From contig JAMWFC010000117.1 in NCBI GenBank assembly GCA_027475525.1, forward strand, positions 1,474,183 through 1,538,182: a DNA stretch of 64,000 bases, read 5' to 3'. Origin of the DNA: Macrolepiota albuminosa (Eukaryota > Basidiomycota > Agaricomycetes > Agaricales > Agaricaceae). The position numbers and the translations under genes are program-made. The notes under the pieces are model-generated. The model was not told the origin of the DNA, did not search any database, and worked only from the letters and a program-made list of their open reading frames with translations. Positions 1 to 64,000 of this stretch are shown in pieces; position 1 is the first letter of the stretch, and each line of letters opens with the position of its first letter.

Positions 1-1470
1 CCTCCCGTAAAAGTCGTACAAGAGCCCCATCCGCTAAGAAAAGACAGCAGAAACTTGACCTACGATGCCGTTTCCCGATCCGCCAAAGCAAAGGCAGAAG
101 ACAGCCGCTTGTTAATCGTTGAACAATGGCTACAAGACCTTAAGCGACCCGCAGGCCTTACCGACGAACAATACGCAACCTTTATCCGCTATGCTACCCA
201 TTTCTTCTTTACCGACAACCGACTTTGGCGACGAAACCAAAATGGCGCTCACAAGCTGATCATCAAGCCAGAAAGTCACTTACGAGTCTTGCACGCCATG
301 CATGACGAGCTAGGACATAGAGGTCTGTACGCTACCCGAGCTTCTCTTTTAGAACAATTCTGGTGGCCACACGCTAGTGCTGACATCGCCTGGTACATCA
401 GGACTTGCCACCTCTGCCAAATTCAACAAACGCGCCAAGTGCTCATCCCGCCAACCGTTGCAACGCCAGCTCCTCTCTTCAGCAAAATCTACGTCGATAC
501 CATGCATATGCCCAAATCTGGTCGCTACAAGTACATTATTCAAGGTCGTTGCTCGCTAATCCACTGGCCTGAGTTTCGAATGCTTCAGAGAGAAAATATA
601 GAGGCGGTCGCCAAGTGGCTATTCGAGGACGTCATTTGCCGTTGGGGAGCACTAAGAGAAATCGTCACGGATAACGGTGCGCCCATCATCAAAGCGCTAA
701 CTTACCTCGTCAAGAAATACAACATTCACCACATTCGAGTATCTGGCTACAACAAACGCGCCAATGGCCTGGTAGAGAGACCACACTTTGACGTTCGGCA
801 AGCGCTCTTCAAGGCAGTCGATGGCGACGAGTCTCGTTGGAGTGAAGCGACTTACTCAGTATTTTGGTCAGAAAGAGTTACCATTCGTAAGCGCATGGGT
901 TGTTCTCCCTATTACGCGGCTACTGGCACCCATCCGTTACTCCCTGCCGACATTATAGAAGCAACCTACCTTCAACCAGCACCCAACAGCATCTTAGCGA
1001 CTACCGATCTTATTGCCAGACGAGCCATTGATCTCCAACGAAGGAAAGAAGATTTAGAGCGACTTCCCGAGGTAGTCTTTAGCGCCCGTCGCCAAGCAGC
1101 ATTACGATTCAAAACTGAGCATAGCGCTACCATCAAAGATTACAACTTCCCGAGAGGAGCGCTAGTGCTTATGCGCAACTCCAAAATCGAGACCTCATAT
1201 AACAAGAAAATGCGTCCGCGCTATTTGGGACCTTTGGTAGTTATATCTCGTAACCGTGGAGGCGCTTACGTGCTCTGTGAATTAGATGGTTCAGTATTGC
1301 ATCGACCTGTTGCCGCTTTTCGCCTATTGCCATATCTCGCCAGAGAACACATTGACTTGCCGCTTGAAGCGCTAGATATCGACACCGCCAAGCTGAGAGA
1401 ACTTGAAGAAACCGAATTATTGGACGATGATGACTTGCCGACTTTAGTTGAAGAAGAAGAAAATGATTAG
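1..1470 (+). CDS. Integrase portion of Ty3/gypsy pol (element A), 5' end outside window
   Basis: The reading frame is open from base 1, so this is the C-terminal part of a longer polyprotein. It contains an N-terminal HHCC zinc-binding region (HDELGHRG, then CHLCQ near residue 138), followed by the catalytic core with D in VDTMHMP, D in VTDNGAP and E in GLVERPHF. The C-terminal part (MRPRYLGPLVV, GGAYVLCELDG) resembles the beta-barrel DNA-binding end of gypsy integrases; no chromodomain is visible. The tail is acidic and ends LVEEEEND. The ORF has no internal stop or frameshift, which makes this the best-preserved copy of the A/B integrase here; the B copy at 26017-28503 has several stops. 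Its job would be cDNA insertion in the nucleus. Confidence 0.93.
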   Translation, partial: PPVKVVQEPHPLRKDSRNLTYDAVSRSAKAKAEDSRLLIVEQWLQDLKRPAGLTDEQYATFIRYATHFFFTDNRLWRRNQNGAHKLIIKPESHLRVLHAMHDELGHRGLYATRASLLEQFWWPHASADIAWYIRTCHLCQIQQTRQVLIPPTVATPAPLFSKIYVDTMHMPKSGRYKYIIQGRCSLIHWPEFRMLQRENIEAVAKWLFEDVICRWGALREIVTDNGAPIIKALTYLVKKYNIHHIRVSGYNKRANGLVERPHFDVRQALFKAVDGDESRWSEATYSVFWSERVTIRKRMGCSPYYAATGTHPLLPADIIEATYLQPAPNSILATTDLIARRAIDLQRRKEDLERLPEVVFSARRQAALRFKTEHSATIKDYNFPRGALVLMRNSKIETSYNKKMRPRYLGPLVVISRNRGGAYVLCELDGSVLHRPVAAFRLLPYLAREHIDLPLEALDIDTAKLRELEETELLDDDDLPTLVEEEEND

Positions 1471-1892
1471 AAAAGAATACATTGATAAGCTCTCTTACTC
1501 TATTACTTATCTTACTTATGTTTCTTGCCGATACTTACTATACTATATCCAACAGACATTTCCTTACATAGTCAAGTCGCAGCGCTAGCGTGTCGCCAAC
1601 GCATAGCACCTTGCGCAACTCTCGCCAAGGGTTTTTTGCTATGATGATTTACTGAGCGTTTCCCTTTTCCTCAAAATTTGTCTAAGTCCCTCACTACTTC
1701 TCCTCTTGCTGACACCTACTTTAACAAATGCTTACTGCTCGTCTTCCCGTTACCTTACTTAACTTACCCTGTGATGGTTCGCTAACTCAGACTAGACTCA
1801 ATTCCTCCACGCGGTAGGGAACAGCAAAAATATATCAAAACAAGGCACCAACAAAATATGTACAAAAACGGCCTATCTACGCTAAGGTCCGT
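1471..1892. other. Non-coding gap between convergent genes of element A
   Basis: No convincing ORF. The stretch separates the integrase stop from the stop of the antisense gene, so it probably holds the 3' ends of both transcripts. A block around 1630-1680 (gctatgatgatttactgagcg) recurs near 30500-30525 in element B, showing that this segment belongs to the element and not to the host. Confidence 0.6.
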
Positions 1893-4310
1893 TCACTCAC
1901 TATCATCCTCCATCGGCAACGAGTCGTCGGAGACCGGCAAAGAAGAGTCGCACAGAGGTAGGAGGTCGCCCGGCAAGATGTTGTTGGCGGTCTGCCAATC
2001 CATGGTGGCTTGGCAATCGTCCTGGTAGTCGCGGAGAACGCGAAGGCTACGACCCAGATTGGAGTAGCGCAACCTTAGTGCCATTAGCTGACCCCAGACA
2101 TGTTCCCGCTCCCGACCCATTGCTGCCTCCATTGTTGCCGCCCTCCTCGAGAACCTCTCCAGCATCTCCCATGGGTTAAGTGCCACCACCGGGTACACGA
2201 GGTCTTGTCCCAGCCAGTTGAAGGCGTCGCCTGTGACCATTGGCTGCGGCTGGGGGGTCCATGAGGGATTGACCCTGGCGACCACGGGGTGCCTAGGCTC
2301 CAGGCCGGCAACGTCCTCAGGGTCTGAAACCTCCCAAGGGGCAACGCTACTGTAGGGAGGCAGCCAGCACCACTCAGGCTCCTCCCTGGCAACTTCTGCC
2401 GCTCCCTCCCCTTCTTCTGCCTCCCTTGCCGACGTCTCCTCCTCACCACCGTCCCGTTGCGTCGCCAAGGTTTCCTCTTCACCTTTGGCATCTTCATCTC
2501 CTCCCGCTACCGTTCCCTCTGCCTTCTCCTCATCCCCCATCTCGACGTCGACGGGGGCTTCTTCCCGCTCCTCTGGCGGCGTTGAGTCGCCAATCACTGC
2601 CCACTCTCCTACCTCCTGCTCCTCGCCAAGAGATCTTGTCGCCAAGTAAATAGGCGACAAGAGACCGCTGGGGCCAGCCTCTGTGTCACGAGGCGAGAGG
2701 CGACTAGCCGCCAACACCTTCTTCAGGTCTTCCATCTCGGTGTCTTTTGGGGCTGGCAAGGGGGAAGGCGACGACGACACCACATGAGGGCGCTTTGCTT
2801 TGCCCTTCCCTTTGCTGGGGGAAGGGGCTTGTCATTTTTCTGGGACCAAAGTCCCTTGGCGCTCTCCAGCGCCTCGTTTGCCGACTGTTTCTGATCCATC
2901 TCCTTGGCGCATTGGTAACGCCAAGGAGGCTCGTCCAACAGCTGCCATATCACCGGCAGCGACCTTCTTCTTCTGCTCCTCCACGAACTCCCTGGCCCTC
3001 CTAACCAATACCACACGGGAAAACGTCTTCTCGACGAGGGCATCTGGCGCGCCGCTACGCTCGCAACTCTTGGCCCCGTCGATAGTGCAGGCACGCTTGA
3101 GGGCGCCACAACGATAACATGGCTGGGCCCCGGTCAGGAACCAGCAGCCTTCTGGGTCGTTATCCATCCAGCACTTATCACACTAGCGCTATAAGTCAGC
3201 GAGAGCTCAAAAAGACAGAAGAGTTACTTACTGCTCCATGCGCCTCCTTAAAAGCCTGCCGAGTCGCCAAGGAAACGGTCTTTTTCCCCTTCATTTCCTC
3301 CATTACAACTCCAGCCTCTTGTCCTTCATCAAGGACGGCTTCCTCCCGACGTGGCAAAAGCAAACCTCGCAGTTCCTTGTCGTCAAAGGAACATTGCGTT
3401 GGCGCCTACAGAAACTTAGTAATTCCAGTCCAAAGAGAAAGTACCACTCACCGCGTATTGAGGAGCCGCCTTGCGACTCTGTGAATGTCGTTAGCGACCG
3501 TCGGCAACGGCAAGCAAAATCAGCACTTACCTTACGTTTGGAAGCACCTGCCGGCTTCCTCAGCGAGCCCGACTTGCTAGCTGGCAGCACTGGGCTCAAA
3601 GTGCTGCCGGCGCGACCTATCTTGCCGGATCCCTCTGCTACCGCTTGCCTCTCAACGGCAGGCGCCTTCCCTGCAGCAACTCCCTTCATCTCCTCCGCCA
3701 ACTCTCTGACCCGCTCCCGCTCCTCCAGAGCCCTGGTGATTTCCTGGGCATCTTGGGAAATCTCTTCCTGCCGCGTCGCCAGCTCCTCGGCCACTTGCAT
3801 GCGCGCCAGGGGCGCCAACACCTCTTGCTTGCTACGGGGGGATAGTTCAGTCCATAGCTAGAGAAGGAAAGGTCAGAAGCTACTTACTTGGTTGCCGATG
3901 CACTGATGGTCATCGGCAACGCGCCAGAAAGAATATCCTCCAGCTCATCGTCGATGGTGGGGACAGGGGGAGGCACCTAGGGAGCAATCAGCTAAGCGAC
4001 ACGGCAGGCGACAGAAGCAACTTACAAAACGGGAGAAGGGCGCTAACCACTCAGCGCCACGATTGTCAATATACCGCACGCGGCACCACTCCCGCACCTC
4101 GATTTCGCGATCCCACCCAACGCCAAGAACTCTCACCTCATACCATTTCTCCAGCAGCTTCATAACGCCAACCACTAAGTTTGGGGATGCCTCGGCGCCA
4201 ACACCCTCAATATGGCAAATAAATCGGTTAGCCTTGGCGATGTAGGCGTAAGCGGCTTCTTGAGCGGCTTGAGATGGGACGGGGGGCGGAGTTGGAATAT
4301 GGAAGGACAT
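1893..4310 (-). CDS. Antisense spliced accessory gene of element A with Zn2Cys6-like cluster
   Basis: I infer five exons joined by GT-AG introns: 4310-4026, 3976-3888, 3831-3531, 3405-3232 and 3182-1893, 713 codons with the stop. The phases agree at every junction. Exon 1 is a conserved helical domain also present in B and I. Exon 3 is a charged, probably coiled-coil segment. Exon 5 opens with six cysteines spaced C-x2-C-x8-C-x8-C-x2-C-x6-C, close to but looser than the fungal Zn2Cys6 binuclear cluster. It continues with a basic KGKGKAKR stretch, an acidic region and a conserved C-terminal block (WTP, WLG, YPV, GDLLPL). One in-frame TGA (2834-2832) breaks exon 5, probably from CGA. The gene is tail to tail with pol. 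Family unknown to me; a nuclear DNA-binding role is inference from the cluster and basic patch. Confidence 0.72.
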
Positions 4311-4446
4311 TTTTTGTTTTAATTGAGCGCCAGAAAAAGATGGGGAGAAGAAACGAAGTCCACACTCATGTGCCAGGACTATAAACCAAATCTCAAGAAC
4401 GCACGGACCACTTGTCACAAAAGCGGTAACGGTAGCCTTATTTGGT

Positions 4447-4481
4447 GACTGAGGACAGTCAATTTTTCAGTTGGGGGGAGA
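4447..4481 (+). promoter_or_regulatory. Hairpin and polypurine tract before the 3' LTR of element A
   Basis: GACTG-AGGA-CAGTC forms a small inverted repeat at 4447-4460, followed by a T-run and the purine-rich TTGGGGGGAGA that abuts the LTR start at 4482. In LTR elements this tract primes plus-strand DNA. The same hairpin-spacer-PPT block precedes the LTRs of B (44794-44830) and, in reverse, I (61362-61398). Confidence 0.8.
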
Positions 4482-4794
4482 TGATAGGACCCTATACAGG
4501 TTAGGCGCATCAACGGCAGGCTCGGCACCGGCTCCGGAAACCTTGCCGCACTCGTTCCGAACTTAGCGCACGCGTTCTACCTATTTTAAGCCATTTCTGA
4601 CGGCCACGCACGGCAAGAAGCAGATCCAATCAGTGATAGCGCTGATCGGCAGACAGAATGACAACTGACAGATGGCATCAGTCACTGACGACAGTGCTTA
4701 GCGAGAAGCCTGATGATCTATCAAAAACTGACGGACAGCTTGGCGTTTGACCTTGGCGTCTGACACCGCTTAGCATCTTGATTTGGCGCCTGAC

Positions 4795-5106
4795 TGTAGC
4801 ATAGTCCGCTATGTGGCGTTGGCTATATAGCTTTACTTACTGTATAGTAGTAAATATTATATTATATTTATTATAATATAATATTATTTACATTCATATA
4901 TAAATAGCTTTACTTACTGTATAGTAGTAAATATTATATTATATTTATTATAATATAATATTATTTACATTCGTATATAATTAGTTACCCAGCTGCTTAC
5001 AAAGCAGCTTATTTTTCGTGTATACTACATTGTCAATAGACCGGTCTGGTCTGATTCAGTGTCGTGTGTGCACACTAAGCTCTCTAAACTTCGTAACTTC
5101 GTTACA
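4795..5106 (+). repeat. 5' LTR of element H
   Basis: Starts TGTAGCATAG and ends CGTTACA. It contains a long AT-only inverted repeat around GTAAATATTATATTATA; as assembled this block is doubled by a 77-nt duplication (4828/4905), so the true LTR is probably about 235 bp. No TGG-type tRNA primer site is obvious just inside; the sequence there is a T-run followed by GAATCCGCC. Confidence 0.88.
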
Positions 5107-5237
5107 TTTTTTTGAATCCGCCAGCTAGGATCTATTGCCTAGCATCCGACGTCAGTCGTTGAGTTCGTTGACAGAACTCTATCAGCTTCTCGAGCTTCTT
5201 GCACAGCCACACCGTGCAAATTTCAAACAGGGGATCA

Positions 5238-7541
5238 ATGAGTAATCCCAAACCTGCAGCGCCCACTGACGGCGGGCGAAATGCCCACGACCTACGGGGA
5301 GACCCAGCAGACACCCAGGACGCGTCAGCGTCCAATGCGGGTCAGGTAAGACCCAAGGCTCGAGACCGAGGTCAGAGTACCGACCTAGCCGGGAATGAGA
5401 GCGAGGCCCGGAGAGCTGAAAGCTCACAGCAGGACGGTCCGCAACGCCTCCAAGACAAGATGCCCGGGGGATTAACGCCCCCAGTTACGCAGTTGCCAGG
5501 AGGACCGTGACGGTCTAGCCGATTGGCTTCCAAAGGACCCCCGCAGGACGGCCGACAGTCAACCGGCGCCTATGGCGCCCCAGGAGACGCCGAGTCGTCA
5601 GTACGGACTGGGAGAACCCTCCCTGCGAGCCGGAGCAGTGGGACCAGGCGGTCCACAGCGGGCCCAATGCCTTCTAAAGTAGCGGAAGCCCGCTTAGAAG
5701 AGGTACCGGAGGAGGCTGCAAGGCCTGAAGGATACAGCGCGGAAGATCGATTTCCGCGCACACCAGCAGTGGAGGAAGCTCCGGAGGTTGTAGAGCTTCC
5801 AGAGGAGGTGATGGAGTCGTCAAGTGACGACGACGTCGGAGCAGAGGAACAGCGGCTGAAAACCGCGTACACTGTGCGCTTGCGGGTGTTCTGGGACTTG
5901 CACCCAGAGGTGATGAAATACACCACCCAAGCGCGACTCGAGCGCTACGCGTCCGCCCATATAGTAGCACTTAGGCGACAAGGGCACGAAGTGCCCAATG
6001 TATTCAGTACGAAATATACTGATTTGATGGTGAGAGTGCTCACTATGGAGCTGCAAATGTATGTGCAGCGTAAGGCCACACGGCAATCGGGGGTCTCGAC
6101 CCCCTGGAGCCACATGTCCGAGGAATGCTCGGCACGACGCAATCAAGACGTCGGAATCGAACTAGTGGAGGCACTAGCACGGGCGCAAGAAGTGCCCGAA
6201 GTAAGACCGGTGAGTACTTTTTATACTCCAGCAGGACAAGGGTGGCGTGAGGAGCCCCCGCACATGCGTAACCATGACCGTAGGACAGATATGTCAGGTC
6301 CGGATGGGCACGATAGCACTGTGCTCAAAGTGGAAAGCGAGGCATCCGTGATGCCGCGCGTGCCCATGGCCGAAACGTTGAGCGACAGAGTCGTGTACCA
6401 ACGTATGCGCAATGGCGACCTCAGGACTAAGAGACAGTCCCTTATAGACGATCAGGGCATCGTATTCAAGGGCACTAAGCCCATTGACGAGATGCGTCGT
6501 CAATTCGTCACGCAGGGTCAGGAGAATCAAGCTTCTCCAGGTCCAGGGCGGCGCAACGATCATGATCGAGGAGACTTCCTTGATCGAGATGGCGCCACGA
6601 GACGTGATGTCCCTGGTAACGGCCGGGATGACGGCCCTAGGTCGATTCCTCGAGACGAGGGCAATTATGCCCACAGTCGAGGAGGCTCGGGACGTCCCCC
6701 GCAAGGTGGACGGGGAAAGTCACTTCCCCATGCCGCTGATTTGGCGACTAGATCCCCGGGTCAGCGGGAAGCCATCCGAATGCATCGTGAAGCCATGCAC
6801 GATCGCCTGCATCGAGTAGTCGATGATGCCCTGGGCGTAACCTTACGGTTACCAGATGGAGTGAAGCTGCGTAAAGCAGACAGTAGGCACATTCGCGCCT
6901 ATACAGGCGCGTCCAAGTTCAGCGACCTGGAAGATTGGGCGATGGATGTATGCACCCATCTTGCCATGTGCTTATACGGAGGTGACCGTATGGAACGAGA
7001 ACAAATTTTCGTTCTGCCTGAGTTCTTGGCCGGAGAGGCCATGGGTTGGTTTCGACGGGCAGTACTGCATGTCAATCGTGTCCAATATGACTGGACGTTT
7101 AAAGGAGTCCTTACAGGACTGTACGATCGATTCGTACACCCCTCAACGCTCCAGGATGCAAGGCGGGACTTCCAGTCTGCCAAGTACACCGAGAAGTTGG
7201 GAGTACAAGGGTTCTATGATACCCTTAATGACCATGCCCAGAACATGGCAGTATACCCGGACGGGTATACAATGCTCGAAACGTTCTTGGATGGCATTCC
7301 AGCGGATATGCGCCGCTATTTGATACGTGAGGACAGCTTGTCCCCAGAAGTCAACGATGTGGAAGAATTCGTGGCATATGCCATCCGGTATGAGCAGTCT
7401 CTGAAGACTGCTAACCACTACGAACATCGGAGTGGACACAAAGGGGGATCCAGGCGACTACCGCGTATGAGCAGTCTCTGAAGACTGCTAACCACTACGA
7501 ACATCGGAGTGGACATAAAGGGGGATCCAGGCGACTACCGC
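5238..7541 (+). CDS. Gag of element H
   Basis: ATG at 5238 (MSNPKP) opens a frame that stays the same up to the 77-nt duplication at 7388, except for one TGA at 5508-5510, probably from CGA. About 240 variable, charged residues precede the likely capsid region, roughly 6840-7400, which has the helical gag look (tryptophan-rich, DLEDWAMDVCTHL, EFLAGEAMGWFRRA, FVHPSTLQDARRDFQ). Gag would form the virus-like particle in the cytoplasm. The end of the frame is scrambled by the duplication (7388-7464 / 7465-7541). Removing 76 nt there joins it in frame to the CCHC knuckle downstream, so gag and the next entry are probably one ORF. Confidence 0.85.
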
Positions 7542-8702
7542 CTGGTGGACGCCCTCACGGGGTCAGCATGTGGGGACCTTCCTGGCCAGGAAGACCGATT
7601 TGGATCGTGACCGCAACACGCGGTTTGTTGTACGCAAGACCCCTGTTGCGAACCGAGGGCAGAGCCGCCCACGCCCAGAGCGGGCGCCGGACGGAGAACG
7701 CCCTAAATCAAGGCCGGACTTCAAACTGGCCAACCCACCAGGTCAGACGGGGACTTGTTTCGCGTGTGGCCAACCAGGCCACTACGCTACCAACTGCTCT
7801 GCGAAGCCAGGACCCCCGAGGAAGGGGTATACACCCCGCGCCCACCTTCGAGCTGCACATACTGCAGCCGCAAGTGGGAGTGACGGAGACGTATCTGCCA
7901 AGTCTGAGGCGGAGAACCCCACAAACGACCAGGAGCCCCCAGAGGAGGCATCGGGCGCCGAGCCCGAGAGTGTGGTCATGGAGGGGGAGGAGTATGTCAC
8001 AGTCGACGTATATGACGACGTCTACAACAATGAGTATTACAGTCGCGACAGCGACTCTGAGTGCCTAGCGGCGATGACGGATTGGCCGTCCGCAAATGAC
8101 CCCGAACGGAATAACGTGGTTCGGATGAAGAAGGTGACCCTTCGTCGTGCAGAGGGCACTTTGCAGCGCCCTACATTGAAGCGAGCAGACAAGGAGTGCC
8201 TGGTCTCGTATGTGGACGTAGATGGCCACAAGGCATGGACCCTATGGGACTCTGGGAGTACCACATCGGGCATAACGCCCCAGTTCGCCCATGTGTACGG
8301 AATATCCGTGCAGGAGTTGGATACGCCATTGGCGTTACAGCTGGGCACCGTAGGGAGCCGAGCCATGGTGCAGTACGGGACAAATGTGAATGTCCAAACG
8401 CCGGGCTCACGTAGCCGTGAATACATGGATGTAGCGAACTTCGATCGCTACGACATGATACTGGGAACGCCATTCATGCGGCCTCACGTAGCCGTGAATA
8501 CATGGATGTAGCGAACTTCGATCGCTACGACATGATACTGGGAACGCCATTCATGCGGCATAACAAAGTCATACTAGACTTTGACCAATGTCAGGTACTA
8601 GTGAATGGGAAAGTGATCCCAGCCGAACGAGCAACAGCAGACGACACTGATAATCGTCTGCGACGTCATCGCACTACGGAGAAACGCAAGGACTCTCCAT
8701 GA
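7542..8702 (+). CDS. Nucleocapsid knuckle and aspartic protease of element H
   Basis: A single CCHC knuckle, CFACGQPGHYATNC, lies near 7758-7800 and would bind element RNA. An acidic linker is followed by the retropepsin active site LWDSGSTTSG near 8247-8277 and a second conserved block YDMILGTPFM near 8452-8481. The frame is broken by a 77-nt duplication (8405/8482); collapsing it joins the two pieces exactly (GTPFMR to HNKVILDF). The frame ends at a TGA around 8700, inside the next duplication (8648/8725). The protease would cut the Gag-Pol polyprotein. Catalytic Asp, Ser and Gly are intact. Confidence 0.88.
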
Positions 8703-8801
8703 CTTGGCCGGCGCAGAGTGCCAGTGATAATCGTCTGCGACGTCATCGCACTACGGAGAAACGCAAGGACTCTCCATGACTTGGCCGGCGCAGAGTGCCA
8801 G

Positions 8802-11465
8802 AGGATGTGAAGGAGGAAGTGCAGGCTATGCCTGGACTGAGAGCAGACCACAATGTGGTAATGATGAGCAAGGAGGAGTATCAAACCTCCAAGAGGAGCA
8901 ACGAGCGAATAATCGCTCCTGAGATTCAGGCGCAAGGCCTCCAGACAAACGCCATCGAAAGGCGAGACGACGGGAGGACTCAGTGGATGTATGCCACCTA
9001 CGTCCTCACGAGTCAAGTTGGAAGACTTGAAAGACAGCATCCGAGAGGCGGAAGCCTCAGTAGAGGGGGACACATGGTCCCTATGGGAGCGACCAGCTCC
9101 CCTACCGGAGTACGACTGGGCATACGACCCCCGAATGCCGCAAGAGTGGAACGAGCTGGTGGCAGCCACGTGTGCGCGAAATGCGCACCAGAGACGGATG
9201 ACCGTCAAACCAGTGTATCGCCAGCCAGCCCCGGACGAGGTATCCGTAGCGTACTCGCTTGTACGTGAGGGAAGAAGCCTCGTGGCTTGTAAGGCAGCGG
9301 TAGCGGGTGCTCCGCTGAGACTACATATACCTGATGACAGTGTCAATTGGGTGCTCGCAATGCGCGAGCAGTATGCACCGCCGCCTCGGCCACCCTCAGA
9401 GACGGTGGAATTACTTCCCCCGGTGCATATGAAGGGGAAGCAGAAGGCGACAAGCCTTCGTGAGGAAGATATTCCTCGGTTGCGTCAGCAATGGCAAGAA
9501 GAATTCGCCGACATGGTCAACGGGACCAAGGAGGAGCTGCCGCCATGGCGGGAGGTTTGCGTCAGCAATGGCAAGAAGAATTCGCCGACATGGTCAACGG
9601 GACCAAGGAGGAGCTGCCGCCATGGCGGGAGGTAACCATGAGATTAATCTCATAGACGAGAGCAAGCAGTATAAGTACCACTTGCTGCGCTGTCCGCGCG
9701 CCCTCCAGAGCAACTACGCGATAAGACTAATCGCTATTTGAATGCTCAATGGTGGTCCCCATGCACCACCGCTCAAGCTGCACCGTTATTGTGCATCCCG
9801 AAGAAGGATGGAACCCTTCGAACAGCTCTTGATGCGCGTCAGCGCAATGACAATACTATAAAGGATGTAACTCCTTTACCAGATCAAGAGGTGATCCGGG
9901 AAGACGTGGCTCGGGCGAAGTATCGCTCGAAGATTGACCTTACTGACGCTTACGAGCAGGTGCGCATTCGCACCGAGGACGTACCCAAGACCGTATTTGC
10001 GTCGATCATGGGTACATTCACAAGCAATATAATGCAGATTGGAGACTGCAATGCTCCAGCAACTTTCCAGAGGCTAATGACCTCTATCTTCCGAGACGTA
10101 ATAGGACGTTTCATGCACGTCTACTTAGATGACATATTCATCTACTCGGATACCATGGAGGAGCATGAGCAGCACCTCAGAGTCGTATTTGAACGACTGC
10201 GCAAGTACAAGTTGTACTTGAAGTGGAAAAAATGTGAGCTCTACGCTCAGAGTATAGACTGCCTAGGGCATGTCATAGACGAGCGGGGTATCCACCCTGA
10301 TCAGGACAAGCTCGATCGTATTCGGGAGTGGCGCACGCCCCGAAACTACAATGACATCCAACGATTCGTTGGCCTTGTCAACTACATATCGAGCTTCTTG
10401 CCCGATGTCACAGCCTATACTGGGCCACTTATGGCCATGACGCAGAACGGGTCACCGTTCAATTGGAGGCCGTTGCACCAGCGGTGCTTCGAGATGGTCA
10501 AACGGATCTGTACAAAGACTCCGGTGATTCGACCAATCGACCCTAGACGGGACGAGCCTATATGGCTCATTTGCGACGCGTCCAAGACAGGCGTCGGGGC
10601 CATGTACGGCCAGGGAAGCAGCTGGCAGACGTGCCACCCAGCAGGGTTCATGTCGAAGAAGTTCACGACGGCCCAGCAAAACTATGCGGTGCACGAGTTG
10701 GAGACTCTTGCCATACTCGAGGCTCTCCTCAAGTGGGAGGATAAGCTGATGGGATACCCCATCCACATCATAACGGACCACAAGGCCCTTGAGTTCTTTA
10801 AAACTCAGGTGAACTTGTCGCCGCGTCAGCGACGGTGGATAGACTACATGTCGAGATACCAGTTCGACATCACCTATGTTAAAGGTGAACTCAACAAAGT
10901 GGCAGACTGCTTGTCACGCTACTTTGAGAGTGATGTAGTCGGGGAGGCTCACGAGCCTCATGAGTATGTGCAGGCAGACTGCCGCATAGACCCTGATGGA
11001 GAGGATTTACCTCTCCACCGATACCAGGAGCTCAGGGAGCATGTCCTGGAAGTACGCGCTATGCGTGACGATGAACGGAGGCGAAGCACTCGCCTCAGAG
11101 AGCAGCGTGAAGAACGGGACGTAGCCGCCCAGTTGCTCAAGGAGCATGAAACCGTGGACCCAGCATCCACTAGGGAGCACGAGCGCCACGATGTACCCGT
11201 TACGCTTGCGGAGATGCTCGAAGGCGAATTGCCTTCATCCCAGCCTCCTAGCCTGGTCAATGACGACTTCCGGCAGGAGGTGGTGCAGGACTATGGCAAT
11301 GATCCTCTCTTCGCCGAGATAATCGCCAATCCTGACGACCATCCTCGGTTCAGGCATGAGCCTGGTGGACTCATCACGACGGAGAACCGTCAAGGGGTGG
11401 CAGTGGTATGCCTCCCCCGTACGCGTACCATTGTTACGCGGGTCTTGGACCAGGCCCATGCCCTG
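8802..11465 (+). CDS. Reverse transcriptase - RNase H of element H
   Basis: A connector (8802-9640) leads into RT: PLLCIPKKDGTLRTALDAR, SKIDLTDAYEQVRI, then the catalytic VYLDDIFIYS near 10120-10150, all intact. RNase H follows with IWLICDASKTGVG, the ELETLAILEALLKW glutamate and ITDHKALEF, that is D, E and D. The longest piece is 9738-11388. Two breaks precede it: the 77-nt duplication at 9480, where one base is also missing, and a separate one-base shift near 9710, where QLRDKTNRYLNAQ reappears in another frame. The second is not explained by the duplication and may be real. The product copies element RNA into cDNA. Confidence 0.9.
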
Positions 11466-12900
11466 GTCAAGGGGTGGCAGTGGTATGCCTCCCCCGTACG
11501 CGTACCATTGTTACGCGGGTCTTGGACCAGGCCCATGCCCTGTGGGGCACTTTGGTGCCGCCCGGACATTGGGCTACATCCGGCGATGGTATTGGTGGCC
11601 ACGTATGGCCCAAGAAGTGACTAAGTTTTGCGCGTCCTGCGCAGCGTGTCAGAGGGCAAAGTTGCCCCCTGGATCCCCTCTCGGGAAGCTACACCAGCTA
11701 CCCGTGCCGGTGAAACCCTGGGACTCAATTGGAATGGACTTCGTAGGTCCCTTTCCCGAGTCCAGAGGGTTCGATTACCTCTGGGTAGTCATATGTCGTA
11801 TGACAAGCATGGTGCACCTCATACCGGTGCGAACTATGCTGACGGCTAAGGAGCTGTCGTGGATCTACCTGAGGGAGATCGTTAGGCTGCATGGGCTGCC
11901 TAGCACCATTGTGAGCGATCGTGACTCAAAGTTCACGTCTCAATGGTGGAGAGAACTCCACAAACTGCTAGGAGCGCGACTCCTCATGTCGACGTCCTTC
12001 CATCCGCAGACGGATGGGCAGACAGAGCGGGTTAACCGCAGTATAGGTCAGATTTTGAGGGCAGTTGTTCGCCCTGACCAACGGGACTGGGTGGACTGGT
12101 GTCCACTCACTGAGTTTGCAATTAACGCGAGTATCTCGGAGACCACAGGGTATGCGCCCTTTGAACTCAACGGAGGGTACTTGCCCTCCATGCTGCACGA
12201 AGTTCGTGCTGATACGGTAGCTCACCGTGGAGTTGTCGAGTTCGCCAGGCAGGCCCTGGAGAACATCGCGGCGGCGCATGACGCCATCATAGAGGCGCGA
12301 GTCTTTCAGGCGAAGAACGCCAATCACCGTAGGCGAACAGACCCGCCAATAGCTGTAGGAGCGTTGGTATACTTATCAACGCGTAATCTGAGGCTCCCGA
12401 AGGGACGGGCGAGTAAACTCTGCCCGAAATGGGTAGGCCCGTACCGCGTCCTAGACGCGGAGCCAAGTACCTCCAACTACGTGTTGGAGCTGCCTCTGGC
12501 ATTACAGGAACGACGCATTGTTCCTAAGTTTCATGTGTCGCTGTTGCGACCTTACAGCGCGTCTGACTGCCTCTGGCATTACAGGAACGACGCATTGTTC
12601 CTAAGTTTCATGTATCGCTGTTGCGACCTTATAGCGCGTCTGACATGCGCTGTTCCCTAACAGGGCGACCCGGGCCCCTATGATTTTGGGGCTCGAGACG
12701 ATGATGAATGGTTCGTCGAGTGCATAATTGGGCACCGGTGGACTGAGCGTAACACGCTCGAGTTTGAGGTACGATGGTCCCTGGGGGACACAACATGGGA
12801 GCCACACTCCCATTGCTCCAAGCTAGCGGCACTTGACCGTTATTTGGAGTTGAAGGGCGTTAAGCGCCCACATCAATTAAGTAAGCGTGCCGGCGCTTAA
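11466..12900 (+). CDS. Integrase with C-terminal chromodomain-like segment (element H)
   Basis: HHCC residues (HAL..GHFGA, CASCAACQ) are followed by the DDE core: D in GMDFVGPF, D in IVSDRDSKF, E in GQTERVNRS. A gypsy beta-barrel end (LCPKWVGPYRVLD, FHVSLLRPY) leads into a chromodomain-like tail, DDDEWFVECIIGHRWT through TTWEP, ending at TAA 12900. Such tails are thought to steer chromoviruses to marked chromatin. The duplication at 12490/12567 and at least one further indel near 12650-12690 separate core and tail into different frames, so whether this copy makes a fused protein is uncertain. Confidence 0.87.
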
Positions 12901-12965
12901 TTTGATCAGCAGTGCCGATCGCGGCTTGGCTGAGTTGGTCAGCAGCTGTGGCTGAAACACGTCTT

Positions 12966-12993
12966 AAAAGGCAAAATTTCTTTTTTGCCTTTT
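12966..12993 (+). other. Perfect hairpin ahead of the accessory ORF of element H
   Basis: AAAAGGCAAAA and TTTTGCCTTTT form an 11-bp stem with a short T-rich loop. It sits between the pol stop (12900) and the accessory ATG (13004), 10 nt before that start codon. It could act in the pol transcript end, in translation of the second ORF, or be chance; nothing here decides. Confidence 0.55.
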
Positions 12994-13003
12994 TTCCCCA
13001 ACC

Positions 13004-16000
13004 ATGGACAGCATGCCCGTGGACGTGAGTGACCAGCAGCAGCAGCAGCTACAGCAGCAGCAATTTGAGAGTACGCCGTCGGTCTTACCGTCGGCTGAAG
13101 GGGGGGGGCAGATGGCTCCCCCGCTGACCCAAAATGCGCCCCAGTGGGGACAATCGCAACAGGCGGTGGGCTTCCCACAGCAGCAGCAACAACCAGCGGC
13201 GGGCTACCCGCCGCAGCAGCCGGTGATCAGTGGCTATCCGCCACTTCAAACCATGCAGGGCAACTTCATGCCCCAGAACGCACCTGCGGTCGGCTATCAG
13301 CCCCAACAACCAGCACCGGGCGCTTATGCACCACATCACACCGAGGGCCAATTCCAGCAACAGGCCTACGGGGGGCTAGTCAGCCCCCAAGCAGCGTCGG
13401 CATGGAGGCAGCTTGCCCCTGTACCGGCAACAGGGCAACTGGGGACACATCCTTTTCCCCAGTTTACCGCCCCGGCGCACTACCCTGGGATGGGTGGTGT
13501 GCCCATAATGATGCCGTACCCCCCAGCTTGGATGGGGGCTTGGGGCGCAATGCCCCAGTACAGCGACTCGCATGAGTCGCAAGCCAAGGGAGGCCGGTCG
13601 ATTTCCCTGTCGACCACAGTACCAACCGATAACCTAGAGGGACGCCGAGCATCCCTCGTGCAGGCCACCGCGGCCATTGAGAGAGCAGAAACTCTCAATA
13701 CAGAACGAAGCGTCGGTTCATCGTCCAATGCGCCGACGGAGAGCCTGGCCAAGCTCTCCTTGCTACAGCGGCTGGAAATGCCGCACCAATCCGAGCCCAG
13801 CTCGGAAGAAGAGTCGCGAGCCTGGCCAAGCTCTCCTTGCTACAGCGGCTGGAAATGCCGCACTAATCCGAGCCCAGCTCAGAAGAAGAGTCGCGCCTCG
13901 ACGCGACAAAGGAAAAGCACGGGCTGTCGAGCCCACTCACAGCCAGGACTTAGTCCTGGCTACCCTTCTCCAACGACTGGGAGATAACGGGTACGATGTA
14001 CCCGCAGAGTCATCATTCCTCCGCGATGCGGAGGCAGTCGTCCTCATCTGCCGGATGATGGACGACATGGATCACATGCGCGCTCAGCGCAAAACTGATC
14101 TCCTTGCCCTCTCGGCCGCTCGTAAGCGGCAGTCTACACCCCCGAGTCGGGACACCGACTCCAGCAAAAGGGCGCGTCGGCAAGGAGTGGAGGACGCGCC
14201 CTCCCGCTCGATTAAGTCGAGCGTTGCTGCCCCCGGCTGGGAGGCCGGTCTAGGACGGGACATCCTCCCTTATGAAGATGTTCCTGCTCCAGCCGCCCCC
14301 CGGCTTATCCAGCGCCTCGCCAGCGGCGCGTCTGAGGTCGCGTCTTCGCGACCAGTATCCGTGGTATCCACCACGTACTCTGGGGAGCAGAGTTCCAGGG
14401 GCGTGAGCACACGCCCCACTGAGGCCAAGGCCTCACAACCCCGAAAGGATCGTCGGGGTAAGCAACCGGAAGTGCGCGCCTACATCAACGTGCACTTCCC
14501 CGAGAGGCCTCACAACCCCGAAAGGATCGTCGGGGTAAGCAACCGGAAGTGCGCGCCTACATCAACGTGCACTTCCCCGAGATGCCCCGAAAGGGGCCCC
14601 AGGGGCTAACATCCCCTTTTTACCCGCTATACTGGTAGAGGGCCTGCCAGCCCGACTCCTGCGGTGTGTGTGGGCAATGGACCCACGATCTGAGAAGTCG
14701 GAGCCAGAGGGGCTGCCTTCCCCTCCCTCCGACGACGATTGGTATGAGGAGCCTGAAGAGGCTCGTATGGAATCCCCAGTGCCGCACAAGACGGCGGCAC
14801 AACGTATGGCGCGCGAACGGCGCAACAGCAATCGACGAGCCAAGATGGAGCGTCGGGCACAGAACAGCGCCAAACGAGGGGCCGCCCTCCTTGAGGACGA
14901 AACCGGGCGCATCCCTGATGCGCTCGGTGTGGTGATCTACCGTGATCACACTATTGAGCGCCAGAACTCATTCTTTGGCGCGGGGTTGGCTCCCCAATTC
15001 TATTGGTCGCCAATGACCAATACCATCTTTGTCGGGCAAGAAGCCTGTGCAGCCAGGTCCTTCGAGGACGACAAACCGGGCAACGCCGCCGCAACGCCCC
15101 ACAACAGTAAGGTGTACCAAGTTGCACCTCGCGGGTTTCCCCGCAGCCCTCGAGAAGTCCGCAGACTTCACGCACTGGTCAACAACCAGTTTACGCCGCT
15201 TCGTCAGCGTCAGTTGGGCTACCTCTTGCTCAACGAATTCAAGCGGGTGGCGCTCAACTGCCACCCTACGGCCCGAGACAGAGCTATGTCTCATTTACTC
15301 GACGAGGTCGAGTATAGGACTATCGCGGTACCCTTCGCGAGTCCAGAGGAGCGGGAGAGTTTCCCGCAAATGATTGTGCCGTCGCGGCTCTATCGCCGCA
15401 AAGAGGGAGGGAAGATTGCCTTCGTCGGCCTTACCCCCCCTGATCCAAAGCAACCATTTGCTTTGGACTACCTGGGCTCATACGCCCTCCTCTATGGACG
15501 TCCTGGGACGTCCAATGTGTGGACCGGTCTGGCCATGGACCGAGCCATGCGCATTCATTGGCGCAGCCTCTTTGGGTTTGCGCTTGTACGCGCCCTCAGC
15601 GCCAGCCGCCCCTCTAAGGCCACGGTACACAAGTACCTGGCCTACGTCTTCGCCAGGCCAGGCCTCTATAAAGAGGCCGTGGCCAAGTACGAGGCGGCCA
15701 CGGGGCGAGTCTTTGAGCCCATCCACGCCGACGACCCTACCTTCGAGGTTCGGGCTGTGGACATTCTGGAAGCGTCAGCTTCCATGTTCTCCACTTCGGA
15801 CGCGTTACGCGTCCTTCTTCACAATCAAATCCCGGTCAGCTGGGCTGACCACGCGTACACTTATGGGGTCACCTACTTGGCCCATCTATTCTTCAGCGAC
15901 AGCCGGCTCTACAACGAGGCGGCTGCTATCGACGACGAGAGGCTACAACGCCTCGATCACTACGGTACACCCCAGTCCATCCCTCAGTGGGATGGGTGGC

Positions 16001-16472
16001 GCGAGGCCACCATCGGCGATCGTCAACGCCTGATGCTCCAGCAGCAGGACAGTCGTCGTGCATACGACGACGCGCTCGTCAAGGGGATGTACCTCTCTAT
16101 TGGGCAAGACATTCATGCCCGCGAAATCTGGACGCGCCAGTACCCGTCTGACACCGGGGATCTGCCTGATCCCCAACCAACCGTCTCGGGGTCGACCATC
16201 GACCCCAATCTTACACTGTCCCCCCTCCGGGACTACGACGATTCCCTGCCAGTAGCAGGGCCTTCGGGCACTTCTTACGCGCCCGCACCCGAGGATGAAC
16301 TCCTCGACTACGACATGGACGACGCGACTGCCCAGGGCCTTCGGGCACTTCTTACGCGCCCGCACCCGAGGATGAACTCCTCGACTACGACATGGACGAC
16401 GCGACTGCCGATCCATTCCAGGAGCCTGGGGACTCTCCCATTGCCCCCGTCCCAGACTTACCGACGGCATGA
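13004..16472 (+). CDS. Accessory ORF of element H in env position, unknown family
   Basis: ATG at 13004 is in strong context (accATGg). Three 77-nt duplications (13741, 14428, 16256) split the frame; allowing for them, one frame of roughly 1,090 codons runs to TGA 16470-16472. The N-terminus (about 240 residues) is rich in Q, P, G and Y and looks disordered. Next come charged segments, then a very basic stretch (RMARERRNSNRRAKMERR, near 14805-14860), and a large folded-looking region (about 14900-16150) with tryptophans and regular hydrophobic spacing, such as MDRAMRIHWRSLFGFALV. I see no signal peptide, membrane segment or known catalytic motif, so it does not look like an envelope protein. 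Function unknown; nucleic-acid binding is a guess from the basic stretch. Codon use and GC resemble the rest of H. Confidence 0.8.
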
Positions 16473-16507
16473 CCGTCGTATTATCTCGAGACCGTAGCTC
16501 GGTCTGA

Positions 16508-16829
16508 TTGGGGGGTGTGTAGCGTAGTCCGCTATGTGGCGTTGGCCACATAGCTTTACTTACTGTATAGTAGTAAATATTATATTATATTTATTATAAT
16601 ATAATATTATTTACATTCGTATATAATTAGTTACACTTACTGTATAGTAGTAAATATTATATTATATTTATTATAATATAATATTATTTATATTCGTATA
16701 TAATTAGTTACCCAGCTGCTTACAAAGCAGCTTATTTTTCATGTATACTACATTGTCAATAGACCGGTCTGGTCTGATTCAGTGTCGTGTGTGCACACTA
16801 AGCTCTCTAAACTTCGTAACTTCGTTACA
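16508..16829 (+). repeat. PPT and 3' LTR of element H
   Basis: The purine tract TTGGGGGGTG abuts the LTR start TGTAGCGTAG at 16518; the LTR ends CGTTACA at 16829. It carries the same AT inverted repeat as the 5' LTR, again doubled by a 77-nt duplication (16558/16635). CTGAC follows. Confidence 0.9.
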
Positions 16830-17470
16830 CTGACATCCCTTAGGTACTCTGACGGACAGAAGGGTGATGGAGTGATGGTTTAGCTTCGCGATCTGTCGCC
16901 TGGCGTCGCTAAGGCTCTTGAATGGACGGTAGGGATCTGAAACCGTTGGAGCTACCCTTATGAAATTTTCTAGTTTACCGCACTCTGGCGTCATTAGCCA
17001 CTGGCGACGGCGAACTCATTGTAGTATAAAAGTACTTACCAACTTGTACATACGCCATCAAACAACAGACCAGAGTTTCCTGCTCCCCTTTACTTCAGTC
17101 TCCCTTACACTCAAGAGCTCATTTACGGTCGGCAACGTCATAACTCATCGGCAGTTGCAGACGCTCGCCAACACTCAATACACTCGCGCCTTGCAACTAC
17201 GGCAGGCATTATCGACGCTTAGACTTCGCTAAGCTTATCATGCTCTTGCCGCTTACCTTTGCCGTGTTCACTTACCGCTTCTTCCCTAGGCGCTTTACCC
17301 TAGCGCTTTACACTTGCCGACTCCCTTACCGATTTTTCCCCATTTTAACAGACGCGTTCTCTGGGACCTGCCCGGGACTCCTCACATTACTTTTAGCGCG
17401 CCCAACGCAAGCTCTTGGTTCGGTAACACTATTGTTACATTTGTTACTGACCAAACTTTGGGCGTCATCA

Positions 17471-19116
17471 ATGGTTGTCAGGCAATCTTGACCTATAACC
17501 AGTTGTTTGATACCATCAAAGGCTTGTTGGTGTTCTGACGTCCACCGTGGGATAGCCACGTTAAACTCCTTCTTGGTCAATAGCGTTAAAATAGATGTGT
17601 GTTCGGCAAGTGCAGGTAGGAAAACAGCAATGTAGCGCACCAATCCCAAAAATTGCCGTACATGCTTTGCCCTCCTGGGCTGTGGCCAGTTAATGATTTT
17701 CTCCACCTTTGAAACGTCCACTTCGATCCCTTTATGTGAAATGTGATAACCCAAGAAATCGATTTCCATGCAAAACAGATCACTTTTCTTTAGGGAACAG
17801 AAAAGTTGTGTCTTCTGTAAGGCTTCTAAAACCTTTTGAACGTTCTCCTCATATTCCTTCAGCATTGACAACCAAATGATTATATCATCAAGGTAAACAT
17901 GACAAATCTTTCCTATATAGTCACGTAGTGCAAGGGTCACTCATTGTTGTTGTGTTGCAGGAGCGTTGCACAACCCCATCGGCATCACGACCCATTCCCA
18001 TAACCCAAAAGGTGTCAAGGTGGCCGTGTATTTAATATCATCTGGGTGCACCAGTGTCTGGAAAAAGGCATTTGTCAAGTCTATCTTTTCCCAGAAACGT
18101 GTGCCTGGCCACGTGCAATCTGCCAGGATGTCGTCTATGTGTGGTAAGGAAAAATGGTCAGGGATTGTGCTTGCGTTTAGTCGACGATAGTCATTGACCC
18201 ATCGTGGTAAGGCTGAAGGATCTGCTTTAGGAATTACAAATGAAGGGCTGGTGTATGGAGATGATAACAGCTGAATCCTTCCTGCCTTGACATGCTGATC
18301 AATCAGGGTTTGCCAACTATCACGATATTTCCTCGGACATGAATACGAACAAGCAACGGTGATCTTAGCAAGCGGTTTTACTTGTATGCGGTGATACATA
18401 CTTGTAGGTAGTTCACTTGCATGCGGAATGTCGGGGGGAAACTGGGCTTGAAATTGTCTTTTCATTTTCTTGTCCAATTTCTTCAACTTATTTTTGCCTG
18501 CCAATGTCTCGATCCTTGCTCTTATCAGTCCTAACAGCATTGGTTCCCCCATTGCCATGTGCTTCTTTAAGTGCACAAAACGTTGGGCCTGTTGTGTGAA
18601 CAAGGCACTTAACTGCGCATGTACCAGCTTCATCAACAATCTCGCCTCTGCATGCCCTTCTTAGATCCACCCTCTCTTCTTTCGCTTCCTTTCCTTTTCC
18701 ACCTTCCACCTGATCTTAGGTACCACTGGCAGGGCCTTACGTCTTTGAGTAGGATCCAGCGGATTGAGTAAATCGAACCCATCTTTCTTATCTATCACGG
18801 TCCCCCCTTCAGGGTCAAGTACAAGGCCATTGCGCATCACAAAATCCAAGCCTAAGATAAGTTCAGACTGAAGGTTGGGACAGACAATGAAAATTTGGGA
18901 TCTAGAACACTATTGGGCGCAAGGCGATATAATTACAAGTTTTACGTATTCTTTCAAAAGCTGAATTTCGTTCGTATTTTTCGCTGAGAAGACACCTGAT
19001 ACAGCAAGCAGACGGTGCAGTTGTCAAGTTGATAACCCAAGGCTATTCACGAGCATTGTAGAAATCAGTGCTGGGGGAGCTCCGGTGTCAATAAGCGCAT
19101 TCTCAACTTTGGTTAG
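17471..19116 (-). pseudogene. Element F: protease-RT-RNase H fragment of another Ty3/gypsy element
   Basis: Read on the minus strand, a protease-like start with ALIDTGAPPA sits next to 19116. It is followed by RT (VNDYRRLNAST, WEKIDLTNAFFQT, VYLDDIIIWLS near 17880) and the start of the RT connection and RNase H region. The same frame runs through with stops: a TGA at 17943-17941 (QQ*, probably from CGA) and another just before 18639. The fragment ends at the end of A's LTR on the left and at the start of B's LTR on the right, so both ends are truncated by insertions. gag and integrase are not found nearby. It resembles neither H, C nor E closely. Confidence 0.85.
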
Positions 19117-20227
19117 TGATAGGCTTCTACTCGGACTAAGCGCATCAAGGGACATTATAGGCCAACTGACACTTGACGTACTGAGGACTCTAGTGACCAG
19201 TTGGGAATATAGAGCAGCCCTAGCTCTGGCAACCTACTACAGGATTTAGACATTTATCCTAACCACTAGCTACCAAGCCTTCAGCACACTCCATTTACCT
19301 ATCCCAAGGACAAAGGAGGCTCATAACGTATAGCGCTAACACAATGGCGGGAGAGGACTCTAACTAAACCCCGATCACTTCCAGAAGGAGCCAGCAGCAG
19401 GCGCTGCCATTTGACGAGGCACTTCAATCAGAAGTCTAAAAGGATCAATGATGGCGGCACTGGATATACCTAAATCCGACATCTGGACCTGTCAGGAACT
19501 GATACAATGTGTAGCGCTGACATTAGCGCTCACGGCGTCTGTCGAGGATTTTCTGACCATACCCTGGAACAGCCTGGCCAATCGGAGTTATAATAAAAGT
19601 GAGCAAACTCATGCAATTCTAAGCCAATATAGAGTCGCCGCTGGTCGCCGTGGGTCATAACGCCATTGGTCGCCATTAGAGGAAACCACGAGGAGAGGCA
19701 CTAGGAGGTAGCACCGCAGATGGACTGGTATCTTGGCAAACACGGTAGCGCATAGTATATAAAATAGCTACTTTACATGTATATAACAACGAATTGTAAC
19801 TCCTGGAGCAGACAAGTTACACTTAGCGTTCAAATTGCACTAGCTTCCTTTGACTTCGTTGCTGCGTCGGGCGCTAGCCTTGTCTATCTCGTCTTTGTCG
19901 TTTACGGTGCCACTTATGGGCACAATACGCTGCGCTACTCGTCTTTTCTTTAATATCTTTGCTTAAACTACGACGCTTACCGTCTGCCAGGTAGCGGCAC
20001 AATACGCTGCGCTACTCGTCTTTTCTTTAATATCTTTGCTTAAACTACGACGCTTACCGTCTGCCAGGTAGCTCCCGAAGTGCTATAATCTAGCGCATCA
20101 TTTTATTACCTCCACTTGAGCACACCAGGACCCTGTCAGGACTTCTCACAACTACGCATGCCAGGCGCTGGAGACGGCGTTGTACTGCATATACGTCCAG
20201 TGCACCCAACCACAGTTGGCATCATCA
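19117..20227 (+). repeat. 5' LTR of element B
   Basis: Runs from TGATAGGCTTC to GGCATCATCA. A TATA-like TATATAAAA at 19756-19764 is a likely Pol II start signal for element RNA. A 77-nt duplication (19919/19996) inflates it; true length is near 1.03 kb, matching the copies at 44831, 53348 and 60319. Confidence 0.88.
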
Positions 20228-20230
20228 TTT

Positions 20231-20243
20231 TGGAGCCCACCGC
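20231..20243 (+). promoter_or_regulatory. Candidate primer-binding site of element B
   Basis: TGGAGCCCACCGC begins 3 nt after the LTR end. A TGG start at this distance is the usual form of a site complementary to a tRNA 3' CCA end. I cannot say which tRNA without a search. Confidence 0.5.
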
Positions 20244-20306
20244 AAGGGGTTCTTCTGAGACAGAATTCCGCCGGAAACTCGAGCCCAGCAACAGCGCCGC
20301 CTCCTA

Positions 20307-21490
20307 TTGGAGAGCACGTTTGAACAAAACACTACCGACTCACCACACTTACCAGGTGCACTACCAAGACAGACTTTGGATCAGGAGCTTGAGGCTGCCC
20401 CAGACAGTCTAGTTGAAAGCTTTTTCCCTTTTTCCCGACCATTTGAATACTTAGCAGGCAAAAACCATATGCCGCTTACTCCTCTAGAAGAGTTATCTAG
20501 GTTATTATCGTCAGAACCTAGTGACTCGGAGCCAACTGAGCCAGTACCTACGACATTGACGCTAAGTAACACGAGCACCACCACCCTTCCTACCTCGACA
20601 AACACACCTATTGGTATGGATTAGCCAAACAACCAGCGCATGCCACCCAGAAACCATTTCTTGTCACCAAAATGGGACAAAACGAAGCCCCGTGAATTAA
20701 CGCAGTATTTCAAAGAGTTGGAGTATTTGCTACGTGACTGCCGTGTGACCGACGATACACAGATGAAGGAATACGCCGCCAGATACATCTCATACGATAC
20801 AGCCGAATCATGGACAGGGTTGAAGGAGTTCCAAGGACTTACCAGTGACACAGTACCAAGGCCTTTTACCTATGATGAATAGAAAAAGGCTATCATTCAT
20901 TTATATCCTGGCACTGAAGAAGCTACGCGTTATATGGTAATGGAAATCCAGAAGCTAGTACAGGACACCTTTGCGGCAGAAATCTATACTCTAGGAGCGC
21001 TATCAACTTATTATTGTGATTTCCAGCGGATAGCGAGATGGCTGGTCCAAAATGAGAAGTTATATGGAAACGAGGAGTGCCGTTTGTTTCAACAAGGATT
21101 CCTGACTTCGTTATGGACTAAGATTGCGTGACGCTTGGAGATCATTATGCATGACCATCATCCTGAGGAACCCTATGACATAGAAAAGGTCTTTGAGGCA
21201 GGAAAATAGGTATTAAAGGGCACGGATATGGGTATACCATTACAGCAACCTGGCATGGACCATGAAGGAATGGCCCCCAAGCTAGAGTTGCCAGCGCCTA
21301 GCGCCGCCAATGACCGTAATGGGTACATCAAAAAGAAGGATTTGAAAAATGCCGTTAACAATGCAGTCACTAATGTTATGAATAAACTGGAGACCTTGAT
21401 CTCGACTAGTCTTTCGGTGCCTAGAAACAACGTACAGACGGGACTTTGCCATTTTTGTGGCGAGGCAGGACATACCATGACCAGAGGTCC
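20307..21490 (+). pseudogene. Gag of element B
   Basis: Acidic, serine- and threonine-rich leader (20307-20624), then a helical capsid-like region from MPPRNHFLSPKW at 20640. It ends in a CCHC-type knuckle CHFCGEAGHTMTR near 21450-21485 whose last cysteine is lost to a small indel. Stops at about 20880, 21130 and 21208 interrupt one frame, several of the TAG/TGA kind expected from C-to-T or G-to-A change. It would have formed the particle shell. Confidence 0.8.
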
Positions 21491-22800
21491 TTGAACAGTA
21501 TTTGCGACAAGAGAAGGCGCACCATGGAATGGATGGGAAACTGGTCTTACCTTTGGGCGCTAGCATTCCCCTTTATCCTGAATATAAGACGTTCCAGGAA
21601 TGCATTTACGAGTGGCACCATTGGAACCCCAGGAACTTAGCAACAGGCAACCTGAATAGCACGGCAACAACAGAAGCGGAAGCAATGCCTCAACAAGCGC
21701 TAATTCACGAAGTACTCCAGCTAAACGCTATCAGTGACCGACCTACGCTGTCTCGTGAAGAGAGAATTGAGACGCTAGAGAAGAAGCTTAAGTCACTAAA
21801 GAATCAGGTCTTCGATGGGGTGGAGATCAAAAAGGGCAAGCAGCCTTTAAAGGATTATAGACCGTCGGGCGTGACGACAGGCCCCGCCCCAGAAAAAGCC
21901 TCAACTTCTAGCATTAGCAACGAAGCACCCAAAGCAACCAAAGCACCAGCCATTACAGAGCCACCGCTGCATCCCTACGCTGGCCTTGGAGACAACTATG
22001 CCCCACCCCTTAACCGCAACTTCAGAGCGCCAGATAAACCTATGGAGAGATATCGACCCACAGCGCCTATATACAATCTGGAAAAGTCTAAGGTAGTTTT
22101 TGATCACATCATGCAAAGCCAGGTTACGCTATTGGTAGGAGAGTTATGCAGTGTGGTGCCAGATGTCAGGAACCAGATGCGCACCGCAGTCACCCCTCGA
22201 TGGAATGTAGCTAACAATATAATAATGGTGGACGAATGCGACGACGTGCTGCCTAGATTCGCATACATAACCGAGATGGTAGCCCTGGAAATCAAGGAAG
22301 AGGCTGCACCACCCAAAGAAGCTACGTCCGTTGACCCAGTTGAAACCTACCTCAAATCGCTAAGATCTAGCAATGATCCTGCCATTTTAACTGTAGCCCA
22401 AGACTCTCACACGATTCGCTCAATTATGCTGACAGTTGATGGGAAAAGCAAAATAGAGTCTATCGTAGACAGCGGATCACAAATTATTTCAATGGCTGCC
22501 GACGTCGCTAATGACCTGGGTATCATTTACGACCCAACAATCATTCTTAACATGCAGAGCGCTAACAGCACAATTGATCAATCCTTGGGGATGGCCTGGA
22601 ACGTGCCATGTGCTATTGGCAATCTTACATTTTATCTGCAAATTCACATACTTAGGTCGCCAGCATACGATTTACTATTGGGGAGGCCCTTCAATGTGCT
22701 AGCGCAATCCGTAGTTAAGACAATGTCCGAAGACAAAACAACGCTAACTATTAGCGACCCTAATTTGGGAGTTAGGAGAATGGTACCGACATTCCTCTGA
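21491..22800 (+). pseudogene. Gag tail and aspartic protease of element B
   Basis: The frame resumes after the broken knuckle as VLEQYLRQEKAHHG and stays open for about 430 codons. A long linker is followed by the retropepsin active site ESIVDSGSQIISM near 22460 and the conserved block YDLLLGRPFNVL near 22670. The catalytic DSG is intact. The frame ends TGA at 22800, just before the RT part. Called pseudogene because the element around it is broken; this segment alone is clean. Confidence 0.82.
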
Positions 22801-22853
22801 GGAAGGTTCCAGAAGCCTGGACTGAGAAAGTGACCTTACGTTAGCGACGAACC

Positions 22854-25225
22854 TTGCAAGTGTTTTCCAGCGCCATCAAGGAGATGAGTGATGAGGATCA
22901 TAGAGATGAAGCGCTTATCTTGGACTATAATCATTGGACTGGGCAAGTAACCTTTATATCACATACCTCTTTAGTCCCTGAAATCTTGAACACTTCTACA
23001 TCGCTTACCAGCAAAGCTTTATCCTACTTATACCTCACCGCATCCAATATTACTGAAAATCTTTCGACAGACACTTATTTCGTTTCTACTCCTGATTCTA
23101 AAAAACCTTTGATATCCAGTTTTACTAGAAACCAAAGGTCCCTTTATAATACGTTTACTAACAACAGTACCCCTAAGCGCAAAGGGGTTCAGGTTAAAAA
23201 GAAGTATAAGCCAGTAGCGCTTAAAACAAAACTGGTAGCAAGCATTGTACTTGAAGAATTTCGCATTGAGAGAAAGATCATTGGCGACCCGTTAGCGACC
23301 CTTCCTGAGCTTAATCCGAATCCACCACCCTTCGAGCCTACCGGACAATTTACAGAAGAACGACGGGCGCTATTCCTTAGCGCCCATGATACTGGCTTTC
23401 TATCAATGGTGGAACTAGATGTATTAGTTGACATTATGCAAAAACAAAACGAAGCATTTGCTTGGGAGGATTCAGAACGCGGTAAACTTAGGACTGACTT
23501 CTTTCCACCAGTGGTTATACCGACGATACCTCATGTACCTTGGACCGAGCATAACCGACCTATACCACCGGGCATTGAAGCCGAAGTTTGCCAAATCATT
23601 TGCTCCAAGATAGTGGCAGGAGTCTATGAGCCTTCAAATTCGGCCTATAGGTCGCAATGGTTTTGTGTACTGAAGAAAAATGGGAAGCTATGCATAGTTC
23701 ACAGTTTGGAACCGCTAAACAAAGTCACGATTTGTCATTCAGAGGTACCGCCCTTCCCCAATCATGTCGCTGAATTGTTTGCAGGAAGAATATGTGGTGC
23801 TACCCTGGATCTGTACATTGGCTATGACGAGCGCTTAATTCACCCTTTCTCTCGCGACTTGACAACATTTCAAACGCCATTCGGGGCGCTACAACTGGTT
23901 ACACTTTCTATGGGATGGACTAATTTGGTACCCATACTCCACGACGACATTACGTTTATTCTACAATCTGAAATACCCCACCATGTGCTTAGCTTTATCG
24001 ACGATGTAGGCATTAAGGGCCCAAAAGATTAGCGCCTTGTAAATGGCAAGCCCAAAGTGCATCCAGAAAATCCCAATATCTGCATGGCGCTATGGGACTT
24101 CTTCCAATTGGTTAACCGGGTGCTCCAGCGCATGAAGTATTGTAGTAGAATGTTCTCAGGACACAAGTTGGTTCTTTGCACACCGCAATTTAAAATTTTA
24201 GGGCACATTTGCATGCCAGAGGGCAGGATCCCAGAGGAGAGCCGATTAGCGCTTCTGGAAAAGTGGGGAGTCTGCCATAACCTCTTGGAAGTTTGCGCGT
24301 TTCTAGGTACGGTGAGCGTGCTGCGCATGTTCATACACCATTTTTCACATCGAGTGCTCATGCTTAATCGCTTAACTCGTTCTGGGGTCCCCTTCAAATT
24401 CGGACCTGACCAAATTAACGCCTAAAAGGATTTAGTGAAGGCGCTGCAGGAAGCGAAGCCATTGGTACCCATTGACTATACTACTTCCGATCCCGTTATA
24501 CTTGCACTTGACACCTCCTACATTGCAGTCGGCTTCTTTTTATGTCAATGTGACAGCGCGAATCAAAAAATCAGACGCTACAATCGCTTCGGATCGATTA
24601 CCCTAAATGACAGAGAATCGCACTATAGTCAGCCCAAACTGGAGTTGTATGGATTGTTTTGAGCGTTTCAGGCGCTACGCATGTATCTTATTGGGGTTTG
24701 AAACCTGATTGTCGAAGTTGACGCACGCTACATCAAAGGAATGCTCCAGAATCCAGACATTCAACCTTTGGCTAGCATGAATCACTGGGTAGTAGCGATA
24801 CTGATGTTCCACTTTGAGCTCGTGCACATTAAAAGTGCGTTTCATGGACCTGATGGACTATCTAGACGACCTAGGCAGCCAGAGGACGAAGCACTAGACA
24901 AAAGCGACAATGACGTATTTGACGACTAGATTGACCGACTGCACAGTTTTGTACATATTATTCAATTGCCTATTTCGGCCCTTTGCAAAGACCAACCTAT
25001 TTCAACATGGCTACACCCTATCATCCCATATCAATCTAAACTGTATCAGGCTCTATCAACTTTTTACATGGCCAGTATCTATAACGTCGCTAAGCCATCT
25101 AATGATCTAAAGATAGTCGAGGAACCCAGACCCTTACGGGAAGATAGTTGCAACCTCCCATATTTGGCAGTATCTCGTAGCACCAAGGCTAAGTCAGAAG
25201 ACCAACGAGTTGATCAGGTTAGGAA
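22854..25225 (+). pseudogene. Reverse transcriptase - RNase H of element B
   Basis: RT motifs in order: SQWFCVLKKNGKL, VHSLEPLNKVTI, TLDLYIGYDER, TTFQTPFG, and the catalytic box as FIDDVGIKGP near 23995-24025 (F in place of the usual Y). RNase H follows with LALDTSYIAVGF, PKLELYGLF and VEVDARYIKGML. Stops at about 24030, 24423, 24661 and 24927 lie in one recoverable frame. After RNase H the frame reaches KIVEEPRPLREDSCN, the same connector that opens element A, before the solo LTR at 25226. This RT type differs clearly from that of C, D, E and H. Confidence 0.83.
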
Positions 25226-26016
25226 TGTCAGGTTCTGCTGAGTCGGGGGCTTTCTGGGAAAGCAACGCCCTTACGATGCGGACTTGACCTACGAATACTC
25301 GGGTGTCTGGAACTCCGGGGCTAGGACTCCGGGGTTCAAGACGGGGACAGAGGTAATCCCGGGAGAGGGGACTAGAGTCCGGGGGTTTTGGGTTGGAGGT
25401 AACTGAGAGCTAGAGGGGGTCGAGTCGTGAACCGGAGGTTCTAAGACGAGACCAAGTTAGTAAATCAAGAGTCGCGAAGTGCGTACCAAAACTTAGAGCA
25501 CGCGAATACTTAGGTGTGCCAGTCGAAGCATACCAATCAAGGCGTACCAGTCAAGCAAAAGGGCACGCAATAACCAAAGTAATATCAAGACTAGCGAATA
25601 CAGCGGAGAACTACACTATAAGTACTACGGATCATGTCTCGGGATTCCGGGATGTCTGGGATGAGTTCCAGGGATCATTGAGTAGCGGTCAGGGACTGTA
25701 TACTGGGATCGTGCGTGTGAGGACGCGCGATCAATTGGCGCGGAGGGAGTCGTGATGTGTGGGGCATGATGCGTGATGGTCGGATGCGAGCCGCGTGATC
25801 CAATCGTTGATGGCAGTTGATCCTGGGGTCCATGATGCAGGGGTCCTGGGGGGCTGGCTGATGGCGATCATTGACGGCTGATGGCGGTCATTGATGCGTG
25901 TGATGGCGGCGTCGGCAGTTGTGGGGGCGGGGTGCGCTGTGGGATTGACAGAAGAGGTTCCCAGGCGGGGCTCCGGGGGTGTCCCGGGGAGGTTCCGGGG
26001 GGGAGGGGTCGTGACA
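25226..26016 (-). mobile_element. Solo LTR of the C family inside B pol
   Basis: Plus-strand ends are TGTCAGGTTC and TCGTGACA. AGGAA flanks it on both sides (25221-25225, 26017-26021). It aligns along its length with the LTRs of element C and includes the 13-nt TAATATCAAGACT (25580-25592). No internal element sequence remains, so it is a recombination product of a full element. Confidence 0.93.
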
Positions 26017-28503
26017 AGGAAGTGGCTACAGGATTTGCGCCGACCATCAAACCTTACGGATACAGAATACGCCACCTTTATTCGATATGCAACAACTTTC
26101 TTTATGGTTGAGAATTGGCTTTGGCGACGAAATAGGGCTGGCGCTCACAAATTGGTAATCAAACCAGACAGCCAAATCAGGATTCTGCACGCTGATGACG
26201 CCCAAATCGAGCTGGGCACTGCGTGGACTATCACTAGTGCAGCTACTTAGCCGATATAGCTTTGGGCGCGCTAAGTGTGTGAGAGAGTCCCGGACAGGTC
26301 CCAGAGAACACACGGTAGGCAAGAGGTTGGTGGCAAGGAAAGTGGGTAATTGGAGGCACTTGCGTATGGCTCCAAAATGTGGCTACAGGGCGCTAAAAGT
26401 CGCTAAGGGGGAGCGCTAAGAGCGTGGGAAAGTTGCTAAGAAAGGCGCTAAGAGGTGCAGGAAAGGGTCGCTAAGAGGCGCTAAGTGTTAGCACCTAGAA
26501 CGTGATAATAAAAGGATGAGATTGCTTAGCGGATCTAAGCATGAAAGCCAAGCCGTAGTTGCAAGGCGCTAGGGAGAGAGAGATATAGAAAACTAGAGCA
26601 GAGTCCCCTTGCTTGACACGGTCAACAAGAGGTAGTCTGTTGCGTATAGAGAGAGAGAGATATAGAAAACTAGAGCAGAGTCCCCTTGCTTGACACGGTC
26701 AACAAGAGGTAGTCTGTTGCGTATAGAAACCAAAATGTTGGGATACGATCCCTACTGCCAAATTGATTCCTTTTACTACTAACAAAAAGTAGGTATTTAT
26801 AGTAAAGAAAGTTAGCCGACGCTAAGAGGTTAAGCGCCGCTAGAGGGTGGTAAACTGATGAAAATGTAAGTAAATGCGGTGAATTGAATTGTATAGTAAA
26901 AAGGTCCATAATGATGCTGTCATGGAAATACTTCATCATTTCCCCTTGTAAGCGCTGCCACTGGCTAAGAGCATTATGCTGGATTGACTGATGCCAAGTG
27001 TCTGTGTAAATGTATAGCCTTGGAGTGCAAGTGGCAAGGTGCGGCGAGGTGTCAATAGTGGTGCAAAGAATAAATGGTGCCATAAAAAGTGGTCTGAGAG
27101 TAATTGAAGTCTGTAGCTGCGAGTTATTAGTGTAAAAATATGAGAAAAATAGCGCTGGAAGCGCTAGAGCGTGGCGCTTCTGGTGGTACTAGTGGGCCAA
27201 TATGAGGTGCAGGTATTGGTGCTATCTGTAGCCAGCCATGATGCAGGCTCATCAACACTATGCATGATGACTTGGGACATAGAGGACTCTATGCGACATG
27301 GGCGAATCTATTGGAACGTTTTTGGTGGCCTCAAGTTAGCGCCAATATTGCATGATATATTCGCACTTGTCATCTATGCCAAATCCAGCAGACGCACCAA
27401 GTTCTTATTCCCCCAACCATAGCGACTCCAGCACCATTGTTCGGAAAGATATATATCGACACTATGCACATGCCAAAGTCGGGGCGCTACAAGTACATTA
27501 TCCAAGGAAGGTGTTCCTTGGTACATTGGCTGGAGTTCCGTATGCTCCAGCAGGAAAATACTGATGCTATAGCTAAGTGGCTCTTTGAAGATGTTATTTG
27601 CAGGTGGGGAGCACTTCACAAGATTGTTACAGACAACGGAGTGCCAATAGTTAAGGCACTTACCTACCTCGCTAAGAAATACAACATATAGCATATTCAA
27701 GTCTCAGGATACAACAAACACGCTAACGGTATAGTGGAAAGGCCGCATTTTGACATACGACAGGCACTGTTCAAAGCGGTAGACGGCGACAAAAGTCGCT
27801 GGAGTAAAGCGACTTATTCAGTATTTTGGTCTGAACGAGTTACCGTACGGAAGAGGATGGGCTGTTCTCCTTACTACGTGGTGACTGGCACCCATCCCCT
27901 GCTCCTAGCAGATGTTGTGGAAGTGACGTACTTACAACCCCCACCTAACTCAATCCTGTCCTCTACCGATCTAATTGCTAGGCGCGCTATTGACTTACAA
28001 CGACGCATGGAGGATCTGGAGCACCTACACGAGGTGGTATTTCAAGCTAGACGACAGGCCGCATTACGATTTGAAAGCAAGCATAGCGCTACCATCTGAG
28101 ACTACAACTTTACAGCTGGCGCCTTAGTACTAATGCGCAACTCAAAAATCAAAGTCACCCATAACAAAAAGATGCGACCCCGATACCTAGGACCCCTCAT
28201 AGTAGTTTCCCACACAACTCAAAAATCAAAGTCACCCATAACAAAAAGATGCGACCCCGATACCTAGGACCCCTCATAGTAGTTTCCCACAATAGGGGAG
28301 GTGCCTACGTACTCTGCGAGTTGGACGGCTCAGTTTTGCATCGACCAGTAGCGGTGTTCCGACTCATTCCTTACTTAGTGTGTGAACATATTCCACTACC
28401 TTTGCCGGCACTGGACATTGACACTGCCAAACTTTGAGAGCTGGAAGAGACTGAGTTGGTGGACGATGATGAGAGCACTCTGGATGAAGACGAGGAGCAA
28501 TAA
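26017..28503 (+). pseudogene. Integrase of element B, split by a solo LTR
   Basis: Homologous along its length to the intact A integrase: KWLQDLRRP at 26022, then a break at 26193-27254 by an LTR, then HHCC (CHLCQIQQ) and DDE residues (IDTMHMP, VTDNGVP, GIVERPHF). Stops occur at YNI*HIQ (27690), ATI*DYN (28099) and AKL*ELE (28438); the last two sit where A has AAA and AGA (both probably CGA before decay). A 77-nt duplication at 28138/28215 adds an artificial shift. The acidic tail is shared with A. Confidence 0.88.
26193..27254 (-). mobile_element. Solo LTR (TGATGACGCC...TCATCA type) inside B integrase
   Basis: The integrase frame stops at its left edge and resumes at its right edge, which defines the insertion. 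Ends are TGATGACGCC and GGCTCATCA. The first 120 bases resemble the A-type LTR end (GGTCCCAGAGAAC), but the rest differs, so I treat it as a separate subfamily. It holds a cluster of CGCTAAG motifs (about 26265-26480) and one 77-nt duplication (26574/26651). Flanking pentamers do not match perfectly. Confidence 0.75.
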
Positions 28504-28696
28504 ACTTATACGAAACGCAAGGTGCTAACTGTTAGCGCCCCTTTGGATCAGACTTAGGCAACCTGACAACCAGAAAAGAATAAATAAACAAGCGGTACTA
28601 GTACACAAGGAACAGACGATCAGACTACGACTACAACTAATTGAACTACCCTAAAGATGCAGACCGTCGACGTGGACCTTTCACTTGATCTTTAGG

Positions 28697-30069
28697 TCAC
28701 CTGCGGGTGGAAGGAGCGCCTGGAGGTGGCGCATTAGCAGATGGAATGGGAGAAATGGGAACGCTAGGAGGAGGCATGGGAGGAGTGCCTGGAGCACCCA
28801 GAGAAGTGGCAGGGAGGTTGGGAGATGAGTACCACCCGCCCCCATCCGGGCAGGACTCAAACAATGGGTAAGGAAAGGCCATGCATTCTAATATGGCCTG
28901 ACGCGCATCAAGATTGACGAGAGGGGGAAGGGGGAGCCAGGAGAGACTCTTAGAGACGGCATGGAGTTAACAACCTCAGGTCAGAAAAGGAAAAGAACTA
29001 ATCAAGGTTCCCGTTTCATGGAGTAGGCTGGCCAGACTCAGAGCGGTACCTGTAACCGGCTCCTGCACAACGCATGAGTATTACTCACGACCCGCGCTAA
29101 GGGGAGGTGTACGGTGACTATGGATGGGTCAACATCGACCATCCATTCCTCAGAAGCGGTGAGAAGAATCCGGTACCTGCGAACCAAGGTCATTGTGTTG
29201 CTGTTCTTGTGCAGAAAGCCGCTGGTAGGCATTAGCGCAAGGAACTGCTCCAATTGGTCTAGGATAGCGGGATGGTAAAGACGTTTGGGCTCATCAAGGA
29301 GAAGGGGAACTACTGGCATGATGTGATACTGACCAGGTTAACAGCGCCAAAACCCATAAAGTACCTCAAGCTACTTGCAGGGTCACAGATACTAGGGAAT
29401 TCTTACATGCGCAAAACAATCACAAGGGGGGGGCAACAACAGCAATGCAGTTCATATAACTACGACAAAAGAAATCAAGTATCTAAAATCTGTCAGCCCA
29501 GTGGCGCCACGGAAAAGAAGGAGCTGACTTACATAAATGACATGGAAGATGGGTGAGCATCAAGGACAAGGCAAAAGAAGAGGCCTGGGAGGCCTCCAGC
29601 CTTCAGCAGGACCACGAAAAAGCCAGCCACCAGTAGACAAGCGGAGCGCCTAGCGAGGCAACACGTTAGAAGGAAGAAAACGAGGTAATAAGGCAACAAA
29701 CCAGGTAGTGACTCTCCTCCAGCAGCAACTCAAGACGCTCTTTCATTTCCTTGGTTGCAATTTGCTTTATTTGGCGACTATCAGAAGGGAAGGAGGGCAA
29801 AAAAGGCAATAGCGCACCTGAAAAATCCGACTCCAGTTCTTCTCCATACTAAAACGGGTCAACGGCAGATCATCGTTCCAAATCTCACAGGCCACATAAA
29901 GTAGCTGGCAGCGACAACCTAACTCAACGACTCCGTCGGTCAGTCTGGGCACGCCAACCACTGGGTAGTGGTGGAAGAACAAGGTAGCACGTTCCAGGAA
30001 AGTGGGGGGATCAATCATGACATGAGCACAATTACAGCGGGGGGTCCACACAATGCCGGTTGGGCTTTC
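28697..30069 (-). pseudogene. Second antisense gene of element B, unknown, probably spliced
   Basis: ATG at 30069 (MESPTGIVW) opens an exon of about 84 codons containing CNCAHVMIDPP and FLERATLFFHHYP, up to a possible GT donor after SRIFQV. Further down, in frame pieces, are an exon-like block near 29038-29319 (LYHPAILDQLEQFLAL, VRRYRILLTASEEW) and a proline-rich terminal piece 28882-28697. Exon borders between 29800 and 29320 are unresolved. Element A has no counterpart between its integrase and the larger antisense gene. It ends tail to tail with B's integrase. No family recognised. Confidence 0.5.
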
Positions 30070-30674
30070 CATAGTGAAGACTGATGAGATGCTGTCAAGG
30101 CATGGGCAATTTATAGGACTCGGACAGTGTTTCAACTAATGACAGTGTGGGAGAGCATTTCTCAAGGGGCTTGGACCCTGATGCAGACACGAATCAATAG
30201 GATGCGCTTGACTCATTTTTAGGTCGCACAAAGAGGAAGTTAACCTTCGAGATCTAGCGCTTATAGCCACCATCACCGAATAACCACAAGCAATCAGTGG
30301 CACTCTATTTCTTATACATTAAAACTTCTTGCATGAATCAACTTATTTTTCTACAGACAATACCTATTTCTTCCTAGGCTGGCGCGATATTGGCTATTGG
30401 GTCGCGCTGGTAATAGGGGTTTTTTTTCTACAGACAATACCTATTTCTTCCTAGGCTGGCGCGATATTGGCTATTGGGTCGCGCTGGTAATAGGGGTTTT
30501 CTACGCTATGATGATTTACTGAGCGTTTTCCCTTTTTCTTACTTTGTAATTGATTATCTACAAACTGACAATTTCGGAACAAGAGGGGGGAGCGTTTATT
30601 TTTAGTAGGGCTATCACAAACTACGTATCAAAAGTTACAAAGTCCACAAAGTTCAAAGCACTATGGGCCAGCAA
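30070..30674. other. Gap between the two antisense genes of element B
   Basis: No supported ORF. It holds a 77-nt duplication (30346/30423) and a segment (about 30500-30540) shared with the gap after A's integrase. It may contain the promoter of the smaller antisense gene and the 3' end of the larger one. Confidence 0.5.
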
Positions 30675-31185
30675 CTATGCATCAGACTCGGAAGGAGCGG
30701 GATCATCCAAAGGGAGCAAATCCCCGTCCTGAATGGCATTACTCGCTTGCCACTTGAGCGCATCAGTGATGTCGTCATGAAGCTCAAGCAGGAGGAGCTC
30801 ACGGCATGCTAAAGTGGAGACACGAGGTCGTAGAATGGCGAGTTTACTACCAATGACATTGGTGGCATCCTCGACATGGCAAAGTTGTTGGTGGAGATTG
30901 GCGGCAGGACGAAGGGGAGTGACGGGATAAGAGAACTCATCCCCAAGCCAAGGGTAGGCATTGCCGGAAATGCATATGGCGGGGGGAGGAGTCCAGAAGG
31001 GATCAAACTTAGCAGAGGTTAGAGAAAATACGAACTAATGAAGGAATGCAGACTTACTCGAACGGTTACGGGAGCACGGGGGGTCTATTCATGGTGCTCA
31101 TCGCCTGGGGACATGGCCCTAGTGGAGGAAAGGTGGATGCCATAAGAGGGCAAGTACCTCCAGCGGCGACGGCGCTCGCCCTGAG

Positions 31186-31933
31186 TGTCAGGTTCCGCTG
31201 AATCGGGGGCTTTCCGGGAAAGCGACGCCCTTACGATGCGGACTTGATCTACGGATACCCGGGTGTCTGGAACTCCGGGGCTAGGACTCCGGGGTTCAAG
31301 ACGAGGACAGGGGTAATCCCGGGAGAGGGGACTAGAGTCCGGGAGTTGTGGGTTGGGGGTGGCTGAGAGTTAGAGGGGGTCGAGTCGTGAACCGGGGGTT
31401 CTAAGACGAGACCAAGTTAGTAACTTAAGAGTCGCGAAGTGCGTACCAAACTTATAGCACGCAAATACTAAGGCGTGCCAGTCGAAGCGTACCCAACAAG
31501 GCGTACCAGTCAAGCAGAGGGCACGCAATATCCAAAGTAACAGTATGCAAAGTATGTAATATCAAGACTACCGAATACAACAGGGAGCTACACTATAAGT
31601 ACTACGGGGCCGGATCTCGGGGTTCCGGGATGTCTGGGATGGGTTCCGGGGGCTATTGAGTAGCGGCAGGGGCTGTATACCGGGATCGCGCGTGTGGGGC
31701 GCGCGATCAATTGGCGCGGATGGAGCCGTGATGCGTGATGCGTGATGGCCGGCACGAGTCGCGTGATCTGATCGTTGATCGGGGCTGGTGATGGCTGATG
31801 GCGGTCCTTGATGCGCGTGATGGCGGTGTCGGCGGTCGTGATGGCGGGGCGTGTCCTGTGGGGTCGGAGGGAGGGTCCCGGAGGGTGTTCCGGGGGTGTC
31901 CCGGGGTGGGCCCGGAGGGGAGGGGTCGTGACA
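31186..31933 (-). repeat. 3' LTR of element C
   Basis: In element sense it reads TGTCACGACC to GGAACCTGACA. The 13-nt AGTCTTGATATTA (minus strand of 31557-31569) is the likely start of R and is complementary to the site after the 5' LTR. Solo copies: 25226-26016 and 48346-49082. Confidence 0.95.
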
Positions 31934-31947
31934 TCACCCCCCCCTCA
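31934..31947 (-). promoter_or_regulatory. Polypurine tract of element C
   Basis: On the minus strand a G-rich run, GAGGGGGGGGTGA, abuts the LTR start TGTCA. Element E has almost the same junction (GAGGGGGGGTGA-TGTCA at 52147-52163), which links the two as related lineages. Confidence 0.8.
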
Positions 31948-32062
31948 GCGCCGAGACCCTCCGAGGCGCGCGTAGCCGGTGGCTCGGACCGGGGGCCAAC
32001 CGTGGGATCCGGCACCTGACCTGCCACGTATCGAAAAAAAATTTTTACCGTCAAGTTCAACC

Positions 32063-33923
32063 ATGTCGCGTACGCCAACGCATTCCCCGACGCCCCCGCA
32101 AACCAACGAGGTTGCGCCCCTGATGGCCTGGGAGGCCCGGGATGCGCGGTACCGGGCCCGCCTGGACCGGGAGCGCGTGGCGGCGCTTGTACAACAGCGT
32201 GAGTGCTTTCGCGAGGGTCCGCTTACCGCGGCTGACGTTTTCCCTTCAGAACAAAGATCTTCCCCCGCTCCGGAGGCGGGTCCCAGCCGACTTCCGGAGT
32301 CTGTTCCCGAGGCTGGCCCCAGCATTCTCCCGAAGTCCCGCCCCAGTCGTCCCGCGCCTACCTTTGCGCGGATGACTGTCCGCCCACCCCGCCCTCAACC
32401 CCCTCCTCGTCCTAGGCTTCCTGCCCCCCGCTTTCGTCGCTCCGGGATGGCGATAGGGGCCGTCTCCGAAGTCCCGGAGGGTCAACGCGTTGCGTGGGAG
32501 GGCGTGACGCAAGAGTTGTTTGAGGGGGCCCTTGAGAGGCTCCGGGGCTTACCTGCCCACGCCTGGTGCGTGAGCAACGGACCGGTGAGTGGGCTCTCAC
32601 CTCCTGGTCTTTGTGCTGATCTCGGTGCAGTGCCTGCACTGCGCCCGGCGCGTGGTCCCTTGCCTGTTCGAGGTTCCGGGCCCCTCGTCCCGCCGCGATA
32701 CGTCCGTTTGCGAGGCCTGCCGCCAGAACCATGAGCGGTGCTCCGTGTCGGCGCTGTGGCGGGCGCGGTGTGTCTCCCGGGAGCAGGGGTGGCCGCTGGC
32801 TGGGGTTACTCGGAGGATGGGAGTGGAGGACCGGGACTGGGTGGTGGAGCCGGTGGGGGAGGGGGGTGGCCGCTGGCTGGGGTTACTCGGAGGATGGGAG
32901 TGGAGGACCGGGACTGGGTGGTGGAGCCGGTGGGGGAGGGGGTGGAGCTGGTGGGGGAGGGGTCCGCGGTGCCCGCTGAGGCGTCCAGTGGGGGGTCGGG
33001 GGGTCGAGGGGTCGTTCGGGTGGGGGGCCGGGGGCGGCCCGTGGTCCTGATCACCCGTCGGGTGACCCGGGCCGGGGCCAGCAGTCACGAGGGTCGCGGG
33101 GGGCGCCCCAACAAGGGGAAGAGGCGGGCGTCGCCTAGTCCCTCCCCGGGGCCTTCTAAGAGGGCGCGTCTGCCTGCAGCAACCCCGCCCCCGACTTCCC
33201 CAGCGCGCCTCTCCCCGGCGACGTTCTCTCCCCTGTCCGGGCGACCGCTGGACGTTGAAGTGAGGGCTCTGCAGGAGCGCCTCGAGCAGGCCGACCGGGA
33301 GCGGGGGGAGCGCGAGGAGGGGGCGAGGGAGGAGGCGGCACTCCGGAGGAGGCTGGAGGAGGACCGCGAGATGGCCCTCCGGGAGCTGGAGGAGGCGAGG
33401 GTGGCCCGAGGGGGAGCTGAGGCCCAGCTGGACGCCATGAGGGCCAGGCTGGGGCAGGGGGTTGGGCTCCCGGAGCGAGGTCCCTCGAGCCCGGGGTTGG
33501 TTGAGGCCTTGCGCCGGGACGTGGTCATCGGGCGCATGGCCTCCTTGAGTGAGTGTCCCCCCCTTTCGTGCCTAGATCGTACTAATATTTCCAGGCTGGG
33601 CTCGGGAGCACCGTCTGCTCCTCGACGGGGCCGCCACGGCGCTTGCGTCTCTCCAAGAGGGGCTACGGTCGGAGGTGGGGAGCCCCAGGGTGGAGCGGGG
33701 TCTAGATTTGCTGGGGAGGCTGGTGGGCGCGCACCGCCGGAGGAACGTCCCGGCCCCGGGATCGTGGTTCGAGCGCATTTTGGACGAGGGCGAGCAGCTC
33801 CCGTCTTGGGAGCAGCTGGCCGAGGAGGTGTTGCGAGAGCACGGTCCAGAGGGGGTGGGGGAGGATTTCCGGGGTTGGCCGAGGGGAGGGGGGGGTGAGG
33901 GTGACTCGGGGCCCCAGGTCTAG
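32063..33923 (+). CDS. Antisense spliced accessory gene of element C with Zn2Cys6-like cluster, intact
   Basis: Three exons, 32063-32584, 32631-33548 and 33595-33923, with GT-AG introns of 46 nt. Collapsing one 77-nt duplication (32786/32863) gives a single frame of 563 residues without stops. Exon 1 is proline- and arginine-rich and ends in a short helical block. Exon 2 begins exactly at CLHC and contains C-x2-C-x6-C-x15-C-x2-C-x6-C, a near-canonical fungal Zn2Cys6 layout with a longer loop. A basic NKGKRRASP / SKRARL patch, likely nuclear, follows. Then comes a long Glu/Arg coiled coil (about 33240-33470). Exon 3 is helical and acidic. The gene is tail to tail with pol (255 bp apart) and starts 129 bp from the LTR. 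Sequence similarity to the A/B/I gene is weak outside the cluster; shared position, strand and intron suggest common origin. Confidence 0.85.
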
Positions 33924-34178
33924 GGGTCCCCGTTTTCTTGCCGTTTGCCGGTTTCCTGGTCTGTAACTATAATGTACCTTCTAGAAAATGTATATATTCG
34001 GCCGTCGTACTCGAAATGTAAGTAAAGTGGTAGGAAAGAACGAGAAAGTGTACCTTGCCCAGAATCCGGGGCGTTACTGTGAAGAAAGTACTAAAGAGAG
34101 TAAGATCTAGAGAGGGAAAGCAGAAAATATACATGGGAGTTGAATCCCTACTGAGCCCAGAGGCGGGGGTTACGCCCA

Positions 34179-37100
34179 CTACTGCCGTCTGTGAGTCCTG
34201 CGCCCGGGGAGGTCGTTTCCCGGGTGCCGTTGTTGAAAGTCCCGGAGTTTGTCGAGGGCGCCTTCGAGGTTTCTGCGTGGTTCCCAGGTGTCGTCTTCCG
34301 GGCCATATCCCTTCCACCGTATGAGGAAGTGGGGTCGTCCACGAATGTTCCGGGAGTCGAGGATGTCCTCAACTTCGTAGTGGTACTCGTCCTCGACCTC
34401 GACTGGGGGAGGGGGCTCGGGGCGCCGTTCGGGGAAAGGATCCGGGGGGTGTCGTTCCAGGAGGCGGACGTGGAATACCGGGTGCAGACCTTTTAGTCCC
34501 AGGAGGAGCTCGATCTTGTAGGCGTGAGATGAGACCTTCTTCAGTATTTTGAACGGGCCGAGACGCTTGTGATCGAGTTTTGGGGAGGGCCGGCGGGTGC
34601 GGAGGTGTCGCCGATCTAGCCATACCTTTGTCCCGGGGGCCCAGTCGGGGGTGTCTTCCCGTTTCCGGTCGGCGTGTTTCACGTAGGCCCGGTTCGCGAT
34701 GTCGATCTCTTCCCGGAGAAACTCGTGAAGGGATTGGAGATCCCGGGCGACCTCGTGGGCGGCGTGCGACGGGATGTCCCGGAGCGAGAGCGTCAGTCGA
34801 GGGTGGTATCCCTTGTTGGCAAAGAAGGGTGATACCCCGGTGGCAGAGTGTGGCGTGTTGTTGTAGGTGAACTCGGCCAGGGGGAGCTCGGCGCGCCAGT
34901 CGTCCTGCAGGTAGTTGACGTACAGCCGGAGGTACTGCTCGAGGGACTGGTTGACCCTTTCGGTTTGGCCGTCGGTTTCGGGGTGGTAGGCGGTAGAGAG
35001 GTTAGTCTTTACTTCAAGTGCCTTACACAGGGAAGTCCAAAACTTGGACACGAAGAGAGGGCCACGGTCGGAGACGATGTCGTCCGGGAGCCCATGTTTG
35101 GCAAAGACGTGCTCGAGGAACAGCTGGGCGAAATCCGGGGCGGTATCCGTGGTGTGGCAGGGTAGGAAGATGCCCTGTTTGGTCAGCCTGCACACAACGA
35201 CGAGAATAGCATCGAACCCTTCAGATTCCGGGAGCTCGACGATGTGGTCTAGAGATATGGAGGACCAGGGGCGTCGCCCGACCGGCAGGGGTTTCAGGAG
35301 TCCGTACGGTCGGTGTCGGGGGACCTTGGCCCGGAGGCAGGGCTCGCACGATCGAATGTAACGGGTCACGTCCTTCTTCAACCCTGGCCAAAAGTAAGTC
35401 CGGGAGATGAGCTGGAGGGTCTTACGTATTCCAGGATGTCCCCGGAGCTTGTGGTCGTGGTGTTGGCGGAGGACGTCGTAGCGAAGTCGGGCGTGATCCG
35501 GGACGTAGATGCGGCCGTCCCGGAGGAGGAGTTTCTCGTCGGGGGACAAGGAGAAGGCGGGGTCCCGGTCGGTTCCGTCGGAAGGGTTTCGGGGGTCGTG
35601 ATCGGTGAAGTACTTGTCTCGGGGAGCGCAGCGGATCTGGTTCAGGGTTCCTTTGTCGTTTAAGATCAGTACGGCATTCAGATGTTCTACTTGTCTCGGG
35701 GAGCGCAGCGGATCTGGTTCAGGGTTCCTTTGTCGTTTAAGATCAGTACGGCATTCAGATGTTCGGAGGGATCACCACGCGATGATTGAACGCATTGCGT
35801 TCCGCCTCGAACGACTTCTTGGGATAGACGTCCGGACGACGGGTGAGGGCATCGGGTTTGGCTCCGAGTCGTCCCGGGCGGTACTGGATCGTGAAGTCGT
35901 ATTCCGAGAGGACCTCGGACCATCGGGCCTGCCGTCGACTAAGCTGCTTGGTTGTGGTGAAGTACTGCAGGTTGTTGTGATCCGAGTAGACCTGGATCCG
36001 GTGCCGGGCTCCCTCGAGGTAGGCTCGCCATTGCTTGAAGGCTTCGACGATGGCGAGGAGCTCCTTGTCGTAGATGTCGTAGTTGAGCTCGGCGTCGATC
36101 ATGGACCGGGTGTAGAAGGCAACGGGCCGGGGTTCCCCTCCGTCAGGTTCCATCTGCGAGAGGATCCCGGCGATGGCGTAGTCGGAGGCGTCGCATTCCA
36201 GGATAATCGGGAGGGTCGGGTCGTAGTGCCGGAGTACGGGGGCGGTCGTGAAAGCCTCCTTGAGCAGGTTAAAGACACTCTGGCACTTACTGTCCCAGTT
36301 CCAGGCGACATCCTTGCGCGTGAGCCGGTTGAGGGGTTTTGTGATACCGGAGTAGTTATCTATGAACCTCTGGTAAAAGTTAGCGAAACCCAAGAAAGAC
36401 TGTACTTCCTTGACGTTCCGGGGCTGTGGCCAGTTGACGATGGCCTCGACCTTGTGGGGGTCCATGCGAACGCCATTTGGGGATACTATGACGCCAAGAT
36501 ACTCAACCTCTTCACGATGGCCTCGACCTTGTGGGGGTCCATGCGAACGCCATTTGGGGATACTATGACGCCAAGATACTCAACCTCTTCCGTATGAAAT
36601 GAACACTTCTCGGGCTTGGCGTGGAGGTTGTGCTCCCGGAGGCGCTCGAGGACTTGCCGGACATGCTTCTGGTGATCCTCCGGCGAGTCGGAATAAATGA
36701 GGATGTCGTCCAGGTAGACGATCACGAAGACGTCGCTCATGTTGTGGAGGATGTCGTTCATGAAGTATTGGAACGTGGCGGGGGAGTTAGTCATTCCGAA
36801 AGGCATCACAAGGTACTCAAACAGACCATACCGCGTTCGGAACGCGGTTTTCCACTCGTGTCCTGGGGCGATGCGGACGTTGTTGTAACCGGAGCGGAGG
36901 TCGATCTTCGTATAAACCTTGGCACTGCGGAGTCGATCGACCAGATCGCCAATGAGCGGGAGCGGGTAGCGGTTCTTCTTGGTGATCTTATTGAGTCCCC
37001 GGTAGTCGACACAGAGTCGGAGCGAGCCGTCCTTCTTCTTGGCGAATAGAACCGGGGCTCCGGCGGCGGAGGCAGAGGGTCGGATGAATCCCTTACTGAG

Positions 37101-39026
37101 CATTTCGTCGAGGTAGTCCTTGAGGGCCCGGAGTTCGACCTCTGACATGTTGTAGACCTTGCCGAAAGGGGGGGTGGCTCCTTCCTCGAGGTCGATGGTG
37201 TGATCATAGGGGCGACCTCCGACATGTTGTAGACCTTGCCGAAAGGGGGGGTGGCTCCTTCCTCGAGGTCGATGGTGTGATCATAGGGGCAATGAGGGGG
37301 GATCTCCTTGGCGTCTCCTTCGGAGAATACGTCAGCGAACTCGTGATACTCCGGGGGAACTACTTCTCGGAGGATTTGCTCCTCAGTTTTCTGTTCCGGG
37401 GGAATAGCGTCCCCTCGTAGGTGTTCTTCCGGGAGAGAAGGCGAGGTGTGCAGCTGAAACGTGGGAGTCCCATCCCTCATGAGGCGGACGAAGGGGGCGG
37501 CCCCAATGATCCTAATGTCGAGTGCGCTCGGGTCGATCGGTGTTGCGGAATCATCGGCCGGAGCGGGTGTGACGCGTGTCTGAGACCGGCAGGGGTAGTT
37601 CGGCCCCTTGTACTTGTTCCGAGGAATGTTTGGGGGTCGATCGGGGGCCTTGCGGTCTCGGATGGGCGGGGGTGGTGCATGCGTGGGGGGCGCGGCAGTC
37701 GTCCCGGGGGTGTCGGGCGTCGGGTCGCGCGGTCTCGGATGGGCGGGGGTGGTGCATGCGTGGGGGGCGCGGCAGTCGTCCCGGGGGTGTCGGGCGTCGG
37801 GTTGCCTCCTAGAGCCCGGAGGTGCACGGCGGTCGAGGGGTGGTCTTCGGGTCCCGGGAAGGTCATGGTGAGCGTCTTCCAGTCGATGTCGGGGTTCGTG
37901 TCGCGCAGCCAGGGTAGTCCCAGCACCATCGGGGTCGATTCGTGAAGTCGCGTGACCAGGAAGTCGGAAGTGAACTCGAAGTTGTTGTCCAGGGTCACGC
38001 GTCCCAAGTGAGACCTTTGGATGGGGCCGGAGGAGGAGGGGGTGCCGTCGAGGCGTTGCAGGCGGAGGGGCTGGTCGAGGGAGTCGTGGGGGAGGTCGAG
38101 GGCGTCGCTGATGAAGGGGTGCCGTCGAGGCGTTGCAGGCGGAGGGGCTGGTCGAGGGAGTCGTGGGGGAGGTCGAGGGCGTCGCTGATGAAGACCCCGG
38201 TGGCTCCGCTGTCGATAAGGGCCGATATCAGTCCCGGGGTGCCGTCCAGCCTGGCATTGATGACGAAGGATCGGGACGAGCGGGACTGGAGTCCGGGGGG
38301 TGGTGGGGGCTCGTCTGGGGGGCCCTTCGGGGTTGGGTCTGAGGAGTGGGGGATGTCGAAGGGGAGTTGCTGGTCGTCGGGGGTCGGGTCCCGGGTCAGG
38401 CGAAGGGTGAGGTGTCGCCAATCGATGCGGGGGTTGGTGTCCCGGAGCCACGGGAGCCCTAAGACCAGGGGTGCGGAAGGGTGGAGTTTTGTTATCAACA
38501 TCCGGAGGTTGTGAGTCTGTCCGTTGGCGAAGGTAACGGGCATACGCACGAAGTGGGTAATGTCCCCCGCCGTAGAGGCGTCTCCGTCTGAGTCTGTCCG
38601 TTGGCGAAGGTAACGGGCATACGCACGAAGTGGGTAATGTCCCCCGCCGTAGAGGCGTCTCCGTCAAAGAGGCAGAGTCGTACCGGGACTGGGAGTCGCT
38701 GGGCGGGTTCCGGGGCGAGGGTAGACCATGCTTCGTCGACGAAGTTGTCGGTGGCGCCACTGTCGACGAGGGTGTTGAGGGGAGTTCCGGAGGGGGTGAG
38801 GCGGGTTTTGAGGAGGAGGGAGTGCGAAGAGTGGGAGGGTAGATAAGCCGTGTGAGGGGAGTTCCGGAGGGGGTGAGGCGGGTTTTGAGGAGGAGGGAGT
38901 GCGAAGAGTGGGAGGGTAGATAAGCCGTGAAGGTGTCCTGTATGAGTGTCGTAGAGCGAAGATGTGAGACCAGGGCGGAGAAGACGTCGGGGTCGATTCC
39001 GCGATTTAGGGCGTCTTCCGGGTCTA
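34179..39026 (-). CDS. Pol of element C: two proteases, RT, RNase H, integrase, chromodomain
   Basis: Follows the gag stop in the -1 frame. Order: protease 1 ([11 protein letters not shown], near 38775-38745; [10 protein letters not shown]), protease 2 ([11 protein letters not shown], near 38220-38185; [10 protein letters not shown]), RT ([24 protein letters not shown] near 36710), RNase H ([35 protein letters not shown]), and integrase HHCC ([19 protein letters not shown]). The DDE core has [17 protein letters not shown] and GQTERVNQS. The chromodomain near 34390-34240 has [10 protein letters not shown] and [13 protein letters not shown], with aromatic residues in place. All catalytic residues are present. 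Seven 77-nt duplications (35611, 36437, 37136, 37652, 38039, 38512, 38776) split it; without them it is about 1,440 codons. A duplicated protease is unusual for this order. Confidence 0.92.
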
Positions 39027-42000
39027 AATCGCCGGGTCATTTTCCGAATACTCGTAGGTGGCGTCCTCCCCTTCGAAGGTCCAGGTGGCACGTCCCATGA
39101 CCTGTCGTTTGGGGCACTCGGAGATGAAATGATCTTTCTCACCACAGAGTATAAGGTCCAGGTGGCACGTCCCATGACCTGTCGTTTGGGGCACTCGGAG
39201 ATGAAATGATCTTTCTCACCACAGAGTATATGCAGACACCCTCCCTTCTCCGTCGCTCCTGCACATCCGTCGGGACCTCGATCTAGGGTCGTCCCTTCTT
39301 TTGAAGCCGGTTGGCTCGGAGGGCCTCCTCGTCCCGCTCGTCGTCTAAGTCAAGGTCTTCGGGGTCTTCCGGGGGTTCCTCGGGGCTTGGCACGTTGCCC
39401 GGGTCGTGGGCGGCCACGGCGGCGTTGAGTTGGGCCTGGGGGCGGGCGCCGCTGCCGGGGTTAGCATTGGGCGGGCCGCGACTCACCGGGGGTCGGCCGC
39501 CAGGGAATGCGGGGGGACCGGGGTTTCGACCTTGGGGTTAGCATTGGGCGGGCCGCGACTCACCGGGGGTCGGCCGCCAGGGAATGCGGGGGGACCGGGG
39601 TTTCGACCTTGGGGGTTGGAGGCTTCGCCGGAGGGCCAAGGGGGTCCTCCTCTAGGGTTCCAGGGGGGTCGAGAATTCGAATACTCGCTGCGGTCTTCCC
39701 AGTAGCGTTGGTCGATCTGCATGACGAGGGCCTTATATCCGTCGTAGGAGGGTTGTTTCGGGGCGAGTCAGAGGACGTCCTTGATACGTTGTGGTAGGGC
39801 GCGGCGGAGGGCGTACCGGAGAGCGCTGTAGTTCCAACCTGTTTCGTAAGCTTCCTTCTCAAAACGTACGATAAAGGTGGTGAAACGTTCTTCCGAGCGC
39901 ATCCGGAGATTGAAGAGGTTGTCCTCGGCCTCGGCCACGGTGTCGTAGATTCCGAACTTCCCGGAGAACTCGTCGACGAAGGCCTGCCAGCGAGCGAGTG
40001 CCAGATTGTTGGGGTCGAACTGGATGAGGGCCGTGTAGTGATCGAAGGCGATCCCCTGGAGGTATGATGCGGCAAAGGCCACCCGGGAGCTGTCAACCTG
40101 AAACGTGAGCGGCTTTGCCTGGAATGTATTGAGACACTGAGTTAGGAAGGTACGCCATTTTCGGGGGTCCCGGCCCGTGAAAGCGTCGGGCTTTTGGATG
40201 TCCAGTCGTCCTTCGCGGGCGAGGGCGTCGCGGGCGTCGTCCGGTCCGGCAGCGTTACGGGGAGGGGGGCCAGCATTGTAATAATAGTAGTAATGATTAC
40301 CCCCCCCTCCTTGAGGAGGAAAAGCACCAAGAGCGGGGCCCCACCCGCCGGGAGGGCCTCCTCCGGGTGGCTCACCTGGGGGTCCACGCCCGGGAGGCCC
40401 GTTGTCCCAAGGGGGCTCGTTCCTGCCGGGAGGAGGCCCGGGTCTCCACGCAGGGGGCGGCGGAGGGGGAGGCCCTGGGGGTCGTCCTCGAGGTTCGGCT
40501 GGAGGTGGCGGAGGCGGTCGGGGAGGGTTCGGTGGGGTTGGGTCGATCGGAGGGGGGCCTGGTGCTGGGTCGGGTGCCGAGGTGGCGGAGGCGGTTGGGG
40601 AGGGTTCGGTGGGGTTGGGTCGATCGAAGGGGGGCCTGGTGCTGGGTCGGGTGCCGTGTTGCGCGGGGGTCGTTCAGCCCGGGAGGGTCGTGCTTGCATC
40701 GGGGGTCGCGGGGGGTTCTGTAGGTCGAAGTGGGGTGGCGGATCGCGGCGGAAGTTGCGTTCCGGGAGGGCCGGGGCGGACGTGGGGGGTGGTGCTGGTG
40801 CCGGGGCGGGCGCGGGCGCGGGGCGTTGTTCGTTGTTGTCGCGCGTGAGCTCGTCAATGTAGCATAGCGTGTCGTCCGTACTAGGGGTGTCCACCCGGGC
40901 TCTACCGGGGTTCGTCGGGGCCGGGGGTCGGGCGTTGTCTGTTCGCGGGAGGGGTTCCAGGGGTCTTTGAGGCTGTCCCCAGGTCTCGAAGGTACTAGGG
41001 ATGGAGTTAGCCCTGCGGCGAGTTGACAAGCCTACCGTGCGAGCAGCGGGTTGATCGAAGAGGCCTCCCGTGGGGTTGAGGGACCGTAGTATGGCTGAGG
41101 CGTTCTGCCGTTCTTCCCGTTGCCGTTGCTCCGGAGTGGGGACCGTGGGGGTTGCCGGGACTGCTGGGGCCGGTTCCGGGGGTTCCCGTCGAATGTGAAT
41201 CGAGCGACCTGGGTCCGCGGGGTCGTTGAGGGGCCGAGGGGAGGGGGACGCGTGGACTTCGTCGAGCAGTTGCTGTAATTCTTCCCGGAGGATCGTATTG
41301 CGCCTATACTTTACCATGGTTTGCTCTGGGAGTTCTCCTCGCGTGAGGCGATCCCCGAATTCGACCAGGCAGTGAGCCCATTCCTCCGGGGTGCCTTCGA
41401 AGTCGTCGTGCCCGAATTCCACGAGCAGCGTCCTTGTCCGTTGCGCGAAGTCCTCCGGTGAGATCCTGAGGGAGCGGAGTATCTCGTCCCGTTGCCGTTC
41501 ATACTCCTCGAGGCGTCGTCGTCCCATTGGCGAGGGAGGGGTTCGAGCGGGTGGAGCGGCGGCCGGGTAATGACGAGGGGGGTAGTCGGGGTAGGGGGGT
41601 CCTCGGGGTTCTCGGGGTTGGGGGACGGGGCGTTGGCGGCCGGGTAATGACGAGGGGGGTAGTCGGGGTAGGGGGGTTCTCGGGGTTCTCGGGGTTGGGG
41701 GACGGGGCGTTGGTAACCGTAGTAGGGGGTGGGTGCAAAGGGGCCCTCGCTGGGGGGAATCGGGCAAGGCCCACTGGGTACAGGAGGGGTCTCCGGCAGG
41801 CCCCCGGGAATGCTCCGGTACGAGGGGACTTCCACGGGTCGTGCCATGGCTAGGTTGGGCGGAGGGGCCCAGCTGGCTGAGGGCCCCAGATCATAGAGGG
41901 ATGGGTTGGGGGCCCAGTGGCGGTGGAGGTACTGAGGTTCGTATGGGAGGGGTGGGTAGACAGGGCGGGGGGTCTGCGCGGAGTAGTGGTCGGGTACCGG

Positions 42001-42060
42001 GCGTCCGTAAGGGTCGGTCTGGTACCCCGTGGGGTAGTAGGTGTGAGTATACGTAGCCAT
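39024..42060 (-). CDS. Gag of element C
   Basis: ATG at 42060 (MATYTHTYYPTGYQ) lies 34 nt inside the 5' LTR. A Pro/Tyr-rich N-terminus is followed by a helical block (MGRRRLEEYERQRDEILRSL), a capsid-like region (VAFAASYLQGIAFDHYTAL, FEKEAYETGWNYSALRYAL) and a glycine/proline linker. A CCHC knuckle near 39170-39240 is recognisable as CGEKDHFISEC; its first cysteine lies in another frame because of the duplication at 39076/39153. A TAG at 39285-39283 replaces a tryptophan seen in D. The natural stop, GCG ATT TAG at 39026-39024, is shared with D. Duplications at 39457, 40502 and 41558 also interrupt. About 905 codons after clean-up. Confidence 0.88.
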
Positions 42061-42080
42061 CAAGAACGGTGTAAGGAAAG

Positions 42081-42093
42081 AGTCTTGATATTA
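42081..42093 (-). promoter_or_regulatory. Self-priming site of element C
   Basis: Directly after the 5' LTR the element reads TAATATCAAGACT. This is the exact reverse complement of AGTCTTGATATTA inside the LTR (42465-42477 on the other strand), where R is expected to start. Tf1 of fission yeast primes reverse transcription by folding its own RNA 5' end onto such a site. No TGG-type tRNA site is present. Confidence 0.72.
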
Positions 42094-42841
42094 TGTCAGG
42101 TTCCGCTGAATCGGGGGCTTTCCGGGAAAGCGACGCCCTTACGATGCGGACTTGATCTACGGATACCCGGGTGTCTGGAACTCCGGGGCTAGGACTCCGG
42201 GGTTCAAGACGAGGACAGGGGTAATCCCGGGAGAGGGGACTAGAGTCCGGGAGTTGTGGGTTGGGGGTGGCTGAGAGTTAGAGGGGGTCGAGTCGTGAAC
42301 CGGGGGTTCTAAGACGAGACCAAGTTAGTAACTTAAGAGTCGCGAAGTGCGTACCAAACTTATAGCACGCGAATACTAAGGCATGCCAGTCGAAGCGTAC
42401 CCAACAAGGAGTACCAGTCAAGCAGAGGGCACGCAATATCCAAAGTAACAGTATGCAAAGTATGTAATATCAAGACTACCGAATACAACAGGGAGCTACA
42501 CTATAAGTACTACGGGGCCGGATCTTGGAGTTCCAGAATGTCTGGGATGGGTTCTGGGGGCTATTGAGTAGCGGCAGGGGCTGTATACCGGGATCGCGCG
42601 TGTGGGGCGCGCGATCAATTGGCGCGGATGGAGCCGTGATGCGTGATGCGTGATGGCCGGCACGAGTCGCGTGATCTGATCGTTGATCGGGGCTGGTGAT
42701 GGCTGATGGCGGTCCTTGATGCGCGTGATGGCGGTGTCGGCGGTCGTGATGGCGGGGCGTGTCCTGTGGGGTCGGAGGGAGGGTCCCGGAGGGTGTTCCG
42801 GGGGTGTCCCGGGGTGGGCCCGGAGGGGAGGGGTCGTGACA
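42094..42841 (-). repeat. 5' LTR of element C
   Basis: 748 bp, same length as the 3' copy. The differences I count are mostly G/A and C/T transitions clustered near 42520-42555. Drives element RNA toward lower coordinates. Confidence 0.95.
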
Positions 42842-44733
42842 CTGAGCCACTAAGGTCCCTTCAGACTCAGGCTCAGTGGAAGACTTGTGAGTACTGGGGA
42901 AGGAAGAGAGGCTGCAAGGAGGAGTAAAAGACGGAGTAATAGGAAGGGCGACGGGCAAGGTGCTAGCTGTGATAGGCTCAGGAGCAGGGGTAGCGCCAGC
43001 AACAGACATTACAACATCTTTGGCAGGAGGGATATTTATGACGACGGGAAATGAAGGAGTAGGGGACCTGGCGACAAAGAAGTTAGCGCAACCTAAAAAG
43101 AAAATATGAAGACTACACACCAATTACCACTGGGGCCGCTCTGATAAGGGTTAGCGGCGGGCAATAGAGGGAGTAAAGCGAAGCAGAAGAGCACGTACTG
43201 CCAACAGCGCATCAGTGTCAACTACAGGCCCAGGGACGATGGGGAGAGCGGGCAAAGGGGGCCACCACGGTGGTACCATCTTGGGTAATGGGAAGCGCTA
43301 GGCTTGCAGCGCTGATCACAGTGGGCTGACAAGTAGCAGCCAGATCACGTTGCTGCAGCACGAAGGCCTGGGCGTTACGAACTAAGACTGCGTGCTTGTA
43401 ATTGCGTTGCATGATTGCGTTCCTACCATGTTCACAAGTATGAATCCCATTGAAGGCACAGCCCCGTTTCAACGCATCGCAGTGGTAGCAGGGAAGAGAG
43501 GCGGTAGGAAACTAGCAACCCTCGGGATCGTTCTCAGACCAGCATTTATTGCACTGAGAAAGAAGTTAGCGACGTCATCAACCTTTTAGGGACGAACAAG
43601 CACTTACCATGCCAATCTTTGCCCTAAAGGCGCGGCACTCCATGGGTGCCACTGTAACCTTCTTCTTAGCACCGAGTACTTAGACACCAGCCAGGAGGCC
43701 GGTATCAATAATGGTAGTATCGCGACGAAGGCGCAACAAATCATGAAGCTCCACGTTGGTAAACATAGTCTGGTTGGGTGCCTAAGGAGGGCTCGATTAG
43801 GCGCTAGAGACAAGCGATCTTAAAAGGAAACACTTACAACATATAAAGGGGCAACACAAGCAGGGAGATTGACCTGAGAAGCAAAGTTAATAGAAGAACT
43901 AGAGGCAAGAAAACAAGGATGCACAGTACGTTTAGGAGGGCTAGCGAGAGCAGGGGGTGCGCGATTAATAACAATAGCAAAGTTACGGGGGGAAAGGCAA
44001 GAAATAGTATGGGTAGGTCTGGGCCGGGGCTCACTGGCGGTAACAGCAATCTGTTTGATGGCTGAATGAGGAGGCGCGGTACAAGTGGGAGAAGCGACGA
44101 TGGGCCCAGTATGAGCGGGAGAAGCATCGCCACAAAAAGGACTACCAAGAATGGGAGGAGGCGGGACAGAGACAGGAGCAGCAGGAGCGGCCGGATCGGA
44201 AGGAACGGTAGAAGCCGATGGAACACTAGGGAGACTGGCGATGGTGGGTGACATAGCAACCAACTACTCAGGGTTAATATTGGAAACGTGAGGAAAAAGA
44301 GGAGAGACTTACTTCGCCAACCTTGGTGCTAGCCAGCAGGGCATTGATCTCATCAGACAGAGAAGGAGCCTAGTATGGGGGCTGAACCTTAGCACTGCAA
44401 ATCTAAAATCAAACCTAAAAACTTACGAACAAGTCCGCAAATGGTCATAACCAATCGGCACCCTCATATTCGCGGTACCAAGCCATGCACCATTCATGAA
44501 CCTCGATGCCCCGCACTCAGGAACTGTCAGAGCCATGGACCACAAGCCAGTGCCAATAGAGTTGCATAATGCCAGGGACGGTTTGTGGTGCATCAGTGGG
44601 ACTGACAGACTTAGCGCGATCAAATAAATAGGAGGCCTTAGCCAGGAAATTGCGGAGAGCAGAGGCATCAAAAAGAGTGGACATGCTGGAAAGATGGGAA
44701 GGAAAACACGAGAAGGTGAAGTGCTGAAAACGA

Positions 44734-44741
44734 CTTTTATA
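44734..44741 (-). promoter_or_regulatory. TATA box of the antisense gene in element B
   Basis: TATAAAAG on the minus strand lies about 50 nt upstream of the ATG at 44684. Copy I has the same box at 61451-61458 with the same spacing. The gene therefore appears to have its own Pol II promoter, separate from the LTR. Confidence 0.7.
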
Positions 44742-44793
44742 AGACACCGGCGGCATCATACGGACTGTAGCGCAGTCAAATTAATGACGGCGT

Positions 44794-44830
44794 TTGACTG
44801 AGGACAGTCAATTTTTCAGTTGGGGGGAGA
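44794..44830 (+). promoter_or_regulatory. Hairpin and polypurine tract before the 3' LTR of element B
   Basis: TTGACTGAGGACAGTCAA is a perfect 7-bp inverted repeat with a 4-nt loop, followed by a T-run and TTGGGGGGAGA directly before the LTR. It lies between the antisense promoter and the 3' LTR. Confidence 0.85.
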
Positions 44831-46289
44831 TGATAGGCTTCTACTTAGACTGAGCGCATCAAGGGACATTATAGACCAACCGACACTTGATGTACTAAGG
44901 ACTCTAGCAATCAGTTGGGAATATAGAGCAGCCCAGCTCTGGCAACCTACTACAGGACTCTTAGCCATTTACCCTAACCACTAGCTACCAGGCCTTCAGC
45001 ACACTCCATTCATCTATCCCAAGGGCAAAGGAAGCTCATAACGTATAGCGCTAACATGACGGCAGGAGAGGACTCTAACTAAACCCTGATCACTTCCAGA
45101 AGGAGCCAGCAGCAGGCGCTGCCATTTGACAAGGCACTTCAGGAGAGGACTCTAACTAAACCCTGATCACTTCCAGAAGGAGCCAGCAGCAGGCGCTGCC
45201 ATTTGACAAGGCACTTCAATCAGAAGTCTAAAAGGATCAATGATGACTTCCAGAAGGAGCCAGCAGCAGGCGCTGCCATTTGACAAGGCACTTCAATCAG
45301 AAGTCTAAAAGGATCAATGATGGCAGCACTGGATATACCTAAATCCGACATCTGGACCTGTCAGGAACTGATACAATGAGTAGCACTGACATTAGCGCTC
45401 ATGCACTGGATATACCTAAATCCGACATCTGGACCTGTCAGGAACTGATACAATGAGTAGCGCTGACATTAGCGCTCACGGCGTCTGTCGAGGATTTTCC
45501 GACCATACCCCGGAACAGCCTGGCCAATCGGAGGTAGCACTGACATTAGCGCTCATGGCGTCTGTCGAGGATTTTCCGACCATACCCCGGAACAGCCTGG
45601 CCAATCGGAGTTATAATAAAAGTGAGCAGACTCATGCAATTCTAAGCCAATATAGAGTTGCCGCCGGAACAGCCTGGCCAATCGGAGTTATAATAAAAGT
45701 GAGCAGACTCATGCAATTCTAAGCCAATATAGAGTTGCCGCTGGTCGCCGTGGGTCATAACGCTGTTGGATCGCCGTCATCTATGTGCAAAAGGTCGCTG
45801 TTGACAGGTCGCTGTTAGAGGAAACCATGAGGAGAGGCGCTAGGAGGTAGCGCCACAGATGGACTGGTATCTTGGCAAACACGGTAGCGCATAGTATATA
45901 AAATAGCTACTTTACATGTATATAACAATGAATTGTAACTCCTGGAGCAGACAAGTTACACTTAGCGTTCAAATCGCACTAGCTTCCTTTGACTTCATTG
46001 CTGCGTCGGGCGCTAGCCTTGTCTATCTTGTCTTTGTCGTTTACGGTGCCACTTACAGGCACAATACACTGCGCTACTCATCTTTTCTTTAATATCTTTG
46101 CTTAAACTACGACACTTACCGTCTGCCAGGTAGCCCCTGAAGCGCTATAATCTAGCACATCGTTTTATCACCTCTACTCGAGCACACTGGAACCCTGTCA
46201 GGACTCCTCACAACTACGCACACCAGGCGCTGGAGATGGCGTTGTACTGCGTATACATCCAGCGCACCCAACCACAGTTGACATCATCA
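44831..46289 (+). repeat. 3' LTR of element B
   Basis: Starts TGATAGGCTTC and ends ACATCATCA. Five 77-nt duplications (45063, 45169, 45326, 45457, 45587) inflate it from about 1.07 kb to 1.46 kb, the densest cluster in the window. TATATAAA near 45895 matches the TATA of the 5' copy. Confidence 0.88.
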
Positions 46290-47063
46290 GCGAGCTTTGA
46301 CATACGTGCTACGAGTCTTTTGACGCCCTGGAAGAGTGGAGAGTTTTGGAAGTTAGGATCAGTTTGAGAAGGAGTTTTGGACAGAGTTCTTCCCCTTGGA
46401 CCCTGCTAAGGTGGCAGCCCTCACTCTCCGAGATCCTCATCGATATGGGCAGGGGAAGCGGACCCTAGATGAGTACATCGACTCCTTCAGAGCTCTTGCT
46501 GAACAGGCCTGTTATCCGGATGGTGGCAGGGGAAGCGGACCCTAGATGAGTACATCGACTCCTTCAGAGCTCTTGCTGAACAGGCCTGTTATCCGGATGG
46601 TCTTTAGCTCTGTCTCACCTTCTGAGATGGCCTCCTTCCCTCTCTCATGGACCGGATTGACAGCATGGCTGAGGGACAACCTGATGACACAAGTATTGAG
46701 ACCTGGTATCAGGTAGCACGTGATCAGTGGCAGCTCATGGAGTTACAACGTGAGCTTCACCATGGAACTGCCCCTCGCTCCACCTCACAGGCATCGTTTT
46801 CTGCTCATCATCCCATCCAGCCCTCCCTTCCATTTTGCGCTCCACCCCCAGCTCAGGTACCTGCAGCACGTCCTCTTCCTTTTGGAGTACCTATGGATGT
46901 CAATGCTTCTCGTCAACGTTCCTCCCTTCCTCTCCTCTGCCATCGCTGTGGAAAGCCTGGTCACTTTGCTCGGTATTGTTCCCAGGGGTTAGAGGTGTGC
47001 TATCTCTCAGCTTTAGAGCAGGAGGAGCTCCTTCTCCAGCTCCTTGCTGCCCAAAACGTTTGA
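46290..47063 (+). pseudogene. Gag of element E, 5' end missing
   Basis: From the left edge the frame reads a capsid fragment (FEKEFWTEFFPLDP, RTLDEYIDSFRALAEQA). A 77-nt duplication (46448/46525) and two stops follow before the run MDRIDSMAEG at 46647, which ends in a good CCHC knuckle CHRCGKPGHFARYC near 46940-46985 and a natural TGA at 47063. Packaging of element RNA is the expected role. Confidence 0.85.
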
Positions 47064-48345
47064 GGAAACCCCTCCCCAGATGTACAGACTAAAGCAGAAC
47101 CTTTGGAGGAGTCCTTGGGTCCTGTGGAAGCTATAGCAGAACCATCAGATGTGTCCTTTGGTTCTGCAGGGGAGGGTTTTCAATAGAGTGACAGATGAGT
47201 TGTACGCCTCCACCGCCTGGTGCTAATCAGTTTACATGTCAATCAGTAGAGTCTTCTAATGTATCGCTCCCTGTTCCTGATTCTCTGACTGAAACTGTAA
47301 GCACCCCCTCCGACGTACAAAATACCCTTGGTCCAAGCCTCAGCTAAGACCTCCTCTCCTCCTTCCCCTGTCCAACGACCACGTGTTCCAGCTTGGGAAC
47401 GACGCCTTCCTCGTCGCTATGTTGTTGCCTCTACTCCCTCTCCCAACTCTCTGCATCTGAATGTGGAGATTGAGACAACTGACACTCAGCAGACTCGAAG
47501 CGTCATAGCTCTCTTGGACAGTGGCGCTACTGGACTCTTTCTAGACACCCATTATGTGGAACAACACCAGCTCACTACCCATCCCCTCTCTCATCCTATT
47601 CCAGTCTATAACATTGACGGTATGCTCAATAAAGCTGGATCCATCCACTCAGTAGTGGATTTAGTCCTTTGTTATCAGACTCATTCGGAGTATGCAGTCT
47701 TTGCGGTTATCAGCCTAGGAAAGCAGGACATGATACTTGGGTTCTCCTGGCTGCGTGATCACAATCCTGAGATTGACTGGGCCAAGAGTAAGGTGAGCAT
47801 GAGCCGCTGCCCTTGACAGTGTTCCACATGTGCCAAGGAAGTTAGAGAGGAGCGCAGAGAGTCAGTCCGTGAGCGTGCTGCTATCCGGGCTTGCCAAGTT
47901 GGACACCTCCTCTTTGCAGACCTCAACCTACTGGATCCTCCTCCCTTGGCGTTCCCTTATAGAGAGGCCCTCTATGAGGATGTTCGAGGTGTAGTGAGTG
48001 AAGCCCAGATGGAAGATGGATGCGAGGATGAATTTGGGTGCGCTCTCAACCCAGAGTCTCCAGATGAGGCTATTGAGACAGGTGATAGGATTTATGCAAC
48101 TACGTTACGACCTCCACCAACTGTAGCAGAGATTAGAGCTAGCCAAACTACCTCCCAGCAGCTAGCTCAGGCATTTGCTGCCAACTCTGCTCCTAAGTTG
48201 TTCTGAGATGCAGTTCCTCATCACCTGCAAGACTTTGAGGATGTTTTCTCTAAGGCATCATTTGACTCCCTGCCAGAGTGTAAGCAGTGGGACCATGCAA
48301 TTGAGCTTATGCCCAACGCTGAGCCCTCTAGCTGCAAGGTCTACC
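47064..48345 (+). pseudogene. Protease and start of RT of element E
   Basis: After stops near 47186 the frame gives a retropepsin: IALLDSGATGLFLD near 47505-47545 and KQDMILGFSWLRDHNP near 47720-47770, with the DSG intact. A single protease is present, unlike C and D. The RT connector (WDHAIELMPNAEP) is cut at 48345 by a solo LTR; it resumes at 49083 after removal of one CTACC. Confidence 0.85.
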
Positions 48346-49082
48346 TGTCAGGTTCCGCTGAGTCGGGGGCTTTCCAGGAAAGCAATTGCCCTTACAATGC
48401 GGACTTGACCCACAGATACTCGGGTGTCTGGAACTCCGGGGCTAGGACTCCGGGGTTCAAGACGCGGACAGGGAATCCCAGGAGAGGGGACTTGGTCCAG
48501 GGGTTTTGGGTGGTAGGTAGTTGGGGAATTCGGGTGGGGGTCGAGTCGTGAACTGGAGGTTCTAAGACAAGACCAAGTTAGTAAATTAAAGTCGCGAAGT
48601 GCGTACCAGTCTTAGAGCACGCAATTATCCAAGCGTGCCAGTCAAGCGTGCCAGTCAATGCGTACCAGTCAAATAGAGGGCACGCAACAATTCAAGTCAC
48701 CAAGTGAAAACAGTATAAGCAGTGTAATATCAAGACTAACAAATACAATGGGGACTACGCTATAAGTACTACAGGACTGGGTCTCAGGATTCCGGGGTGT
48801 CTGGGATGAGTTCCGGGGGTCATTGAGTAGCGGGCAGGGACTGTATGCCGGGATCGCGCGTGTGGGGCGTGCGATCAATTGGCACGGAGGGAGCCGTGAT
48901 GTGTGATGCGCGTGATCCGATCGTTGATCGGGGCTGGTGGCGGCTGATGGCGGTCCTTGATGCATGTGATGGCGGTGTCGGTAGCCATGATGGTGGGGCG
49001 TGTCCTGTGGGGTTGGAGGGAGGGTCCCGGATGGTGTTCCAGGGGTGTCCCGGGGTGGGTACGGAGGGAAGGGGTTGTGACA
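48346..49082 (-). mobile_element. Solo LTR of the C family inside E pol
   Basis: Plus-strand ends TGTCAGGTTC and GTTGTGACA, 737 bp. CTACC on both sides (48341-48345, 49083-49087) is the target duplication. It contains TAATATCAAGACT like the other C-type LTRs. Confidence 0.94.
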
Positions 49083-50640
49083 CTACCCACTCTCTCCCAG
49101 AGAACAAGATGAGCGTGATGCCTTTTTGCAGGAGAATTTAGACTCTGGTCGCATCCATCCCTCAAAGTCTCCGATGGCCTCTCCAGTCTTCTTCATTAAG
49201 AAGAAGGATGGATCTCTATGTCTGGTTCAGGACTATTGAGTCTTGAATGCAATGACTGTGAAGAATCACTACCCCTTACCACTCATTTCAGAGCTTGTCA
49301 ACAACCTCCAAGGTGCACGCTACTTTACCAAGTTGGATGTCTGCTGGGGCTACAACAATGTGCGCATCAAAGAAGGAGATGAGTGGAAGGGAGCATTCCA
49401 AACAAATCGTGGACTCTTTGAACCTCTGGTAATGTTCTTTGGCCTCACTAATAGCCCTGCCACCTTCCAGACCATGATGAACGACATTTTCCAAGACCTC
49501 ATAGTGGAAGGTGTTGTGTGCGTGTACCTTGACGATATTCTCATCTATACCAAGACTCTAGAGGAGCATCGTCGGATTACGCGCATCGTACTGGAACGTC
49601 TTTGCCAGCACCAGCTCTATCTTAAGCCAGAGAAGTGTGAGTTTGAGCAGACTAAGGTTGAATATCTTGGACTGATCATCTCTCATGGAATGGCTGAGAT
49701 GGACCCAGTCAAGGTGGCTGGTGTAGCGGAGTGGCCAGAGCCTAAGAACAAGAAGGAGGTTCAGGCCTTCCTGGGTTTCACCAACTTCTACCGGAGGTTT
49801 ATTCAGGATTTCTCACACCATGCCCCAAGAAGGAGGTTCAGGCCTTCCTGGGTTTCACCAACTTCTACCGGAGGTTTATTCAGGATTTCTCACACCATGC
49901 CCAGCCCCTCTTTGATCTCACCACTAAGGACACTCCTTGGCACTGGGATGCAGCACAGCGGACAGCCTTTGACACCCTCAAACAGGCAGTCACTTCAAAG
50001 CCTGTCCTTATATTTCCAGATGATGACTCTCCCTTCCGTGTCGAAGCTGATAGCTCAAACAGGCAGTCACTTCAAAGCCTGTCCTTATATTTCCAGATGA
50101 TGACTCTCCCTTCCGTGTCGAAGCTGATAGCTCAGATTTTGCTACTGGGGCTGTTCTCTCTCAACAGTCAAGGGAGGATGGTAAGTGGCATCCTGTGGCT
50201 TTCTACTCCAAGAGTCTCAATGCTGTGGAGCAAAATTATGAGATCCATGACAAGGAGATGCTAGCTATCATTCGGTCATTTGAGGAGTGGCGACATTTCC
50301 TTGAGGGTGCCAGGCATAAATTCGAGGTGTGGACTGATCACAAGAACTTAGAGTACTTTCGGACGGCCAAGAAACTTAACCGCTGACAGGCTTGATGGTC
50401 CTTGTATCTGGCCAACTTTGACTTCTCTCTGCATCACAAACCTGGACGGAGCATGGGTAAGCCAGATGCGCTTTCTAGGCGAGCAGACCATGGTTCAGGA
50501 GCTAGTGACAATGACAATATTGTACTCCTAAAGCCAGAACTATTTGCTATCCGTGCTCTAGAAGGTGTGGTTGGCCAGGGAGAAGAAGTGAGCATCCTTC
50601 AAGACATCCGACGAGGTAACCAGGAGGGCGCTTAAGAAGA
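49083..50640 (+). pseudogene. RT - RNase H of element E
   Basis: RT motifs: [36 protein letters not shown] near 49525-49555, then GFTNFYRRFI. RNase H: VAFYSKSLN, DKEMLAIIRSFEEW, VWTDHKNLEYF. The frame is broken by TGA in DY*VLN (CGA-type), by duplications at 49749 and 49977, and by two TGA in KLNR*QA*WS, where relatives have Arg. RT catalytic residues are intact. Confidence 0.88.
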
Positions 50641-52146
50641 TCTAGTAGCTAAGGCTGCCATGGCCTTGCATGCTCGAGAGAAAACTGGAGTGAAGTCCAT
50701 CCACACTGACAAGTGGTCTCTGGAGAATGGTCTTCTCACCTTTCGGGAACACATTTATGTTCCCAACCTGCCAGACCTCTGGAGGCGGATTGTGGAGCAG
50801 CATCATGACTCTCAAGTTGCAGGACATCCTGGCAGATGGAAGACACTGGAGCTGGTCTCACAGAATTACTGGTGGCCTCAAATGTCACGGTATATTGGCT
50901 CTTACACCTCCACCTGCAATCTTTGCCTTCGGACTAAGCCTTGTCGTCAGCCTCCTATGAGACAACTTCATCCATTGCCTATTCCAGCTGAGCGTTGGAG
51001 TGAGGCCTTGGTAGACTTCATTGTTGAGTTACCTGATTCTCATGGATATGATGCAATCATGGTGGTAGTGGATCTCTGTGGCAAGCATGCTCATTTTATT
51101 CCAACACACACTACTTGCTCAGCCATGGGCGCTGCCAATCTGTACCGGAAGCATGTCTGGAAGCTCCATGGGTTGTCAGATGCTTACGTCTCAGACCGTG
51201 GACCTCAGTTTGTGGCAGAGTTTACTAGAGAACTGTATCGCCTCCTCCATGTCAAACTCCACACTTCCACAGCCTACCACCCCCAATCTGATGGCCAGAC
51301 TGAGCGTGTCAACCAGGAGCTAGAACAGTATCTCCAGCTCTTCTGCAATGAACGACAGGATGACTGGGACGATCTATTACCAGAGGCAGAGTTCCAGTAC
51401 AACAACCGTGTACACGCTGCCACCCAGATGTCTCCTTTCCTTCTAGATACTGGTCGACATCCTCGGATGGGATTTGAGCCTCGTGGATGACCTTCAGAGA
51501 ATGAAGCTGTCAACAAGTTCATAGATTGGATGAAGGCAGCCCAGGAGGAAGCCAAGGCAGCTTTAGCTAAGGCAAAGGATGACATGGCCTGCTACTACGA
51601 TCGTGGACGAACTCCAGCCCCCAAGTACAAGCCTGGAGATCAAGTCTACCTGGATGCCTCTGACATTGCTACCACCCGACCTTCTCAGAAGCTCTCTCAC
51701 CGTCGTCCAGGACCCTTTTCTATAGTATGGCAGGTAGGCCCACTTGCCTATCGACTCAAGCTGCCTAGTGGAATGAGTTGACTCCATCCAGTCTTCAATG
51801 TGGTGAAGCTTTTTCCAGCCCCAGAGGATCCAATCCCAGGTTGACATCCACAGCCACCTCCACCACCAGTTCTGGTAAACAACCAAGAAGAGTATGAAGT
51901 GGAACGGATCCTAGACAGCCGACTCTTTAGGAATAAGCTTCAGTTCAAGGTCAAGTAGAAGGGCTATGGAATTGAGGACATTTCCTGGGAGCCACAAGAG
52001 AATGTCCATGCCCCTGCCTTGGTCTGGGAATTCTATCAACAGCATCCCAATGCTCCCAGGGCAATCAGAGGCCTCTATTCTCTTTCCAAGGTAGACCAGG
52101 CCATCCAGAACTACTTCTATCCAGCATGTCGAGACGCCGCGCTCTA
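50641..52146 (+). pseudogene. Integrase with chromodomain of element E
   Basis: HHCC (QHHDSQVAGHPG, CNLCLRTK) and DDE ([27 protein letters not shown]) are intact in a clean stretch 50660-51490. A TGA after EPRG, others at MS*LHPVF and PG*HPQP, and a TAG in the chromodomain (VK*KGYG, relatives WKGYG) break the rest. The chromodomain spans about 51885-52030 (EYEVERILDSRLF to DISWEP). Confidence 0.88.
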
Positions 52147-53299
52147 GAGGGGGGGTGATGTCAGGGGACTCCTCATTTCTTCCTTTTCTCACTCCTTATC
52201 TCTTCACTCTCCTTCCATTCATTCTCTTATTTCTTCTGACATTATTTCATTTTACTGTTTCTATTCTTTCCACACTATCTGTTAGTACTACTCTCAGTCC
52301 TTGAGATGCTCTGGTTCTTTAGCCACCATTCAGACATGTGTGGGCCCACTCAGCACCGCTTCCAGACTGCTTATATAAGCCAGAGTTTGCTAGAGTTTGC
52401 CCCTTATTTGTACAAGTGTTTGTGTAGGCAATTTTCAAGTTTTTAAGGTTTTGTTGTACTGTACAGTTGTTTTCCATGCTTCAGAGGCCCCAGAAGTGTC
52501 CAACCTGGCATAGGGAATCCCTAGACTTGTTCTCTTTGGATCTCCTTCTGCCAGGTGAGTAGCTACCTTGATATTGTCAGTATATATTCTAATACACTTT
52601 GGATCTCCCTCTGCCAGCTGTGTAACTGAGCTACAGCCTCTAGAGGTCGCCCTTACAGCCCTGGACGCCGCCCAAAGCCTCAATCGATCAAGCTGGGGGC
52701 CGCCCCCCCACTTGATGCCGCCTTCCTGGCGCCACTCCCAAACCCAGGCAATACACTGCAACCCATCTACACCCCCAGAGCCACATGGCCACAGAGGACT
52801 GACACCTAAACAATACACCGCACGGGATGCGCCACATGGAGGGGGGGCACGGACCTTGCCCAGGGGACCCAAAGCTCACCCAGCACCTGGCACTTAACCC
52901 GCAGCTCGTAGTACGTTATGGTAGTCTTGATATTGCTATAACTCTCGTCTCTACGCTTGTCATCTATCTACTTATTGAATCTACTCGCTTTCCTCCAACT
53001 CAGTCTCCTGGTCTTAAGTCTCACTTGTCTTCTTTTCCGTCTCCCAGTCTCAGGTCACCCTCACCCTTTTCCCTCAATATCTCCTCCGCCTCCACTTCGC
53101 CGTGTCTTGAACTCAGCCCAGGACTCCACCTCTACCAGCCTCACCTCCGACTTCCATGTACACCCCGGAGCACCACCGGAGCCCTGCCAGATACCTCCAG
53201 AGCACACCCCCAGCCCTCCAGAGCTATCCACAGATGTCGAGTCTGCCTAGTAAGGACCCGCTCGCAGTCGGAAGCCCCCGTCATCAGCAGAACCTGACA
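52147..53299 (+). repeat. PPT and 3' LTR of E running into the 5' LTR of D
   Basis: The PPT GAGGGGGGGTGA (52147-52158) abuts TGTCAGGGGA at 52159, the start of E's LTR; a TATA box, CTTATATAAGC, lies near 52370-52381. At the right, GAACCTGACA at 53299 is the end of D's 5' LTR, whose probable R start AGTCTTGATATTG is at 52923-52935. The border between the two LTRs is unresolved; TGTCAG at 52575 is one candidate and would make D's LTR 725 bp, near the 748 bp of C. A 20-nt block around CTTTGGATCTCC repeats at about 52533 and 52598. Confidence 0.6.
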
Positions 53300-53312
53300 T
53301 AATATCAAGACT
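53300..53312 (+). promoter_or_regulatory. Self-priming site of element D
   Basis: TAATATCAAGACT follows the LTR end directly, identical to element C. The LTR copy at 52923-52935 pairs with 12 of its 13 bases. Confidence 0.65.
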
Positions 53313-53331
53313 CCCCCTTACCCCGTTCTTG

Positions 53332-56300
53332 ATGTCCATGTATATGTTGATGACGCCAACTGTAGTTGGGTGCGCTGAACGTATACGCAGTACAACGCCA
53401 TCTCCAGCGCTTGGCGTGCGTAGTTGTGAGGAGTCCTGACAGGGTCCCGGTGTGCTCGAGTGGAGGTAGTAAAACAATGCGATAGATTATAGCACTTCGG
53501 GGGCTACCTGGCAGACGGTAAGCATTGTAGTTTGGGCAAAGATTTTAGAGAAAAGACGAATAGCGCAGCGTATTGTGCCCGTAGGTGGCACCGTAAACGA
53601 GGAAGACGAGATAGACTAAGCTAGCGCCTGACTTAGTGACGAAGTCAAAGGAAGCTAGCGCGGGTTGAACGCTAAGTGTAACTGGGTGCTCAAGAGGTTA
53701 CGATTCGTTGTTATATACATGTAAAGTAGCTATTTTATATACTATGCACTACCGTGTTTGTCCAGATACAAGTCCACCTGCGGCGCTACCTCCTAGCGCC
53801 TCTTAGCTATTTTATATACTATGCACTACCGTGTTTGTCCAGATACAAGTCCACCTGCGGCGCTACCTCCTAGCGCCTCTCCTTGTGGTTTCCTCTAACG
53901 GCGACCTGTCAACGGCAACCTTTTGCACATGGATGACGGCGACCAACGGCGTTCTGACCCACGGCAACCAGCGGCGACTCTATATTGGCTTAGAATTGCA
54001 TGAGTCTGCTCACTTTTATTCTAACTCCAATTGGCCAGGCTGTTTCGGGGTATGGTCGGAAAATCCTCGACAGACGCCGTGAGCGCTAGTGTCAGCGCTA
54101 CTCATTGTATTAGTTCCTGACAGGTCCAGATGTTGGATTTAAGTATATCCAGTGCCGCCGTCATTGATCCTTTTAGACTTCTGATTGAAGTGCCTTGTCA
54201 AATGGCAGCACCTGCTGCTGGCTCTTTCTGGAAGTGATCGGGGATTAGTTAGAGTCCTCTCCCACTGTCGTGTTAGCGCTATACGTTATGGGCCTCCTTC
54301 GTCCTTGGGATAGGTGAATGGAGTGTGCTGAAAGCTGGGTAGCTAGTGGTTAGGATAAATGTCTAGATCCTGTAGTCAGTTGACAGAGCTAGAGCTGCTC
54401 TATATTCCCAACTGGTCGCTAGAGCCCTTAGTACGTCAAGTGTTGGATGGCCTATAATGTCCCTTGATGCGCTCAGTCCGGGTAGAAGCCTATCAACGTA
54501 CACCCCCATCTACTACCCCTTGGGCTACCAAACCAATGTCTATGGTCACTCACTGCCCAAACAGTACAGTCACAGCACCCCTCAACCTGCATACCCACCT
54601 CCGATCCCCAAAATCTATCTGGCACCCCGATTCTGGGGCCCCGACCTGAATAGAGCCTATGGCCCCTCTTCCAGCCAACTATCCCCAAAATCTATCTGGC
54701 ACCCCGATTCTGGGGCCCCGACCTGAATAGAGCCTATGGCCCCTCTTCCAGCCAACTTCTACACCCCCTGGACTGGCAGATGTATGCCAACCCCCCCGTC
54801 AACTCTGGCTCCTATAGGATGATACCCGGAGGACTTCCCGAAACCCCGTGGGGAGCCCCCCTGCCTCCAGCCAGCAGAGGACCATTTGCACCCTGGCCGC
54901 AGCCCACCCAATCCCAACTACCCCCCTTGAACACCAAAACCCCAGAACCTTCTCAGAATCGACCACGTCCCATGGCGGCTCTGCTGGCCTGCCCTCTGAC
55001 CTCTCCCCTGAAACGACAAATGGAAAACTACCTCTGACAACGAGACGAGGTGCTACATGCACTCTGCACCTCTCTGGAGGAGTTCGCCCGATGCACGTGT
55101 GCCCTCTTAGTTACCCTTGGTAACCACGACCTCTGGGGCACACTGGAGGAGTGGGCCAATCATCTCCTCCGCTTCCACGACCAACTCCAAAAGGGGACCC
55201 TCCTCGACAACACCAAAAGGACCCTGCAAGTGGACCCAACGCTCCAGGATGAGCTCCAAAACCTGATAAATGAGATCCACACCAGCCTCAACTCCCACTG
55301 CTTCAAGGACCCCTTGGACCTGGCCCGCTTCTTCCATGTACAAAGAGACAAGCCCCGCTCAGGTACCCGGGGAAATTCCCCACATCGTGACCAACAACAA
55401 CAAGACGAGCTCAACGCCGCCTCCGCCACCTTGCAGTCCCTAAATCTGATGGGGGGCCTCTTTGACCAACCCACCGCCCACACCATCGGACTCTCCACCC
55501 ATTCCCGAGCCTACTCGGTGCCCGGCACCTTCAACAAGTAAGTACAAGCAGCCAAAGGTAACCCTCCACCTCCAGAAGATAACCCCCGCCCTGAGAGCGA
55601 CGATCCTTCAGAAGACATCCTCTCATACATCGACGAACCCCAAAATCCAGCACCTTCCTCTGACCACCCCGAGAACCCCCCTCCTGCTCCTGCTCCCGAG
55701 TTCTCTTGTGAACGCCCCCACCTGAACCTGCGTCCTCCCCGCACCTGCGAGGAACCCCTGGGGCCGCAAGGTACCACTGACCACAGCCCAGGCAAGTCCC
55801 GCACTGACCCCTGCACAGCCCCAAAGTGGGGCCACCGGGGCCGCAAGGTACCACTGACCACAGCCCAGGCAAGTCCCGCACTGACCCCTGCACAGCCCCA
55901 AAGTGGGGCCACCTCGACCTCCCTACGGTCATCCGCCCCAACGCCCCCCTCACCCCCACCCTCCTTCCCCTCCTCCCCCTGGACAACCCCCACTGCCCAA
56001 CCTCTCGGACCTGGCGGCCCTCCGCCACCCCCACGGGAACCCCCCAACCCTCAGTGGGCCCCTGGACTCCTGCCAGAAGGCTACAGACAGCCCCCTGGGG
56101 GAGGCCCGCCCGATAGAGGACCCCTCGGAGGATGGGGTGCTGCTGTGGGCACCTTCCCATCCCAGCAGGGAGGAGGAAACCATTACTACTACTATTACAA
56201 TGCTGCTCCGCCCCCCCCCCCAAAACTCGATTCTCCAGGATGACATCTGGGACACTCTCGCCAGGGAAAGTAAGCTAGACATCCAGAAGCCCAAGCCCTT

Positions 56301-57284
56301 CCACGGATGCAACCCCCGAAGGTGGCGGACCTTCCTCATGCAGTGCCTCAACATGTTCCAGGCCAAGCCCATCACGTTCCAACTTGAGAGCTCCTGAGTG
56401 GTGTTCACCGCCTCGTACCTGCAGGGCCTGGCCTTCGACCACTACACGGCTCTCCTCCATTTCAACTCCAACAACCCCGTTCTGTCACAGTGGCCGGCCT
56501 TTGTTCAAGAATTTTTGAGCCAGTCCAGTATCTTCAACACCATTGTGGAGGCCAAGGACAACTTATTCAACCTCCAGATGAGGTCCGAAGAGTGGTTCGC
56601 CACCTTCATTGTCCAATTCGAGAAGGAGGCCTACAAGACGGGCTGGAACTACAACGCCCTCCAGTTTGCCCTCCAACACGCGCTTCCCCAGCAGATCAAG
56701 GACATCCTCTGCCTCACCTCCAAACAAGCGACCTACAATGGCTATAAGGCCCTGGTGACACAGATTGACCAAAAGTACTGGGAAGACTGCAACGAGTACT
56801 CTGGGTCCTGAGCCCAGTGGAACCCTTTAGGGGGACCCTCCTGGAAGACTACCCCCCCGGAGCCCCCAACCCAGCACCTCCGAGCCCCGCCCTGCGCTCT
56901 GCTCTAGGATAAGGACCTCCGGGGCCACCCTGTGCACCAGCCCTCAGGCCATCTGCTGCCCTTAACGCCGCCGACATCCACGACACCTCTGACCCCCTCC
57001 CCAGGAACCCCAATAACTACAATGCTGCTGCCAATGACCACCCCAAGGATGATGAGGAAGAGGCTCTTTGTGCCAACTGGGTCCGGAACCCCGACCAACA
57101 CTGGATTGATGTCCCCGAAGAGGTCCAGGAGCAGCAACAGCAGAAGGGCACCTGCCTCCTCTGCAGGGAGCTTGGACACTTTATCAGTAGCTGCCTGAAA
57201 CAGCAGGCCATGGGACGGGCCATCTGGACTCTCAACGGGGAAGACTGCGACTTCCAATTCACAGAAAACAATCCAGCGATTTAG
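53332..57284 (+). pseudogene. Gag of element D, split by a solo LTR
   Basis: ATG at 53332, five codons, then a 1,148-bp LTR, then the frame continues as CTACTACCC, matching C's TYYPTGYQ. Shared blocks with C: GGLFDQPTAHTIGLST, FTASYLQGLAFDHYTAL, FEKEAYKTGWNYNALQ, and a clean CCHC knuckle CLLCRELGHFISSC near 57150-57195. Stops include L*QRDE and SS*VVF where C has Arg. Duplications at 54604 and 55760 add shifts. It ends GCG ATT TAG at 57284, as in C. Confidence 0.85.
53348..54495 (-). mobile_element. Solo LTR of the B family at the gag start of D
   Basis: Reverse complement of the B LTR, from TGATGACGCC to GCCTATCA. One 77-nt duplication (53727/53804). Flanking pentamers TATGT and ACGTA do not match, so either mutation or a rearranged insertion. 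Confidence 0.88.
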
Positions 57285-60200
57285 GGATGGAAGACGATCT
57301 GAATTGTGGACCGACCCACAAAGTCTTCTCTGCCCCGGTTTCATATATTTGCGCCACGGCTAACTTCCCCCCAGACATCCTCTCGATGCACCTCTCCTCG
57401 CACTCCTCCCAATCTCTACTCTTCTGGACCACTCTTGCTTCATCTCCGGAGCCCGTCAACACTCTTGTAGACAGCAGCGCTACCAACAACTTCATCGACA
57501 AAGCATGGGCGGCCCTGGCTCCTCAACCCCCTCAACGGCTCCCTATCCCTATCCACCTTCGACTCTTTGACGGCAGTTCCTCCTTGGCCGGTGACATTAC
57601 CCACTTTGTCCAGATGCCGGTGACCTTCCCCTCGGGCCACCACCAAACCCTCTGGCTCTTGGTCACCAGGCTCCATATCGCCGCTCTTCTGGTCCTCAGA
57701 CTCCCATGGTTGCGATCCACAAACCCCTGGATCAACTGGACAAACCTCACTCTCTGCCTTGACCACGACGCTGCCCCAGATCCCATCCTCTTCAAACCAC
57801 CAATGCTCAACTCAGCTCACGACACCCCCGGTCCAAGTCCCAGAGGGACCCCAAACCTTCACTCTCAATCCTCCCAGTCGTTTGTCATCCACATATGCCT
57901 CAGTGATTCCCCCGAGGCCCTCCTGGCCCTTGTCGATAGCAGGGCCACCAGAATATTCGTCAGCAATTGGCTGGGTCTTGCACACCGCGACCTTCCAAAG
58001 CCCTTCAAACTATGTTTGTTCGATGGGACTGGCACCCCCGGACTCATCACCCAGGGCCATTCCACTATGCTCACCCTCGACAATGGGTTGACGTTCCCCG
58101 CCGACCTCCTGGTGACACAGCTCCCAGAGTTGACCCCCATTGTCCTGGGTCTCCCCTGGCTTCGTAAGGTCAACCTCGACATCCACTGGGGAGACCTCAC
58201 CATGACCTTCCCCACCCGTGGAGCCGCCCTCACCGCTGCCATTTCTCTCCACCCCCAGACCCTGGATGACCCCGTACCCCCTTGTTCGCTCCAATGGGAC
58301 CCCATCAAGTTTTCCCCCAACATCCCCCAAAACTGCTACAAGGGGCCCCACTACCTGGCCTGGAACCACTCCCTCTTGTCCTGATGCTCCTCCAACTCGG
58401 ACGTCCCCACAGACCCACTTGAACTTCCAGACATCAAGATCATTGGCGCTACTCCCTTCACTCACGTCCTCTAAGATGGCACTCCGGCCTACCAGCTTCA
58501 GGTCTTCCCGACACTGCTCAAAGGACACCTCCAAGGAGAGAACAGTAGCTCCGCTACCAAGACCGAGGCTCAGATCCTCGCCAAAGTCGTCCCCTCTGAG
58601 TACCATGAGTTTGCTGACATCTTCTCCGAAGGTAGCGCCAAGGACCTCCCCCCACACCGTCCCTATGACCACAAAATCAACCTCAAGGAGGGCGCCACTC
58701 CTCCACTCGGCAAAGTCTACAACATGTCCAAGGTCAAACTCCAGGCACTCAAAGACTACCTCGACGACATGCTTGGTAAGGGTTTCATTTGCGTCTCGAT
58801 CTCTGCGGCTGGAGCACTGGTTCTCTTTGCCAAAAAGAAGGACGGATCCCTCCACCTCTGCATTGACTATCAGGGCTTGAACAAAATCACCAAGAAGAAC
58901 CATTTGCCAAAAAGAAGGACGGATCCCTCCACCTCTGCATTGACTATCAGGGCTTGAACAAAATCACCAAGAAGAACCAGTACCCCCTACCTCTCATTGG
59001 AGACCTTGTTGACTGACTTGATAAAGCCAAGGTTTACTCGAAGATCGACCTCCAGTCCGGCTACAACAACGTCCGGATTGCCCCAGGACACAAATAGAAG
59101 ACGGCCTTCCCCACCCATTACGGCCTCTTTGAATATCTAGTAATGCCATTTGGAATGACTAACTCCCCCGCAACCTTCCAATACTTTATGAACAACATCT
59201 TCCATGACATGAGCGATGTGTTCATCATCGTTTATCTGGACGACATCCTGATCTACTCCAATTCCCTTGACAAACACCACCACCCACGTCCGACAGGTCC
59301 TCAAACGACTCCGAAACCACAACCTCCATGCAAAACCGGAGAAGTGCTCGTTCCACACCACGGAGGTCGAGTACTTCGGGGTCATTGTCACCCTGGACAG
59401 AGTTCGTATGGACCCCTCAAAGGTCAAGGCCATCCTTAGCTGGCCTCCCCAAAGAACATCAAAGAGGTGCAATCCTTCCTCAGATTTGCGAACTTCTGCC
59501 AGCGCTTCATCGACAACTATTCTGGGATCACCAAGCCCCTCAACTGACTCACGTGGAAGAACATCCCGTGGAACTGGGACAGTAAGTGCCAGAGTGTGTT
59601 TGCGCTACTCAAAGAAGCTTTCACCTTAGCTCTGATCCTCCGGCACTACGACCCCACCCTTTCGGTCGTCCTGGAATGTGACGCCTCCAACTACGCTATC
59701 GTGGGCATCCTCTCCCAAATGGGTCCGGACAGCCAGGAACTCCAGCCTGTGGCCTTCTACACTCAATCAATGATCCCGGCGGAGCTCAACTATGACATCT
59801 ATGACAAGGAACTCCTTGCCATTGTTGAAGCCTTCAAGCAATGGCGAGCCTACCTTGAGGGTACCCCTCACCGGATCCAAGTCTACTCGGACCACAACAA
59901 CCTGCAGTACTTCATGACCACCAAGCTCCTCAGCTGCCAACAGGCCTGGTGGTCCGAGGTCCTCTCGGAGTATGATTTTACCATCCACTACCGTCCCGGA
60001 CAACTTGGAGCCAAGCCCAACGCCCTCACCCGACGACCCGACGTCTACCCCAAGAAATCCTTTGAAGCCAAACAAAATGCCTTCAACCACCATGTGGTAA
60101 TCCCTCCCAAACACCTCAACGTGGTACTGATCCTGAACGAAGAAGGCATCCTGAGACAGATTCAAGACACCTTCTGAGACAACTACTTCACCCAGCACGA

Positions 60201-60318
60201 TCTCCAGAACAATTCCCCTGACAGACAATCCCCCGACCCCTCTTTCACCCTCTCCCCAGATAACAAAATGCTCCTCCAGGACAGCCGCATCTATGCCCCG
60301 AACTTCAAGCACGTACGC
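57282..60318 (+). pseudogene. Pol of element D: two proteases, RT, RNase H (truncated)
   Basis: In the -1 frame after gag. Protease 1 has VDSSATNNF (G to S) and protease 2 VDSRATRIF (G to R), both followed by the conserved LPWLR block, so both active sites look damaged. [26 protein letters not shown] near 59235; RNase [36 protein letters not shown]. Stops at LVD*LDK, HK*KTAF and LN*LTW fall where C has Arg or Trp. A small indel near 59265 and the duplication at 58826 shift frames. Ends at element I. Confidence 0.87.
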
Positions 60319-61361
60319 TGATGACGCCAACTGTGGTTGGGTGCGCTGGACGTATACGCAGTACAACACTGTCTCCAGCGCCTGGCGTATGGGTTTGTGA
60401 GGAGTCCCAGCAGGGTCCTGGTGTGCTCGAGCAGAGGTGATAGGGCGATGCGCTAGATGATAGCGCCTTGGATGCTACCTAGCAAGTGGTAAGCGTCGTA
60501 GTTTAGGAGAAGTTATAGAGAATAAAACGAATAGTGCAGCGTAGCGTGCCTGTAGGTGGCACTGTAAACGATGAAGATGAGATAGACGAAGCTAGCGCCG
60601 AACTTGGTGACAAAGTCAGGCAATGCTAGCGCAATTTGAACGCTAAGTGTAACTGGGTGCTCAAGAGGTTACGATTCGTTGGTATATACATGGCAAGTAG
60701 CTAGTTTTTATACTATGCGCTACAGTATTTCCAAAATAAGTCCATTGACGGCGCTACCAATTAGCGCCTCTCTTCGTGACTGTAGCTAACAGCCACCTGT
60801 CAACGGCAACCTGCAGCACATGGGTGACGGCGACCAACGGCGACTCTAAAACTACTTAGAAGTGGTACGAGTTTGCTCACTTTTTGATGTAATTTAATTG
60901 GCCATGCCATCCTGGGGTATGGTCAGGGAATCCTCGACAGACGCCGTGAGCGCTAATTCCGGCGCTAAACATTGTACCATCTTTTGATAGATTTAAATGT
61001 TGGGTCTGCGTGTATCCTGTCTCGTTGTCATTGATTCCTTTAGACTTCTGATTGAGGTGCCTCGGTGATTGACAGCGCCAATTGCTAACTCCTTTCAGTA
61101 TTGATTGGGGTTTGGTCAGAGTCACCTCCCGCTGTTGTGCTAGCGCTATGAGTTCTGAGCCTTCTTGGTCTTCAAAGTAACTGAGTGGAGTGCGCTGAGG
61201 GGCTGATACTGGTGATTGAGATGAATGGATAAGTCTTGCCATAGAGCGCCCGCGCTAGGGCTGCTCTGTACCCAAGGCTGGTCGCTAGAGTCTCTAGTGT
61301 GTCAAGTGTTGGTCGGCCTATAATGTCCCTTGATGCGCTCAGTCCGAGTAGAAGCCTATCA
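60319..61361 (-). repeat. 3' LTR of element I (B family)
   Basis: Reads TGATGACGCC to GCCTATCA on the plus strand, 1,043 bp and free of 77-nt duplications, so it gives the best true length for this LTR family. It is noticeably diverged from the copies at 19117, 44831 and 53348. Confidence 0.88.
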
Positions 61362-61398
61362 TCTCCCCCCAACTGAAAAATTGACTGTCCTCAGTCAA
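61362..61398 (-). promoter_or_regulatory. Polypurine tract and hairpin of element I
   Basis: Reverse complement of the block in B: pyrimidine-rich TCTCCCCCCAA next to the LTR, an A-run, then TTGACTGTCCTCAGTCAA at 61381-61398 (7-bp stem). A TATAAAAG box for the antisense gene follows at 61451-61458. Confidence 0.82.
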
Positions 61399-61507
61399 AC
61401 GCCATCATTAATTTGACTGTGCTACGGTCCGTATAATGCCGCCGGCACCTTATAAAAGTTGTTTTCAGCACTTCACCTTCCTGTGTTTTCCTTCCCATCT
61501 TTCCAGC

Positions 61508-64000
61508 ATGTCCACTCCTTTCGATGCCTCTGCTCTCCGCAATTTCCTGGCTAAGGCCTCCTATTTATTCGATCGTGCTAAGTCTGTCAGTCCTGCCGAT
61601 GCACCACAAACCGTCCCTGGCATTATGCAACTCTATCGGCGCTGGCTTGTGGTCCGCGGCTCCGACAGTTCCTGGGAGCGGGGTGACGAGGTTCGCAAGT
61701 GGTGTGTGGCCCGATACCGTGAGTACAAAGGTGCCGATTGGTTGCGCCCTTTCGCGGACCTTTTTGTAAGTTTCTAAGTTTGATTTTGGCTTTGTGGCGC
61801 TAAGGTTCAGCGCCCATACTAGGCTCCCTCCTTATCCGACGAGATCGACGTGTTGTTGGCTAGTACCGAGGTCAGCAAAGTAAGTCCTTCCTTTTCTTCC
61901 CCCCTTTTTCCACTGTTAATCCTTGAGTAGTCGGTTGCCACGTCTCCCACCATCACCAGTCTTCCTACTGCCCCATCGGCCTCTACTGTCCCTTCTGTTC
62001 CTACCGCCCCTCCTTCTTTGACTTCTGTTCTGCCTCCTTTCGTTCTTGGCAGCCCTTTTTGTGGCGCTGCTTTTTCCACTTGCCCTGCCCCAAGCGCTGC
62101 TTCTCCTGTTCGCACTGCCCCTCCCCATTTGGCCATCAAACGTATTGCCGTTTCTCGTAGCGAGCCATGACCCGGCCCAACGTGCCCAACTTCCCATGGT
62201 CCTCTGTGTAATTTCGCCATTGTTATTGAACAAGCGCCCCCTGCTCGTGCTAGTTCTCCTAAACGTTGATGACGCCCAAAGTTTGGTCAGTAACAAATAT
62301 GGTTATAGTGTTACCGTACCAATTGCTTGCGTTGGGCACGCTGTAAGTGTTGTGAGGAGTCCTGGGCAGGTCCCAGAGAACGCGCCTATGAAAATGGGGA
62401 AAAGTCGGTAAGGGGGTCGGCAAGTGTAAAGCGCTAAGGTAAAGCGCCTATGAAGGGAGCGGTAAGCAAACACGACAATGTCAACAGCAAGAACACAGTA
62501 AGCTTAGCGAAGTCTAAGCGTCGTAAATGCCTGCCGTAGATGCAAGGCGCGAATAAGTCGAAGGCTAGCGATGAAGTCTGCAGCTGCCGACGAGCTCGAC
62601 ATTGCCGACCGTAAATGAGATCTAGAGCATAAGGGAGACTGAAGTAAGGGGAGCAGGAAACTCTGGTCTCTTGTTCTCTGTACAAGTCGGTAAGTACTTT
62701 TATACTACAATGAGTTCACCGTTGCCAGTGGCCAATAACGCCAAAGTGCGGTAAACTAGAAAATTTTATAGGGGTAGCTCCAACGGTTTCAGATCCCTAC
62801 CATCCATTCAAGAACCTTAGCGATGCTAGGCGACAGATCGCGAAGCTAAACCATCAATCCATTACCCTTCTGTCTGTCCAAAATGCTTAGCGATGTCAGA
62901 CGCCAAGGTCAAACACCAAGCTGTCTGTCAGTTTTTGATAGATCATCAGGCTTCTCCCTAAGTGCTGTCGTCAGTGACTGATGCCATCTGTCAGTTGTCA
63001 TTCTTCAGTTTTTGATAGATCATCAGGCTTCTCCCTAAGTGCTGTCGTCAGTGACTGATGCCATCTGTCAGTTGTCATTCTGTCTGCTGTCAGCGCTATC
63101 ACTGATTGGATCTGCTTCTTGCCATGCGCAGCCATCAAATATTGCCAAAATTGGTTAGTTAGCATGCGCTAAGGTACCCCGAGCCCATGCTGCGTTGCCG
63201 TAGCCTGCCATTGATGTGCTGATCCTGTATGGGGTCCTATCAACATACCATGCGTTCCTCCCCTATCTTTCTTATTCCATTTTTCTGACTTCTCCCCTTC
63301 CAGATCAATCTCCCTGCTCGTGTTGCCCCTTTGTATGTTGTAAGTGCTTTGTTTGTTGTCGCTAGACTTTAGCGCCTAAATTTTGATGTCGATAGGCGCC
63401 TAACCAGACCATGTTCACCGACGCGGAGCTTTGTGACCTGTTGCGTCTTCGCCATGATACTACTGTTATTGATACCGGCATCCCGGCTGGTGTCCAAGTA
63501 CTGGGTGCCAAGAAGAAGGTTACCGTTGCGCCCTTGGAACGTCGTGCATTTAGGGCAAAGATTGGCGTGGTAAGTACTGGTTTGCCCATTGGTAGGTTGA
63601 TGCTGTCGCTGACTTCTTTCTTAGTGTGACAAGTGTTGGTCTGAGAACGATCCTGAGGGCTGCTGGTTCCTTACCGCCTTTCTGCCTTGCTATCGGTGTG
63701 ATGCGTTGAAACGAGGCTGCGCCTTCAACGGGATTAGTACTCGTGAATGTGGTAGGGACGCCATCATGCAAAGGAACTATGAGCGCGCGGTGTTGGTTCG
63801 TAACGCCCAGGACTTCGTGTTGCAGCAATGTGATCTGGCGGCTACTCACCAGCCCACATTGATCAGCGCAGCCAGCCTGGCGCTGCCAACTACCCAGGAT
63901 GGTACCACCATGGCGGCACCTTTCGCTCGCTCTCCTCGTTGTCCCATTCCTTTGAAACGTAAGCCTGTTGCTGCGTCTCCTGGCAAGAGTCCTGGTAAGC
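61508..64000 (+). pseudogene. Antisense accessory gene of element I, 3' end outside window
   Basis: ATG at 61508, 50 nt after a TATAAAAG box. Exons: 61508-61765, 61823-61879, 61931 to about 63339 (split by a solo LTR), 63408-63569, and from 63625 onward. Introns are GT-AG. Exon 1 (258 nt), exon 2 (57 nt) and exon 4 (162 nt) have exactly the lengths of copy B. Exon 4 (FTDAELCDLLRLR, RAFRAKIGV) is the counterpart of FDDKELRGLL in copy A. The last visible exon begins CDKCWSENDPEGC and has the same six-cysteine spacing as A, then SAASLALP and a basic KRKPVAASPGK end. One TGA in exon 3 (SEP*PGP) and the LTR insertion make this copy non-functional. The cysteine region itself is clean. Confidence 0.8.
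62277..63242 (-). mobile_element. Solo LTR of the A family inside the antisense gene of I
   Basis: TGATGACGCCC to GGTCCTATCA, the reverse complement of A's 3' LTR ends. It interrupts exon 3 after CCTAAACGT; copy B shows the uninterrupted sequence. Flanks AACGT and ACATA fit a mutated target duplication at best. One 77-nt duplication at 62928/63005. Confidence 0.87.

Follow-up and report, generated by a model that had tools for sequence, protein, structure and literature searches.

The antisense gene and its carrier elements in the window

The window, that is the whole stretch of 64,000 nucleotides analysed here (contig positions 1474183-1538182), was found to carry three elements, A, B and I, of one LTR-retroelement family, and in each of them a gene, here designated gene 1, is located antisense to gag-pol. 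The original prediction of a multi-exon antisense gene at 4310-1893 in A, 44684-30675 in B and 61508 onward in I was borne out, and each copy adjoins the PPT and 3' LTR of its element. The order LTR, PPT, antisense gene 1 and, beyond gene 1, integrase is common to A, B and I; this layout is complete in the window for B and for the 3' part of A, and I exceeds the window end. The integrase opposite gene 1 lies inside the window for A and B, and that of I is found just past the window end, at 4843-3304 of L045, which is the continuation of I and includes the remaining gene 1 exons, gene 2a (described below), the integrase and the protease. An aspartyl protease is also encoded by B within the window, as detected by the Pfam scan. 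The carriers are of the Ty3/gypsy type, as judged from the Pfam matches RT_RNaseH and then Integrase_H2C2 in the pol of the A-type copy L043 and from LTRs with a PPT, both LTRs being present in B; a separate Pfam RT match was absent from the scanned frames of these elements. The carrier features located in the window are:

1..1470, plus strand: C-terminal pol of A with the integrase H2C2 domain, antisense to gene 1 (Pfam PF17921, E 1.2e-14)
19117..20224, plus strand: 5' LTR of B (BLASTN of both LTR stretches, several pieces; ends read from the sequence)
26008..28503, plus strand: integrase part of the B pol, interrupted by an insertion (TBLASTN with A pol: 26008-26193, 27245-28210 and 28216-28431)
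44831 to about 46287: 3' LTR of B (BLASTN against the 5' LTR, several pieces; ends read from the sequence)
60319..61361, minus strand: 3' LTR of I, an element on the minus strand (ends TGATG...CCTATCA; LTR/PPT junction 61355-61366)

The window was examined for exact tandem duplications whose period lies between 30 and 159 bp, and all 29 of them had a period of 77 bp, which is a sign of short-read assembly joins; the same duplication was common among the copies fetched from the rest of the genome. As joining artefacts of this kind mean that single junctions are not to be trusted, and as the same arrangement repeated across many copies speaks against an assembly artefact, the claims made here rest on arrangements that recur in many copies, and the reading frames on copies without joins inside the gene.

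The three copies of gene 1 were modelled as follows:

1893..4310, minus strand: gene 1 of A, spliced model (exons 4310-4026, 3976-3888, 3831-3531, 3478-3452, 3405-3232 and 3182-1893)
3087..3182, minus strand: cysteine cluster of A at the start of exon 6, C-x2-C-x8-C-x8-C-x2-C-x6-C
30675..44684, minus strand: gene 1 of B, mapped by BLASTN with exons of genome copies (exons 1-4: 44684-44427, 44369-44313, about 44263-43925, about 43873-43838; exons 5-8: 43781-43608, 43553-about 43123, 43067-42842 continued at 31185-31058, 31007-30675)
31186..42841, minus strand: chromodomain gypsy-type insertion in exon 7 of B gene 1 (Pfam Chromo and integrase matches in 34179-35771)
61508..64000, plus strand: gene 1 of I (exons 61508-61765, 61823-61879 and 61931 onward; later exons 63304-63339, 63396-63569 and 63625 onward; last exon at 670-1002 of L045)

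The cysteine spacing given above was predicted for A, B and I alike and is present in all three. Exons of 258, 57 and 162 nt had been proposed to be identical in length in B and I; the first two lengths are correct, the exon given as 162 nt is really 174 nt long, and gene 1 of the I/B type has an additional exon of 36 nt. Each of the window copies is broken: the last exon of A contains a premature stop (the next open frame is 2831-1893), B has premature stops together with an 11.7-kb LTR element inserted in exon 7, and exon 3 of I has an internal stop and an inserted LTR (about 62267-63242), so that the window alone could not show a working gene 1. The element inserted in B, whose LTRs are 98.9% alike over 748 nt and which is flanked by the 5-nt target duplication CTGAG, is a later arrival and no part of gene 1.

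B- and I-type elements have a second antisense locus beside the integrase, which seems to hold two related units, here designated 2a and 2b, mapped in B at:

28640..30072, minus strand: 2a/2b locus of B, between the integrase and gene 1 (2a exon 1, 30072-29818; 2b main exon, 29328-29089; 2b last exon from 28948)
30107..30115, minus strand: TATA box TATAAATTG of 2a, about 35 nt before the 2a ATG

The two units resemble each other (E 2e-8 in a set of eight sequences), and a common origin of their first exons with that of gene 1 was considered and is unsupported (best E 0.05). Splice modelling, read by eye, leaves the middle exons of the locus uncertain, since the best model closes 2a with a stop and the first exon of 2b is indistinct. 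The dN/dS is 0.161 in exon 1 of 2a and 0.344 in the last exon of 2b, dS being saturated in the 2b main exon. No match to the 2a or 2b products was found in the protein collection at E 0.001. With 150 of the 151 matches to the 2a exon entered, the 150 listed I/B-type cysteine exons include at least 96 with this exon downstream on the same strand and none with it on the opposite strand. In window A and L043, the two A-type copies compared, pol and gene 1 are separated by only about 430 nt, and 2a and 2b are missing.

Gene 1 copies across the genome

The genome searched comprised 100.1 Mb in 129 contigs. The cysteine exon of I yielded 813 first-look candidates, the best 150 of which were scored, and 142 of these 150 were without a stop in the matched stretch. 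The cysteine exon of A yielded 782, of which 150 were scored, many of them with an open frame of more than 400 aa, versus 116 aa in window A. The two first-look sets may share candidates; the lists of 150 have no place in common.

From the 30 best matches, three of which were re-read over 10 kb, 29 copies were aligned, and GT-AG was present at all six introns of the initial gene 1 model in every one of them. Eight-exon modelling was carried out on 18 copies of the I/B type, the other 11 of the 29, each with a 77-bp duplication, being excluded. Twelve of the 18 were open through eight exons to one terminal stop, giving products of 709-713 aa, a share which is biased upward and likely lower genome-wide since the modelled copies are best-scoring matches and not a random sample. 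The remaining six comprised two with frameshifts, one with an internal stop and three with 77-bp duplications in exons. All seven introns had GT-AG in 17 of the 18 modelled copies, and exon phases were preserved. In the I-type copy L024 the exons measure 258, 57, 342, 36, 174, 593, 346 and 333 nt and the introns 51-58 nt. The A-type copy L043 carries an unbroken six-exon gene 1 of 705 aa with the same plan as window A (exons of 285, 89, 298, 30, 174 and 1242 nt in L043; 285, 89, 301, 27, 174 and 1290 nt in window A). Gene 1 therefore has eight exons in the I/B type and six, of other lengths, in the A type.

Comparison of L024 with the B-type copy L041 gave a dN/dS of 0.108 over 711 codons, and comparison of window A with L043 gave 0.115 over 703 codons; with dS near or above 1 after JC correction these values are rough, yet far from neutral. 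By exon, the L024-L041 values were 0.103 (exons 1-2), 0.297 (exons 3-4, low-complexity), 0.087 (exon 5), 0.08 (exon 7) and 0.123 (exon 8), the lowest being that of the cysteine exon (0.045). The pol frame, taken as control for the comparison of window A with L043, gave 0.043 over 387 codons. In a set of 11 young copies, dN/dS was 0.02-0.20 for pairs with 10 or more synonymous differences, and in pairs with fewer than 10 the values were scattered from 0 to about 1.07. A ratio near 1 had been named beforehand as the result that would speak against the gene, and the value found is about 0.11. The gene 1 reading frame is under strong purifying selection, and gene 1 is almost certainly a real, selected protein gene.

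Placement was assessed by intersecting the listed coordinates of cysteine exons, PPT blocks (a 33-nt sequence described below) and integrases. On contigs C1-C53 an exact PPT block was listed within 2.5 kb upstream on the same strand for 25 of the 29 listed I/B-type cysteine exons and for 23 of the 26 listed A-type exons; two of the four I/B-type misses carry a shorter dyad at the expected place. Of these 55 listed copies 48 thus have the correct PPT, and none has a listed PPT block on the wrong strand. An integrase was listed downstream on the opposite strand for at least 58 of the 150 A-type exons, at 1.7-2.1 kb in 55 of these cases, and for the same 150 exons no listed integrase occurred in any of the three other arrangements. 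Conversely, at least 58 of the 150 listed integrases have a listed A-type cysteine exon (best 150 of each list), and 25 of the 26 listed integrases on C1-C53 have a PPT block 3.0-3.9 kb downstream, which leaves room for gene 1. These counts are lower bounds, 100 of the 686 PPT places and 150 of the 1,929 integrase candidates having been entered. For I/B-type exons, integrases were listed within 8 kb downstream in two cases on the opposite strand and in one on the same strand; the integrase list is headed by A-type elements, and the link of I/B-type gene 1 to integrase rests on L039, L040, L041 and element I. Homologues located mainly outside retroelements had also been named as a finding that would speak against the gene; of the copies listed in this genome, none showed a listed wrong-strand PPT or, in the A type, a wrongly arranged listed integrase. 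The assignment of gene 1 to the retroelement is supported.

The promoter region and the encoded protein

Of 25 distinct copies, 24 have a TATAAAA sequence starting 96 nt after the start of the LTR-terminal CCTATCA and one has it at 95 nt, that is, about 90 nt beyond the last LTR base. This count covers the fetched copies with both marks, those designated L039-L041, which repeat L018, L019 and L016, being counted once; five loci without one of the marks, and L042, are left out. The TATAAAAG box proposed about 50 nt before the ATG in B (44741-44734) and I (61451-61458) was recovered at these places, and comparison of the A, I and B promoters disclosed a TATA-like counterpart in A. The elements between gene 1 and the 3' LTR are:

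4376..4385, minus strand: TATA-like box TTTATAGTCC of A gene 1
4447..4479, minus strand: 33-nt block of A, between gene 1 and the 3' LTR, with the PPT and most of the dyad (dyad 4461-4446)
44734..44741, minus strand: TATAAAAG of B gene 1
44796..44828, minus strand: 33-nt PPT/dyad block of B
61364..61396, plus strand: 33-nt PPT/dyad block of I
61451..61458, plus strand: TATAAAAG of I gene 1

The 33-nt block is identical in A, B and I, although the A and I proteins are merely 40-51% alike per exon, and it occurs at 686 genome places with at most two mismatches. The sequence CCTATCATCTCCCCCCAACTGAAAAATTGACTGTCCTCAGTCA, which includes the LTR end, the PPT and the dyad TGACTG-N4-CAGTCA, is identical in the aligned A, I and B types, whereas the rest of the promoter has diverged. 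The dyad itself was found at 767 genome places, versus 36 for a control pattern. Lying beside the PPT, it is a candidate binding site of the gene 1 protein, and the block may function in reverse transcription, in the transcription of the antisense gene or in both.

The gene 1 protein consists, in order, of an N-terminal domain, a variable linker, the exon 5 region and the six-cysteine cluster, followed by a helical-looking stretch (VLVRNAR), a basic patch, an acidic stretch and a long helical-looking C-terminal part, the helices being judged by eye. Simple counts gave 14-15 acidic residues per 30 in three of 25 proteins. A simple pattern for a bipartite-like basic patch after the cluster matched 12 of the 25, namely all three element products, four of 22 Termitomyces proteins at the matching place and five more only in the C-terminal part; the 13 proteins without it include partial and decayed ones. 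The Termitomyces proteins are the only relatives recovered from the protein collection, six with the A product and 85 with the family profile (E 0.1), all of them annotated as hypothetical and none with a precomputed Pfam domain; the search, in which 7,993 candidates were scored, required words of five residues in common and may miss farther relatives. These matches suggest that the host is itself a relative of Termitomyces. The cluster spacing is kept in 36 of the 41 Termitomyces proteins that hold the start of the motif, the other five being without a cysteine or part of the cluster.

Zn2Cys6 clusters are fungal DNA-binding modules with the consensus spacing C-x2-C-x6-C-x5-12-C-x2-C-x6-8-C, and the cluster of gene 1 had been described as Zn2Cys6-like. 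This identity was not upheld, as the cluster fails the Pfam models, and membership of PF00172 was rejected on the lack of a profile match and on a spacing, C-x2-C-x8-C-x8-C-x2-C-x6-C, which departs from the consensus. The likeness consists in having six cysteines, divided between two halves that each bear a CxxC, and in a second half (C-x2-C-x3-K-x2-C) that resembles the usual first half of a Zn2Cys6 cluster; the first half of the gene 1 cluster differs, being C-x2-C-x8-C. A scan of the genome with PF00172 gave 21 places, all of them more than 38 kb away from the 300 cysteine exons listed. The gene 1 protein has no Pfam, NCBIfam or PDB match, and weak matches to other named families (best E 0.026) were scattered, unrelated and mostly confined to one member, and were treated as chance. 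Nucleic-acid binding in the nucleus is a probable activity of this protein, and DNA binding with regulation, as originally proposed, is an inference from its features.

Possible roles of gene 1 and related systems

The gene 1 protein of the A/B/I family may well bind DNA in the nucleus, where it would regulate the transcription or replication of its own element, and the chances that such self-regulation is its main role are about even. Transcription by RNA polymerase II would begin at the TATA box, some 90 nt beyond the boundary of the 3' LTR, and the antisense message made from integrated copies would be spliced. In the sense genomic RNA the splice sites of the backward gene would be present as complements and hence would not be removed; because this RNA cannot use them, the introns would survive reverse transcription. 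The proposal that introns can persist in an antisense cargo agrees with the data, the modelled copies having kept theirs. The protein would enter the nucleus by means of the basic patch, dimerise through its helical-looking C-terminal part and bind DNA with the six-cysteine cluster. On the best reading, a self-encoded nuclear regulator of this kind would work like HBZ of HTLV or the products of plant antisense ORFs. Counting against it, the basic patch for nuclear entry is missing from 13 of the 25 proteins, no named family or solved structure matches the protein, the dyad adjoins the PPT and could serve reverse transcription instead, and a cost in dsRNA is expected from antisense transcription.

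The position of the conserved dyad, abutting the PPT where plus-strand DNA starts, would also suit an accessory replication factor that coats or carries the cDNA complex, assists nuclear import or steers integration. A basic patch and a cysteine cluster fit nucleic-acid binding in general, and nuclear entry of the preintegration complex is raised as a role of antisense ORFs in PMC7264820; the own TATA box and the predicted introns nevertheless suit a regulator better, since with them the protein would be produced separately from gag-pol, from copies already integrated in the nucleus, and a replication factor is judged a minor possibility. Somewhat less credit is given to an action on the host, such as countering the silencing of the element or targeting host genes: the high copy number with many near-identical copies speaks of recent success, and RNA silencing would be expected where sense and antisense RNA are complementary over long stretches, which would make a counter-measure worthwhile, yet the protein has no Pfam similarity to any known suppressor family. 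That the antisense transcript is itself the agent, limiting copy number by interference or dsRNA with the protein incidental, is very improbable; non-coding antisense transcripts are known in other retrotransposons (PMC7264820), but selection at the protein level disfavours an RNA-only role, dN/dS being about 0.11, and 0.045 in the cysteine exon, with exon phases kept. An ordinary or recently captured host gene that stands beside retroelement copies by chance could account for the host-like, intron-rich structure and for Termitomyces relatives known here from proteins alone; this is hardly credible, as the candidate places run into the hundreds (813 and 782), those listed keep one position and orientation within the element, and no separate host-type copy stood out among the 150 top candidates scored with the Termitomyces J132 query.

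If self-regulation is extended to the whole antisense region, a regulatory cassette can be pictured that encodes at most three proteins (those of gene 1 and, in B and I, of 2a and 2b), in which gene 1, a new six-cysteine DNA-binding family acting on the PPT dyad, would switch between antisense regulator expression and sense retrotransposition, host-style introns being kept owing to the backward orientation of the cassette. This fuller picture, which is speculative and has a rather low probability, would be the natural counterpart of the laboratory reporters of retrotransposition with an antisense intron.

Antisense ORFs between pol and the 3' LTR are known from plant Ty3/gypsy elements, such as gene23 of maize Grande, rice RIRE2 and Silene Retand with its TRP28 domain; an own upstream promoter has been reported for Grande gene23, and their products include nuclear proteins or predicted DNA-binding proteins (PMC7264820, PMC11963269). 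Gene 1 has the same place and strand as these ORFs and falls into the aORF-3R class, being opposite gag-pol in A, B and I, with which all 58 listed neighbouring integrases of A-type copies agree. Unlike the Retand product, its protein has no TRP28 (PF04195) match, and it is set apart from the plant ORFs by five to seven predicted introns, the six-cysteine cluster and the second antisense locus of B and I; the main texts of PMC7264820 and PMC11963269 do not mention introns.

HBZ is a spliced gene encoding a bZIP protein, so that the gene 1 protein belongs to a different family. The HBZ gene of HTLV-1 is a retroviral antisense gene whose nuclear protein is key in the virus life cycle (PMC11963269), and in HTLV the antisense promoter forms part of the 3' LTR (PMC7264820). 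The TATA box of gene 1 is instead about 90 nt outside the LTR, and in this position the putative promoter is not HBZ-like. Among fungi, brtn of Boty was reportedly described by Zhao et al. in 2011. This antisense gene of Boty-like elements from Botrytis cinerea is cited in PMC7264820 and PMC8365987, and the original view that no described fungal element has such a cargo was therefore too strong. Like gene 1, brtn, known here by citation alone, is an antisense gene of a fungal LTR retroelement; its host is an ascomycete, unlike the probable host of gene 1. The literature search disclosed no report of an antisense gene in a Gypsy retrotransposon of Basidiomycota. An antisense retroelement gene as such is already known, and as far as the literature was searched the new features are a gene rich in introns, a protein family with six cysteines, the presence of a second antisense locus and a carrier that is likely basidiomycete.

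If self-regulation by the gene 1 protein holds, a fungal LTR element outside the retroviruses has evolved its own spliced antisense regulator in parallel to HTLV and the plant elements, and shows how a retroelement keeps introns through RNA-based copying. It would also provide a fungal test system for the function of antisense retroelement proteins, an open question in plants (PMC7264820, PMC11963269). A large group of unannotated Termitomyces proteins, likely counted as host genes, would then appear to be retroelement cargo.

A second antisense locus and a nested element

B- and I-type elements of the retroelement family carry a second antisense locus, 2a/2b, placed between the integrase and gene 1 (the multi-exon gene antisense to gag-pol). 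The locus has a TATA box of its own, and its two apparent units, 2a and 2b, resemble each other.

Locus 2a/2b in the elements and genome copies
window 30072-28640 (-), element B
L045 (continuation of element I past the window end) 1587-2564, element I
L040, L041 and L042 (fetched genome copies), about 6400-7880

Gene 1 of B is interrupted by a chromodomain gypsy-type element (window 31186-42841), the LTRs of which are 98.9% identical and which is accompanied by the target duplication CTGAG; it is therefore a nested insertion, and a rather young one. AT-rich stretches (TTATATTATATTTATTATAATATAATATTA; window 4831-5000 and 16548-16710) are recurring repeat units adjoining retroelement parts.

A dyad beside the polypurine tract

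Each of the three elements has a perfect dyad, TGACTG-N4-CAGTCA, beside its polypurine tract; across the genome this dyad occurs at 767 places, versus 36 for a control pattern. The dyad may serve as an operator or form an RNA hairpin.

Dyad positions in the window
4446-4461, element A
44795-44810, element B
61382-61397, element I

Tandem duplications and paired matches in the assembly

Scanning of the window for exact two-copy tandem duplications with periods of 30-159 bp disclosed 29 places (for example 8406, 9480, 28138, 45063 and 62928), all with a period of exactly 77 bp, and such duplications were also seen in many fetched genome copies of the element. This uniform period is indicative of joins made when short reads were assembled at k=77, and not of biology.

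By eye, retroelement matches were paired at constant, recurring offsets on four contigs, a pattern suggesting that the assembly contains large duplicated blocks or haplotypes that were not resolved.

Constant offsets of paired retroelement matches
281,388 bp, contig C126
104,673 bp, contig C114
44,048 bp, contig C110
82,234 bp, contig C87
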